In this document: positions 1 to 46,885 of the stretch, piece by piece | How the letters are laid out: every line of letters starts with the position of its first letter | Position numbering within the stretch: the first letter of the stretch is position 1 | Virus record (IMG/VR): IMGVR_UViG_3300032265_001184 | Location: 1-46,885 of that record | Source: a virus | Direction: 5' to 3' (one strand) | DNA: 46,885 nt | Made by a program: the position numbers and the translations under genes | The notes under the pieces: generated by a model | Seen by the model: only the letters and a program-made list of their open reading frames with translations | What the model was told of the DNA's origin: nothing | Databases searched by the model: none

Positions 1-123
1 ATCAATACAGTCTTGAATAATCAACTCAGCGAATTTTTCAATATTAAAAATTGATTCACTATAGGAATAATCACCAACAGTCGTATAACATCTAAGCGCA
101 ATTTGTTTAATTCGTTCGTTCAT
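1..123 (-). CDS. Small phage protein, C-terminus beyond window (partial)
   Basis: Forty-one codons are open from an ATG to the window edge, so the C-terminus is missing. The peptide begins MNERIKQIALRC and continues FNIEKFAELIIQDC. This is the layout of a very common short phage protein family (MNERIKELA...FDLEKFAELIV.EC) of unknown function. Its ATG overlaps the stop codon of the upstream 53-residue gene (ATGA), which suggests translational coupling. It also resembles the EREACA paralogues upstream in having an N-terminal helix and a conserved FxxLI segment. The family assignment is from memory of similar sequences. Confidence 0.6.
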   Translation of the reverse strand, partial: MNERIKQIALRCYTTVGDYSYSESIFNIEKFAELIIQDCID

Positions 124-281
124 CGTAATTCCTTAATTGCTTGCTTAACGTACTTCTTTTCATAATTTGAAAAGCACTTAATGATATCTTCATCACGCAA
201 ATAATGTCGATTCCTGAGTTCGTGTTCAGCGATAAATTCTTCGACTTCGTCTAACAACCTATTAAACTTTTCTGGTTTCAT
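120..281 (-). CDS. Hypothetical protein, 53 aa
   Basis: This short gene begins MKPEKFNRLLDEVEEF and ends VKQAIKELR. It is predicted mostly helical and charged, with no domain that I recognise. The case for a real gene is its perfect fit in the operon: its ATG overlaps the upstream stop codon as ATGA, and its TGA overlaps the next ATG in the same way. It is not under an obvious separate promoter. Confidence 0.55.
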   Translation of the reverse strand: MKPEKFNRLLDEVEEFIAEHELRNRHYLRDEDIIKCFSNYEKKYVKQAIKELR

Positions 282-583
282 TCTTTATTCCTTTCACGAA
301 TTCTAAAGGCAACAAGGTCGCTAAAAGCAACAACGTTGTCAGTTACGCCAACTAATCGCGCCTCGTCTTCCGCTATCTTGGCACACCATTCGCGCTCGGA
401 ACGTAGCAGGGTCTTGGTGTGCTGATCGTTGTGTTCAAAGAACTCTTTAGTCGCACGGTGAGCGACCAAGTCAGCAAAGCGGTCGAAACTGAGCGCCAAC
501 TTGGGCCACTCTGCAATTGCCGAGATAACCTGATTGTTGAACCCAGCCTCCGTCGCCAGAAAAATTATCTGTTCAAGATTCAT
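278..583 (-). CDS. EREACA-type small phage protein (paralogue 1)
   Basis: This 101-residue protein has the architecture of a short phage family. It has an N-terminal MNLEQIIFLATEAGF helix, a central FDRFADLVAH segment, then the signature SEREWCAKIAEDEA and a basic tail (FRIRERNKE). The family is widespread in phages of Proteobacteria and its function is unknown. Two other copies lie nearby on the same strand (the 163-residue and the 2487-2792 genes). Its start overlaps the stop of the 163-residue gene by four bases. Base composition is visibly more GC-rich than the replication genes, consistent with exchanged accessory DNA. Confidence 0.65.
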   Translation of the reverse strand: MNLEQIIFLATEAGFNNQVISAIAEWPKLALSFDRFADLVAHRATKEFFEHNDQHTKTLLRSEREWCAKIAEDEARLVGVTDNVVAFSDLVAFRIRERNKE

Positions 584-1071
584 TCTTCCCCCCTTGCGCG
601 GATTGCGGACTCACAGTAATGCGCCCCTTCAACGTGAGACTCCCAATAAAGATTCGCACAAATTTCCGCGCACTCTTCTCTCTCCTTCTTTCGTTCTTCT
701 TTCAGTCTATCAGCAAACTTTTCTGCAAGAGCATCAAAGAATACCTTAGCACTCTCTTCGGCATCCCCTTCAAATACCATCACACCACCGTTAAAGTCAA
801 GTCTCCCAATATTGTGATCTCCATTGTGAAACACAACATTATAATCTGGTTTCAAATCAAAAAGAGAAAGGGAGTTAGTATTGGTTTCTGTTACTAAATC
901 CTTCATATTCATAGGATAATCAGTAATTTCTTTCATAGATTCTTTGCCTTTTTTAAGTATCAACTCAACAAATCGTTCAGTTTGTTGCCACGCTTCTTCG
1001 GTAGCCATTCCTAATGCATAGGATTTTATTCCGGCTTGAATTGCGAGGTCTTCGATTTCTTGTCTTGTCAT
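580..1071 (-). CDS. EREACA-type protein with an inserted second domain (paralogue 2)
   Basis: The ends match the EREACA family: MTRQEIEDLAIQAGI and FVELI near the start, and REECAEICANLYWES plus AIRARGEE at the end. The middle (roughly residues 70-125) is an extra module containing NIGRLDFNGGVMVFEGDAEE and SAKVFFDAL. That module looks like a separate small phage protein family (fhNG..IGrLdf..G...FeGdadeSAk.Ff) usually encoded alone. The gene therefore looks like a fusion or insertion between two accessory families. Function is unknown for both parts. It is coupled to the next gene by a four-base overlap. Confidence 0.6.
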   Translation of the reverse strand: MTRQEIEDLAIQAGIKSYALGMATEEAWQQTERFVELILKKGKESMKEITDYPMNMKDLVTETNTNSLSLFDLKPDYNVVFHNGDHNIGRLDFNGGVMVFEGDAEESAKVFFDALAEKFADRLKEERKKEREECAEICANLYWESHVEGAHYCESAIRARGEE

Positions 1072-1072
1072 C

Positions 1073-1288
1073 TTAAGAACCTGTTACTCTATCTAAGAAT
1101 AACCGCAGCACCATCTCTACAAACAGCTCCTCGGTGCCCGTCCGTTTGTACGCATTCAGCAAATGCTTGTCGTCCATCTCAGAGATTAAAATTCGCCTTC
1201 CATCTCGTGTTCTCCAATAGCCGGGTTCGCGATCCCAAAAGTCCTCTAAATCGTACCCATCATATCCTTCGTCTTCAGCCCAACTCAT
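1073..1288 (-). CDS. Small acidic phage protein, WxTxDGRxIxIxxM family
   Basis: This is a 71-residue protein with an acidic N-terminus (EDEGYDGYDLEDFWD). It is followed by YWRTRDGRRILISEMDDKHL and LLNAYKRTG, a motif shared by many short phage proteins (W.T.DG..I.I.eM...HL.N). Function is unknown. The start codon overlaps the final base of the upstream 61-residue gene, and the stop lies one base before the next gene, so the cluster is read as one polycistronic unit. Confidence 0.55.
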   Translation of the reverse strand: MSWAEDEGYDGYDLEDFWDREPGYWRTRDGRRILISEMDDKHLLNAYKRTGTEELFVEMVLRLFLDRVTGS

Positions 1289-1473
1289 TATGAACCTCTC
1301 AGTCTAAAAATTTCTTTACAGAGTTTTTGGTTCAACTCAGATACCTTCGCTTCGAGTTCTTCAATCTTGTTAGCGGCTTCAGCGATACAAGCATTCGCCA
1401 CACCATCATCAGACTGAACATCTTCTGATAGGATTCGAAGAGCTTTGATGAGAGTGTTAGATTTAGTCTTCAT
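1288..1473 (-). CDS. Hypothetical protein, 61 aa, coiled-coil
   Basis: The sequence ALRILSEDVQSDDGVANACI followed by AEAANKIEELEAKVSELNQKL forms one continuous amphipathic helix with a leucine heptad in the second half. Similar short proteins (L..L..DI.S.DGVAN..I.EAA..I.EL) occur in many phage accessory regions. There is no known function. It overlaps the stop of the hexapeptide-repeat gene by four bases (ATGA), so it is probably co-translated with it. Confidence 0.55.
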   Translation of the reverse strand: MKTKSNTLIKALRILSEDVQSDDGVANACIAEAANKIEELEAKVSELNQKLCKEIFRLRGS

Positions 1474-2195
1474 TTTAATTTACTCCATTTTACCAAATGG
1501 TTAATAATGTCCATTGTCTCTTCACCAAGAGATGTTCCACCTCTGGTTTCTTCCCAATGTTTTTTTGCGTCTTCTAAAGAAAAATTTCTACACCCCGCTT
1601 GAATTCGTTTAATTCCATCAGCGCAATCGACATAAACAAAGAAGTATCCATCAGATCGTCTGATTCCATATACCCGAGCGTTATCGGATACACAAGCGTT
1701 ACCGGATACCTGAGCGTCACCATATACATAAGCGTTCCCGGATACCTGAGCGTTACCATATACATAAGCGTTACTGGATACCTGAGCGTCACCATCTACA
1801 CAAGCGTTATCGGATACCTCAGCGTTACCGGATACCTGAGCGTCACCATCTACACAAGCGTTACCGGATACCCAAGCGTTACAAGATATCTGAGCATTAC
1901 CGGATACCTGAGCGTTACCATATACATAAGCGTTACCGGATACCTGAGCGTTACCATATACCTGAGCGTTACCGGATACCCGAGCGTTATCAAATATCCG
2001 AGCGTTACCGGATACCTGAGCGTTACCATATACATAAGAGTTACCGGATACACAAGCGTTACCATATACCTGAGCGTTAGTATCGACATAGGCGCTGGCT
2101 TCTACCTTAGCTGTGTCCGCCACCCAACCACCACCATTGGAGTGTTGGTGGGCAGCTACCGATCCATTACCGTCCTGAAAGTCATATGTAGTCAT
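1470..2195 (-). CDS. Hexapeptide-repeat beta-helix protein
   Basis: Residues about 25-174 are 25 consecutive six-residue units of the form (V/I)(S/Y/D)(G/D)(N/D)A(Q/Y/C/R), for example VYGNAQVSGNAY. This is the signature of a left-handed parallel beta-helix. The helix is capped by a C-terminal domain (GYFFVYVDCADGIKRIQAGC, then FSLEDAKKHWEETRGG) that I have seen with such repeats in other phage proteins. It is too repetitive and lacks the catalytic features to be called an acyltransferase; a structural or binding role is more likely. It follows a sigma70-like promoter and is the first gene of the left-end operon. Copy number could vary by 18-bp slippage. Confidence 0.75.
   Translation of the reverse strand: MTTYDFQDGNGSVAAHQHSNGGGWVADTAKVEASAYVDTNAQVYGNACVSGNSYVYGNAQVSGNARIFDNARVSGNAQVYGNAQVSGNAYVYGNAQVSGNAQISCNAWVSGNACVDGDAQVSGNAEVSDNACVDGDAQVSSNAYVYGNAQVSGNAYVYGDAQVSGNACVSDNARVYGIRRSDGYFFVYVDCADGIKRIQAGCRNFSLEDAKKHWEETRGGTSLGEETMDIINHLVKWSKLK
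1665..2123 (-). repeat. 18-bp coding tandem repeats (hexapeptide array)
   Basis: The DNA repeats with an 18-base period around GCGTTACCGGATAC and GCGTTACCATATAC units (plus-strand reading), encoding the NA-x-V-x-G hexads. Unit sequences are degenerate but several adjacent pairs are nearly identical, as expected for slippage or recombination. The period is exactly six codons and there are no unique spacers. Confidence 0.85.
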
Positions 2196-2224
2196 TTTTT
2201 CACCAAAATTTGTATGATAAAGCC

Positions 2225-2253
2225 ATTATATAATAATTGTAAAAAGAAGTAAA
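2225..2253 (-). promoter_or_regulatory. Sigma70-type promoter for the left-end operon
   Basis: Read on the minus strand, TTTACT is followed by exactly 17 bases and then a perfect TATAAT. The start codon of the hexapeptide-repeat gene lies about 30 bases downstream of the -10 box. This looks like a host-polymerase (early) promoter, unlike the TATAAATA late boxes elsewhere. Confidence 0.6.
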
Positions 2254-2256
2254 CTC

Positions 2257-2490
2257 TTATTTTTGCATCCAAGAAGGTTCAAACCAATCGAGAGTCGTCT
2301 TCATAGCCAAAAGATGATTCTCAATCTCTACAATATCCTTTTCTTTGTCACTGGTAAAGACACCAAAGGAATTAGCATTACGATTGCGGTTATCTAGTTC
2401 CCTCTCAAGCAAAGCAATAGCGTTCTTAATTTCATTGACCACGATTTGGTCAACCTGTTCTTCAGAAAGTTCAATCATCAATTCCATCAT
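2257..2490 (-). CDS. Hypothetical protein, 77 aa
   Basis: The protein is acidic and helical, with IELSEEQVDQIVVNEIKNAI and a second helix ending in LDWFEP. No domain is recognised. Its start overlaps the stop of the following EREACA paralogue by four bases (ATGA), so it is the downstream partner of that gene. The first two methionines (MMELM) leave the exact start uncertain by a few codons. Confidence 0.55.
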   Translation of the reverse strand: MMELMIELSEEQVDQIVVNEIKNAIALLERELDNRNRNANSFGVFTSDKEKDIVEIENHLLAMKTTLDWFEPSWMQK

Positions 2491-2792
2491 TTGTCCCCCC
2501 TGTCACGAATTAGATCGGCGATATGTTTAGACCTTAAGGCGATTGACATATCAATGTCAAAGTTATTTGGATTAAATGGCAACGAAGATAACCGTTGATG
2601 AGCTTCGTTAAGTGCGGTGTATTTCATCCATTCATCCTCGGCTATTTGGGCACACGCCTCACGTTCAGCGGCGGCGACCAAAGCAGCGAAACGCTCAAGT
2701 TCATCGTAGAAAAGCATATGCGTTTGGAAGACGTCGCGCACTTTCCCGTTTCCCGCCTGCTCGACCAGCCGAATCACATCTTCCCTATTCAT
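2487..2792 (-). CDS. EREACA-type small phage protein (paralogue 3)
   Basis: This is the most canonical of the three copies. It begins MNREDVIRLVEQAGNG, then has LERFAALVAAAEREACAQIA and ends IADLIRDRGDK. The family is abundant in phages of Burkholderiales and other Proteobacteria and has no known function. It overlaps both neighbours by four bases (ATGA junctions). Its GC-rich codon usage differs from the AT-rich replication and virion genes to the right. Confidence 0.65.
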   Translation of the reverse strand: MNREDVIRLVEQAGNGKVRDVFQTHMLFYDELERFAALVAAAEREACAQIAEDEWMKYTALNEAHQRLSSLPFNPNNFDIDMSIALRSKHIADLIRDRGDK

Positions 2793-3106
2793 TTTGATGC
2801 TCCAAATTTCTCAAGGTTTAGACAATCATTATCACGCAAAGCACGAATAACTGCAAGAGCAATACCGTAAGCATTCCGACCTGTATCAACACCCCACTGA
2901 GCAGCATTAGTGCATTGCTCTACAATCTTCTCATCCAAGTCCAACGCACGCTCAACGATATCCTCAGGCTTGCCTACACGCTTTAGATAGGCCGACCCAC
3001 CATCTATAGCAATGGCTCCGCATTCGCAGGATTTGTAATCATGACGATGAGCAGAGAATACAATTGCCTTACACTTAGCGCATTGGGCTTCGTTTTGAAT
3101 AATCAT
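2789..3106 (-). CDS. Zinc-ribbon phage protein (DUF7695-like)
   Basis: The N-terminus carries CAKCKAIVFSAHRHDYKSCE followed by CGAIAIDGGSAYLKRVG. The CxxC plus CxC spacing with HRHD between is a small zinc-ribbon domain seen in many phage proteins (HRHDF..C.CGAIAVDGG). The C-terminal half, including KIVEQCTNAAQWGVDTGRNA, is a separate helical region without a recognised family. Metal binding is inferred from the cysteines; the role is unknown. Four-base overlaps join it to both neighbours. Confidence 0.6.
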   Translation of the reverse strand: MIIQNEAQCAKCKAIVFSAHRHDYKSCECGAIAIDGGSAYLKRVGKPEDIVERALDLDEKIVEQCTNAAQWGVDTGRNAYGIALAVIRALRDNDCLNLEKFGASK

Positions 3107-3474
3107 AATGCAGAATCCAGTTCTTGGTGAATCTTAGAAAGTTCTTCTAATGCTTCTTCATGGTCCAAACACTCAACATCGCGTTCGGCGTCTGCGAACG
3201 GCTGAACGACAGCTTTGTTAACGAACTTGAACTTCTCTTCGTCTGACCAAGACTTAAGGTAACCGTTGTCCTCGTCAAAGACGCGAAGGTACTCTTCGTC
3301 ATTCAATTCTCGAGTAGAGAACACGAACTCGTCTTTGTGCTCTTGAGAGAACTCTTTGTAGTCGCTGTTATGATGGTTATTCATAACATCAGTTGAAGCT
3401 GCTTCTGCATTTTCAGCTTCAACTACATATCGCATACGAAACATAGAGACAGTTTCAACCATATACTTTTTCAT
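3103..3474 (-). CDS. Hypothetical acidic protein, 123 aa
   Basis: The protein starts MKKYMVETVSMFRMRYVVEA, a beta-hairpin-like opening similar to small DpnD/PcfM-type domains. It continues as a strongly acidic helical protein ending EEALEELSKIHQELDSAL. A confident family could not be assigned. It is the first gene of its transcription unit, with GGAG upstream of the ATG, and it lies just downstream of a perfect 14-bp palindrome that may be an operator. Confidence 0.5.
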   Translation of the reverse strand: MKKYMVETVSMFRMRYVVEAENAEAASTDVMNNHHNSDYKEFSQEHKDEFVFSTRELNDEEYLRVFDEDNGYLKSWSDEEKFKFVNKAVVQPFADAERDVECLDHEEALEELSKIHQELDSAL

Positions 3475-3510
3475 ATCGACTCCATTTGCTTTTCTTTATT
3501 TTTGGAAGTA

Positions 3511-3524
3511 TGACTAATTAGTCA
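3511..3524. promoter_or_regulatory. Perfect 14-bp palindrome, possible operator
   Basis: TGACTAATTAGTCA is a perfect inverted repeat located 37 bases upstream of the 123-residue gene. On the minus strand it forms part of a TTGACT hexamer that could serve as a -35 element, though the matching -10 is weak. Its symmetry fits a dimeric helix-turn-helix regulator; this is inference. Confidence 0.4.
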
Positions 3525-3538
3525 AAAAAGTGTGGTTT

Positions 3539-3680
3539 AAGAATGTAAGATGTAGAGGGCGGGCGATCAACTCCAACAAGACTCTTTCATCTGCCTACAT
3601 TCTTCCTGGGGAATTCCCCGCGTCACCAATACACCACGAGGTCTCGGTGCGTGTCCTTGACGGGACGTCCCTGTCCCGTT
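3539..3680. other. Structured non-coding intergenic region
   Basis: This stretch holds four inverted repeats in about 140 bases. They are AAGAATGTA with TACATTCTT (3539-3547/3596-3604), the palindrome GGGGAATTCCCC (3608-3619), a CACC/GGTG-based stem (3632-3649), and ACGGGAC-6 nt-GTCCCGT (3660-3679). No open frame spans it and base composition is more GC-rich than its flanks. There is no U-tract, so it is not a simple terminator. It could be a structured leader, a 3' end of the DUF932 transcript, or a small RNA. Confidence 0.5.
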
Positions 3681-3707
3681 TCGTCTATTGAAGACTCATC
3701 AGAAGGA

Positions 3708-4646
3708 CTATGCGGCTTCAGCCATCTCAACCGCAAGTTCAAGAGCGTCAGCCTTAACTTTTTTGCCATTACCAAACCAAGCAGAAGTCAGTCGATTATC
3801 CTGACTGCGACCAAGCTTGTGGTCAACCATATAGGTGACGGCATTAAAAGCTGACCACCAACTGCCTTCAGCAAAGTTTGCACCAGGCTGAGTGTGCACC
3901 ACATCAAGAGCTTTAGAAGCAGAGATGCTCATCTCCTTCTTCTTCTCAGGGCCACCGGCAACCGGGAACACCTTCTTGAAGTACTCGACCAACTTAGGAC
4001 CGGTGTAGCGACGACCACCAAGGAACTCAGCCATCTCACGATACATGACCAGCTTTTCCTTAGCCACTCCCAGGGTTTCCTTCACCATGTCGCCATCGAA
4101 CTGGCGGCGGTGAGAGACCTTCACAAAGTTCTTGCTTGAAGTGTTCAAGCTAAGAGTAAGAGTGTTGTTACACACCACTCGAATCGGAGTGAAGCGTACG
4201 TCGATGCTCCAACCATATCGGTGAGGATTGCTAAAAAGCAGGTAGCTATCGACCTGATCCCCCTTGAAGAGTTCAAAGCCATCATTCACCTTGGCCAGGG
4301 CCCAGACGAGTTGACCATCACGAAGACTGCCAGCAGTGTGCATCTCCATGTCACCATTGGCCACAAAGTCATGAAAGAACTCAAACGCTTCATGATTCTG
4401 AAGCACATTCCAATCGTCCGAGACTACGTCCAGGATGGAGTCGTCAGAGTTACGCACCAGGGCGGAGCGGCCAACCGCAACACGTTCACCAGCCACATCA
4501 GCATATGCCGGAACCTTACGAACCGTCCAATCAAGACCAGCCTTCTCAAGCATCTGCGTAGGATGCAGATCAGCCGGAACTCGAACACCAAGACCGTGCC
4601 ACGGCACTTCGCCAGCGTAAGCCATCGTTTCAACCATATGAGCCAT
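3708..4646 (-). CDS. DUF932 (TIGR03299-like) phage/plasmid protein
   Basis: The sequence begins MAHMVETMAYAGEVPWHGLG and contains the family hallmarks: WxVLQNHEAFEFFHDFV, an aromatic and basic middle with VRFTPIRVVCNNTLTLS, and a C-terminal GSWWSAFNAVTYMVDHKLGR. This family is common on phages and plasmids. Its function is unestablished, though it is often found beside DNA-metabolism genes. Length (312) is typical. The start is supported by GGAG about 9 bases upstream and a late-like CATAAATA box further upstream. It is noticeably GC-richer than the core genes. Confidence 0.85.
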   Translation of the reverse strand: MAHMVETMAYAGEVPWHGLGVRVPADLHPTQMLEKAGLDWTVRKVPAYADVAGERVAVGRSALVRNSDDSILDVVSDDWNVLQNHEAFEFFHDFVANGDMEMHTAGSLRDGQLVWALAKVNDGFELFKGDQVDSYLLFSNPHRYGWSIDVRFTPIRVVCNNTLTLSLNTSSKNFVKVSHRRQFDGDMVKETLGVAKEKLVMYREMAEFLGGRRYTGPKLVEYFKKVFPVAGGPEKKKEMSISASKALDVVHTQPGANFAEGSWWSAFNAVTYMVDHKLGRSQDNRLTSAWFGNGKKVKADALELAVEMAEAA

Positions 4647-4692
4647 AATATATTCTCCAGTGTTATTTAATAATTACAAGTAGATAGTAATG

Positions 4693-4700
4693 TATTTATG
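4693..4700 (-). promoter_or_regulatory. Late-promoter-like box (CATAAATA)
   Basis: On the minus strand CATAAATA differs by one base from the T4-type late consensus TATAAATA. It lies about 47 bases upstream of the DUF932 start. Position and sequence fit a gp55-dependent promoter, but the mismatch lowers confidence. Confidence 0.35.
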
Positions 4701-4708
4701 AATTAATG

Positions 4709-4954
4709 TCAACCAGTCAAAGAAAACACAATATCAGCAAGTTCGTCACCCTTTACATTGATAAAGGTTCTAAACTTCTTGCTAAAGTTTAGAGGGTTCA
4801 GCATAATGACTTTATCAGTCCCATGTTTAACATAAGCAACAAGTCGGTCATTCTTTAGGACATAGGTATGATTAGCAGAATTCCAATCACGAGTTGTCTC
4901 GCGAAGAACTTCTAACTTGGTGCCGGTTTGAATGTTTAATGTAGTATTCATCAT
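4709..4954 (-). CDS. Hypothetical protein, 81 aa
   Basis: This small beta-rich protein contains GTKLEVLRETTRDWNSANHT and LVAYVKHGTDKVIMLN. Similar short proteins occur in other marine and soil phages, but no function is known to me. It is preceded by a reasonable sigma70-like promoter and stands alone between two non-coding stretches, so it may be an independently transcribed early gene. Either of two adjacent ATG codons could be used. Confidence 0.5.
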   Translation of the reverse strand: MMNTTLNIQTGTKLEVLRETTRDWNSANHTYVLKNDRLVAYVKHGTDKVIMLNPLNFSKKFRTFINVKGDELADIVFSLTG

Positions 4955-4972
4955 GAGTATATATTACATTAA

Positions 4973-5000
4973 ATCATAAAATATGTACACTACTTTTCAA
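4973..5000 (-). promoter_or_regulatory. Sigma70-type promoter
   Basis: On the minus strand TTGAAA is followed by 16 bases and TATGAT, about 20 bases upstream of the 81-residue gene. Both hexamers differ by one base from consensus. Confidence 0.45.
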
Positions 5001-5022
5001 AACTTTTTCATTAGGCCTGTGA

Positions 5023-5059
5023 CCCAGGGAACCCTAAGGGAACCCTAAGGGAACCCTGG
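5023..5059. repeat. GGGAACCCTAA tandem repeat with self-complementary units
   Basis: The 11-base unit GGGAACCCTAA occurs twice followed by a third GGGAACCCT, flanked by CCC and GG so that the outer CCAGGG and CCCTGG also pair. Each unit can form GGG/CCC mini-hairpins. The minus strand carries four GGG runs separated by 6-8 bases. It lies just after the stop of the zinc-finger gene. It lacks a U-tract, so a terminator role is not clear. Confidence 0.6.
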
Positions 5060-5063
5060 TGAT

Positions 5064-5372
5064 TTAAGCAAGAGTCCAAACGTCTCCATCTTCAACAAAG
5101 TATGGGCTATCTATGAATTGAGGAGGAACAATATCAACGTTCTCTTCTTTCTTAAAGTTAAGAAGATTCATATTGGTAAGTTCACCCTCTGGCGTTTGCT
5201 TAAACCGTTTCAAGCCTGCGCTTATGTTTCTCTTTGCTTCTTCAGTTACAGGAGTTTGGTTCTTGCGAATATATCCGCATTCCATGCTACAGCAATCCCA
5301 ACGCTTCTTATGAAGTTTACCACAGATTGGGCATTTCTTTTCTTTATATCTGTGTTTTTTTACTTCTTTCAT
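5064..5372 (-). CDS. Small zinc-finger protein
   Basis: The N-terminus is basic (MKEVKKHRYKEKKCPICGKL). It contains CPICG and CCSMECG, a four-cysteine zinc-ribbon arrangement like those preceding HNH or nuclease-associated motifs (EAKRNISAGLKRFKQTPEG). No HNH catalytic histidines follow, so it is not called a nuclease. The C-terminal half is acidic and unrecognised. A TATAAATA late box lies about 46 bases upstream, directly after the terminator of the preceding unit. A clear Shine-Dalgarno sequence is lacking. Confidence 0.55.
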   Translation of the reverse strand: MKEVKKHRYKEKKCPICGKLHKKRWDCCSMECGYIRKNQTPVTEEAKRNISAGLKRFKQTPEGELTNMNLLNFKKEENVDIVPPQFIDSPYFVEDGDVWTLA

Positions 5373-5417
5373 GCATGTATACGCTGGCAGGACGGGTTAG
5401 GCAGGACTTGATGTTTT

Positions 5418-5425
5418 TATTTATA
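5418..5425 (-). promoter_or_regulatory. Late promoter (TATAAATA)
   Basis: There is a perfect minus-strand TATAAATA immediately after the U-tract of the upstream terminator and about 46 bases before the zinc-finger gene. The T4 late consensus is TATAAATA, recognised by the gp55 sigma encoded in this window. Confidence 0.6.
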
Positions 5426-5451
5426 AAAAAACCCAACAATATTGTTGGGTT
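5421..5451 (-). terminator. Rho-independent terminator
   Basis: A perfect 22-base inverted repeat (AACCCAACAAT and its complement) is followed on the minus strand by TTTTTT. It ends the two-gene unit of the 60- and 59-residue proteins. Confidence 0.8.
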
Positions 5452-5474
5452 CATTAGACAAAGGTTATTAACTT

Positions 5475-5654
5475 TTAATCATCTGAAGATGCGCCTACAA
5501 CATGCTTAACTGACATCTTCTTTTTATTTTTGAAGAAGTCTGTTTCTGCTTCAGCAAATAGTTTTCGTGTCAATGCTCGATGAGATTCATCAAATATGGT
5601 GCTTAACATAATTTTTGTCAATTTATTCATTTTATAATTTCTATCAAATTTCAT
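5475..5654 (-). CDS. Hypothetical protein, 59 aa
   Basis: The start ATG is preceded by TGAGGAAATACT, a good Shine-Dalgarno sequence. The protein begins MKFDRNYKMNKLTKIMLSTI and ends KHVVGASSDD; it is basic and helical with no recognised family. It sits between the 60-residue gene and a strong terminator on the same strand, which supports it as a real second gene of that unit. Confidence 0.6.
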   Translation of the reverse strand: MKFDRNYKMNKLTKIMLSTIFDESHRALTRKLFAEAETDFFKNKKKMSVKHVVGASSDD

Positions 5655-5668
5655 AGTATTTCCTCAGA

Positions 5669-5851
5669 TCAATCTATAAATGGGTGAATGTTTTTGTCTA
5701 AAAGAGATTTGAGTTTAACATTTTCTTTTAATGTTTTATCTAATCTCTTTTCCATATTTATGTAACTATTTGTAAGGTAGTGATACATTTGTTCTAGTTG
5801 AGTAAAATTATCATTTACGTAATAATTAAACTGTTCATTGCTTGTATACAT
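5669..5851 (-). CDS. Hypothetical coiled-coil protein, 60 aa
   Basis: The gene has an excellent ribosome-binding site (TTAGGAGAAGTCTA before the ATG) and a TATAAATA late box about 40 bases upstream. The product is polar with a central helix (FTQLEQMYHYLTNSYINMEK) and a lysine-rich heptad region after it. Function is unknown. The late promoter suggests expression during particle assembly or lysis. Confidence 0.6.
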   Translation of the reverse strand: MYTSNEQFNYYVNDNFTQLEQMYHYLTNSYINMEKRLDKTLKENVKLKSLLDKNIHPFID

Positions 5852-5888
5852 TAGACTTCTCCTAACTGTATAGTGTTGATGGAAATGG

Positions 5889-5896
5889 TATTTATA
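5889..5896 (-). promoter_or_regulatory. Late promoter (TATAAATA)
   Basis: There is a perfect minus-strand TATAAATA in the divergent intergenic region, about 40 bases before the 60-residue gene. Confidence 0.65.
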
Positions 5897-5919
5897 TTAT
5901 AAGTTAAACTGTTTGTTTG

Positions 5920-5927
5920 AATAAATA
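5920..5927 (+). promoter_or_regulatory. Late-promoter-like box (AATAAATA)
   Basis: On the plus strand AATAAATA differs by one base from the late consensus and lies about 30 bases before the 236-residue gene. It forms a divergent pair with the minus-strand late box at 5889. Confidence 0.4.
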
Positions 5928-5957
5928 AGAGATAAAGTTTATTGCTGGAGCTGGTAC

Positions 5958-6668
5958 ATGAAATCATTCATAGAATTCTTAGAAGAAAACACATTAAATG
6001 AGGCTAATGCTAAGCAAGTTATTGATGTTATGCGGGCCTTCGGCGGTGCTTTCAGACGGGTTGGCCCATCAGCTTTGGTCAAAAATATAGCTGGAGCTGG
6101 TGAAGAAAAATTAGCATCTATGTTAAAAAATTTTAAAGGTCCAGGCGTTCAAGGAACTGGTAACGAACTTTCAACAACTGGTCCAGCAAAAACAGGTGAG
6201 CTTTTGCCTAGACAATCAACATCTAATGTACCTGCATTAGCACAGCAAACGGTTAATAAAGCGTTACCAGCTCCACAAACAACAACTTCTAATCTACCAA
6301 ATGTAATCCCGCCAAAAACTTATACTCCAGTAGAACCTACAGCGCAAACAACAACTAAAACATTAGTTGCGCCTGAAACTGCTACAAAGACAGATACTAA
6401 AACATTAGTTGCACCTGAAACGTCTACAAAGACGGATACTAAAACATTAGTTGCACCTGAAACGTCTACAAAGACGGATACTAAATCAATTACGCCAACT
6501 AAACCTCCTGAACCTCCAAAGCCACCTAAACCTCCTATTGGTCAGGAACCAATTCCGCCAAAACCATTTGGACTTCCAAATTGGGTTTTAGGTAAATCTG
6601 GATTCTTAAGCCAGAACCCAGGATTTATTCCATCTATCAAAGGACATGGTAGATTCTATAGTCCTTAA
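5958..6668 (+). CDS. Repeat-rich protein with capsid-targeting-like leader
   Basis: The 236-residue protein begins MKSFIEFLEENTLNEANA. The MKxxxxF(L/I)xE pattern resembles the T4 capsid-targeting sequence (MKTYQEFIAE), with possible gp21 cleavage after FLEE or TLNE. A globular stretch (residues 19-60) is followed by a long Thr/Pro/Lys-rich linker with three TKTLVAPET repeats, a PPEPPKPPKPP run and a C-terminal GLPNWVLGKSGFLS region. No domain is recognised. It has a GGAG ribosome site. I infer a packaged internal-head or structural protein; the repeats make homology calls unreliable. Confidence 0.55.
   Translation: MKSFIEFLEENTLNEANAKQVIDVMRAFGGAFRRVGPSALVKNIAGAGEEKLASMLKNFKGPGVQGTGNELSTTGPAKTGELLPRQSTSNVPALAQQTVNKALPAPQTTTSNLPNVIPPKTYTPVEPTAQTTTKTLVAPETATKTDTKTLVAPETSTKTDTKTLVAPETSTKTDTKSITPTKPPEPPKPPKPPIGQEPIPPKPFGLPNWVLGKSGFLSQNPGFIPSIKGHGRFYSP
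6354..6479 (+). repeat. Three 42-bp in-frame tandem repeats
   Basis: The unit starts ACTAAAACATTAGTTGC and encodes a 14-residue TKTLVAPET-type repeat. The second and third copies are identical at the base level while the first differs at a few positions, indicating a recent duplication. Confidence 0.85.
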
Positions 6669-6687
6669 TTATAAGAAAAGAAAGCAA

Positions 6688-7308
6688 ATGAAAACATTAA
6701 AACAGTTTACTTTAGAAGTTTATGACGTCCAAGGCTTAAATAAAAAAGATCAAGGTTGGAAAAAATTTATTCTTCCTAATGGAGGAGAAGAAACTCGAGC
6801 ATCATTATTTGATCATATGGGAGAGCATATAGGCACTCATTTAGGACACCACATTTATAAATTTGAACATCCTCTTCAAAAATCAGTAACCTATGCCGCA
6901 ATAAATCCTAAAACTGGTAAAGCTACTTTGGCTGTGCGTGGAGATGTAAATAGAGCAAAAGTTTTGTCTCATTTGCATTTAGCTAGTTCAGATGATAATA
7001 CATTTCCAGCGCACGAACTCTATCATCATTTACTTAAACATGGTCATGTTGCAGCTCTTGTAGCTGATGAACAGTCTCCAGGTGGAAGAAAAGTTTGGGA
7101 AAAATTAGCCAAAAAGAAAGATGTTAATATTCATGGATGGGATCCTACGTATAGGAAACCTGTAAATATTAAAGTTGGTGAAGATGATACTCATGAAGAA
7201 AGCCCACCTGCGCAAATTAGCGGTCAACGTTATCGTGATAAGTATCGTGCCAATAATCCAGATTCATCTGTTCCTCGAATGCAATTAGTTGCACACATGA
7301 AAGATTAG
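6688..7308 (+). CDS. Candidate head-targeted protein with acetyltransferase-like core
   Basis: I chose the internal ATG giving MKTLKQFTLEVYDVQGL, because it yields a capsid-targeting-like leader and avoids overlap with the preceding stop. The body contains a beta-rich region (KSVTYAAINPKTGKATLAVR) and then FPAHELYHHLLKHGHVAALV followed by DEQSPGGRKVWEKL. The last segment resembles phage GNAT-like or internal virion proteins (SD.QS.GG.KIW..L). The C-terminus is basic and disordered. It follows the 236-residue gene by 19 bases. The acetyltransferase suggestion is tentative; it could simply be an uncharacterised injected protein. Confidence 0.5.
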   Translation: MKTLKQFTLEVYDVQGLNKKDQGWKKFILPNGGEETRASLFDHMGEHIGTHLGHHIYKFEHPLQKSVTYAAINPKTGKATLAVRGDVNRAKVLSHLHLASSDDNTFPAHELYHHLLKHGHVAALVADEQSPGGRKVWEKLAKKKDVNIHGWDPTYRKPVNIKVGEDDTHEESPPAQISGQRYRDKYRANNPDSSVPRMQLVAHMKD

Positions 7309-7318
7309 AATTAAGATT

Positions 7319-7600
7319 TTAAGTTGAAAACAGTAATCTAATACACCCAATCAAATCAATCGACATAAGTAAAGTATAGTTCATGATCATGCCAAATGAT
7401 TTGCGAGTGTAAGCAGCCCAAGCGTACATCCCGCAACCCATAATCCAAAAAGGATACATAACCATAAAAGGCGGATCAGGGACCGTTGCTGCCATAACAA
7501 TGGCGCAACAAATGCTAATAACCCATGCCAAAAACTCAACACAAAAGCGAAAAGGGTAAGATTTAAAATCATTTATAATCCATTGTATAGTTTTTTTCAT
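7319..7600 (-). CDS. Small membrane protein, three predicted helices
   Basis: Hydrophobic segments at about residues 18-40 (FCVEFLAWVISICCAIVMAA), 45-63 (PFMVMYPFWIMGCGMYAWAA) and 72-90 (MIMNYTLLMSIDLIGCIRLL) suggest three transmembrane helices with a basic N-terminus. Similar small membrane proteins occur in T4-like marine phages. Function is unknown; with no neighbouring lysis gene on this strand, a holin role is not supported. It is convergent with the plus-strand pair, with only ten bases between stops. Confidence 0.5.
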   Translation of the reverse strand: MKKTIQWIINDFKSYPFRFCVEFLAWVISICCAIVMAATVPDPPFMVMYPFWIMGCGMYAWAAYTRKSFGMIMNYTLLMSIDLIGCIRLLFST

Positions 7601-7617
7601 ATTTAATTTGTAAACTT

Positions 7618-7866
7618 TTATTCTTCCCAGCCTAATGCTTTAACACATTTCTTTCTACCATGCTTATATGTAAGAATATGAGTAATAGCCTGATCTTTAC
7701 TTGTCAATCCTGTCTTATCTACAGGAATTCTAGTAAGACTAGCAGCATGGTTTCTTAAATCTTTAAGTGACATCTTCTTTAAACCTGAATATTCTTTCCT
7801 AATCTGATCTAAATGCCACTCATCACCGGTTTGGTGTTCCTCAACAAAATCATTTAATGATTTCAT
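7618..7866 (-). CDS. Small basic protein with capsid-targeting-like leader
   Basis: This 82-residue protein begins MKSLNDFVEEHQTGDEWHLD. The start has the MK-S/T-x4-F-x-E-E pattern shared by other window proteins and T4 internal proteins. The remainder is helical and rich in lysine and arginine (YSGLKKMSLKDLRNHAASLT, HGRKKCVKALGWEE), compatible with a DNA-associated packaged protein. AAGGAAA precedes the ATG. The valine at the putative cleavage site (VEE) departs from the T4 (I/L)xE rule. Function is unknown. Confidence 0.5.
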   Translation of the reverse strand: MKSLNDFVEEHQTGDEWHLDQIRKEYSGLKKMSLKDLRNHAASLTRIPVDKTGLTSKDQAITHILTYKHGRKKCVKALGWEE

Positions 7867-7883
7867 TTATTTTCCTTTTTATT

Positions 7884-7957
7884 TGGCATCCGTGTAAGGA
7901 TTTGAACCTCAACTAACTATTTTGGAGACAATTGTGCTGCCATTACACCACACGGAT
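7884..7957 (-). tRNA. tRNA-Trp (CCA)
   Basis: The minus strand folds into a full cloverleaf: a 7-bp acceptor stem (ATCCGTG/CACGGAT), a D-arm with GG, an anticodon stem with two G-U pairs and loop CTCCAAA (anticodon CCA), and a T-arm with TTCAAAT. The 3' CCA is encoded. It is paired with tRNA-Asn upstream. Confidence 0.9.
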
Positions 7958-7963
7958 ATTGTT

Positions 7964-8038
7964 TGGCTCCCCGAGAAAGATTCGAACTTCCGACCAGAGC
8001 ATTAACAGTGCTCGGCTCTACCACTGAGCTATCGGGGA
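7964..8038 (-). tRNA. tRNA-Asn (GTT)
   Basis: The cloverleaf has acceptor TCCCCGA/TCGGGGA, D-stem GCTC/GAGC, anticodon stem GAGCA/TGCTC and loop CTGTTAA (anticodon GTT). A T-arm with TTCGAAT and an encoded CCA complete it. It lies six bases from tRNA-Trp and probably shares its transcript. Confidence 0.92.
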
Positions 8039-8045
8039 ATATATT

Positions 8046-8504
8046 CTATATATTATAATTTAATAGGAAATTATTGTACAATACTTCTTCTAATTCAAAT
8101 GCTTCTTTTTCCCAGGGTGAGTTTACATAACTATCATATTCTGTAACAAAATCATTTTGTGTTCTAGAAGTTAAGTTATGATTCTCAAACAACTGTTTAT
8201 TCCAATAGACATTACCATCTTTATACTGTAGTTGCTTCTTTATATATTGTTTACAATGAACTACTTCATGGGCAAGACATTTAATTTGTTCTAAGAATGG
8301 AAGTTCTTTTGCAATTTCAATCATAAAGTAAGTTGGTAATAGTTCTGTACAAAAAGCATCGGCTGATAATTTCTTTACTATGTATAAATCTATATTGATG
8401 TTTTTTCTCTTAGGCATTAATTGAAAGAAGAAATGTTTGATTGCTGCTTCATAGAAAGAAATCTTTTTCTTTGAGCGAGCACCAAAAACTTCTACCTCAA
8501 TCAT
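8046..8504 (-). CDS. Putative zinc metallopeptidase (HExxH)
   Basis: Residues 79-83 are HEVVH within CLAHEVVHCKQYIKKQL, a zincin active-site helix. A downstream glutamate in SPWEKEAFELEE (residues 129-140) is positioned like the third zinc ligand of SprT-like or minigluzincin enzymes. Length (152) suits a single small protease domain. There is no signal peptide, so it would act in the cytoplasm. The start overlaps the previous gene by eight bases. The substrate is unknown; a role in host takeover or head assembly is only a guess. Confidence 0.6.
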   Translation of the reverse strand: MIEVEVFGARSKKKISFYEAAIKHFFFQLMPKRKNINIDLYIVKKLSADAFCTELLPTYFMIEIAKELPFLEQIKCLAHEVVHCKQYIKKQLQYKDGNVYWNKQLFENHNLTSRTQNDFVTEYDSYVNSPWEKEAFELEEVLYNNFLLNYNI

Positions 8505-9084
8505 ATAGACCCATCACTTGAGATTCTAGTACGATTAGATCTAAAATTCCATCAGAGTACCATCTTGGTATTTCACGATTAGTCCATCGAGCAAATCCAT
8601 TCTTTTTCATGATATAGTATTGCCGATACGCATTCACCGCACCATTTGTCTTACAATCTTCTGGCATAGCCTGAGGAGGTTCATCAATCAATAAACTTTT
8701 AATTGGAATATTGAGTGGCAACCGAGACAAAGCAAATTCAAGTTCACCGGTTTTATGTTGCTTACCATAACGATATGTATATTCTTTCAATAAGTGTTTC
8801 CACATAGTAAGTAACCAGGTGTAATGACTTGCATCCTGCCGCGTCCAGATAGCTGAAGGATGGTTAATATGTGATGCTTTATAGATAATGTTGTCTCGAT
8901 TGTCGTCAAGCTTCCATCGCTTGATTTTACGACCTGAACTATTATCTACATATTGTTGGCCATCAAGCAATCGATGAGCAGTTGACATCAACTGAGCATA
9001 CTCGATAATCATTTTTACTACATGTTTATCGCAATGAAATTCAGCACATCGCTGCGGGTCATAGTCTAAGAAAAAGATGTTCAC
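8497..9084 (-). CDS. Conserved phage protein, HCDKHVVKM family
   Basis: The N-terminus [20 protein letters not shown] followed by HVVKMIIEYAQLMSTAHR is a strongly conserved motif that I recognise from T4-like cyanophages and other phages, without an established function. NHPSAIWTRQDASHYTWL and the C-terminal PRWYSDGILDLIV are also characteristic. The His/Cys-rich motif may bind metal. The gene starts with GTG overlapping the gp41 stop (GTGA), which explains the start choice. It is transcribed with the replication genes 41, uvsX and 43. Confidence 0.65.
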   Translation of the reverse strand: MNIFFLDYDPQRCAEFHCDKHVVKMIIEYAQLMSTAHRLLDGQQYVDNSSGRKIKRWKLDDNRDNIIYKASHINHPSAIWTRQDASHYTWLLTMWKHLLKEYTYRYGKQHKTGELEFALSRLPLNIPIKSLLIDEPPQAMPEDCKTNGAVNAYRQYYIMKKNGFARWTNREIPRWYSDGILDLIVLESQVMGLYD

Positions 9085-10451
9085 GTAAAGTCCTCAAATG
9101 CTGATTTGTCGAATTTAGATTTTACACTAGTTCTATGAGAATCGTCAATAATATCTTGTTGAGCGCTTTGTTCAACATTGTATAATTTCATCTTGGATCT
9201 GTCAACACCTACAACAAACTTTTTGTAGTTATTTGGATCACTGTATCTATTCTTAAGCTGTTTAACTAAGATCTGATTCAGACCAGCCAACTGATCATTG
9301 CTGATGATGGCAAACATGAAGTCGGCCGTTGCTGGTAGGCCAAATGATTCTGATGTATCTTCAAGTCCAACATCAGAGTTGGTATAACCAGTTCTATTTG
9401 TTTGAGTAGCGCTAACGATAGGTACATCGAACTCTACAGCAAGGCCACGAATCTCCTCAGCAATCGCCTTGACATACATGTAGGAATTAACATTGGAACC
9501 AACCTTCAGCCTGGAGGATGAACAGATGTTCAAGTAATCGATATAGATTATATCAGGTTTAAAGTTCTTTTTAATCTTTAATTCATTCAGGAGGTACCTA
9601 AAGTTAGAAGATCCTGCTGATGCGGTTGGGTATTCCTTGATAATCAATCGGCCAACCGTCTTTTCTTTGATCCTTGCAATCTTTTTCTCATACACATCTT
9701 TAGGCAGGACAGACAGTTCATCGATTGCAACATTCAATAGGTTTGCATCAATACGTTCTGCAATTCTTTCTTCTGCCATTTCCAAAGTGATGTATAGAAC
9801 ATTCAAACCATCCAGTAAGTTTCCTGCGGCACAGTGGCACATGAACATTGACTTACCAACACCAGTGCCCGCTAAGCAGATGTTCAGAGTCTTATTACTT
9901 AAGCCACCCTTGGTGATCTTATTAAAGTATTCAAGGTTGAATGGTACTTTGTTTTCTTTGGTATGATAAAGATCATATCGCTTTTCCCAATCATCAACTA
10001 GATCATGTCCAACATTAGTGTCAAAAGAAACCGATAATGCATCAGATAATAGCTCAGGAATAGATCCTTTAGAGATGTCAACTTTCTCATCACCATTAAT
10101 TAGCTTAATGGACTTTGAGATTGCAATGAATAATGCTTGATCTTGGCAGAATTTTTCACTGTGCTCAATAAGCCAGGGTAAACTGGTTTTGCTATCAACG
10201 TCCAATGCATCAATGATTTCATTTGAATCTTTAAACTGACTTTCTGTTACATCGGTTTTATTTTGAAGATCAATCCTCAATGCTTCTTTGGAAGGAACAG
10301 TATTATACTTGATTGTGTACGCATCAATTAGTTTAAAGACTAATCGCTGACTATTGTCTCGAAAGTACTCCGCTTTAAGAAACGGAAGTACTTTACGTGT
10401 AAACTCCTCATTAAAGAGTAAGTTAGATAGAATCGTCTTCTCGATCGTCAT
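9081..10451 (-). CDS. 41: gp41 replicative DNA helicase
   Basis: This is a DnaB-family hexameric helicase of the T4 replisome; it unwinds the fork 5'-3' and partners with gp61 primase (not in this window). The Walker A motif [11 protein letters not shown] lies near residue 198. The Walker B-type strand [11 protein letters not shown] and the following [18 protein letters not shown] complete the RecA-like core. Length (456) is close to T4 gp41 (475). It overlaps uvsX by 29 bases with a GGAG ribosome site inside uvsX. The order uvsX-41 is as in T4. Confidence 0.93.
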
Positions 10452-11490
10452 TCACTTCTCCATCATCAGGTTGTTGACCATATGTGAATTCTTTCTTTGC
10501 ACAATCCTCAAGCACCATAAGCATTTCTGGTGTAAAGTATTTCTCAGGATTGTTATTTATTTCCTTACCATACACACGAGTTCCATCAGGCAGTTCATAC
10601 CGAGTAGATACTTTCTTTATTATACCATGTGATTCAGCTAAGTCAAGTAGTCCATAGTATCGGTCTAGGCCTTTATCATAGGATAGACGTACTTCAACCT
10701 GGCTATTTTCTTTCGATAACCGTGATTTGTGCATCTTAACTTTAATAATGTTACCAATCACATCATTGTTACCATCTTTTTCTTTCTTCTTGGAAAGCAT
10801 AGCAATAGTAGAAGCTGCATACTTCAACCCTGATCCACCAGAGATCTCATTAGTTGGCACATAGGCACCAACTGCTGCATATACATGATTAGTCACAAGT
10901 AATGGAACTTTCACTTTGGCAAGTTTTAGAGTAAGTACTCGGAAAGCAGCTTTAATTACTTGTGCTTTCGTCATGTCTCGTGTTTCTTTACCTTCAGTAA
11001 TATCTTCCATTTCTTTTGTTGTAGAAAGAAGACCCAGGGAATCAAGCACCATCATAAAGGGAGGACGACTTTCACCTGATTTTTCATAATATTCAAGAGT
11101 CTTGATTGCATGGGTCCTAAACTTTTGAATGGTATCCATCTCAGCAACGATTACTCGTTTAGTATCAATACCACGTTGTTCCATCATTGATTTGGTAACC
11201 GCAGCTTCGGTGTCATAATACATGACACCAGCATCTGGATTTGAATCTAAGAATGCTTTGACGATTCCAAGTACGAAGAAAGTTTTTCCTGTAGCCGATT
11301 CACCGGCGAAAGCAGTAATTTTATTATTTGGCACACCGCCAAAAAGACTACCACTAAGAACTGCGTTAAGAATATAGGAACCAGTATCAATGCATCCACT
11401 ATACTCTGCAGAACCCTGGCCATCAGCAACGATGCTTGTGTCTTCATCTTTGATTTGCTCCACTAGATTTTTAAAAAAAGAATTGCTCAT
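10423..11490 (-). CDS. uvsX: UvsX recombinase (RecA/RAD51-like)
   Basis: UvsX carries out strand exchange for recombination-dependent replication with UvsY and gp32. Walker A is AGESATGKT (residues 62-70), and [19 protein letters not shown] supplies the Walker B and following loop. [15 protein letters not shown] and [15 protein letters not shown] match the DNA-binding core. The 355 residues compare with about 390 in T4. AAGGA lies upstream of the ATG. It follows gene 43 on the same strand and precedes gene 41; UvsY is also in this window. Confidence 0.95.
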
Positions 11491-11502
11491 AGTTTATCCT
11501 TA

Positions 11503-14049
11503 TTAAGAAAAGAAATCATCAATAGTTGCTGTCATGTTTTCTTCAGCAACCCAATTAATTTTTTCAAGAATACCATTTAAAGGTTCAAGAAAAGCTTTTT
11601 CAAATTGAGTATTGTAATCAATCAAAGAAATGATGTCAAACTCTTTTGGAATGTCATCTGGTGATGAGATAACTTCAATGTTAAATCGATTAGGATGTCT
11701 TAGATAACAGAATTTAATCTTTTCACCATTACCAACTAATCTATATTTTTTAGTTAGATCATGCTTCGTGACGAAGTGATTATAGATGAGGGCACCTTTA
11801 ACATGAATTGGAGTGCCCTTCTTGTAGATTCCACTGCGGTCTATATATTTATTTATACCGTTACAGCCACGAGGAAATGCAATGTCTACAAAAGGTAGAT
11901 TCATAAAGTCTTGCTTAAACCCCTTGATGTATTCAATCAAAGCTTTATTGTCCTGAGTCATGATAATCTTAAGAGCTTTCTTAATAGACTCTCGACACGC
12001 TTGAGGAGTAGAAGATTTAACAGCTTCAATGCCCATGATCTTGAGTTTAGGTTCAGCATATCGTACTCCTTCTGAATCATACACATTCAGGATGTAACGT
12101 TTCTTTGCAGTCCAGATTCCCTTATCTGCAATTGATTCACGTTTCATCTTCATCTTTTGTGCATAAGCATTAGTATAGTCTGCCAATTCTTGATAGCACT
12201 TATCAATGAATGGTTCAAGTTTTTCAGAAGAAACCTTTGTTAAGAAGTCTGTGATTTTAGTCTTATCTGTCTCGCCCTGGTACACATGATTTACAAGTTC
12301 ATTTAAGCGAATATAGATTGAATCAGTATCAGACGCAAGGATGTAGTCCTTACCACTAGTCTTAAGCAAACTATTTAAGTACTGGTTCATCTTATTCTCG
12401 ATCCAACGAATGGTGACTTGGCCGGACAAAGTTACACATTCTGCCAAAGCCAACTGATAATACCGAAAATAGCTATTACCAAGTGCGCCATAAGCTGAAT
12501 TCAACATGATCTTAAATGCAAGTTGTAGGTTGTTGTACCTGGAGATTTCTTTCTCCAAATCATATGATTTGTTTACCTGATATCGTTTCTGAGCTTCAAT
12601 CATCTTTTTCTTATAAACAGTACGCATGTTATAGTACTGTTCCATAAGCTCCGGTAGGAATCCTTGCTTATCTTTTCTGAATAAGCAACGATTTGCTGTC
12701 TTGATGTAATCAGTACTCCAATCAGCAGCTTCACCAGTTAAGAACGTATCAACATTAATCTCACCTGGCATTTGGCCTGCATACATTTCTGGTGATATAT
12801 TATACTGCATGATTAAGTGTGGATAAAGACTATTCAAGTCAAATGACACTACCCATTCATGCATTCCGGTCTGAGGTACTTTTACATAAGCACCAGCAAA
12901 AGATGTTTGTTCTTCAGGATTATCCAGGGCTCCAACAGTCTTATATGGAATGGCAGGAATATTTTCTTTTGGCGTGATGACTTTAAACCGATTGATTAAG
13001 AAGTTGTGTGTAATGATATCCCAAAGTTTTACTACTCCAAATGTATCAGCATAGTTAACTTTTGCAGAATATGACATAGCATATACGAGTTCAATCAACT
13101 TAAGCTTATCTTCAAACTTAACGATTAGATCTACGTCTTTAATGTTGTAATCAATAAACAGTTGATAGTTATTCTTATAGAGATCAAAGATACTTCCATA
13201 TTCAGAGTAATCAATTTTCTTTTCACCAAGTTCTACATAAGCAATATGATCAAGTTTATATGATTCTTGATTGGTGTATGTAAACTTTTTGTATAGATGA
13301 ATGTAATCTAGAACTGATACGCCAAAGATTTCATATACAACAAAGTCACCATTAGCTTTACCACGACTTACATGTCGTGTATTGATGATACTCCAAGGTG
13401 ATAGTTTTCGAGTAAACTCTTCGCCGTGAATCTTATTAATCCGGTTAATGATATATGGAATATCAAATGCTTCAATGTTCCAACCGGTCACTACATCAGG
13501 ATCAATTCCAAACCAGGCATGCACAAACCCACGAAGAAGATCTGCTTCATCTTTGCATTTAATATAAAACACGTTTTCAACATGGGAATCATATTCACCT
13601 ACACCCCATACAAAAGTCTTTTCTTTGAATCGTAAAGCAATTGCTGTGATTTCTTTATCTGCTTTGTCTGGTTCAGGGAACCCGTCATCCGACGCAACCT
13701 CAATGTCAATATAAATGACACGAATCTTAGTTGCATCGTATTCAATATCATTTTGAAACGTATCATTGATCCAAACATAATTAAACATATTTGGACTTTG
13801 ACCATGAATGCTAAAATTATCTACATGCTTATAACTTTCAACAAAATCTTTTGCATCACGAACAGAATCAAAGTCCATTCGATCAACTTTAATATCGTCA
13901 AGAGTAGAATATATTGCTTGTTCAGGCTTACGTGATTCAACAAAAAGATATGGTTTACATTTTGTTTTACGTTGAATGCGTCGACCTGCTTCATATCCCC
14001 GATAGAAGAGGTTATCACCACGAAGTAGTACTGAAGTATAAAATTTCAT
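11503..14049 (-). CDS. 43: gp43 DNA polymerase (family B)
   Basis: This replicative polymerase has an N-terminal 3'-5' exonuclease (VIYIDIEVAS near residue 113, with Asp and Glu of Exo I). Motif A is FDLNSLYPHLIMQYNISPEM near residue 403, motif B KIMLNSAYGALGNSYF near 516 and motif C ASDTDSIYI near 573. At 848 residues it is slightly shorter than T4 gp43 (898) and shows no split, intein or intron. It works with clamp gp45 and loader gp44/62 encoded just upstream of the lysis module. It is divergent from the endolysin gene. Confidence 0.97.
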   Translation of the reverse strand: MKFYTSVLLRGDNLFYRGYEAGRRIQRKTKCKPYLFVESRKPEQAIYSTLDDIKVDRMDFDSVRDAKDFVESYKHVDNFSIHGQSPNMFNYVWINDTFQNDIEYDATKIRVIYIDIEVASDDGFPEPDKADKEITAIALRFKEKTFVWGVGEYDSHVENVFYIKCKDEADLLRGFVHAWFGIDPDVVTGWNIEAFDIPYIINRINKIHGEEFTRKLSPWSIINTRHVSRGKANGDFVVYEIFGVSVLDYIHLYKKFTYTNQESYKLDHIAYVELGEKKIDYSEYGSIFDLYKNNYQLFIDYNIKDVDLIVKFEDKLKLIELVYAMSYSAKVNYADTFGVVKLWDIITHNFLINRFKVITPKENIPAIPYKTVGALDNPEEQTSFAGAYVKVPQTGMHEWVVSFDLNSLYPHLIMQYNISPEMYAGQMPGEINVDTFLTGEAADWSTDYIKTANRCLFRKDKQGFLPELMEQYYNMRTVYKKKMIEAQKRYQVNKSYDLEKEISRYNNLQLAFKIMLNSAYGALGNSYFRYYQLALAECVTLSGQVTIRWIENKMNQYLNSLLKTSGKDYILASDTDSIYIRLNELVNHVYQGETDKTKITDFLTKVSSEKLEPFIDKCYQELADYTNAYAQKMKMKRESIADKGIWTAKKRYILNVYDSEGVRYAEPKLKIMGIEAVKSSTPQACRESIKKALKIIMTQDNKALIEYIKGFKQDFMNLPFVDIAFPRGCNGINKYIDRSGIYKKGTPIHVKGALIYNHFVTKHDLTKKYRLVGNGEKIKFCYLRHPNRFNIEVISSPDDIPKEFDIISLIDYNTQFEKAFLEPLNGILEKINWVAEENMTATIDDFFS

Positions 14050-14058
14050 TCATAATCC

Positions 14059-14066
14059 TATAAATA
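14059..14066 (+). promoter_or_regulatory. Late promoter (TATAAATA) for the lysis genes
   Basis: There is a perfect plus-strand TATAAATA about 60 bases before the endolysin start, in the divergent region facing gene 43. A hairpin (AATGGTA/TACCATT, 14074-14095) lies right at the predicted 5' end of the transcript. Confidence 0.7.
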
Positions 14067-14073
14067 ACCAGGG

Positions 14074-14095
14074 AATGGTAATATTATATACCATT
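14074..14095. promoter_or_regulatory. Leader hairpin between gene 43 and endolysin
   Basis: AATGGTA, eight AT-only bases and TACCATT form a perfect 7-bp stem. On the plus strand it would be the 5' end of the late lysis transcript. On the minus strand a TATAAT overlapping the loop may be the -10 box of a gene 43 promoter. Confidence 0.45.
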
Positions 14096-14127
14096 AATTA
14101 AAATAAAAACACAATAAGGAGTCTTTT

Positions 14128-14745
14128 ATGAGTTTAAAAGATTTTCAAACAAAAATTGGCGTAACTCCTGATGGTGAATGGGGATCAAGCACCCTTAAAG
14201 CCGCTGTAAATTATTTTAAAATGCCTAAAGTTCGTGCTGCTCATTTCTTTGCTCAAACTGCTCATGAAAGTGGCAACTTCAAAACTCTATCAGAAAATCT
14301 AAACTATAGTGCAGACGGACTTGTCAAGATCTTTCATAAGTACTTCCCTGATATTGCTGCTGCTACTTCTTATGCTAGAAATCCAGAAAAGATTGCAAAT
14401 AAAGTATATAGTAATCGTATGGGTAATGGCGATGAAGCTTCTGGTGATGGTTGGAAATACAGAGGTCGAGGAGCTATTCAATTAACAGGTCGTGAAAATT
14501 ATGCTGCTTTTGCAAAAGCTTTTGGTCGACCAGATATACTTTCAAATCCAGACGTTGTTTCTGGTGAACTTGCTTTTGAATCGGCCATGTTCTTCTTTGA
14601 TAAGAATAATCTTTGGGAAATATGCGATAAGGGCGTCAACGTTATATCAATTACATCTCTAACAAAAAAAATCAATGGCGGAACGATTGGTTTAGAAGAA
14701 CGTAAAAATCATACTTATGAGTATGCAAAGATTTTAGGAGTCTAA
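14128..14745 (+). CDS. GH19 endolysin (chitinase-like muramidase)
   Basis: The protein is a glycoside hydrolase family 19 lysozyme that degrades peptidoglycan for lysis. The catalytic region is FAQTAHESGNFKTLSENLNY, with glutamates near residues 47 and 56. It is followed by the family hallmark WKYRGRGAIQLTGRENYAAF. A short N-terminal VTPDGEWGSSTLKAAV recalls a peptidoglycan-binding repeat. There is no signal sequence, so export would need a holin. AAGGAG precedes the ATG. It has its own late promoter and is followed after one base by a small membrane protein. Confidence 0.92.
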   Translation: MSLKDFQTKIGVTPDGEWGSSTLKAAVNYFKMPKVRAAHFFAQTAHESGNFKTLSENLNYSADGLVKIFHKYFPDIAAATSYARNPEKIANKVYSNRMGNGDEASGDGWKYRGRGAIQLTGRENYAAFAKAFGRPDILSNPDVVSGELAFESAMFFFDKNNLWEICDKGVNVISITSLTKKINGGTIGLEERKNHTYEYAKILGV

Positions 14746-14746
14746 A

Positions 14747-14974
14747 ATGTCCTTAAATAAACTTACTGCAATAGTAACTATTCTCGTAACAGTAACACTT
14801 TGTGCCGTAGTTGTATTAATGGTAGCTACATTGATGGTAGGATTGTTTAATGACATCGTAGATAATATGGAAATTTTTAAACTTATAGGCCCAGCTTTTC
14901 AGACTATCATAGGTGGATTTATAGGGTTATTAGCTGGTATTAAATTGAAAAGTATTGATGCAACTGAAGAATGA
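14747..14974 (+). CDS. Small membrane protein, possible holin
   Basis: The 75-residue product has two hydrophobic segments (TAIVTILVTVTLCAVVVLMV at about 7-30 and FQTIIGGFIGLLAGI at about 52-66) and a charged C-terminus (KLKSIDATEE). It starts one base after the endolysin stop with AGGAG in the endolysin C-terminus, and a terminator follows. Size, topology and co-transcription suggest a class II-like holin or a lysis accessory protein, but no holin family motif is evident. Confidence 0.55.
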   Translation: MSLNKLTAIVTILVTVTLCAVVVLMVATLMVGLFNDIVDNMEIFKLIGPAFQTIIGGFIGLLAGIKLKSIDATEE

Positions 14975-15006
14975 AAAAGGGAGCATTAACTCCCCTTTCC
15001 TTTTTT
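14975..15006. terminator. Probable bidirectional terminator
   Basis: AAAGGGAG-CATTAA-CTCCCCTTT forms a stem with one bulge. It is flanked by a T-rich run on the plus strand (after the lysis genes) and by TTTTTC on the minus strand (after the Hsp20 unit). Confidence 0.7.
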
Positions 15007-15009
15007 AGA

Positions 15010-15102
15010 TTAAATGCCAGTTCTCATAAAATAACTTATCAATGAACAAGCATTAAATAAGATCAAAAGTGACAAAGCTGTATTGTCTTTAATAAGATTC
15101 AT
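15010..15102 (-). CDS. Tiny membrane peptide, 30 aa
   Basis: Its ATG overlaps the hsp20 stop codon as ATGA, with GAGGAAAA as ribosome-binding site within the end of hsp20. The peptide has a single hydrophobic helix (TALSLLILFNACSLISYFM) after MNLIKDN, and it ends right before the terminator. Translational coupling and a clean transmembrane segment favour a real gene; short length keeps confidence modest. Confidence 0.45.
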   Translation of the reverse strand: MNLIKDNTALSLLILFNACSLISYFMRTGI

Positions 15103-15569
15103 TTTTCCTCCGCAAGAAACTGTTTAGTAGTTGGTTCTTTAATTTCGATCTTTTTGGGCTTCTTATGATCAGGAATAATACGCTCCAGAACAATCTGAAG
15201 AATACCATTTAAAATCTCAGCACCCTTAATTTCGATAGAGTCATTTAGAGAGAATGTTCGTGTAAAGGCACGAGTACTGATTCCCTTATAAAGGTAAGGA
15301 TTAGCATCGTCATGTTTGGAATTGCCCGTGATGACTAGCTTATCCTCGACAAATTCAATCTCAATGTCAGAACGACCGAAACCAGCTACTGCAAGCTCGA
15401 TTGCGTACTTGTTCTCATCAAGTTTCTTGATGTTGTACGGAGGATAGTGTGGAATGCTCTTTGTGATATCGTCATGAAGTTTTGAAGCTTCGTTGAAGAC
15501 GTGATCAAACCCAACAAAGAACGAATTGAAAGCGTCCCAGTTTTTTGGGACAAAGTATGTCTTAGTCAT
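15099..15569 (-). CDS. hsp20: Small heat-shock protein (Hsp20/alpha-crystallin)
   Basis: The 156-residue protein has an alpha-crystallin domain at about residues 45-135: YAIELAVAGFGRSDIEIEFV, then KLVITGNSKH, then the GILQIVLER strand. A C-terminal IEI motif for oligomer contacts follows. Hsp20 chaperones hold unfolding proteins and are common in T4-like cyanophages, where a role in capsid assembly or host stress has been suggested. It has AGGAGG upstream of the ATG and a TATAAATA late promoter about 90 bases upstream. The long leader can form hairpins. Confidence 0.92.
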   Translation of the reverse strand: MTKTYFVPKNWDAFNSFFVGFDHVFNEASKLHDDITKSIPHYPPYNIKKLDENKYAIELAVAGFGRSDIEIEFVEDKLVITGNSKHDDANPYLYKGISTRAFTRTFSLNDSIEIKGAEILNGILQIVLERIIPDHKKPKKIEIKEPTTKQFLAEEK

Positions 15570-15598
15570 AAGACCTCCTGTTAAGCAAGGTTAATATA

Positions 15599-15623
15599 TT
15601 GGCAGTTTATACGCTACTGCCAA
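15599..15623 (-). promoter_or_regulatory. Hairpin in the hsp20 leader
   Basis: TTGGCAGT and ACTGCCAA form a perfect 8-bp stem with a 9-base loop. It lies between the late promoter and the hsp20 ribosome site. A second weaker GCCA/TGGC stem lies just upstream, and ACCT near the start could pair with the AGGT of the ribosome site. Confidence 0.5.
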
Positions 15624-15658
15624 ACGCGCCACCCCAAAGGCATGGCAATCTCAAACTC

Positions 15659-15666
15659 TATTTATA
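15659..15666 (-). promoter_or_regulatory. Late promoter (TATAAATA) for hsp20
   Basis: There is a perfect minus-strand TATAAATA between the 160-residue gene and hsp20, about 90 bases upstream of the hsp20 start. Confidence 0.65.
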
Positions 15667-15674
15667 ACGTATTT

Positions 15675-16157
15675 TTAATTACGTGTACCAGTCTTTGACG
15701 AAAAGAGTTGTTTCCAAAGCTGCTTTGCAGATTTTTCAGTTCCATTATGAATTACTTTACCATCATCGCGTCGAATCTGCCAATTGCCATTACGACGTTG
15801 CAATAGTTCAGTTCCATTTCTAGAAGTTGCATGAATTTGCTCGTCTGGTTCATCTAAGTCGGTTTCTTCGGTATATCTACCTCTATAAGAAGAGGTAGTT
15901 GCTTGAGCACCATGTATATGTTCTTTAGCAGCTTTAACGGCTTGATTTATACCAGCTTCTGTACCATCGTGCTTAAAATCTTCTGAATCACCACTTAAAT
16001 GATGAACTGCCATTACTTCACCTTTATAAAAAGCAATTTGGCCAATTTCACGACCATTTGGTGCTTTTACACGAATAGATGGTTTGGTGGGTGAATCTCC
16101 GGCTACATCGCCATATGAATTTCTTACTTCGTTAATTATTTCTTTTAAAGTTTTCAT
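15675..16157 (-). CDS. Candidate head-targeted protein, 160 aa
   Basis: The leader MKTLKEIINEVRNSYGDVAG fits the T4-type capsid-targeting pattern, with a likely gp21 cleavage after IINE. The mature part has a beta-rich domain (KAPNGREIGQIAFYKGEVMA) and a second one (GTELLQRRNGNWQIRRDDGK) separated by an acidic linker (TEETDLDEPDEQ). No family is recognised. It lies directly downstream of regA in an otherwise T4-like replication order, so it is an insertion there. Packaging in the head is inferred from the leader only. Confidence 0.55.
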   Translation of the reverse strand: MKTLKEIINEVRNSYGDVAGDSPTKPSIRVKAPNGREIGQIAFYKGEVMAVHHLSGDSEDFKHDGTEAGINQAVKAAKEHIHGAQATTSSYRGRYTEETDLDEPDEQIHATSRNGTELLQRRNGNWQIRRDDGKVIHNGTEKSAKQLWKQLFSSKTGTRN

Positions 16158-16181
16158 TTATTTTCTTCTTCCAATGTTATA

Positions 16182-16553
16182 TTAAGCAATTAATTCCCAA
16201 TCATCTTTCTCTTTATGAGAGATGATTTTAATCTGACTGATAGGAGCCATTAGTTCTGCAATATATTCTGGTCGTACAACCTTAAGTAAACCCCATTGCT
16301 CTAGTAGAGTAGCAATAGTGTTTCTTCTGGACATATCATCTTCAGAGAAATTAGATGGCTTACCATCTAACATAAACAATTCTTTAAAATGTACAATATA
16401 ATATTTTCCCTGCTTATGAAGAATATGACAAGATTGATATAACGTATTATCTTTTTTCGATGCTACACCAATACGCGTTAATGTTTCTTTTATCTTTAAA
16501 AAGTCTTCCTGTTCTAGAAGACTCACTTCAACTAGGGAATCTACTACACTCAT
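16182..16553 (-). CDS. regA: RegA translational repressor
   Basis: RegA binds ribosome-binding regions of early phage mRNAs and blocks their translation. The sequence aligns closely with T4 RegA: EDFLKIKETLTRIGVASKKD, then TLYQSCHILHKQGKYYIVHF, and RRNTIATLLEQWGLLKVV. It has 123 residues against 122 in T4. It has a short N-terminal extension (MSVVDSLVEVSL) relative to my recollection of T4. It overlaps the gp62 stop (ATGA), preserving the T4 order 45-44-62-regA-43 apart from inserted genes. Confidence 0.95.
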   Translation of the reverse strand: MSVVDSLVEVSLLEQEDFLKIKETLTRIGVASKKDNTLYQSCHILHKQGKYYIVHFKELFMLDGKPSNFSEDDMSRRNTIATLLEQWGLLKVVRPEYIAELMAPISQIKIISHKEKDDWELIA

Positions 16554-16945
16554 TTTTTTATCACTCCGCCTTTTTGTAATTTTTGTTTCATAAAATCAAT
16601 ATTACCTTTATTTATTATTTTATGAATTTCGGCGGCTCGAGTGTAGTTACACCCATAATATTCACAAATTATATCTAAATCATCACTTTTTTCTTTCTTT
16701 GCCCACTTACTAAATCTTTTCTTTTTGGGGATACCGTTTATGTAGTATTCAAATTGAAGTTTATTATCAATGTGAGCATACTCATTAATCTCATTTGCAT
16801 ATAAGATGGTATCAATAAAGTATGATAATGACTTATTGACCATAAAAGGAGTATAACCTTTTTCAGCCAACTCATCATTATCCGTACCAACCATTAGGTT
16901 TTTCTTTGTATCATTAATAGCATTCACATAGTCAAAGGGATTCAT
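16550..16945 (-). CDS. 62: gp62 clamp-loader small subunit
   Basis: gp62 forms the clamp loader with four gp44 subunits and opens the gp45 ring. The core MVNKSLSYFIDTILYANEIN, then LQFEYYINGIPKKKRFSKWA matches the conserved centre of T4 gp62 (ALSQF...FNYLMAAVPRGKRYGKWAK). At 131 residues it is shorter than T4 (187), like versions in cyanophages. It overlaps both gp44 and regA by four bases, indicating coupled translation that would set subunit ratios. Confidence 0.9.
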   Translation of the reverse strand: MNPFDYVNAINDTKKNLMVGTDNDELAEKGYTPFMVNKSLSYFIDTILYANEINEYAHIDNKLQFEYYINGIPKKKRFSKWAKKEKSDDLDIICEYYGCNYTRAAEIHKIINKGNIDFMKQKLQKGGVIKK

Positions 16946-17883
16946 GTGAACTCACATTCAGTCATAATCATGGTTAGGCAGGCCACGATATTGATCTCTG
17001 GATCAGCTACAAAGGCAGCTTTGAATTGATAATCACCAATGATTAAAACGAGTTGAGGAATAGATGCAGGCTTAATGTATTGAGAAGCTGTGTCATAGAT
17101 CTTACGAAATAGAACAGAGGTTTCAATATCACTATTCTCGCCAACCCACTTTCTCATGTTGCTAAACGATTTAGTTTTTAAGAATTCAAATAGTTGCTTA
17201 AAACTTTCATCTCCTAGATTAGTCAAGATACCACTATCAATCTTACCAGTAGCAGAATAACGTTGAAGTTCATTTAGAACTCGTCGCCAATCTGGAAAGT
17301 ACTTATTAATAAGTTCTGCAAGGACCGCATCACTAAACTCAACACCTTCAACTTCAAGGATACCCTTACACCGCTTCATGAACTGAGAAGCCATTTTAGC
17401 TTTCTCATTATTAGGAATCTTGAAATCAATCACAGTACATCGGCTATGAAGAGGTTCAATAATCTTGTTCTTGAAGTTACAAGTAAGGATAAACCCACAG
17501 TTCTTTGAGAACTCCTCCATGAAGTTTCTTAAGGCTGGTTGAGTGCTATTGGGGTTTAGATAATCCGCTTCATCTAGGATCACATACTTTCTTCCACCCA
17601 TTAATGACATGGAAGAAGCAAACTGACTGATGTCAGTACGAAGAGTATCAATGTTACCATTCATTGAACCATTGATGATCATATAGTCACATTCCAACTG
17701 CTCAAGCATGGCACGAGCAACTGTAGTTTTACCTACACCAGCTCGGCCAGTCAGGAGCATGTTTGGAATGGTACCATTGTTTACAAACTGTTGGAAAGTG
17801 GTTTTCAATCCAACAGGTAGAATACATTGATCAATAGTCTTAGGTCTATACAGCTGGGACCACAAAAAATCATCACGAATCAT
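16942..17883 (-). CDS. 44: gp44 clamp-loader ATPase
   Basis: This AAA+ ATPase loads the gp45 clamp. I use the ATG giving MIRDDFLWSQLYRPKTIDQC, because the in-frame upstream codon is TTG and TTGGAGC before the ATG is the ribosome site. Walker A is GRAGVGKT (residues 46-53), Walker B DEAD (105-108), and HSRC carries the arginine of the SRC motif. The 313 residues match T4 gp44 (319). It lies between the DsbA-like gene and 62 with tight spacing. Confidence 0.95.
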   Translation of the reverse strand: MIRDDFLWSQLYRPKTIDQCILPVGLKTTFQQFVNNGTIPNMLLTGRAGVGKTTVARAMLEQLECDYMIINGSMNGNIDTLRTDISQFASSMSLMGGRKYVILDEADYLNPNSTQPALRNFMEEFSKNCGFILTCNFKNKIIEPLHSRCTVIDFKIPNNEKAKMASQFMKRCKGILEVEGVEFSDAVLAELINKYFPDWRRVLNELQRYSATGKIDSGILTNLGDESFKQLFEFLKTKSFSNMRKWVGENSDIETSVLFRKIYDTASQYIKPASIPQLVLIIGDYQFKAAFVADPEINIVACLTMIMTECEFT

Positions 17884-17902
17884 AATATAAAGCTCCAATC
17901 AA

Positions 17903-18145
17903 TTAAATAATAACCACAGACTCGTATAGTGCCTGAAACTCCTCCATCTCTGTTACTTCATCGGTAAATGAATTATTGTGATATACCTTTGCCATCTTAC
18001 GCAAGATCCGCTTATTCATATCATACTTTTCAGCAGCAGCATCAATAGCTTCTTTGATATATTCTCGTTCTGACTTAATACGAAGCATCGAGTTTGAAAT
18101 TTCAGTCAACACACCAAGAATATCTTTCTTGTCTTGATCAATCAC
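17903..18145 (-). CDS. dsbA: DsbA-like double-stranded DNA-binding protein
   Basis: The 80-residue protein has two helices and the C-terminal pattern RILRKMAKVYHNNSFTDEVT followed by EMEEFQALYESVVII. This resembles T4 DsbA, whose end I recall as LLALYHKDNRDVF...EETEEVVELYDTVF. T4 DsbA binds dsDNA and has been linked to late transcription. The placement between clamp gene 45 and loader gene 44 is notable, because the gp45 clamp activates gp55-dependent late promoters. The T4 comparison is from memory. Confidence 0.55.
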   Translation of the reverse strand: MIDQDKKDILGVLTEISNSMLRIKSEREYIKEAIDAAAEKYDMNKRILRKMAKVYHNNSFTDEVTEMEEFQALYESVVII

Positions 18146-18147
18146 TA

Positions 18148-18807
18148 TTAACCCTCAAACTTTGAATTAGCTTCAGTTGCAATCCAGTACTCAAGTGAAC
18201 TTGACTTGAATAGTGCAATACCACGAGCAAGAGTAACACGATAAGTGTCATGCATAATCTTCATGTTTTCTGATTTGAAGATGATATTGAAACTCTTGTC
18301 GGTAGTACCAACCTTTAGTTCAAAGGAGTTGTTGGTTGGGTTCTTTACATCGACTGCTCGATAGAATACTTCACCATCTACTCCTACGACTGATACTTCT
18401 GGCAACTGAAGTACGCCAGCCGCTTTCATCAAAGACTGATGCTGATCTGGCGTAAGATCAAACTCAAAGTAAGGATCAATTGCCTTCATCTCCTTGTTAG
18501 GAGGCAGGACCATGTTTTCTGGATCGCCAAAGATGTAGTTAACACTTTGCTTACCATCGGTAATCTTAACATAGTTCTTATCTGAAAAGATAAGTTCCGG
18601 ATCAGCAAACAGTGAAAGAACACTAAGGAATCTATTCAGTTCAAACACACCAAAGTCATTGGTGATGTTATCATCAATGGTTGCTTTAGCCATGATTGTT
18701 TTATGAGGGGACATCGTTGCCAATGTGTTACCCTCACGAAACATGATTGAAGGATTAATGGTGCTGAAGTTTTTCAGCACCGAGATTGTCTTAGGACTTA
18801 GTTTCAT
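18148..18807 (-). CDS. 45: gp45 sliding clamp
   Basis: The trimeric ring clamp tethers gp43 to DNA and activates late transcription. The sequence (KLSPKTISVLKNFSTINPSI, then NDFGVFELNRFLSVLSLF and YIFGDPENMVLP) follows the T4 gp45 pattern. The length of 219 compares with 228 in T4. It starts the cluster 45-dsbA-44-62-regA. The modification island begins immediately upstream, separated from it only by the glycosyltransferase-type gene. Confidence 0.95.
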   Translation of the reverse strand: MKLSPKTISVLKNFSTINPSIMFREGNTLATMSPHKTIMAKATIDDNITNDFGVFELNRFLSVLSLFADPELIFSDKNYVKITDGKQSVNYIFGDPENMVLPPNKEMKAIDPYFEFDLTPDQHQSLMKAAGVLQLPEVSVVGVDGEVFYRAVDVKNPTNNSFELKVGTTDKSFNIIFKSENMKIMHDTYRVTLARGIALFKSSSLEYWIATEANSKFEG

Positions 18808-18822
18808 AATATAAATCCCCTA

Positions 18823-19680
18823 TCACTTTTTCTTTTTGTTAAGAAGTCCGGAATCAGCAGTAGCAGAAGCACCAATAGAAGCTAGATCCGCAAGCGATCC
18901 ACCAAAGATATAGGTACCAACGTGTTGTAGTTGCATCCAAGGACAGAACCAAACCTGGAGACCCATCTTCTGAACGTTATAGCAGAACATGTAATCTTCT
19001 GATAAATAACGCTTGGATTCAGGATCAATGATGCAATCAAAGAATGCCATGATCTCGCGGCTACCATCAAAATGTTCGGTACGAACATGATCAGGCTTAT
19101 AAGAAAGTTGAGGGAATTCTTCCTGATACTTCTCAAAAGTACGGCGACGAATCATCATGAACCCGGTACCAATCTCAGATACTTCAACTGGCTCACCAAT
19201 TGGTATAGCACCCTGGTTTGATTTAGGATTAAAGACATAATCACCTACATACTTTTCAAGAGTATTTGGATCTTCATCTGCCACGCCCTTATCTACTGCA
19301 AGCTTGATCTTTTCCCAGCTAATGCACTTCTTAGGATAAGGACCACCAATAACGTCATAAGGACTTGCATCATCTTGCAGAGCAAGAAGAGCAATAACGT
19401 CATTTGGATTGAATCCAATGTCACTATCAATGAACATTAAGTGAGTTGCATTTGACCGCATAAACTCATCAGCACAATAGTTGCGTGCTCGTGTGATTAG
19501 CGATTCATTGAATAGGAAATACAACTGAAGTTGAATTCCATACTGAGTGCAAAGTGAAGTTAGATCAGCTACTGACCTAGCAAACATGCCTGCACATTGG
19601 CCACCATACATTGGCACGGCCAGAAATAACTTACGCTGACGTAAGTCTTCAATCGGAACTTTAATTTGAAAATTACTCAT
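18823..19680 (-). CDS. GT-A type glycosyltransferase (family 2-like)
   Basis: The fold is suggested by RKLFLAVPMYGGQCAGMFAR followed by FLFNESLITRARNYCADEFM and the THLMFIDSDIGF motif, whose D85-S-D87 is a DXD metal/UDP-sugar site. A later EDYMFCYNVQKMGLQVWFCP segment provides a typical ED base. Length (285) suits a single catalytic domain with no membrane anchor. Related genes next to gene 45 occur in T4-like cyanophages. In this context it may add a sugar to modified DNA, but virion or host-surface targets cannot be excluded. AAGGAG precedes the start. Confidence 0.7.
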   Translation of the reverse strand: MSNFQIKVPIEDLRQRKLFLAVPMYGGQCAGMFARSVADLTSLCTQYGIQLQLYFLFNESLITRARNYCADEFMRSNATHLMFIDSDIGFNPNDVIALLALQDDASPYDVIGGPYPKKCISWEKIKLAVDKGVADEDPNTLEKYVGDYVFNPKSNQGAIPIGEPVEVSEIGTGFMMIRRRTFEKYQEEFPQLSYKPDHVRTEHFDGSREIMAFFDCIIDPESKRYLSEDYMFCYNVQKMGLQVWFCPWMQLQHVGTYIFGGSLADLASIGASATADSGLLNKKKK

Positions 19681-19725
19681 TCAATTCTCCTTTGTTAAGA
19701 ACTACTATATTACCATACTTGTATA

Positions 19726-20001
19726 TTATTGTACACCATTCTCCAACTCATGTACGTAAAGCTGAATCATTGCATAATGAATGATCTTCATTAAGTCTTT
19801 ACGATTATAACCATCTTTCTTACCATATCTCTTAGCATATTTCATGATGTTTCCAACACAGAATCCTGCGCCATGTCCAGCATCTATGATCATATCCGTG
19901 GCTTGATACTTTCCACTATAGTGCTGAGAATATGTTGAATCAATATAATCCATGATCTGTTTTATATTCTTATCTTCATCATACTTATAATCAATCTTCA
20001 T
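19726..20001 (-). CDS. DUF3310-like protein (SaV-like)
   Basis: The segment GAGFCVGNIMKYAKRYGKKD followed by DLMKIIHYAMIQLY matches the DUF3310 pattern (HY...GN.IKYI.R...K...DL.KA..Y). The family is a small phage protein often found with nucleotide-metabolism genes; its activity is not settled. The start overlaps the stop of the methyltransferase-like gene (ATGA), so it belongs to the modification island operon. Confidence 0.6.
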   Translation of the reverse strand: MKIDYKYDEDKNIKQIMDYIDSTYSQHYSGKYQATDMIIDAGHGAGFCVGNIMKYAKRYGKKDGYNRKDLMKIIHYAMIQLYVHELENGVQ

Positions 20002-21191
20002 ACTAAAAAGTTCTCCAAGGTGCTTTGTTTTTCATCCATAATTTTATGCGTTTGCGTTTGATTAAACTGAAACACATAGGTCGAATCCACCATTTCACGA
20101 TTTCCTTTTAAATATTCAAGGATTTCTGTTGCCATATCTGTAGCAGTTTGTACTGGAACATTTTGACAAATATGATTCACTGTCTTCTTATGATTAAGAA
20201 GTTCAAAATCTTCTGGCAGGCCCATGATTGAAAGTGCTTCTCGATATGTGATATATCGATCTTCATATGGATGAGTTAAATTCACAGGATAATGACTAAT
20301 AAAAGCACCAATATATCCTTTAGGAACCGTAAGTCCTCTTTGCATCACATTCTTTCCATCATTAAGTTTATTATATTTATACATACACTTTGCAACTTCT
20401 TTATCTAGGTTGCAATTATTCATCCAGTCAGCAACATCTTTATAGTTGTATCCCATCTTTTGAATGTACATCATTACATTAACTTCTCTGTCTGATTGTG
20501 ATGCATCAAAAAATTCACGATGTGAGATGCCGCCATGAACTACTTCTAATGCAAACTTATAATATGGATCATCCGTTGGAGTCTTAGGATTGATTGGTTC
20601 CATAAGATTAGTTGTCTTTACATTTGTAATAAGATCTTCAATCTTTTGATATGGTCGATTATAATAGTTGAGAAGTGGTGTCTTATCGCCTTGCCAAAAG
20701 AAATAAAATGTACGATCACGAATCTGAGGGACGCCGTGTAATAAAGACCATGTTTTATAGATTGACATGCTATATCCGTTTTCACGGGCTGTTTCATACA
20801 TCTGTCGTCTGACATTTGTTCCAATCTTATAAATCAACTGAGGTGCATTCTCTCCCCATAAAACTTTAGGTTTAATTTCAGAAAGAACATACTTAGTTGT
20901 TTCAAGTAACCATTTATTGTTTGGGTTATTGTCGCCATAACCCTGGGAAAGAAGTGATAATCCTGCGCATGGGCAAACAGATCCAATTACATCTACTTTT
21001 TTATCTGGTTTCATTCCATCATCGAGTACGTAATATGGAACTTCATTCTTAAAGTAATTAACCAGATGTGAATCATTCTTTGCAAAAGCTTTATAAGACA
21101 TTAAGTACTCTGGCGGTGAACCAAAAGCTCTCATTGATCCTATGGTTTCACCACCAATAAGTGGAATAATAGATGCGTGTTTAATATTCAT
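19998..21191 (-). CDS. C5-cytosine DNA methyltransferase family protein
   Basis: C5-cytosine methyltransferase motifs are present in order. They are motif I-like SIIPLIGGETIG (residues 7-18), motif IV with catalytic Cys75 in VCPCAGLS, motif VI GENAP (113-117), motif VIII PQIRDR (155-160), and a motif X-like NVPVQTATDMA near the end. At 397 residues it is a complete enzyme of a phage-type subfamily. Its target-recognition region is unlike characterised restriction methyltransferases. It sits beside a dCMP hydroxymethylase, so its true substrate (cytosine or hydroxymethylcytosine) is open. It is coupled by ATGA to the epimerase gene. Confidence 0.8.
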   Translation of the reverse strand: MNIKHASIIPLIGGETIGSMRAFGSPPEYLMSYKAFAKNDSHLVNYFKNEVPYYVLDDGMKPDKKVDVIGSVCPCAGLSLLSQGYGDNNPNNKWLLETTKYVLSEIKPKVLWGENAPQLIYKIGTNVRRQMYETARENGYSMSIYKTWSLLHGVPQIRDRTFYFFWQGDKTPLLNYYNRPYQKIEDLITNVKTTNLMEPINPKTPTDDPYYKFALEVVHGGISHREFFDASQSDREVNVMMYIQKMGYNYKDVADWMNNCNLDKEVAKCMYKYNKLNDGKNVMQRGLTVPKGYIGAFISHYPVNLTHPYEDRYITYREALSIMGLPEDFELLNHKKTVNHICQNVPVQTATDMATEILEYLKGNREMVDSTYVFQFNQTQTHKIMDEKQSTLENFLV

Positions 21192-22030
21192 AGTTGTGAC
21201 TTAATATAATCTTTTAAATTATGCTTAGCTTTCCATCCCAATTCAATTGTTTTTTGAGACAAAACATCTGTTATTATTCTATTGCCTTTTACTTCTGGCA
21301 TCATACACGGCTTTAAGCCAATCAATTGCGCTAATTCTAAGATACTAAACGATTCAGGAGAACCTATGCCATAGTGATCGCCTTCTCCTTTCATCCCTAC
21401 AAGTATTAAACCATTGATAATATCATTAATGTGTGTAAAGTTTCTACGTTGAACTCCTGGTGAAGTCACAGGTAAAGTAGTTCCGCCTTCTTTTTTAATT
21501 TTTAAAAACTTAGCAACTACAGTACTATACTTACCATCTGGTATCTCACGCTTACCATATACATTATAAAAATACGTAATGGCATAGTTTAAACCATACC
21601 ATTTAGCGTAGTTTTTAACGTAATCAACGTTTACTGACTTAGTCCATGTATAAGGAGATAATGATCCACTTTCAATACAAAATTTTGTGCTTGATGCTGA
21701 ATATATTAGTTTAGCATTACAGGCTTTAGCAAATTTAACAATTGCATTAATAGAATACAAATTATAATCAAGAACAATGTCTAAATCATCATATGATTGT
21801 TCTACTCGTGAGTATTCACCAAGATGATAAATGATATCAAAATTTGTTGGGATAATATTATAAAAAATATGCTTTACGTCTGCATGGATATAAGAAACGC
21901 CTTCAATATGATTATTAATACTACCACTTGAATAGTTATCTATAGATGTAACTGCATGTCCAAGTTCAACTAATCGTTCACACAGATGTGAACCTACAAA
22001 TCCAGCACCGCCTGTTACCAAAATATTCAT
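21188..22030 (-). CDS. NAD-dependent sugar-nucleotide epimerase (extended SDR)
   Basis: The N-terminal MNILVTGGAGFVGSHLCERL is a Rossmann GxxGxxG dinucleotide site, with the acidic SIDNYSSG after it. IYSASSTKFC and YTWTKSVN give the catalytic Ser and YxxxK. RRNFTHINDIINGLIL fits the GalE/UDP-sugar epimerase family. The 280 residues are slightly short. I chose the ATG after the in-frame TTG because AAGGA is correctly spaced. It lies between the DNA glucosyltransferase and the methyltransferase-like gene, suggesting it prepares the sugar donor. The exact nucleotide-sugar cannot be read from sequence. Confidence 0.8.
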   Translation of the reverse strand: MNILVTGGAGFVGSHLCERLVELGHAVTSIDNYSSGSINNHIEGVSYIHADVKHIFYNIIPTNFDIIYHLGEYSRVEQSYDDLDIVLDYNLYSINAIVKFAKACNAKLIYSASSTKFCIESGSLSPYTWTKSVNVDYVKNYAKWYGLNYAITYFYNVYGKREIPDGKYSTVVAKFLKIKKEGGTTLPVTSPGVQRRNFTHINDIINGLILVGMKGEGDHYGIGSPESFSILELAQLIGLKPCMMPEVKGNRIITDVLSQKTIELGWKAKHNLKDYIKSQL

Positions 22031-22032
22031 AA

Positions 22033-23280
22033 TCAATCCTTAATGTAAGGCTTCATCTTTTCAAACATGTCAGAATAGATATACTCTGAATCTTGATGAT
22101 ATTTATAGAATTCATAAGCCATGTTACGATATTCATCACGCATAACATCGTCTTTTTCTAATTTCTTAATGAGGTCTAATGCTGGTTGCATATTATTATC
22201 ATCAAGCCAAACTGTTCCCGTATTAACGCTTTCGATCAAAGGGATACCAGTAGTGCGGTGTTTAGCACGTTGCCCCCAAGCTGCACGAAATACAGGAATT
22301 ACACCAGTTGCTACGATTTCACAATGGGTGTATTCAATAGCATTTTCTATGTATTTTTGATTTAGAATAGATAATTGATACCCAAACCCACAACGTGACA
22401 TACGTTCTAACATTTTATTATTATTGTATGGGCCAAATACATATGCTAAACCACCATATCCATTAGACATATCAACCACGTCTATGTCATCCATAATGTG
22501 AGGATGGAAATCACTTAGAAGCTTAAAGTCTAAATATGCAGGTGATTTTTCAATTCCTTCAAAGGAAGTAAGACATTGATTGCCTTGAAGAAAATTATTA
22601 TGGAACTTAAACATTTGCTTATAGCCTTTCCAAGAAGTGGTTCGGCCAATCCATTTATGGTGTTTAGCATCTTGATCTTTAATATCTTTCCAATATTGCT
22701 TCTTGGTTGGTTCAAAATCATAACCAACTTGATATGCAAAGATTGGTGTAGGATTAACTGGTTCATCATCAAAGAAAGATGAGAGTCCTGCTGTTCCTTC
22801 TAATGCATGTACATGTTCACAGAAATCATTTGATCTAGATAAAGAAAACATTAGAGTAGAAGCGTTAATTGATTCATCTAGTGCTGCATTACGATTAATA
22901 GATAAACTAGCATGATCCAATTGTACTAATACTATAGGCTTTTTAATTGAAGAAAGAATGCGCTTAAAGTTATTAATACATCCAATAGGATGTCCTTTAG
23001 AATTATGATATTGTCTAGAAGGTAATGATGTAATAATTACTACATCTACTTCATTGCATTTTTTAATGATAGCATCTACTTCTTGATCATTAGCAAATAA
23101 AAATGATTGAATCTCTTCACAAGCATGAGCCATTTTACGACTCCATTTCTTATCGCTACTCGCAATTAGAGTAGAACGTATTCCATTTTTATTGAACCAT
23201 TTATTTTGTTCTAATGAAAATTTAGTTACACCACAACCTTCGATGCCACGTGCCATCATTATTACAACATCTTTAATCAT
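22033..23280 (-). CDS. agt: DNA alpha-glucosyltransferase (T4 AGT homologue)
   Basis: The protein aligns along its length with my recollection of T4 AGT. Examples are MARGIEGCGVTKFSLEQNKW (T4 MARGLEGCGVTKFSLEQRDW), IGRTTSWKGYKQMF (IGRTTTWKGFYQMF) and LERMSRCGFGYQLSILNQKY (LERMSKSGFGYQLSKLNQKY). T4 AGT transfers glucose from UDP-glucose to 5-hydroxymethylcytosine in DNA with a GT-B fold. The presumed catalytic Asp is kept (Asp122 in QLDH), but the preceding residue is Leu where T4 has His. AAGGA lies before the ATG. It is immediately downstream of the dCMP deaminase and hydroxymethylase genes. Confidence 0.92.
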   Translation of the reverse strand: MIKDVVIMMARGIEGCGVTKFSLEQNKWFNKNGIRSTLIASSDKKWSRKMAHACEEIQSFLFANDQEVDAIIKKCNEVDVVIITSLPSRQYHNSKGHPIGCINNFKRILSSIKKPIVLVQLDHASLSINRNAALDESINASTLMFSLSRSNDFCEHVHALEGTAGLSSFFDDEPVNPTPIFAYQVGYDFEPTKKQYWKDIKDQDAKHHKWIGRTTSWKGYKQMFKFHNNFLQGNQCLTSFEGIEKSPAYLDFKLLSDFHPHIMDDIDVVDMSNGYGGLAYVFGPYNNNKMLERMSRCGFGYQLSILNQKYIENAIEYTHCEIVATGVIPVFRAAWGQRAKHRTTGIPLIESVNTGTVWLDDNNMQPALDLIKKLEKDDVMRDEYRNMAYEFYKYHQDSEYIYSDMFEKMKPYIKD

Positions 23281-23291
23281 ATTCTAATCCT

Positions 23292-23762
23292 TTAAGGTAC
23301 TACCCAGACTTTATCATACCAATTTACTATAACACCGGCTTCTTTAAACATAGCATAAGATTGTTCACCTGACACTTTCCATTTTTCAGAAATATCAACT
23401 TTTGCTATCTCTGGAGTATATATGACTACACGATTAATGCCTACTTGAATAACACCTTTAGCACATTCTGAGCAAACTGGCAAGCCATACACATAAAGTG
23501 TAGCTTCATTTAAACTTACTCCATTTAATGTAGCATTATAGATACAATTCATTTCTGCGTGAACAACATACTTATATTTTTCTTCACGATTATTCAATCG
23601 TGGTTGTGTATCCTCAATTCCACGAGGAAACCCATTATACCCCTGAGATAAGATTTGTCCACGTTTACCAACAGTGATAGATCCAACTTTAATAGATGGA
23701 TCCTTGGACCATGAAGAAATGTATCGAGCTAACTCACTATATTTCATATCCCAATTTGTCAT
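23292..23762 (-). CDS. cd: dCMP deaminase
   Basis: This zinc deaminase converts dCMP to dUMP and feeds dTMP synthesis. The HAE motif (residues 68-70) and PVCSEC (95-100) provide the three zinc ligands and the catalytic Glu. GYNGFPRGIEDTQ is typical of the dCMP deaminase family. The 156 residues are shorter than T4 Cd (193). Its start overlaps the stop of the hydroxymethylase gene (ATGA), so the two competing dCMP-using enzymes are made from one message. Confidence 0.92.
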   Translation of the reverse strand: MTNWDMKYSELARYISSWSKDPSIKVGSITVGKRGQILSQGYNGFPRGIEDTQPRLNNREEKYKYVVHAEMNCIYNATLNGVSLNEATLYVYGLPVCSECAKGVIQVGINRVVIYTPEIAKVDISEKWKVSGEQSYAMFKEAGVIVNWYDKVWVVP

Positions 23763-24415
23763 TTAATTAACCCAAAATGTCTTTCATATATATGTAATGA
23801 CCCAACACTCCAGACGATATTACCTAATTGAATAGCTAAATCGTCACATAATTGAAGAGCAACATACTGTTGCCACGCAAAATCATTCTTATATCCAAAC
23901 ACTACATCATTAGATCTCATGTTTACAAGAGCATGTAAACGATCATAACGAATCAAGTATTGTACGGTATTAGTACACATAAAATCATTCATACCAAGAA
24001 ACTTATAATCATAGTGCATGAATGGTCGTGTGTAGATCATAATGGCACGACGAGAATTAGGGTTTTGTCTTAATTCTTGAAGAACTTTCTCATATTGTTG
24101 ACCATTCTCTTCACTATAAACACACCATCCATAGTTTGAATTAATTTCACCATGTTCATTTGCAACTTGTTTCCAGATTTCTGGAGTACCACCAGGGATA
24201 TCATTCACATTAAGAGATTGTGACTTATACCAATCCAATTCACGGGCAATATATTCAGTGTTTACTGTGCCAAAGATTGCTGGTTCATCAGCAATGAATT
24301 GCGCGCCAGCTAATTCAAGAGTCTTGACGCCAGTCTTATCAATTACAAAATCTTCAGACCTAAGAGCAAGATTAAAATATTCACGAATAGAACTAACAGT
24401 ATTGTGACGCATCAT
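23759..24415 (-). CDS. 42: dCMP hydroxymethylase (T4 gp42 homologue)
   Basis: The protein follows T4 gp42 closely. It has DFVIDKTGVKTLELAGAQFI, then GEINSNYGWCVYSEENGQQY, and MNDFMCTNTVQYLIR with the catalytic Cys147. RSNDVVFGYKNDFAWQ carries Asp178, where thymidylate synthases have Asn; that Asp selects dCMP. It converts dCMP to 5-hydroxymethyl-dCMP with methylenetetrahydrofolate. I start at MMRHNTVSS because it aligns with the T4 N-terminus and follows GGTGG; the longer hydrophobic extension is unlikely. At 218 residues it lacks roughly the last 20 of T4. It overlaps the upstream DUF1599 gene. Confidence 0.94.
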   Translation of the reverse strand: MMRHNTVSSIREYFNLALRSEDFVIDKTGVKTLELAGAQFIADEPAIFGTVNTEYIARELDWYKSQSLNVNDIPGGTPEIWKQVANEHGEINSNYGWCVYSEENGQQYEKVLQELRQNPNSRRAIMIYTRPFMHYDYKFLGMNDFMCTNTVQYLIRYDRLHALVNMRSNDVVFGYKNDFAWQQYVALQLCDDLAIQLGNIVWSVGSLHIYERHFGLIK

Positions 24416-24803
24416 CCACCATTCCTTTAATAGCAAGTGCTGTAGAAGTACCAACAAAAACATTATCAGAAAACTGTACGGGTTCTACTTTGCGATTGAA
24501 GATATCGCGATTAGGTTGTTGTCCTTCCATTGAACCACGTAACCAAGACACAGCAAAAGAACAATAGTTGATAATGTCTTTGTATGTATCTTCAAGAGAT
24601 TCAAAGTTAGGAGTGTTTTGCGTAGCGGATTCAAGAAGAGATTGGGCACGGTAAATTTTACCCTGGATAATGTCATGAATAGTATCAACACCACGGCGAT
24701 AGTGCATTGCTTGCACTACATTTGAATTAGGATTTTGATAATCGTTGGATTTTTTGACTTGTAGATCAATACATTCATTTAGAACTTTAACTGATTCTTT
24801 CAT
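24393..24803 (-). CDS. DUF1599 / nucleotide-modification-associated protein
   Basis: The protein has LQVKKSNDYQNPNSNVVQAM, then YRRGVDTIHDIIQGKIYRAQ and YKDIINYCSFAVSWLRG. This is the conserved layout of the nucleotide modification associated domain 1 (DUF1599), a helical domain found with base-modification genes in phages. It probably handles a modified nucleotide or assists the synthase, but no activity is established. It is directly upstream of, and overlaps, the dCMP hydroxymethylase gene, strengthening the link. Confidence 0.75.
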   Translation of the reverse strand: MKESVKVLNECIDLQVKKSNDYQNPNSNVVQAMHYRRGVDTIHDIIQGKIYRAQSLLESATQNTPNFESLEDTYKDIINYCSFAVSWLRGSMEGQQPNRDIFNRKVEPVQFSDNVFVGTSTALAIKGMVDDASQYC

Positions 24804-24808
24804 AATAT

Positions 24809-25246
24809 TTACCTATATTTAGAAGGTGATAGTTCACATAGTTCTTCAGCTTGTTGAGTATTATACACAGTATCATATAAAAGTAAATCTTTTATTTCAT
24901 ACATGCGACAAAGTTCATTATTAAAGGGCATTTCAAAATGTTTTCTTGGCTTTAAAGATTCCCAGACTTTAATTCCAAGTTCTGGGCTTGATGGTATTTC
25001 AATAAAGAATAATCTATCAACAGCATCACACTTTTTCCATTGACTATAACCTAAACAAAATGCATCATATTTCTTAATCTTTACAAGAGTTTTAGTTTCA
25101 ACGGTCAAACCATTTGCGGTCATATCTTTAACTGAATCAAATTGATTCTCACTAATTACTACAACATAACCATTCTTTTCTAAGACGTGTTTATTTATGT
25201 CTTCACCAATGCAACCAATCCGTTTAATCTTTTCACCCCTGTTCAT
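24809..25246 (-). CDS. Possible PD-(D/E)xK nuclease-fold protein
   Basis: I use the ATG giving MNRGEKIKRIGCIGEDINKH, which trims an implausible overlap with the MazG-like gene. The core has a GE-containing helix, ISENQFDSVKDMTANGLTVE and then TKT. This D...ExK arrangement is like PD-(D/E)xK nucleases such as Vsr or resolvases. KYDAFCLGYSQWKKCDAVDR and LFFIEIP would be later strands. No full family match is recognised. In the island it could be a nuclease directed at unmodified host DNA, but this is speculative. Confidence 0.45.
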   Translation of the reverse strand: MNRGEKIKRIGCIGEDINKHVLEKNGYVVVISENQFDSVKDMTANGLTVETKTLVKIKKYDAFCLGYSQWKKCDAVDRLFFIEIPSSPELGIKVWESLKPRKHFEMPFNNELCRMYEIKDLLLYDTVYNTQQAEELCELSPSKYR

Positions 25247-25643
25247 CAAATAAAGATCCCAATAACCCAACATTATCTTTATGACTCGGAGCAACCCAAC
25301 CTTCTGGTTTTATTAGATCTGGAAGACCAAGAGGATTTGGACGACTTGGTTTAATACCAACCATTTTATTCATATTGGCTTCATGTACTCGATCCCATGC
25401 AATATTAGCAGACACATCAAACAAATTAAGTGTACCAATAGCAACTACACAAAGATCAATTAAAGCATCTACTACATCATCAGCGGTCTCAGCCGAGATT
25501 AGTTCATTCATTTCTTCTTCAAGAAACTTGATACGAAATTGTAAAAATTTATTTAATTTTGCTTTATCAAAGGTTTGAACTTTTTCAAAAACACCATATT
25601 TTTCATGCATTTCTGTAATATCTTCTGCCCAATCACTACTCAT
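25233..25643 (-). CDS. MazG-like NTP pyrophosphohydrolase
   Basis: The all-alpha pyrophosphohydrolase pattern is seen: RIKFLEEEMNELISAETADD with the ExxE pair, then VVDALIDLCVVAIGTLNLF with the second acidic motif, and AWDRVHEANMNKMVG. Members cleave nucleoside triphosphates; T4 gp56 dCTPase belongs to the same broad superfamily. Next to a hydroxymethylase a dCTP-removing role is attractive, since T4 uses that to exclude cytosine. This copy looks closer to the phosphoribosyl-ATP-pyrophosphatase type than to gp56. Length is 136. Confidence 0.75.
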   Translation of the reverse strand: MSSDWAEDITEMHEKYGVFEKVQTFDKAKLNKFLQFRIKFLEEEMNELISAETADDVVDALIDLCVVAIGTLNLFDVSANIAWDRVHEANMNKMVGIKPSRPNPLGLPDLIKPEGWVAPSHKDNVGLLGSLFDEQG

Positions 25644-25658
25644 ATTTGTGTTCCTATA

Positions 25659-25952
25659 TTAACTGCATTGAACTCTTGTCATTTTCCAACATTGACATGT
25701 TTTACACATTTTGTTTGAATCATTCATATAACATTCAGAAAATTTATTTTCAATATATTGTGATTTATCATCTGTAAGATAGCGTATGTTTAATAGATTA
25801 TCATTTGAATGCGCTTTTATAATATGCTCTTCATTATCGTAGAAGAATGACATATTGGTATTCAACCAATTTACAGCGCATTGACCATTACTAAAAACTA
25901 CACCTTCTGCAATGATTGTATCTTGATCTTGTATTAAAGTAAATAATTTCAT
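25659..25952 (-). CDS. Hypothetical protein with C-terminal cysteines
   Basis: This 97-residue protein has a beta-rich N-terminus (MKLFTLIQDQDTIIAEGVVF) and a Cys-rich tail (CYMNDSNKMCKTCQCWK, then VQC) that could hold a metal. No family is recognised. Its ATG overlaps the deformylase stop (ATGA). It sits at the border between the core gene 46 and the modification island. Confidence 0.5.
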   Translation of the reverse strand: MKLFTLIQDQDTIIAEGVVFSNGQCAVNWLNTNMSFFYDNEEHIIKAHSNDNLLNIRYLTDDKSQYIENKFSECYMNDSNKMCKTCQCWKMTRVQCS

Positions 25953-26479
25953 GATCGTTTGACTTTCTTAAGTCTATTTTCTAACTTTGTTTTTGTTTTT
26001 TTTGCTCGACTTACAAGAATAGGATTGGCTCGTCGAAGATAATTAATTCCTTCAAGATGATCATATTCATGCTGAAAACAACGAGCTGACATACCAACAA
26101 GCTTTTTAGTATGTGTTTCTCCAAACGCATCAGTATATCTAACTTTAATATACATTGGTCGTTTAATTTTAACAAACATTAATGGATATGAAAGACATCC
26201 TTCTTCGAGAGCTACTTCTTCAGTAGATCTATCAATGATCCTAGGATTAAAGCATACCATTGTTGGATTAGATCTCATCACAAATACACGATATGGAAGT
26301 CCACACTGATTAGCAGATAAGCCTAAACCATTATGATGATTCATAGTAGTGATTAGCTGGTTGGCTAATAGCACTGGATCCATAGGTGGATTTTTAAAAT
26401 CAAATGATTCCATTTTTGTATGAATCATTTGATCATTAGGAGAAATTAGATTTAATGGCTGTAGTTCAACTTCTGACAT
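25949..26479 (-). CDS. def: Peptide deformylase
   Basis: This metalloenzyme removes the formyl group from nascent proteins. All three motifs are present: GLGLSANQCG (residues 51-60), EGCLS (93-97) and HEYDH (137-141), giving the Cys and two His metal ligands with Glu. The 176 residues match bacterial type enzymes. Phage versions are known from cyanophages and marine T4-like phages, where faster processing of host or phage proteins is proposed. It lies downstream of gene 46 with a weak ribosome site. Confidence 0.95.
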   Translation of the reverse strand: MSEVELQPLNLISPNDQMIHTKMESFDFKNPPMDPVLLANQLITTMNHHNGLGLSANQCGLPYRVFVMRSNPTMVCFNPRIIDRSTEEVALEEGCLSYPLMFVKIKRPMYIKVRYTDAFGETHTKKLVGMSARCFQHEYDHLEGINYLRRANPILVSRAKKTKTKLENRLKKVKRS

Positions 26480-26493
26480 AAAATTATTCCATG

Positions 26494-28209
26494 CTAAATT
26501 GCGATACGACTAAAGTTTTTATACTTTTCAAACTTGATTACTGAATGAAACTTGTCATAAAGTGAATCGCCTTTGTGACTAATGATGAACACATTAGTGT
26601 CTTGTGTGAGGGTGTTTAAGATTTTAAGAAACTCTTCAGTTCCTGAATTATCTAAGGAGGAGTCAAAAATTTCGTCCATGATAAGGAGGTTAGTGCTAGC
26701 ACTGTTACGTAATTTAGCAATTGCTCTCCATGTAAATAATAAAGCAAGGTCAATACGAAGTTTTTCACCTTCTGAAAAAGAAGCATAACTGAATTCATCT
26801 CGATACCTCGATTTAATCTTTTCTTCAAAGTTTTCATTAAGCTCAAAATTAACAAAGAAGTCCATTGATGCTAGATATTTATTGATTAACTTATTCATCA
26901 CTGGAACATATTGCTTAATGATCTTAGTTTTTATACCTGAATCTTTTAACAAGGAAGCTGCAAGATCTAGTGTATTTTTATAGTCTGCTAATTTGTTTTT
27001 CTTGTCAATAGATTTTTCTAAACTATCATTTAATTGTTCAAATTCAATAGCATTCACATCGTTTCTAGATGTCTGTGATTCAATCGTTTTAATGTTAGCG
27101 GTGTAAGCATTAATTGTATTTTCACACATTCTAATCTGATGAATATACTCATCAATACCATCGAGATTTGCACTAATTTGTCTGTTAACTTCTTGTATCT
27201 CGTCTATACGAGCATAGCAAACTTTCTTTTCTTCTTTAAGTTTCTGTAAGGCCTCATTCAATTCTTGAAGTTGAAGATGTCGAGTATCTACTTTTGACTG
27301 TTTAAAATCAACTTGTAATTCTTGTTTACATGTCGGGCAGTTGTCATTGTCATGATAGAAAGAGATTTCTTTTTCAATCTTTTTCTGTTTATCAGAAAAC
27401 TTATAAGTTAGTTCATCCAGTTTCTTAAGTTTACTGGTGATTTTAGATTCGTCAGTGATCTTTTCACGTAATCCAGTGTTTTCATTCTGAACAGTTTTTT
27501 GTAGACCTACCCATTTATAAAAATCTTGTTGAGCTTGATTGATCTTGCTTTTATAGTCAGCAATGAGTTCATCGTTATTCTGCTTTAACTTTTCAACATT
27601 CTGACGGTATAGATCAATCTTCTGTTGAGCCAGTTTAATCTCAACATCAGCATCAATGATTTGCTCTTTATTCTGTAGAACCTTACCTTTAAGTAAGATG
27701 TTCATTGTTGAAAAGATTTCGATGTCAAGCAGATCTTCAATCACTTCACGTCGATGAGCTGCAGGAAGTTGCATGAATGGAGTGAACGAAGCTGAACCAA
27801 GAATGACAATTTGTGAAAAAGATTTATGATTAAGTTTAAGGATCTGCTTTTCAAGCATTTCCTGATATTCTTTCATCTCAGCGTTTTGATTGACAAGGTT
27901 ACCATTCTGATATACTTCAAAAAGATTAGGTTTCATGCCTCGTACAATCTTGTACTGGTGCTTCCCAATCTCAAATTCAACTTCAACAATTAGATTTTTA
28001 TTGTTGATTGAATTCATTAACTGAGGTTTATTGATTTTTCTAAATGGTTTACCATACAAAGAAAAAGATAAAGCATCAAGAATAGTTGATTTGCCTGCAC
28101 CATTCTCACCAACAATCAAAGTTGACTTACTACGATTCAAATCAATTTCAGTAAATGTATTTCCAGTTGAAAGGAAATTCTTCCATCGTAATTTACGAAA
28201 TAAAATCAT
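26494..28209 (-). CDS. 46: gp46 recombination nuclease subunit (SbcC/Rad50-like)
   Basis: gp46 is the ATPase partner of gp47; together they resect DNA ends for recombination and host DNA breakdown. Walker A is GENGAGKS (residues 34-41), the zinc hook NCPTCKQEL lies near 291 between two long coiled coils, and the signature FSEGEKLRIDLAL and Walker B LLIMDEIFD lie near 510. The length of 571 compares with 560 in T4. Its ATG overlaps the gp47 stop by one base (TAATG). Confidence 0.96.
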   Translation of the reverse strand: MILFRKLRWKNFLSTGNTFTEIDLNRSKSTLIVGENGAGKSTILDALSFSLYGKPFRKINKPQLMNSINNKNLIVEVEFEIGKHQYKIVRGMKPNLFEVYQNGNLVNQNAEMKEYQEMLEKQILKLNHKSFSQIVILGSASFTPFMQLPAAHRREVIEDLLDIEIFSTMNILLKGKVLQNKEQIIDADVEIKLAQQKIDLYRQNVEKLKQNNDELIADYKSKINQAQQDFYKWVGLQKTVQNENTGLREKITDESKITSKLKKLDELTYKFSDKQKKIEKEISFYHDNDNCPTCKQELQVDFKQSKVDTRHLQLQELNEALQKLKEEKKVCYARIDEIQEVNRQISANLDGIDEYIHQIRMCENTINAYTANIKTIESQTSRNDVNAIEFEQLNDSLEKSIDKKNKLADYKNTLDLAASLLKDSGIKTKIIKQYVPVMNKLINKYLASMDFFVNFELNENFEEKIKSRYRDEFSYASFSEGEKLRIDLALLFTWRAIAKLRNSASTNLLIMDEIFDSSLDNSGTEEFLKILNTLTQDTNVFIISHKGDSLYDKFHSVIKFEKYKNFSRIAI

Positions 28210-29270
28210 TATTCCACCATTAATGCTTCATTATACAATTCTTGTAGAAGCAATGTTAGTTGTTCATTATCACTCTTTGACACTTGAGAAGCATACTTAT
28301 TTAGTAATGAGAAAGTATCTTCAGCTTCTTCAAACAAGTCTTCATCCAATTCAAGGTTTAGATTTAAATGATCTTCTACCACTTGAAGATCAGCAACTCC
28401 AGCTTTTTCTAGTTTATCTATGAATAGATCAAACATATGAAGATTAGTTTTTTGTTTCACAACAACCTTAATAATACAGTCAGCATACTGTGAAAAGTCT
28501 TGATTCACGATTTCCATGTAATCGCTATCAGCATCATTATAGAATATCTTATGAAAGATTTTATCATTATTCTGAATGAATGTCAACTCACGTGTGCTCG
28601 TGTCAAACACATGAAACCCACGCGGATCGTCATAGTCTGACCATGTCATTTCATAGGGTGCACCTAAATAATTGATATTGCCTTTGCTTGACTTATGGTG
28701 AAAGTGACCTGAACATACAATATCAAACTTATCAAAAAGCTTTGGATCAAACCCATGATTGTTAGGTGAACCTTTATACATCTCAAATCCGTTTAGTTCA
28801 AGGTGTCCAAATAGAACTTGAGCATCTGTCATTTCAATAGCAGACATACATTGTTCATAATTGTCAGAACAAATCCAGGGCATGAATAGAATCTTACAAC
28901 CATCAATTCTAAATTCTGTAGGTTCAGAATAATAGTTAAAATGAGCATTATCGCGATATAATACATTCATTGAGTTAATTTCATTCGTATTCTTAAAATA
29001 CGTATCATGATTTCCAATAATTGCATGTAAAAACAACTTATTCTTATGGATTGGCTCAATAAAATCGTTATCTAGATTTTTAGCAGTAACAAAGTTGATG
29101 TACTTACGTCGATCTACAATATCACCAAGATGAACAACATAGTTTATTCCATGCTCTTTTAGATATGGAAAGAATACGTTCTTATAGTATCGTGCAATAT
29201 GTTTTGCAAACACCGGGCTGTCATTCCGGCATCCCCAGTGAGTGTCAGTTATAAGAGCTACTTTTGTCAT
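28209..29270 (-). CDS. 47: gp47 recombination nuclease subunit (SbcD/Mre11-like)
   Basis: The metallophosphoesterase motifs are in order: DTHWGC (residues 9-14), HLGDIVD (47-53), GNHD (86-89) and CSGHFHH. This is the nuclease of the gp46/47 complex. The 353 residues match T4 gp47 (339). The start overlaps the gp55 stop (TAATG), and its own stop overlaps gp46 similarly, so the three genes are co-translated in T4 order. Confidence 0.96.
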   Translation of the reverse strand: MTKVALITDTHWGCRNDSPVFAKHIARYYKNVFFPYLKEHGINYVVHLGDIVDRRKYINFVTAKNLDNDFIEPIHKNKLFLHAIIGNHDTYFKNTNEINSMNVLYRDNAHFNYYSEPTEFRIDGCKILFMPWICSDNYEQCMSAIEMTDAQVLFGHLELNGFEMYKGSPNNHGFDPKLFDKFDIVCSGHFHHKSSKGNINYLGAPYEMTWSDYDDPRGFHVFDTSTRELTFIQNNDKIFHKIFYNDADSDYMEIVNQDFSQYADCIIKVVVKQKTNLHMFDLFIDKLEKAGVADLQVVEDHLNLNLELDEDLFEEAEDTFSLLNKYASQVSKSDNEQLTLLLQELYNEALMVE

Positions 29271-29839
29271 TATTCAACTATTTCTTTTTCTAGATCTTGA
29301 ATGTCTTCTTCAATGAAGTGTTCTATACCAACTGGTTCTTTAAGTTTCTTTTTCTTATTCATTGTTTCTTCAAACGAACGAACAAAGTCATTCATGTGTT
29401 CATTTTCATAGTAGTGTTGTTCTGTTTTTTCATTCCATTCACTTTGTTCGATATGGTCATTGTGAATCATTGAGCTTTCAATCAACTTATGTTTAGTATA
29501 TAAATGCTTCTTTTCTTTAGTGATTCGTCGAATAAAAGCAAAATATACAATTTGAGTAATGTAAGCAAATGGATTACTGGATTTGGCAGGATCAAAGTTA
29601 TCAATATACATCAAACAATTTTCTATACCATCACTAATCATTTCATCTTTAAATGGGTAGTTGATAAAATTTGGTCGGTTAGAAAGTTTGTTTGCAATCA
29701 ATAAGATACACTCACCTACGTAGTTTGAAAGTCTAGGTTTAGGAGTCTTATTTTCTTTTGCTTCTAAAACTAAAACTCTATGCTTTGAAAGTTCTTCAAA
29801 TAATTTTTTGTTATCTACGTAGTGAGTTGTTGTTCTCAT
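29270..29839 (-). CDS. 55: gp55 late sigma factor
   Basis: This divergent sigma70-family protein recognises TATAAATA late promoters on host RNA polymerase with gp45 and gp33. The central PFKDEMISDGIENCLMYIDN and FDPAKSSNPFAYITQIVYFA followed by FIRRI correspond to sigma region 2, including the -10 recognition helix. The 189 residues match T4 gp55 (185). The acidic C-terminus (IEEDIQDLEKEIVE) fits the clamp-contacting tail. Many virion genes in the window carry the cognate promoter box. Confidence 0.93.
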   Translation of the reverse strand: MRTTTHYVDNKKLFEELSKHRVLVLEAKENKTPKPRLSNYVGECILLIANKLSNRPNFINYPFKDEMISDGIENCLMYIDNFDPAKSSNPFAYITQIVYFAFIRRITKEKKHLYTKHKLIESSMIHNDHIEQSEWNEKTEQHYYENEHMNDFVRSFEETMNKKKKLKEPVGIEHFIEEDIQDLEKEIVE

Positions 29840-29848
29840 GTTTATGCC

Positions 29849-30271
29849 TTAGTGTGTTACTTTATTCTTTGGAGTTAATTTTGATTTTGATGTAGGCAAA
29901 TCATCTTTTTCTCCCCGAAGTTTTCGTTTGATTGCGTCTTGTAAAATAAGAGTAGCAGCAGTAGCACCAGCAATAGTTTCTGGAATAGAGAATAGTTCTG
30001 AATATTGAACCATAACATCATAAAAGTTAATGAATGTAGGACTTGGCGTATATGAACTAATCACTTGATTCTTAAAGATTGAAGCAAAATCACTATTACA
30101 CAATACGGAATAACTCTTTAAATATAGAGCCGTTGATCCATTATCAAGTGTCATATTATAGATCGTCAATGGCTTTTCAATACGATAAACAGTAGGATCG
30201 TCATACTCGCCATCAATCAAACCAATCACATCATCGCCATTTGAAAGTTTCAATACTTTGTAATATTTCAT
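29849..30271 (-). CDS. Sm-like (LSm) phage protein
   Basis: The N-terminal half reads YYKVLKLSNGDDVIGLIDGE, then YRIEKPLTIYNMTLDNGST. The strand pattern and LxxGxxVxGxIxG motif resemble an Sm fold, which forms RNA-binding rings. A similar protein of putative cyanophage origin was structurally described as Sm-like, to my recollection. The C-terminal part is helical and ends with a basic lysine-rich tail. It sits between uvsW and 55, the same location as in cyanophages. RNA binding has not been shown here. Confidence 0.5.
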   Translation of the reverse strand: MKYYKVLKLSNGDDVIGLIDGEYDDPTVYRIEKPLTIYNMTLDNGSTALYLKSYSVLCNSDFASIFKNQVISSYTPSPTFINFYDVMVQYSELFSIPETIAGATAATLILQDAIKRKLRGEKDDLPTSKSKLTPKNKVTH

Positions 30272-31725
30272 GTTAAGCCTATACTATAGATTTTTGATTC
30301 AAATTTTTCTTCGTTGTAGATCTTCATTCTTTCTACGAAGTGATCTAAACTGTAGTTCTTCTTTGCTTTCCACGTTAAATCATCTGCAAGATCAAATAGA
30401 ACACAACCATCTTTATTCTCACCTAATCTTAAACCACGACCAATTGATTGAAGATTCCTGATCCTTGATTTGGAAGGAGAAGCAAAGATGATGTTATGAA
30501 GATTACGAATATTGATACCCGTTGAGAACGTACCGTACGAAGCAATGATGATTGCATCTTTTTCCATCTCAACAAGTCGCCGAATGTCTTCGCGATCACT
30601 TGCACCTATTCCACCATGAACAAAATATACTTGTCTGCCAGATTCAACAGAACTAGAGATCAAGTCGTATAGTATTTTACCATGTTTTTCAATATATTGG
30701 AATAGCAAAAGCGTGTTTCCATTCAAAGAAAGTGCAAGTTTTTTAATGAAGTTGTTTCTTTTTTGTGATGAAACAATGAAGTCTATCTCATCTTGATACT
30801 TCATTTTGCTTACGGATTTTGATTCTTCATCGGAATACTTAAGAACTAAACACTTAATCTTAAATGATGATAAGTGCTTTTGATCCATCAGTTCTTTCGT
30901 GGTAGTAACCTTTTTAACTGGACCAAACAAGCCTTCAAGAACCAAACGATGAGTCTGCGTGCCATCAAGAGTTCCTGTAAAACCAAACCTGTATTTGCAT
31001 TGGTCTAGGTTGGATAGGATCTTAGTTAAGGACTTTGCTTTAAATAAATGTGCTTCATCACCAATCACCACATTAAACTTATTGAACCAGGCTTTAGGCA
31101 TCTTATAGACTGATTGCCAAGTTGTGATTACTATAGGTTGATTTGTTTCTTTTTCTTTTCCAGAATAGATCATATGGCAATATTTTTCAGAGTCAAAGCC
31201 GTATGATTGGAAATCAGAATACATCTGTTGGACAAGTGAAGTGGTAGGAACAATTAAGAGGACATTATTCCTAAAAAACCTGTACCATCTTATTAAGAGG
31301 TAGATGATAAGAGATTTGCCTGAGGCTGTAGGAGATAGCATCATTGCTCTATGGTTTCTTACGGCATGAGCAAATGCTTCTATTTGATAGTCTCTTGGTT
31401 CTATCTTGATACCATAAGACTGAATCTCTTGTTTAGCATCAACAAGACTAAACTCAAAAGCTGCGTTATCATATAAGTATTCTACTTTATACTCACGTTC
31501 TAGAGCAAACTTCTCTATGTATTCTGTAAGACCAGCATAGAGAAGACAAGTAGACGTATTGAAAAGGTGGATCTCACCATTCCACATACCAGAACGGTAT
31601 GCAGGTGTAAACTGATATCCTGGGACTTTAAAAGTGAAGAATGAATCAATCTCCTTGGCCATCCAAGGTTCACATCTCAATTTCACATAAAGTTCATTAA
31701 TCTTTTCAATACGAATTAGTTCCAT
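30268..31725 (-). CDS. uvsW: UvsW helicase
   Basis: UvsW is an SF2 helicase that unwinds branched DNA and RNA-DNA hybrids and shuts off origin-dependent replication. Walker A is SPTASGKS (residues 131-138), the Walker B motif is DEAH (223-226), FGFTGTLDG is motif III, and QSIGRGLRLG is motif VI. The length of 485 is near T4 (503). It overlaps the uvsY stop by one base (TAATG), as a coupled recombination unit. Confidence 0.96.
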   Translation of the reverse strand: MELIRIEKINELYVKLRCEPWMAKEIDSFFTFKVPGYQFTPAYRSGMWNGEIHLFNTSTCLLYAGLTEYIEKFALEREYKVEYLYDNAAFEFSLVDAKQEIQSYGIKIEPRDYQIEAFAHAVRNHRAMMLSPTASGKSLIIYLLIRWYRFFRNNVLLIVPTTSLVQQMYSDFQSYGFDSEKYCHMIYSGKEKETNQPIVITTWQSVYKMPKAWFNKFNVVIGDEAHLFKAKSLTKILSNLDQCKYRFGFTGTLDGTQTHRLVLEGLFGPVKKVTTTKELMDQKHLSSFKIKCLVLKYSDEESKSVSKMKYQDEIDFIVSSQKRNNFIKKLALSLNGNTLLLFQYIEKHGKILYDLISSSVESGRQVYFVHGGIGASDREDIRRLVEMEKDAIIIASYGTFSTGINIRNLHNIIFASPSKSRIRNLQSIGRGLRLGENKDGCVLFDLADDLTWKAKKNYSLDHFVERMKIYNEEKFESKIYSIGLT

Positions 31726-32159
31726 TATGCTCCCACTTTAAATTTCTCCCAGTCAATCGCTGATTTCAGTTGGTAACCACGATTGTTTACACTTTTGATG
31801 ATGTTTTCCAGAAAGTCAATTTTTTCTTTCTGATAGTCCATCTTTAGACTGAGTTCAATTAGATCTTTATCACTATCTAGATATATATGAGCATCAGATT
31901 TAAGGATCTTAAGACCATTAGGTTCCCAACCAAACTCTCTCAGAATTTCTTGAGAGATAGATCCATTATAGTACTCAAACTTATGTCGGTAAAGAACCTT
32001 ATAGTCTTTTTCAAGTTTCTTGAGAGTAAGTCTTTCAGCAGAAAAGAACTTAAAGTACTTCGAATGTAGCTGAGATACACGTAGACTTTCTTCACCTAAT
32101 TCAGTTCTATCTATCTGACAATCTTTAGTCCATAGATCTTGTATTTCTTCTAATTTCAT
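31725..32159 (-). CDS. uvsY: UvsY recombination mediator
   Basis: UvsY loads UvsX onto gp32-coated single-stranded DNA. The sequence MKLEEIQDLWTKDCQIDRTE followed by LHSKYFKFFSAERLTLKKLE and KSVNNRGYQLKSAIDWEKFK matches the family from end to end. It has 144 residues (T4 has 137). It is the first gene of the unit uvsY-uvsW-Sm-55-47-46, with a sigma70-like promoter directly upstream, placed right after a terminator. Confidence 0.95.
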   Translation of the reverse strand: MKLEEIQDLWTKDCQIDRTELGEESLRVSQLHSKYFKFFSAERLTLKKLEKDYKVLYRHKFEYYNGSISQEILREFGWEPNGLKILKSDAHIYLDSDKDLIELSLKMDYQKEKIDFLENIIKSVNNRGYQLKSAIDWEKFKVGA

Positions 32160-32169
32160 TACTATACCA

Positions 32170-32198
32170 ATTATAACTAATATACTTTATTATGAAAA
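32170..32198 (-). promoter_or_regulatory. Sigma70-type promoter for uvsY
   Basis: On the minus strand TTTTCA, a 17-base spacer and a perfect TATAAT lie just before uvsY. The -35 box overlaps the U-tract of the preceding terminator, so termination and re-initiation are adjacent. Confidence 0.5.
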
Positions 32199-32225
32199 AC
32201 CGATAGGTAGATTATACCTATCGGT
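32194..32225 (-). terminator. Rho-independent terminator after the tail-tube-like gene
   Basis: ACCGATAGGT, a 7-base loop and ACCTATCGGT form a perfect 10-bp stem, followed on the minus strand by TTTTT. It separates the late virion genes from the uvsY early/middle unit. Confidence 0.85.
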
Positions 32226-32243
32226 CCATATAATGTATATAGC

Positions 32244-32792
32244 CTAAAGCATATTTATGTTAAATTTTCTGCAGGCAAATGTAGCGGTGGCTTCAACATA
32301 TTGGATGTCGGTTAGACGTGAATCAAACTGAAGTGCAGATAACCCTATTGGGAAAAGGTCTATGAAGGTAACTTCAAGGTGTGGATTCATTGCGGAAGTG
32401 AGTATTGTTAAAGTGGCATCAGAATACAGTGCATTACCAGACCCAGGTAATGCATTACCTGAGTTACCACCAAAGGTCTTATTGGCCAAATCTTTATATT
32501 GGTCAAATGTATCAGGAAACCCTATTGCAGTTAACCAATTATAGATCTCTCTATAGTTAGCTAAATCTTCATCAACTCTAAACGTGAGAGATATATTATC
32601 AAACCGAAGATGGTCACCGCCTACAGGAAACACAATAAATGGGTTTGATACATCAGTTCTAGCTAAAGAGACGGTTGGAATGTTTATCGATTGAATAAAC
32701 CAATTCATATTTGGAGTCTTCTTGACGGAAAACTTATAACCAAATGGAGACAGGAAATTCTTGTTTGATGGTTGATTATCAGTCGCTGACAT
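32244..32792 (-). CDS. Tail-tube-fold virion protein (gp19-like; gene 3 position)
   Basis: The N-terminus NFLSPFGYKFSVKKTPNMNW, then FIQSINIPTVSL, followed by DNISLTFRVDEDLANYREIY, NWLTAIGFPDTFDQ and a terminal ATATFACRKFNINML, is the pattern of gp19/gp54-like tail-tube-fold proteins of T4-type phages. In cyanophages the same slot, between gene 23 and uvsY, is often annotated gene 3 (tail completion). I cannot decide between a tube paralogue, a baseplate-tube initiator and gp3. It has a TATAAATA late promoter and a following terminator, so it is a single-gene late unit. Confidence 0.65.
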   Translation of the reverse strand: MSATDNQPSNKNFLSPFGYKFSVKKTPNMNWFIQSINIPTVSLARTDVSNPFIVFPVGGDHLRFDNISLTFRVDEDLANYREIYNWLTAIGFPDTFDQYKDLANKTFGGNSGNALPGSGNALYSDATLTILTSAMNPHLEVTFIDLFPIGLSALQFDSRLTDIQYVEATATFACRKFNINML

Positions 32793-32811
32793 AATGATTC
32801 TCCTTTTTCAA

Positions 32812-32819
32812 TATTTATA
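32812..32819 (-). promoter_or_regulatory. Late promoter (TATAAATA)
   Basis: There is a perfect minus-strand TATAAATA about 20 bases upstream of the tail-tube-like gene, following directly on a terminator. Confidence 0.65.
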
Positions 32820-32823
32820 AAAC

Positions 32824-32843
32824 AAAGGAGAACATTGCGTTCT
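32824..32843 (-). terminator. Second terminator after gp23
   Basis: GGAGAAC-ATTGC-GTTCTCC forms a 7-bp stem with TTTG TTTT following on the minus strand. It stands in tandem with a stronger terminator at 32874 and directly before a late promoter. Confidence 0.65.
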
Positions 32844-32873
32844 CCCTAATAACATAGAAGATTTATTCTTATT

Positions 32874-32904
32874 ATAAAAAGAAGGGGACTTGCGTCCCCT
32901 TCTT
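32874..32904 (-). terminator. Strong terminator after gp23
   Basis: AAGAAGGGGAC-TTGC-GTCCCCTTCTT is a perfect 11-bp stem with TTTTT after it on the minus strand, about 20 bases after the gp23 stop. Confidence 0.9.
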
Positions 32905-32923
32905 ACGTTACAAGTACCTAATC

Positions 32924-34258
32924 TTACATTAGGTTGGTAACTAGCACTCTGCGATAGTATAGGTTTGTATCTTCTGATACTGCACCTAGGCCATAAGTTG
33001 TTCCCTGTGCATATGGGTTGGCTACGATACCATAGCGGGTCTTGAAGCCAATCTTTGGCTGGAATGAACCCTGGTCTACTGCACGAACCATCTGGAGAGG
33101 AACGTATGGGCAATAGAAGATACCGGCATCGAATGCACTTGAACCCTTATAACCAACTGTTAGATAGTTACCAGTGGTATATGGATCAACATATACACGA
33201 ATGCGACCATTTAGAACACCAGCAAAGGTGTTGCCTGTGTCATCGACATTAAGCTGGTTGCTGTTTAGAGCAGGAGCATAGTCGAGAACGCCGGCCATCT
33301 GAAGAGCAGAAGCTACGTCAGAAGAGCAGACGATTAGGTTGCCCTTGCCCCGACGTGTATCTTTTGCAATTTGATTACATTCACGTTCAACCTGGAACAT
33401 GAGGCCCTTGAACTTTTCAACTGACCAACGACCGTTGGAGTCAGTATCAAGGTCGAAGATACCAGCTGTAGTTGTACCAGTGTTGGCACCACGAGCAGCA
33501 GATAGGTTGATGGTACGAACTACTTCGCGATTGATTTCAGCAAGAATTTCAGCTGAAAGAATGTTGCTTAGTTCGGTTTCAGCATCAAGACCATGAATTG
33601 CTTTTAGGTCCTGAGCTAGTTCCATCGTGTACTCAGCCTTTAGAGCACGTGTCTTAGCAGTAACTGTAACCTTCTCAATGGAGAAAGCCATTTCTGGGAA
33701 AGATGTGCCACCGGAAATACCTAGGGCTTCAGCATTGGCTGTTGCCATGCCGGTGCCATAGTTATAGGCGTTGCCATAAGCAAGGTTAGCAGTAACTGAT
33801 GTGTTACCAGGAACTGTACCAACATGCTGCTGACCGATTGTGTTAGAACCAGCTGTAAGTGTGGCAAAACCCGTATTGGCTTCGTTGTAGAATGCTTCTA
33901 CGCCGGAGTTTGAGGAGTTGCTGTACTTAGCACGCATTGCAAAGATTAGGCCTGTTGGACCAGTCATTGGCTGAACGCCGCAGATGTCATAGGCAATTAG
34001 GTTTGGCATGGAACGACGAACTAGTGAAATAAGCACTGGATCGAAGTTGTCGATGTCATTACCTGTCTGGTTGGCATGTGTTGCTTCGCCTAGAAGACGC
34101 TGACCACCAAGCTGACGACCGGTTTCACGGAGAGCCTGTTCGGTATTTTCTAGGATTACTGCGGTTACAGCGCGACGATGAGCATCTGTGATCCTTGGTA
34201 GATCTGGGTGCTCTAGTACTGGCTGCCACTTTCTTTGAGCTTCTTCAGTTAGAATCAT
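32924..34258 (-). CDS. 23: gp23 major capsid protein
   Basis: This is the HK97-fold major head protein. The N-terminal domain (MILTEEAQRKWQPVLEHPDL...) is a pro-segment. The likely gp21 cleavage is after Glu58 in RLLGEATHANQT, matching the (L/I)xE rule. The mature part contains VRRSMPNLIAYDICGVQPMT, then GPTGLIFAMRAKYS, as in T4 gp23, and ends with YGIVANPYAQGTTYG. The 444 residues are shorter than T4 (521). A perfect late promoter precedes it and two terminators follow, giving high single-gene expression. Confidence 0.97.
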   Translation of the reverse strand: MILTEEAQRKWQPVLEHPDLPRITDAHRRAVTAVILENTEQALRETGRQLGGQRLLGEATHANQTGNDIDNFDPVLISLVRRSMPNLIAYDICGVQPMTGPTGLIFAMRAKYSNSSNSGVEAFYNEANTGFATLTAGSNTIGQQHVGTVPGNTSVTANLAYGNAYNYGTGMATANAEALGISGGTSFPEMAFSIEKVTVTAKTRALKAEYTMELAQDLKAIHGLDAETELSNILSAEILAEINREVVRTINLSAARGANTGTTTAGIFDLDTDSNGRWSVEKFKGLMFQVERECNQIAKDTRRGKGNLIVCSSDVASALQMAGVLDYAPALNSNQLNVDDTGNTFAGVLNGRIRVYVDPYTTGNYLTVGYKGSSAFDAGIFYCPYVPLQMVRAVDQGSFQPKIGFKTRYGIVANPYAQGTTYGLGAVSEDTNLYYRRVLVTNLM

Positions 34259-34301
34259 TGGTTTTTCTCCTTTGTTAGCAACTAATTATTTGCTATTTCT
34301 C

Positions 34302-34309
34302 TATTTATA
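34302..34309 (-). promoter_or_regulatory. Late promoter (TATAAATA) for gp23
   Basis: There is a perfect minus-strand TATAAATA about 45 bases upstream of the major capsid gene. Confidence 0.75.
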
Positions 34310-34322
34310 CAACAAATGTTTT

Positions 34323-35324
34323 TTACTTAACAGTAGTTCTTGCAATGGCGTTCATATACTGAGCCATCGGGCCTGTTGTTACCTTTGGCTCTTCGCCATC
34401 GAATGACTCTTCGAGAAGACGTGAAGTCTTTCTAACGGTATTTGATGGGAAATATGTCTCTTTAATAACGTTCAACTTATTCTTAAAAGTATCTACGTCA
34501 TTAAATTCTACACCTTCAGAAAGTGTCTTTAGCTTTTCAATTTGAGTGGCAGCTAACCCTTCTGCAACCTCAGAAAAAATCTCATCGCTAACTTTTTCAT
34601 TGAAAAGATTAACTAGTTCGATATTTTCATTGAGCTTTTCATTAAGAGCTTCTTCAAGTTCCTGAACACGGCTTGATAGCTCTTCTACTACATCAACCTT
34701 CTCTTCTGGAATGTCAATGTAATGTTCAACAAATAGGTTCTTTAGACCGTTAATGAAATCTTCAGTTACTTCAGAACGGAGTGAAGACTGAATAGCAATT
34801 TCATTTTCCTTAACCCACTCTTCTGCAACGTAGTTGAGATACTTATCAAGCTGTTCAACTAGTTCTGCAATCTGTAGAGTTGTTTGTTCTTCGAGGGCTT
34901 GAACTTCTTCAACAAGCTTAGCTTCATATAGAGCATCGAGCTCTTGAATAGCTTCAGTAAGTGTTGAGTGAAGAGCAGCTTCAAAAAGTGTTGAAGCTTT
35001 ATCTTTGAACTCTTCAGAAAGTTCTTCACCATCAAACATAAGTTCCATATGTTCTTTAGCGGCAATTGTTGCGGCATTCTTAGCAGCATCGCCAACTGAA
35101 GCGGTGTTTACGTTGTTTTCTGGATCTGTATCTTCTACACCAGTAACACCATCGCTTAGAGCTTTGGAAGCTGCATTGCCCTGCTTCTTGCTGTTGCCAG
35201 GGGCTTGAGCTTGAACGCCGGTAGGATCAGCGGCCATCGAAGCGCCAGTAGCGCCACCGCCAACTGGTGCTGTTTCATTTAGTTCTTCAAGAAGAACATT
35301 TTTAATTACGTCTTTTAGACTCAT
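34323..35324 (-). CDS. 22: gp22 prohead scaffold protein
   Basis: gp22 forms the prohead core that gp21 later degrades. It is acidic and almost entirely helical with long coiled coils (VQALEEQTTLQIAELVEQLD, VVEELSSRVQELEEALNEKL). It ends in a conserved region VRKTSRLLEESFDGEEPKVT, then MNAIARTTVK. An N-terminal low-complexity Gly/Ala region is unusual. The length of 333 compares with 269 in T4. It lies between genes 21 and 23 as in T4. Several LxE sites could be gp21 targets. Confidence 0.92.
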   Translation of the reverse strand: MSLKDVIKNVLLEELNETAPVGGGATGASMAADPTGVQAQAPGNSKKQGNAASKALSDGVTGVEDTDPENNVNTASVGDAAKNAATIAAKEHMELMFDGEELSEEFKDKASTLFEAALHSTLTEAIQELDALYEAKLVEEVQALEEQTTLQIAELVEQLDKYLNYVAEEWVKENEIAIQSSLRSEVTEDFINGLKNLFVEHYIDIPEEKVDVVEELSSRVQELEEALNEKLNENIELVNLFNEKVSDEIFSEVAEGLAATQIEKLKTLSEGVEFNDVDTFKNKLNVIKETYFPSNTVRKTSRLLEESFDGEEPKVTTGPMAQYMNAIARTTVK

Positions 35325-35368
35325 TGTAATTAACTCCTTTAACTAGGTTTTAGTATATTTATTAAACC

Positions 35369-36028
35369 TTATATTTTAACTAATTCATCAATAAAATTTT
35401 TGAATACTTTAAGCTTTGCTTCTTCAAGTTTTTTACGTGAAGTTTTCTTAATAGTGGTTTTCATTTCTTCAAGCTTTTGTGCTTTAAGAAGACCATTATC
35501 CCACACCCATTCAACACCTTCCATGATTCCACGAACAAAAGCATCAGGTGCAGAAGGATCAGCTACAATATCAGCAGCAGTAGCTAAATGGAAATCATCT
35601 TGAACTTCCATAAAACCTTGCTTATTTTCGCGGATTGAACCCATACCACGCGTAGAAACACCAAGAGAAGCACCTTCATCCATAAGGTTCTTTACTATGT
35701 TACCCATAGGAGTATCCATAATCTTTGCCCGACCAATGAAGTTGGATCCGTCTTGACGAAGTTCTTTGATCATGTGTGATACACGATCTAGATTAATAGA
35801 AGGACCACTTGGATGTCCAAGTTCGCCATAAGCTCTGTTCTGTTGAACTGCTTCTTTCATATAACGAGCACATTCTTTTTCTAGAATAGAAACAGGATAA
35901 ACTCTTCCGTTTCTATTCTGAAGATCGGCTTGCATGAATACGCCTTCAATGAAGTAATCTTTCTTACCAGATTCTTTAGCTTCTGTAACGTAACGTACGT
36001 TTTCTACTTGTTCGCATATAAGTTTCAT
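35369..36028 (-). CDS. 21: gp21 prohead protease
   Basis: The serine protease of the prohead cleaves core and capsid proteins at (I/L)xE sites. Catalytic motifs are GELGHPSGPSINLDRVSH, holding the His, and SLGVSTRGMGSI, holding the Ser, typical of this HK97-protease-like family. Length (219) matches T4 (212). Its presence matters for the capsid-targeting leaders noted in the window. It is downstream of the 123-residue gene and upstream of gp22. Confidence 0.94.
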   Translation of the reverse strand: MKLICEQVENVRYVTEAKESGKKDYFIEGVFMQADLQNRNGRVYPVSILEKECARYMKEAVQQNRAYGELGHPSGPSINLDRVSHMIKELRQDGSNFIGRAKIMDTPMGNIVKNLMDEGASLGVSTRGMGSIRENKQGFMEVQDDFHLATAADIVADPSAPDAFVRGIMEGVEWVWDNGLLKAQKLEEMKTTIKKTSRKKLEEAKLKVFKNFIDELVKI

Positions 36029-36037
36029 GTTTGTTCC

Positions 36038-36409
36038 TTAAGCAGTATAACCTGTGCTAGTTGGTGTCTTTTGTACTTCTATCATTAAGAAACCAATGGC
36101 TGAAGTCACAAGGTTAGCAACAACGTTGGCCGTTGCATCAATCATAAGTGAAGAACCACAACCGGCAAAATCCAAATAACCTGATTCAGAAAGAACAAGT
36201 ACTGTGTTTGCACCACGCTTTACAGTCCAGTATCCAGCAGGAGCACCCCACCAGATCTGAGTAATGTTACCACCAGTAAGCGTTTCATATACTGTGCTGT
36301 TACCAGAAGCAATATTACTGACTGATGAGTTACCAGCAATCACTACAGTTGAATTAGCCGTAACATGAATTACGGCTGATAGACCATTTCTATTGATAAC
36401 TGTTGCCAT
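36038..36409 (-). CDS. Conserved virion-cluster protein, 123 aa
   Basis: The protein is beta-rich (GLSAVIHVTANSTVVIAGNS, then ITQIWWGAPAGYWTVKRGAN). Related proteins occur at this position in T4-like cyanophages and alphaproteobacterial phages, and I recall no assigned function. It may be a small capsid or decoration-type protein. It sits between the 371-residue gene and the protease gene, within the head assembly operon. Confidence 0.55.
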   Translation of the reverse strand: MATVINRNGLSAVIHVTANSTVVIAGNSSVSNIASGNSTVYETLTGGNITQIWWGAPAGYWTVKRGANTVLVLSESGYLDFAGCGSSLMIDATANVVANLVTSAIGFLMIEVQKTPTSTGYTA

Positions 36410-36411
36410 GA

Positions 36412-37527
36412 TTACTTACCTCGTTTAGCGGCATAATAAGCAGCTAAAGCCATTTGTCTACGCTTTTCTTTAGACTTACCAGCAAACTTTGGATCCTTTG
36501 AATTAACAAAGTCATCGATATATGCACCAGCACCCATTGAAGGAGTTAGAATCTCATCAAGCTGAACGTCTTCTTTCATGCAGCATGAGCATGAACCACC
36601 CTTTTTATAAGTCTTGCTACATTCTTTACATGTTGCTTCTAAGAGACCTCTAAGGAATGGATTGAGAACTAGTTCATTTTCAGATTCGTATGAATTATTC
36701 TGCATTGTACGCTTTGCAACGTCTTCAATCTTTCCCTGTTTTGCTTTTCCTTCTAATGAAGAAGTTGTTCCGGTGTCAGTTCCATCTTTAGGAAAATGTT
36801 TTGTTTGTGGTAGACCATACCTTTTTAAAAGTCTATCCATTTTTTCTTGAGGAGACATTTTTCGACTTTTTCTTGCTTCATCAAGTTCAGTTTCTTCTTT
36901 TTGAACTTTATTAGCCGCATTCTTAATTTTCTTATATCGATCAACATATGCTTTGCCAGCTCTAAGTGGATCGCCATGCTTAGCAATTAAGTCCATAGCT
37001 CTTTCTTTAGAGGGAGCAGGAACTCCGGCTTTTTGCAAAGGAAGAAGGAATTTGAAATGATCAGAGTGTGTGTCTTCACTAACAAATTCTTCATTCTTTG
37101 GATCAGTATATCGTTTTCCTGATGCATAATCCATTGTTTTATCAGCAAATGTTTTCTTCTTCTTATATTTCTTTTCAATATCTGAAGCTAAATTCTTACG
37201 ACCATATTGATTTCCTAATTTATTCATTGTGTCGCGAATACGTTCACTGCGACTCCGCGAATCACGGGTTGAATCAGATGATTTAGAATTATTTTCTGGA
37301 TCATCAAATCTAATTTCTTGATAGTCTTCATACACCTGTTCATCTTCACCTGGGTTATAGCCGTGCTTAGGTGTACGATCTACAGACTTAACATTGGTTG
37401 CATTAAAGACATCATCTTTATTGCCATTAGCATCTTCTGTTTTCTTAATAACGTGCTTCTTGACGAAACGATCTTCGTCAGCTGACTTAGGCTTATAGAG
37501 TTCTATGATGTCTTTAATAGTCTTCAT
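36412..37527 (-). CDS. Putative prohead core/internal head protein with CTS-like leader
   Basis: The start MKTIKDIIELYKPKSADEDR has a capsid-targeting-like leader (possible cut after DIIE) followed by the KPKSADE(D/Q)+F segment I recognise from the same position in other T4-like phages. The body is charged and low in order, with KKYKKKKTFADKTMDYASGK. A late four-cysteine cluster, TCKECSKTYKKGGSCSCCMK, could bind zinc. A possible equivalent is T4 gp68, a prohead core protein, by position only. It overlaps the gp67-like gene by 14 bases. Confidence 0.6.
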   Translation of the reverse strand: MKTIKDIIELYKPKSADEDRFVKKHVIKKTEDANGNKDDVFNATNVKSVDRTPKHGYNPGEDEQVYEDYQEIRFDDPENNSKSSDSTRDSRSRSERIRDTMNKLGNQYGRKNLASDIEKKYKKKKTFADKTMDYASGKRYTDPKNEEFVSEDTHSDHFKFLLPLQKAGVPAPSKERAMDLIAKHGDPLRAGKAYVDRYKKIKNAANKVQKEETELDEARKSRKMSPQEKMDRLLKRYGLPQTKHFPKDGTDTGTTSSLEGKAKQGKIEDVAKRTMQNNSYESENELVLNPFLRGLLEATCKECSKTYKKGGSCSCCMKEDVQLDEILTPSMGAGAYIDDFVNSKDPKFAGKSKEKRRQMALAAYYAAKRGK

Positions 37528-37801
37528 CTTCTTCTCCGGTTTCTATATCGTCGTCAGATAATTCGATCTTATCATCAATTTCCAAATCATCTACTTCAAT
37601 ATCATCAAGAGTTTGCTCGAGGTCTTCATCGTCAAAATCGTCTTCATCTGGATCATTACCAAACATCGAAGCTGCGACTTCTTGTTTTTGTGCGTCTATT
37701 ATTTCTAATGCTTTTTGACCAAGTAGTTCTTTAAACGTAGAACCAAAATCTATTGGCTGGTTATCAGCAGCATATTTAACTAAATCGATTACTTCTGCCA
37801 T
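37514..37801 (-). CDS. 67: gp67-like acidic prohead core protein
   Basis: The 95-residue protein has a short helical N-terminus (MAEVIDLVKYAADNQPIDFG, then LLGQKALEIIDAQKQEVAAS) and an extremely acidic tail (DDFDDEDLEQTLDDIEVDD and on). It matches the character and position of T4 gp67 (between 20 and 68/21), a prohead core component processed to internal peptides. A TATAAATA box lies directly upstream. Confidence 0.75.
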   Translation of the reverse strand: MAEVIDLVKYAADNQPIDFGSTFKELLGQKALEIIDAQKQEVAASMFGNDPDEDDFDDEDLEQTLDDIEVDDLEIDDKIELSDDDIETGEEDEDY

Positions 37802-37811
37802 GTGTATCTCC

Positions 37812-37819
37812 TATTTATA
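37812..37819 (-). promoter_or_regulatory. Late promoter (TATAAATA) before the gp67-like gene
   Basis: There is a perfect minus-strand TATAAATA in the 20-base gap between genes 20 and 67; the start codon is about 11 bases downstream of the box, so the leader would be extremely short. Confidence 0.45.
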
Positions 37820-37821
37820 AA

Positions 37822-39342
37822 TTACTTTTTTGGTGGTTCTTCGCCAGGAGGTGGAGCCAACTGTATAATACCAGCTTTTATTTCATTATTTATTTCGGTC
37901 ATTACGGTTTGCATTTCAGCTTCATCTTGACGTAATATATTTCGCTTAATCCATTCGGTTGAATAATACTTACCAACATATGGATCAGCTTCAGACATGA
38001 TAGTATTTCTTTCACGAATGATTTCTAAGTCTTTAAGTTGTGCAAATTGATTATCTTTAGAATATTGAAACTTAAATTTGTTTGCAAGTGTAGGCCATTC
38101 TTCTGGTGCAATAATTCTTTTTAAAACTAGTTGTTTCTCTAATGCATCAAGAAATAGTTCACTAAACTTAGTTTGTAATCTTGAGATGAACTTAGTAAAC
38201 TTAACTTCGTCTCTTGTAATTTCTGTAGCACGACCCATAGTATATGTGTTATCAGGTTCAAGTCGGTTGACAGGAACATTTAATGACTTATAAAGGTTAC
38301 GTTGGAAGTACTTAACATCTTCAAGATCACCCGCTAAGTGACCAGCAGGAAGAGTTGAGATCTCAGTACCTCGACCACCTTCTCGACGTGGTAACCAGAA
38401 GTCTTCTAACATTGTCATAAATTTACGATCATCTCGAACTTCACCAGTAGATGAATCATAAACTACACGATTCTTAAAACGAGTCATAATATCACGAAGA
38501 TATTGCTCAGCTTTCATCTTTGGAAGATTACCTACATCAATATAAAATATCCGACGCTCTGGTGCACGTGATATCTTATAGATAAGTGTAGCATCTTCAA
38601 GAGTTCTAAGTTGGTTTAGTGCTTTAATAGCTTTATGTAAATGCCCTAAAACCAATTGATTATTTTTATCAAGAACACCAGAATTAACTCCAAGAATAGC
38701 ATCAGCAGAAATCTTTAAGCCATTCGAGCCAAATGCATTTGAAGTAGCAGAGATATTTGTTTGGAATCCCTTGTCATTATAAATGTAATATTCTGATTCC
38801 ACTTGAGTAACAGAAACACCAGAATCAGCTATTGGTTTTCTTTTCATCTCACGTACTTTACGAATCTTACGTGGATCTACATATCGTAATTCTTTAATAC
38901 CATTCTGTGGTGCCTTCTCGTCAATGATAACATGATAGACTAAGCGACCATCTACATACCAACGACGAAATACATCATAGGATCTTGTATTGAATTCAAA
39001 TAGTTCAAGAAGATAATTGAATTCAGCAGTAATAAGATCTTTAATTTTTGGTGCAACTGGAAGATTTTCTAGATTAAGATGAACGGCACCTTTATCTTCT
39101 TCATCGGAGATTGCTTCATTCACAATATCGGAGACAGCAGCATCAATTTCAGGATGCATTGCCATCTCTCGATATTTAGTAACGAGTTCTGCTTCAGACT
39201 TAGCTGATCCTTCAAGATCAACGTAAGTGCCATAAGCACCGCCTGCAGCAACTGCAACGGCACCGTCATCGAAGACTGGAGGCGCAAAAGAAACTACTTC
39301 GTCTTTTTTACGCTTAAATTGAAATCCAAAAATGCTTGCCAT
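37822..39342 (-). CDS. 20: gp20 portal protein
   Basis: This is the portal dodecamer and initiator of head assembly. The conserved SEAELVTKYREMAMHPEIDA, then AVSDIVNEAISDEED, and LEDATLIYKISRAPERRIFY, IDVGNLPKMKAEQYL are T4-type portal signatures. LEDFWLPRREGGRGTEISTL is the most conserved stretch used for T4-type portal typing. The 506 residues match T4 (524). The C-terminus is Pro/Glu/Lys-rich. Confidence 0.97.
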   Translation of the reverse strand: MASIFGFQFKRKKDEVVSFAPPVFDDGAVAVAAGGAYGTYVDLEGSAKSEAELVTKYREMAMHPEIDAAVSDIVNEAISDEEDKGAVHLNLENLPVAPKIKDLITAEFNYLLELFEFNTRSYDVFRRWYVDGRLVYHVIIDEKAPQNGIKELRYVDPRKIRKVREMKRKPIADSGVSVTQVESEYYIYNDKGFQTNISATSNAFGSNGLKISADAILGVNSGVLDKNNQLVLGHLHKAIKALNQLRTLEDATLIYKISRAPERRIFYIDVGNLPKMKAEQYLRDIMTRFKNRVVYDSSTGEVRDDRKFMTMLEDFWLPRREGGRGTEISTLPAGHLAGDLEDVKYFQRNLYKSLNVPVNRLEPDNTYTMGRATEITRDEVKFTKFISRLQTKFSELFLDALEKQLVLKRIIAPEEWPTLANKFKFQYSKDNQFAQLKDLEIIRERNTIMSEADPYVGKYYSTEWIKRNILRQDEAEMQTVMTEINNEIKAGIIQLAPPPGEEPPKK

Positions 39343-39356
39343 TATATTTTTCCACT

Positions 39357-39385
39357 AAAAAATGGGGGCAAAGATACCCCCATGT
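39357..39385 (-). terminator. Rho-independent terminator after gp19
   Basis: ATGGGGG and CCCCCAT form a 7-bp stem with an 8-base loop, followed on the minus strand by TTTTTT. It lies between genes 19 and 20. Confidence 0.85.
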
Positions 39386-39388
39386 TTA

Positions 39389-39940
39389 TTAAGTACCACC
39401 AGCGTTGCCGGTGATTCCTCCAGAAACTTCCCACCAATCATATTCAAATGTCACTTGAAATTTTTGAATTTGGTCTGTTGCATTCCAATCTAGACCCATT
39501 GCAGCTACACTTGTTGGAAACAATCCATTGAACTGATATGTTCTAATTGGAATACCAGTCTTTGAGTATTGAACTACTTGTGCTTGTGATTTATAAAGCA
39601 GTGGTGAAGCTGAACCAAATTGAGTAATATTTCCTTCATGACTATTTATTGAAGTTAGCCATGATTCCATTGCATTACGGATAAGGAAATCTTCATCGTT
39701 AATTACTTGAACAGTCCATGCACCAAAAACTCTATCGCCTGCAATCTTAACCTTACGACCAAAATAAGAAACTTGAATCATACCAATGGTTGATTCTGGG
39801 ATTGATGCAGCTTCAACCATGAATGGTACTTTAATATCCCCAGCGCTATTAGCTGGGTTTTGAATTGTGACCTGGAAGAGCGATGGTCTTGCTCCTCCAA
39901 GTACTAATTGACTTCTGATTTCATTTACATTAAATGCCAT
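39389..39940 (-). CDS. 19: gp19 tail tube protein
   Basis: gp19 forms the inner tail tube inside the gp18 sheath. The pattern is a conserved N-terminus (FNVNEIRSQLVLGGARPSLF), IKVPFMVEAASIPESTIGMI, the VKIAGDRVFGAWTVQVINDE segment and a C-terminal VTFEYDWWEVSGG. The 183 residues compare with 163 in T4. It follows gp18 and has a terminator after it. A GATAAATA late-like box lies upstream, one base from consensus. Confidence 0.94.
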   Translation of the reverse strand: MAFNVNEIRSQLVLGGARPSLFQVTIQNPANSAGDIKVPFMVEAASIPESTIGMIQVSYFGRKVKIAGDRVFGAWTVQVINDEDFLIRNAMESWLTSINSHEGNITQFGSASPLLYKSQAQVVQYSKTGIPIRTYQFNGLFPTSVAAMGLDWNATDQIQKFQVTFEYDWWEVSGGITGNAGGT

Positions 39941-39978
39941 CTAAGCTCTCCTATATAGTTGTTTTATTTATCTTTAGA

Positions 39979-42093
39979 TTAAAAACCCTGACCAACTACT
40001 TCAGAGAATTCTACACCGGATCGCACTGCAACAAAGTTCAATTGGATATAATTAATTGCACGAGCAGGTTTAACGTAGATGTCACCTACAAACTCATTTC
40101 TATCAATGACTCCCTGGGTATTATTTGTGCTATCACACACTACCTTGAAGTCATAGATGCCGCGTCTTCCTTTGATGTCTCTGAGGAAAGGTTCAACGAT
40201 ATTCTTGAACTGAGCCCGTGTAAATTCATCATTAAACTCAAAGAGTAGACCCTTAGCAGCACGTGCAATAGTCTTCTCGAGAACAATGAATAGTCGACGA
40301 ACGTTGATTCGATCAAAAGCACTTGGAGTACTAAGTAGAGTCTTATCGCCGTAAAGAACTGTTCCTTGACCTGGGAAAGTAACTACTGGGTTTACGTTGT
40401 TCTTATAAAGAAGATCGCGATCAGCTTTGCCTGGGTTAAAGGCAAGTTTAATCACATTCTTAATTTGACCACGATTGAAACCGGCAGGTGAGAACCAAGG
40501 ATCTCTTACGCTATCAGTACGAACAGCCAAACCAGCTATATCACCATTAAGTGGGATATAACGATAAACATCATTGTACTTATCGTACTGATACTTGTAT
40601 CCTGAATCTAGTACTGCATATGAAGTAGAAGTAAGTGCATTACGGAAATCAACAATATCTTGTGATTCAGTTTTACCTGCATTCTGAACAACGTCAGCAC
40701 GATCAGGAGAAATAAAGGCTACACAGTCTTTACGGACAGAAGCAATATTATCAATTAGATAATTTGCAAGCTGTGCATATTTATTGCCTGCCGTTCCTCT
40801 TGCTTTACCCTGTAGTAGTAAAGAAACATCAACATCGTCTGGTGACTTAAACTTATCATATGCTAAAGCAAGTGCTGCATTAGTAACAGTGCTTTCATCA
40901 GCACCATCAGATCCATTAACAAATGAAAGAGTAAATGGCTTTGAGTTTGTTGAAGAAGCAATATTTAATGCAGTATTAGATGGAGCACCTGAACGATCTG
41001 TTGCCCACCAAATGTAATTGGAGTTATCATTTAGAACAGTCTTGTAATAATTAATGGTACCATCATTGGTCTTTGCATCAGTTGCTCTCGATAGACCTTT
41101 ATAGACTTCTAGAATTGTCCCAGGAACTCCTGTAAACTTGCCATCTTCATCGGCAACAACGATATGAAGTTCATCATTTGCTGCGGTGTTACCAAAGTTT
41201 GCCACAAATTCAGATTGACCAGGAGCAGAATCTACATAATTAAAATATTCCCAATCTCTCACAATTGTGTTTGAACTATAATCTGAAGATAGAGTATATT
41301 TGGAAGCAAGATTTAATGTAATCGTAGCAGCACCGGTGTTTGTACCGGCAGAGTTATTTACAAGAATGCTTACATTAGAAATTTTAAGATATTGTTTGCC
41401 AATTGAACTGTTACCTACTTCTAGAATATCACCAATTGAGAATAGGTTTGCAACAGTATTTGCATAGGGTACAGGAGTACTACCGGTCAACACTGCAGTA
41501 TTTACCAAAGAAATAGTGGCGGTATTGGTACCAACAGTAAATGCAATCTTCGTAGCAGTTGCATTACTGAATGATGTATTGGCAGTGCCAACAGTATTGC
41601 CAGAAAGAAAATCGATGGTTTGTGTGTATTGATTAGCAGCACTGCAAACAGAAACTTTAAGTGAGTTTCCTAGTGCACCAGGATACTTAGCAATGAACTG
41701 AACACCAGATTCAAAACTTGCAACTTTTGTATCATAATCATCAGCATTGAGAACTAGATGAACTAAGTTGCTGGTAATTGAGGTGCTATTTGCCATAGCA
41801 GAAAGAACACCAGTTGCACCAGTTGCATCAGCCGTATTTGCTGCACGGCTTACGTACAACTGATTTCCATATGCTAAAAAGTTTGCAGCTGTAAAGAATG
41901 TTTCTGGGTTAAAATTAGTTGGTTTTCCAAACCGAGCAACTAAATTTTCTTCTGAGTCTACAAAGACTAGTTTGTCAATTGGACCCCAACGAAATACACC
42001 AGCAAAAGCACCTTCTGTAGTTGCTGCGCCAGGCACAATTGTGGTTAAATCAATTTCGGATACATTAACTCCGGGACTTACTTGAAATGCCAT
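39979..42093 (-). CDS. 18: gp18 tail sheath protein
   Basis: The contractile sheath subunit has the family's N-terminus AFQVSPGVNVSEIDLTTIVP, with GAFAGVFRWGPIDKLVFVDS, and its C-terminal domain with TRAQFKNIVEPFLRDIKGRR followed by GIYDFKVVCD and AINYIQLNFVAVRSGVEFSE. The 704 residues are slightly longer than T4 (659), with inserted beta-rich protrusions in the middle. It has a perfect late promoter and precedes gp19. Confidence 0.97.
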   Translation of the reverse strand: MAFQVSPGVNVSEIDLTTIVPGAATTEGAFAGVFRWGPIDKLVFVDSEENLVARFGKPTNFNPETFFTAANFLAYGNQLYVSRAANTADATGATGVLSAMANSTSITSNLVHLVLNADDYDTKVASFESGVQFIAKYPGALGNSLKVSVCSAANQYTQTIDFLSGNTVGTANTSFSNATATKIAFTVGTNTATISLVNTAVLTGSTPVPYANTVANLFSIGDILEVGNSSIGKQYLKISNVSILVNNSAGTNTGAATITLNLASKYTLSSDYSSNTIVRDWEYFNYVDSAPGQSEFVANFGNTAANDELHIVVADEDGKFTGVPGTILEVYKGLSRATDAKTNDGTINYYKTVLNDNSNYIWWATDRSGAPSNTALNIASSTNSKPFTLSFVNGSDGADESTVTNAALALAYDKFKSPDDVDVSLLLQGKARGTAGNKYAQLANYLIDNIASVRKDCVAFISPDRADVVQNAGKTESQDIVDFRNALTSTSYAVLDSGYKYQYDKYNDVYRYIPLNGDIAGLAVRTDSVRDPWFSPAGFNRGQIKNVIKLAFNPGKADRDLLYKNNVNPVVTFPGQGTVLYGDKTLLSTPSAFDRINVRRLFIVLEKTIARAAKGLLFEFNDEFTRAQFKNIVEPFLRDIKGRRGIYDFKVVCDSTNNTQGVIDRNEFVGDIYVKPARAINYIQLNFVAVRSGVEFSEVVGQGF

Positions 42094-42136
42094 TTTTTAT
42101 TCTCCCTCTCGAAAAGGTGATTAATCTATGTTCTAG

Positions 42137-42144
42137 TATTTATA
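42137..42144 (-). promoter_or_regulatory. Late promoter (TATAAATA) for gp18
   Basis: There is a perfect minus-strand TATAAATA about 45 bases upstream of the sheath gene start. Confidence 0.7.
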
Positions 42145-42155
42145 TTTCTTTGGTT

Positions 42156-43766
42156 TTAATCATTATCGTAAAAGAACTTATCAAAATCACTCATTTCAAC
42201 TATTGCTGGCGGTGGCATTCCAGTATCAACTATACCAAATGGGACCATATCTTCTTCGATTTGTTTCATCTTAGCTTCATACAATGCTTTTCTAAGATCA
42301 ACACTATTTATTTCTTTAAAATAACGAGTAGTTATGAGCCAAGCAAACATAACTAATGTCATAACTAAGTCATCATGATAGCCCTCATCAGCTTCAAAGC
42401 TACCTCTCTTTTCAATGAATGTTGAAATCTCAGAGATAGTGTCTGCATCAGTGATAAGGAGTTTGCCAGTTTCTATTAATGATTTTAAGTTATGGCAACC
42501 AATTCTTTTTACTTTACGATCCATTACTATGCCTGGACGCATGCTCTTGCTTGCAAATCCAGATGTAATTGTCTGACTACTTTTTTCTTTAACAGAAAAT
42601 AAAATATTATCATATTCTAATTCTGTATGAAGAATATATGCTACTTGTTCATTTACATTCAATTCAATTAAACAGAATGCATCATTATATTTTTTACCAA
42701 CCTCATTAATCACATTGGGATAAAGCAATGGACTAATTACGTTGTTCTTATACTTAGCAGCAATTCTATATGGAATAGTGGATATATCAACGACCGTGAA
42801 CGCAGAGAAGTCACCCCCAACTCCTTTTGCAGTATCGACGGTCATGACATAAACCGCATGTGGTTCTGGTTCTAAGAATATATCTAGACCATCATAACTA
42901 TGAATAGGATCAATAATTGACATCTTAGATATAGCATCAGAACCAATAAGAGTTGCAGATGACCCAAGGAAGTTACAAAGAACTTCTTGATTAAACTTGA
43001 GTTCACCTAATTGTCTCTTTTGTTCTTCAAGCCATTTATCATCTCTACCAGGAATCTCGTGGTATGGAATAAACAATGGCACAAAGTCATTACGATTATT
43101 CTGTGCATCATTCCAGAATTTCCAGAAATGATTATATCCATACGGCGTAGAAGTAATGATAATCTTTGTCGTCTGACCAGCAGAAACTACAGGATATACA
43201 GAAGTAAAGAATTGTTCAGCTACATTATTTGGAATAATTGCTGCTTCGTCGATATACAATAAGTTAACTGACTGAGAACGAATACCCGCCGCCGTCGTTG
43301 CTGCCGTAAAGATCTTAGATCCATTCTCAAGTTCAATATCGCCTTTATTCCAATTGACCACACCTTGTTGCATCCATTTGGGTAAGTTCTCATACATCAG
43401 CTGATATCTTGCAAGAATACCGCGAGCTGTTGCGGCTTTATTTGCTAAGATAGCTACGTTCTTATGAGATTGGAAAACCGTATACCATAAGATATAGGCA
43501 ACTGAAGTAGTAGTCTTACCTTGTTGCCGACCTTCCATAACGATAACTTTACGGTTCTCATTAATGACTTTTATCTTATTCTTCTGACAATCGTAAAGCT
43601 CAAACTTAATCAGACCATGATCAAGAGTTTCAATATAGCAATAATTTAATATAAAGTACTCTGGATCTTCAGAGGCTTTTATGTATTCTTCAATTTGTTC
43701 TTTTGTAAAATTAAATTTTACATTAGATTTCTTTAGAAGTGGGTTACCAAGATATGCTTCACTCAT
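42156..43766 (-). CDS. 17: gp17 terminase large subunit
   Basis: This is the packaging motor ATPase and nuclease. Walker A is MEGRQQGKTTT (residues 78-88), Walker B LLYIDEAAI (169-177), and IIITSTPYG (203-210) is the coupling motif. The nuclease domain starts with MTVDTAKGVGGDFS (Asp311) and includes a later YHDDLVMTLVMF. The 536 residues are shorter than T4 (610). It overlaps gp16 by four bases, and no intron or homing gene is seen. Confidence 0.97.
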   Translation of the reverse strand: MSEAYLGNPLLKKSNVKFNFTKEQIEEYIKASEDPEYFILNYCYIETLDHGLIKFELYDCQKNKIKVINENRKVIVMEGRQQGKTTTSVAYILWYTVFQSHKNVAILANKAATARGILARYQLMYENLPKWMQQGVVNWNKGDIELENGSKIFTAATTAAGIRSQSVNLLYIDEAAIIPNNVAEQFFTSVYPVVSAGQTTKIIITSTPYGYNHFWKFWNDAQNNRNDFVPLFIPYHEIPGRDDKWLEEQKRQLGELKFNQEVLCNFLGSSATLIGSDAISKMSIIDPIHSYDGLDIFLEPEPHAVYVMTVDTAKGVGGDFSAFTVVDISTIPYRIAAKYKNNVISPLLYPNVINEVGKKYNDAFCLIELNVNEQVAYILHTELEYDNILFSVKEKSSQTITSGFASKSMRPGIVMDRKVKRIGCHNLKSLIETGKLLITDADTISEISTFIEKRGSFEADEGYHDDLVMTLVMFAWLITTRYFKEINSVDLRKALYEAKMKQIEEDMVPFGIVDTGMPPPAIVEMSDFDKFFYDND

Positions 43767-44128
43767 TTATTCTTTATTAACTTCAATAGTTCAGAGGTTG
43801 AGATGTATAAGTTATTATTTATGGTCTTATTACCATCAACATCTTTACCTTTTTCAATACGATTCTTTTTCTCAGCAAGCTCTAATAGATCTTTGCTTGA
43901 ATCGGATAATGATTTAATAAGTGTTGAGACTACTTCATAACTTCGTGGGTGCTGAGATAAGTCTGCAACATCAAGCATCTTATCTAAAGCAATAGAACCT
44001 TTTTCGAGAATAGAACGAATGTTCTTTCGAGCAAAATCATAATCATCATCAGAGCTTGGGATGTATTCCACTTGCTCATCAAATGCAGCAATGTCTAATG
44101 AGTCAGCAATAATTTTATTGGAGTTCAT
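43763..44128 (-). CDS. 16: gp16 terminase small subunit
   Basis: The 121-residue protein is helical with DDDYDFARKNIRSILEKGSI, then ALDKMLDVADLSQHPRSYEV and LIKSLSDSSKDLLELAEKKN. This is the coiled-coil core and family pattern of T4-type small terminases. It binds DNA ends and stimulates gp17 ATPase. T4 gp16 has 164 residues. It overlaps both neighbours by four bases. Confidence 0.92.
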   Translation of the reverse strand: MNSNKIIADSLDIAAFDEQVEYIPSSDDDYDFARKNIRSILEKGSIALDKMLDVADLSQHPRSYEVVSTLIKSLSDSSKDLLELAEKKNRIEKGKDVDGNKTINNNLYISTSELLKLIKNK

Positions 44129-44958
44129 TGGATTATATCTTCATAACTGTCAAACTCAGTAATAAACCCATAGTTCTCACTTGCATCAATTTGCGAAATA
44201 TCAACTGATAGTGAAGCATTTGATGTTGGAGAACCATTGGCAAGTAAACCGGGTCTTACAGTTATTCTTGATGCAATATCAGTTACGCCTACAGAATCAT
44301 CTATATTCTCAGTTTTAGCCACATAGATATTTGTATTGACTGTCTTAATGATTGAACCTTTCTTAATTGGTCCAAACAAGTATGCTTTCATCGCAAAATC
44401 AAGAGTCCAAACTATAGCCCGGCGATTCATGAAATCACCTTCATATGTATCTTGAGAACCAATCGTTTTTAATATAATTGGAATATCTACATTTAAACCT
44501 AATTGAGGTATTAAATTAGCAGTGATAGTCCATTCAGGTGTAAAATAAGGTAAGATCTGTTCTACGATACGCGTACCATCATCAACATTTTTTACCATTA
44601 CGTATAAAGTAAATCCAATATCATATGGCACTGATTGATACTGATATGCTAATGATGCTGTGTTTGCGCTATTTACTTTAACGCTCCTATTAAGCGTATT
44701 CAATTTTCTATCTGATGCATAACTAATAGACGTAATTTCAAATGCCATTCTTGGAAGAACCATTGCTGGACGATTGAATGTTGGATCACCTTCAAGACGC
44801 GAAAGGAACTTTTCTTTAGGCCCATATGATAATGGAACTTTCATCGATTGAACAGTTTCATTATTGCTGTTTATGCGATTAATATAAATTTCATTAAACA
44901 ATGTGCCAAACATGATAACATATTTTCTGAGGGAACCATGATAGAACTGACTAAACAT
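44125..44958 (-). CDS. 15: gp15 tail sheath terminator / completion protein
   Basis: gp15 caps the tail and joins it to the head. The 277-residue sequence matches T4-type gp15: MFGTLFNEIYINRINSNNE, then VPLSYGPKEKFLSRLEGDPT, MVLPRMAFEITSISYASDRK and VYQYQSVPYDIGFTLYVM-like central strands. The length is nearly equal to T4 (272). It is coupled to gp14 by a one-base overlap. Confidence 0.94.
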   Translation of the reverse strand: MFSQFYHGSLRKYVIMFGTLFNEIYINRINSNNETVQSMKVPLSYGPKEKFLSRLEGDPTFNRPAMVLPRMAFEITSISYASDRKLNTLNRSVKVNSANTASLAYQYQSVPYDIGFTLYVMVKNVDDGTRIVEQILPYFTPEWTITANLIPQLGLNVDIPIILKTIGSQDTYEGDFMNRRAIVWTLDFAMKAYLFGPIKKGSIIKTVNTNIYVAKTENIDDSVGVTDIASRITVRPGLLANGSPTSNASLSVDISQIDASENYGFITEFDSYEDIIQ

Positions 44959-45686
44959 TAAAAGTCACCTTCAGAAAAAGGATTTAAATCTGTAAAGTTT
45001 ATAACTTCATCAGCTTCAGTTTGAATATCTTGATTATCTTCAAAGCTTGCACCAACTTGTGTAGTGAAATTGTATTGCTCTTGAACTAAATCATATCCAT
45101 CTTCATCCGTAATAACATATGAATCTTCAGTAAGCATAGCATATTGAGACATATCAAAAGAATACTTCTTCTGAAGAATGTCTATGTCTGCAATTCCAGT
45201 ATTCAATACTTCATTTGAATATTCCCATAACTCACATTCTAGATCATACGTTTGTAAAGCACCGAGTTGATAGAAAACAGATTCATGTTCTACAAATTTA
45301 ATTACAAATACTTTTGTGTTTAGAGGAAAATAGATGAGATCTCCTTCTTGAGGACGATCGAGTGCTCTATAATTTCCAATTTCATCAAAGAAAACTCGAC
45401 GAGCAATTGTGAAAGTCATCTGATCACGAACTTGCAAATTGAACTTTGACAAGAAATCGCCTTCACCTTTAAAGCCCATAACATTCTTAATATACATCTC
45501 AACCATGAACTGTTCATTGTATTCAGAGATTGAATCTTCACCATAGATCTTATCTTCATTCTTTAATGATCTTGGAAGATAAAAACAGTCATGCCCATAG
45601 ATTCGAATTGACTCTATAACAAGATCTTCAATTAAGCTTTGTTCTTGACTTGAACCAAAATTATTAAAGAAGACGCTTGTTGCCAC
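44958..45686 (-). CDS. 14: gp14 neck protein
   Basis: gp14 is a head-completion/neck protein at the portal. Family features are SLIEDLVIESIRIYGHDCFY, then LPRSLKNEDKIYGEDSIS, and LRALDRPQEGDLIYFPL-like central text (here YRALDRPQEGDLIYFPLNTK). The C-terminus is acidic (VINFTDLNPFSEGDF). The length of 242 compares with 256 in T4. It lies two bases after gp13. Confidence 0.93.
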   Translation of the reverse strand: MATSVFFNNFGSSQEQSLIEDLVIESIRIYGHDCFYLPRSLKNEDKIYGEDSISEYNEQFMVEMYIKNVMGFKGEGDFLSKFNLQVRDQMTFTIARRVFFDEIGNYRALDRPQEGDLIYFPLNTKVFVIKFVEHESVFYQLGALQTYDLECELWEYSNEVLNTGIADIDILQKKYSFDMSQYAMLTEDSYVITDEDGYDLVQEQYNFTTQVGASFEDNQDIQTEADEVINFTDLNPFSEGDF

Positions 45687-45688
45687 GA

Positions 45689-46432
45689 TCAGCCGACCAT
45701 ATCAAGTACGGGTAAACTGAAAGAATGAATCATTTCATGTTCCAGTGTATCAATTTCTTGAATTGCTTCATTGTAAAGAGTCTGACCATTAAATTGAACT
45801 CCACCCGGAAGAGTCATTCCAGTAAACTTACTTAGGTTAGCCCCCCATTGACGCTTAATTAAAGCAGTAGCATATCTCATTAACCATTGATCTTTCCATA
45901 CATCAACGTAGTCAGTTGGATCTACGATCTGATAAGCTTCAACTAAAAGATATTCACCATCTTGTAAAGTGTTCCAATCCATGTCAACATATAGCTTATT
46001 CATATTTCGATTGTAACGAATCGGTTGCTTACCAACAAGCATCTCAGCAATCAATGAAAGGTTTTCCATCACCATAAAATATGGAAGCATTGATACCGAG
46101 GTTAGTGTGTATAGATCGTTTAAAGCAATCTGATAACGAATATTGAAAAGATCATCAGATCGAATAGATGGATCAGCTATTGAAAATATACTAACCGCAC
46201 CAATAATATTCTCTGGAAGTTCAATATACTTATTAGCTCTATCGGTTGGTGTTACAGCATGTTTATAATAGATCTTCTCAGCACCATCAAAATGGTAGTC
46301 CCAATAATAACGCAAAGCATCATCAATACGATCTTCTACCTGATCTTCATCTACGTTAATCTCGATGACAGGGTTACCTAGTCTGCGTAAGCAATATTCT
46401 TTGAATGCAACACGAGTTGTTGGAATAGCCAT
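45689..46432 (-). CDS. 13: gp13 neck protein
   Basis: The start FKEYCLRRLGNPVIEINVDE, followed by DQVEDRIDDALRYYWDYHFD, is the hallmark of T4-type gp13, which with gp14 forms the neck. QWLMRYATALIKRQWGANLS and the C-terminal LEHEMIHSFSLPVLDMVG further match. The 247 residues are shorter than T4 (309). The late promoter upstream starts the run 13-14-15-16-17. Confidence 0.93.
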   Translation of the reverse strand: MAIPTTRVAFKEYCLRRLGNPVIEINVDEDQVEDRIDDALRYYWDYHFDGAEKIYYKHAVTPTDRANKYIELPENIIGAVSIFSIADPSIRSDDLFNIRYQIALNDLYTLTSVSMLPYFMVMENLSLIAEMLVGKQPIRYNRNMNKLYVDMDWNTLQDGEYLLVEAYQIVDPTDYVDVWKDQWLMRYATALIKRQWGANLSKFTGMTLPGGVQFNGQTLYNEAIQEIDTLEHEMIHSFSLPVLDMVG

Positions 46433-46455
46433 TTTAATCTCCGAGATTTATAGAG

Positions 46456-46463
46456 TATTTATA
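46456..46463 (-). promoter_or_regulatory. Late promoter (TATAAATA) for the gp13-gp17 unit
   Basis: There is a perfect minus-strand TATAAATA about 24 bases upstream of the gp13 start, in the 41-base gap after the tail-fibre-like gene. Confidence 0.65.
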
Positions 46464-46473
46464 AGTTGTCATG

Positions 46474-46885
46474 TTATGTCCCTATTGCTGACCAGTATAG
46501 TAACGTGTTTGTGGCATTAGCCGTTTTAACCGTAATAGCGCTAGTGCTGATTGCTGTTATCTGAGCACTGAATGTTGAGCTGTATGTGCTATTTACAGCT
46601 GATACTTGCGCACTATACAGCGCCGTAAAGGTTGTTGGAAAATTTACAGAAGCAGTGGTTGAATTTGCGAGGAAATTACCCCACTGCATTAAAAGACCAT
46701 TTGGTAATCTAGAATATCCGTTTGCTGATATACTTGAAGTACCTAACGTTAATGTGTTAGAACCAACGTTAGCTGAAGTTGCAGCGTAGAATGTCGCGGT
46801 ATTAACTTGACCAGTGATGTTTATAGCGGCAGCATTAACCAATGTAGCATTAGCAGTAAATGTAGTTCCAACGGTATGGCTGGCA
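46474..46885 (-). CDS. Tail-fibre-like protein, C-terminal part (partial)
   Basis: The frame is open to the window edge and the first in-frame start codon seen is only a TTG, so the gene continues beyond the right end. The visible part has short beta-strand repeats (VGTTFTANATLVNAAAINIT). It ends in a compact domain with NGYSRLPNGLLMQWGNFLAN, then VNFPTTFTALYSAQV. The LPNG..QWG pattern is that of phage tail-fibre C-terminal (gp53-like) domains that bind the host surface or aid trimerisation. Its position next to gp13 is consistent with a whisker or fibre gene. Confidence 0.7.
   Translation of the reverse strand, partial: ASHTVGTTFTANATLVNAAAINITGQVNTATFYAATSANVGSNTLTLGTSSISANGYSRLPNGLLMQWGNFLANSTTASVNFPTTFTALYSAQVSAVNSTYSSTFSAQITAISTSAITVKTANATNTLLYWSAIGT

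Follow-up and report, generated by a model that had tools for sequence, protein, structure and literature searches.

Why do four proteins of one phage, otherwise unrelated to each other, begin with almost the same ten residues? The question is raised by a freshwater T4-like phage, of whose genome the window analyzed here, a stretch of 46,885 nucleotides, is a fragment. The original prediction held that these N-termini are leaders of the capsid-targeting type, which would send their proteins into the prohead for injection at infection. All four leaders are present at the predicted starts. MKSFIEFLEE (5958-5987) opens a protein of 236 aa (5958..6668, + strand), MKTLKQFTLE (6688-6717) one of 206 aa (6688..7308, +), MKSLNDFVEE (7837-7866) one of 82 aa (7618..7866, -), and MKTLKEIINE (16128-16157) one of 160 aa (15675..16157, -). 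The bodies behind them are unrelated, as had been claimed, BLASTP placing each in a singleton cluster, and none could be assigned with a convincing E-value to a Pfam or PHROG family.

Of 452 Met sites in open reading frames of at least 40 aa, 4 match the motif MK[TS][FYLIM].[EDQKN][FILM][ILVMTF].E, and a scan of the whole window returned these four proteins only. Chance predicts far fewer, with a mean of 0.0005 over 2000 permutations of the motif positions and of 0.0035 over shuffles of the N-terminal residues (maximum of 1 in both). The motif is partly post hoc, because it was composed after the original observation was known; its register is that of T4 IPII and IPIII, and the margin is very large. 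As a positive control, the same scan of a 48-kb stretch of T4 returned IPII and IPIII only. A chance occurrence of the four leaders is rejected. Without the Glu at position 10 (E10), the motif also matched the gene of a 371-aa protein, discussed below, and a spurious frame of 35 codons that lies within another gene.

The four genes lie in different settings. Those starting at 5958 and 6688 share one operon, with 5958 first. A T4-type late promoter core, ATAAATA (5921..5927, +), precedes the 5958 start by 31 nt, and the + strand of the window has three such sites in all; no late promoter was found close upstream of 7866 or 16157. The 5958 protein is Pro/Thr-rich with TKTDTKTLVAPET repeats, had no Pfam or PHROG match, and no relative of it was found in IMG/VR. 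For the second gene, the mechanical reading frame opens at 6646, and 6688 is the likely start because the upstream gene ends at 6668, past that opening. Searches for relatives of its product gave none, the sole PHROG match was weak (E 0.023), a PDB sequence search returned no match, and the quality of the AF2 model (pLDDT 43) did not permit a fold search. Neither the strand order of that model nor the weak PHROG match supported a function, and none is claimed. The 7866 gene lies directly downstream of tRNA-Trp and tRNA-Asn; a weak match of its product to a needle protein in the PDB sequence search was discounted. The 16157 gene is flanked by regA-like and hsp20 genes, and its AF2 model (pLDDT 58) has a helix at residues 4-14. 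Matches to de novo TIM barrels in the PDB sequence search were discounted here as well.

The comparison with T4 turns on individual positions. In the T4 capsid-targeting sequence (CTS), experiments have shown that residues 4 and 7 matter for targeting and residues 8 and 10 for processing (PMC9026906). The window leaders resemble IPII/IPIII (MKTYQEFIAE|A) and IPI (MKTFKEFT...) in being ten-residue N-termini in the same register, and at the targeting residues they carry F, L, L and L (residue 4) and F, F, F and I (residue 7). They differ from IPI-III in having L or F, not Y, at residue 4 and a residue other than Ala at P1' (N, V, H and V, neither Ala nor Ser). Another T4 protein, gp61.1, begins MKTFKEFIKE. 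Residues 8-10 read LEE in 5958 and INE in 16157, the latter a canonical I-x-E, while residue 8 is V in 7866 and T in 6688. Processing by a gp21-type protease is thus likely, to judge by these sites, for 5958, which offers the candidate sites LEE|N (residue 10) and a second, canonical LNE|A (residue 15), and for 16157. It is uncertain for 6688 (TLE) and 7866 (VEE), because P1' is not A/S and P3 is without I/L. These two sites, FTLE and FVEE, had been called imperfect from the start; however, FTLE has a precedent in the T4 IPI leader, MKTFKEFTSTTTPVSTITE, which also has T at residue 8, and where 7866 has FVEE its ortholog in contig L441 reads FITE (MKTFNDFITE).

The machinery that such leaders would address is encoded in the same window, where the head genes follow the T4 order: gp20, gp67-like, the 371-aa protein, gp21, gp22 and gp23. 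The gp21-type prohead protease (Peptidase_S77; 35369..36028, -; PF03420 E=5e-37, phrog_207 E=3e-82) is about 62% identical to cyanophage gp21 and is the expected processing enzyme for the leaders. Their expected docking partner is the gp22-type prohead scaffold (34323..35324, -; PF25623 E=1e-64). The gp23-type major capsid precursor (32924..34258, -; PF07068 E=2e-149) carries near its N-terminus LLGE|A, which reads as a site of the gp21 kind. An acidic, gp67-like prohead core protein is encoded at 37514..37801 (-), and a late promoter core lies at 37812. The protease and the prohead core expected for T4-type CTS cargo occur in one genome (PF03420, PF25623 and gp67-like).

The 371-aa protein (36412..37527, -) had been counted among the leader-bearing proteins. 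Its N-terminus, MKTIKDIIEL (37498-37527), is indeed related; its Glu is at position 9, not 10, and it matches only once E10 is dropped. The N-termini of its orthologs include MKTFKQ[IL]IAE, MKSFKDYIQE and MKTLKQLLE, among others. The gene sits between those of the gp67-like protein and gp21, with one 123-aa gene intervening, which is the position of gp68 in T4, and the protein is therefore likely to be a prohead core component with a related N-terminus rather than cargo.

Beyond the window, a codon pattern for MKTFx[KQE]FhxE matched at least 120 stretches in IMG/VR vs 7 for a codon-permuted control, at whose matches the reading frames were mostly very short. A tail of at least 40 aa followed the leader in 123 of 130 cases among the matches listed vs 35 of 80 in GTDB genomes. 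Again among the matches listed, 126 leader proteins fell into 66 unrelated body clusters, across which the information content of the leader ends at residue 11. Pfam domains behind it include HD_4, ART-PolyVal, GNAT, CTP_transf, DPBB, HNH and DUF6267. The leader is thus a removable module on unrelated bodies. The shared first ten residues could also be what survives of homology among divergent copies of one ancestral gene; however, the 66-76 unrelated body clusters among the matches listed, with their different known folds, oppose this, as does the 16157 protein, which in contig L002 keeps leader and C-terminus around a swapped middle region. Common descent of the bodies is extremely improbable and was rejected on the clustering.

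Residue 11 is also informative. Ala or Ser follows E10 in 36 of 66 clusters vs 56 of 518 positions after other Glu residues (p=3e-15), an enrichment at a position outside the search pattern that is what a protease site predicts. This preference, together with the hydrophobic exchange within the conserved residues, speaks against a signal in the nucleotides around the start codon, either for ribosome binding or for RegA repression, as the cause of the likeness. Such a signal would suit a likeness limited to the first codons, near which RegA-type repressors act, but for Lys, Phe and Glu the codons chosen in the leaders differ little in usage from those of the bodies, which indicates selection at the protein level. 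On this ground a nucleotide-level cause was rejected, and it has next to no probability left. A late promoter lies within 80 nt of 47 of 160 leader frames vs 257 of 1650 others (p=3e-5; antisense 2.5%). The distribution of the leader has its bounds: several complete T4-like relatives, when scanned, carried none of these leaders, and the Rak2-like jumbo phage CBB gave essentially none, with a single match, so that Rak2-like phages do not carry the tag as a rule. Some leader-bearing contigs are without T4 or HK97 head genes; these are possibly fragments.

Published mass spectrometry (MS) of related cyanophages supports packaging of the tagged proteins. In S-CREM2, whose virion set comprises 52 of 219 proteins, the generic pattern M[KQ]xxxxFhxE matches four sites, all of them annotated starts and all four in the virion, and a fifth tagged protein, a kinase with a GTG start, is likewise present; this generic pattern and a relaxed motif were both set with the S-CREM2 N-termini known. 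With patterns fixed beforehand, S-CREM2 gave one annotated-start match, found in the virion, and S-SCSM1 gave two, one of them in the virion. There the tagged NMNAT (MKSFLQFLKE) was detected, and the published MS did not find ORF30 (MKTFKQFMSE, 106 aa) in virions. From residue 11 on, tagged proteins of these two phages read A-D-E-K (ORF154), F-D-R (ORF6) and A-A-E-S (ORF91). The MS comparison covers S-CREM2 and S-SCSM1, virion proteins being unmarked in the records of S-CREM1 and S-CRM01. The virion detections might reflect abundant contaminants, a possibility that the S-CREM2 authors left open, with an unrelated coincidence of a partly fitted motif; against this stand the 4/4 generic matches within the 52/219 set, and the P1' signature and late promoters, which are independent of MS. 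We regard contamination as very unlikely. Alternatively, the leader may dock assembly factors or scaffold parts on the prohead core, which then leave or are degraded and are never injected. The related N-terminus of the core protein at the gp68 position fits this account, as does the digestion of T4 core proteins by gp21 (PMC9026906). However, tagged enzymes occur in mature, CsCl-purified virions, and HD hydrolase, ADP-ribosyltransferase, GNAT and nucleotidyltransferase domains would be odd for a scaffold, which leaves this account unlikely, if less so than the others.

The best explanation as a whole, which we hold to be highly probable, is that the leaders target the capsid in the manner of the T4 internal proteins and that the four window proteins are their cargo, as the original prediction proposed. 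The match at the CTS residues, the modularity, the P1' signature, the gp21, gp22 and gp67-like genes and the virion MS in relatives all point this way. The first ten residues would form a short amphipathic helix docking late-made proteins onto the prohead core, presumably through gp22-, gp67- or gp68-like proteins. The S77 protease gp21 would then cut after the Glu of [ILV]-x-E, also in the present phage, and release the body within the head, where it would remain with the packaged DNA, to exit with it at infection. The 5958, 6688, 7866 and 16157 proteins would all take this route and, once delivered into the host, may act early in infection, for instance in counter-defence.

Known systems offer partial parallels. 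As with T4 IPI, IPII and IPIII, the bodies are unrelated, and gp21 and core proteins are encoded in the genome; no body family shared with IPI-III was detected by Pfam/PHROG. T4 Alt, a packaged ADP-ribosyltransferase with gp21-processed termini, likewise exemplifies enzyme cargo in the head, and several environmental leader proteins have an ADP-ribosyltransferase-like domain, whereas none was recognized in the four window proteins. Alt is not known to have this form of leader. Variants of the T-even ip locus, in the account cited in PMC12373910, were found by their signal sequence and also join a conserved leader to unrelated bodies; by that account (PMC12373910) they come from Tevenvirinae and their targets are GmrSD restriction enzymes, whereas the present phage belongs to the T4 branch of cyanophage type. 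The ejection proteins of phiKZ and SPN3US similarly lose a propeptide to a gp21-related protease after x-x-E, but the phiKZ motif is S/A-x-E (PMC9026906), and no short MKTFxxF leader is known for either phage.

The mechanism is known from T4, and in the literature searched the leader is described for T-even phages only. More broadly, and with somewhat less assurance, a ten-residue leader of consensus MKTF[KQ][QE]F[IL]xE|[AS] is probably in wide use as a packaging address across much of the T4 superfamily outside the T-evens, loading dozens of unrelated proteins into the head for injection, among them ADP-ribosyltransferases, an HD hydrolase, acetyl- and nucleotidyltransferases, kinases, a SAM hydrolase and a Cas9-annotated nuclease with an internal copy of the leader. 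If so, it would explain the enzymes found earlier in cyanophage virions, whose presence the papers on S-CREM2, S-SCSM1 and S-CREM1 left unexplained, and sequence would show which proteins uncultured phages inject. If the tag works here as in T4, ten residues would suffice to predict which first-strike proteins environmental T4-like phages inject, providing a candidate list for tests of counter-defence and host takeover and natural cargo tags for non-T4 heads.

The window, 46.9 kb long, is part of the genome of a T4-like phage from the cyanophage-type branch. It encodes gp41, UvsX, gp43, RegA, gp62, gp44, gp45, gp46/47, UvsW and a head-tail block, in which gp20, a gp67-like protein, a 371-aa protein, gp21, gp22 and gp23 follow T4 order. 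Its gp21 shares about 62% identity with the gp21 proteins of Synechococcus phages, and its closest contigs come from IMG/VR metagenomes. A 241-aa protein (1470-2195, minus strand) carries NAxVSGNAxVYG-form repeats, apparently of the hexapeptide left-handed helix type. The other plus-strand gene group holds an endolysin-like gene (14128-14745, plus strand; MSLKDFQTKIGV...), which likewise has a late promoter core (14060-14066, plus strand), about 60 nt ahead of it.

The proteins starting at 5958 and 6688 (plus strand) and at 7866 and 16157 (minus strand), together with the 371-aa protein (36412..37527, minus strand), share the capsid-targeting-type N-terminus described in the original prediction. 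This observation is confirmed, and a whole-window motif scan returned them with zero further plausible matches. For the motif of the four leaders, the chance expectation is 0.0005 matches (motif permutation) or 0.0035 (residue shuffle). Aligned to T4 IPII/IPIII (MKTYQEFIAE^A; the caret marks the predicted gp21 cleavage point), the four leaders keep register, sharing a hydrophobic residue 4, an acidic residue or Gln at 6, F or I at 7, an aliphatic residue 8 (except Thr in 6688) and E10. Because T4 IPI, whose injection is proven, has the N-terminal sequence MKTFKEFTSTTTPVSTITE, both T8 in 6688 and the distal site LNE^A of 5958 (residue 15) have precedents. An ATAAATA late promoter core lies 31 nt before the 5958 start. 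Comparison of the four bodies with Pfam and PHROG gave no convincing family match, and predicted structure models were too weak for assigning function.

The leader is a module. Its codon pattern (MKTFx[KQE]FhxE) matched at least 120 times in IMG/VR versus 7 for a permuted version of these codons, and most of those 7 start very short frames only. Among the matches listed, 123 of 130 open real ORFs, versus 35/80 in prokaryote genomes (257 Gb), where matches look mostly chance-like. The 162 leader bodies (whole-genome leaders plus IMG/VR matches listed) form 76 clusters, and recognisable domains begin shortly downstream of the leader. Three relatives of 16157, a gene flanked by RegA and Hsp20, retain M-K-T-L, I8, E10 and the C-terminus; in one (from stretch L002), residues 11-95 are largely replaced. 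The 7866 ortholog differs by S3T, L4F and V8I, all inside the consensus, while residues 11-20 have diverged.

The leader also looks like a processed signal. With one protein per body cluster (n = 66, among the matches listed), information content drops to background beyond residue 11. This residue, left free by the search pattern, is Ala or Ser in 36/66 proteins, compared with 56/518 of the residues that follow other Glu in these proteins (p = 3e-15). Ile and Leu predominate at residue 8, matching what gp21 favours at P3. Leaders and bodies are close in codon usage; therefore, selection acts on the peptide. ATAAATA occurs within 80 nt of 47/160 leader ORFs versus 257/1650 other long ORFs (p = 3e-5), with 2.5% on the antisense strand. 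Processing of 5958 and 16157 is likely; that of 7866 and 6688 is uncertain.

Virion data come from related cyanophages. In S-CREM2 (Kyanoviridae), 52 of 219 proteins were found in purified virions (PMC10665884 Table 3), and its authors left both cargo and contamination possible for the virion enzymes. The generic pattern M[KQ]xxxxFhxE matches four S-CREM2 proteins, all at annotated starts (ORF6, a SAM hydrolase; ORF13; ORF136; and ORF154, a cytidylyltransferase), and all four are in that list (PMC10665884 Table 3), as is the GTG-started kinase ORF14 (VKRFDAFLTE). The leader favours cargo over contaminants, although p = 6e-4 for the five hits including ORF14 (looser motif) is optimistic, because the motif was loosened after the S-CREM2 N-termini were seen. 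The Cas9-annotated ORF12 bears an internal leader copy (FASFMAE^A), its position conserved across four relatives. Cluster C cyanophages (L437, L438, L439 and L440; S-CREM2 ORFs 12-15) conserve a run of small protein, kinase, small protein and Cas9-annotated nuclease; most products carry the leader, at about residues 17-27 in the Cas9-annotated protein, and all four S-CREM2 products are in virions. S-SCSM1 virions contain the NMNAT (MKSFLQFLKE^A); a tagged 106-aa protein was not detected in them.

The generic pattern found leader ORFs in 8/8 Kyanoviridae records scanned and in T4; the motif scan found none in several complete T4-like relatives and no useful set in jumbo phage CBB. Among the matches listed, 74/120 leader contigs have a T4 core gene inside the fetched stretch. 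The leader is likely restricted to gp21 phages, a restriction short of proven because neither T4 nor HK97 head genes were found in a few large leader contigs.

Other leader proteins were encountered. T4 gp61.1 (AF158101 18966-19130; L443:1467-1631, minus strand), an annotated hypothetical protein of 54 aa with MKTFKEFIKE at its annotated start, is by sequence a candidate unrecognised internal protein; in style it resembles small leader proteins, rich in Gly and Lys, that environmental phages encode (L159, L189). Genome G004 packs three leader genes into 3.4 kb (115243-118632; L117): MKSFFQFILE, MKRFSQFIAE on a HAD-like phosphatase body and MKRFTNFLLE on a nucleotidyltransferase body. Several unrelated leader proteins (L176, L198, L240, L245, L252, G028) have ADP-ribosyltransferase-like YHGT/YRG N-termini, recalling T4 Alt; the L252 protein matches ART-PolyVal (E = 1e-23). 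In L213 (1223-1783), MKTFKKFISE precedes an HD_4 domain of SpoT/MESH1 appearance, hinting at an injected alarmone hydrolase.

In T4, the capsid-targeting sequence docks onto the prohead core through residues 4 and 7 and is cleaved by gp21 behind residue 10 (PMC9026906). By analogy, leader residues 4 and 7 would dock the protein onto the core, and gp21 would cleave after residue 10. The 371-aa protein, which occupies the gp68 position, has an N-terminus in common with its orthologs (MKTFKQIIAE, MKSFKDYIQE and MKTLKQLLE in the latter); this suggests that the leaders of cargo proteins may mimic a subunit of the core. Capsid-targeted cargo is supported as the best explanation: the four leader proteins are probably packaged in the head, and we infer their injection. 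The leader mechanism was already known, but the range of cargo in environmental T4-like phages is unexpectedly wide.
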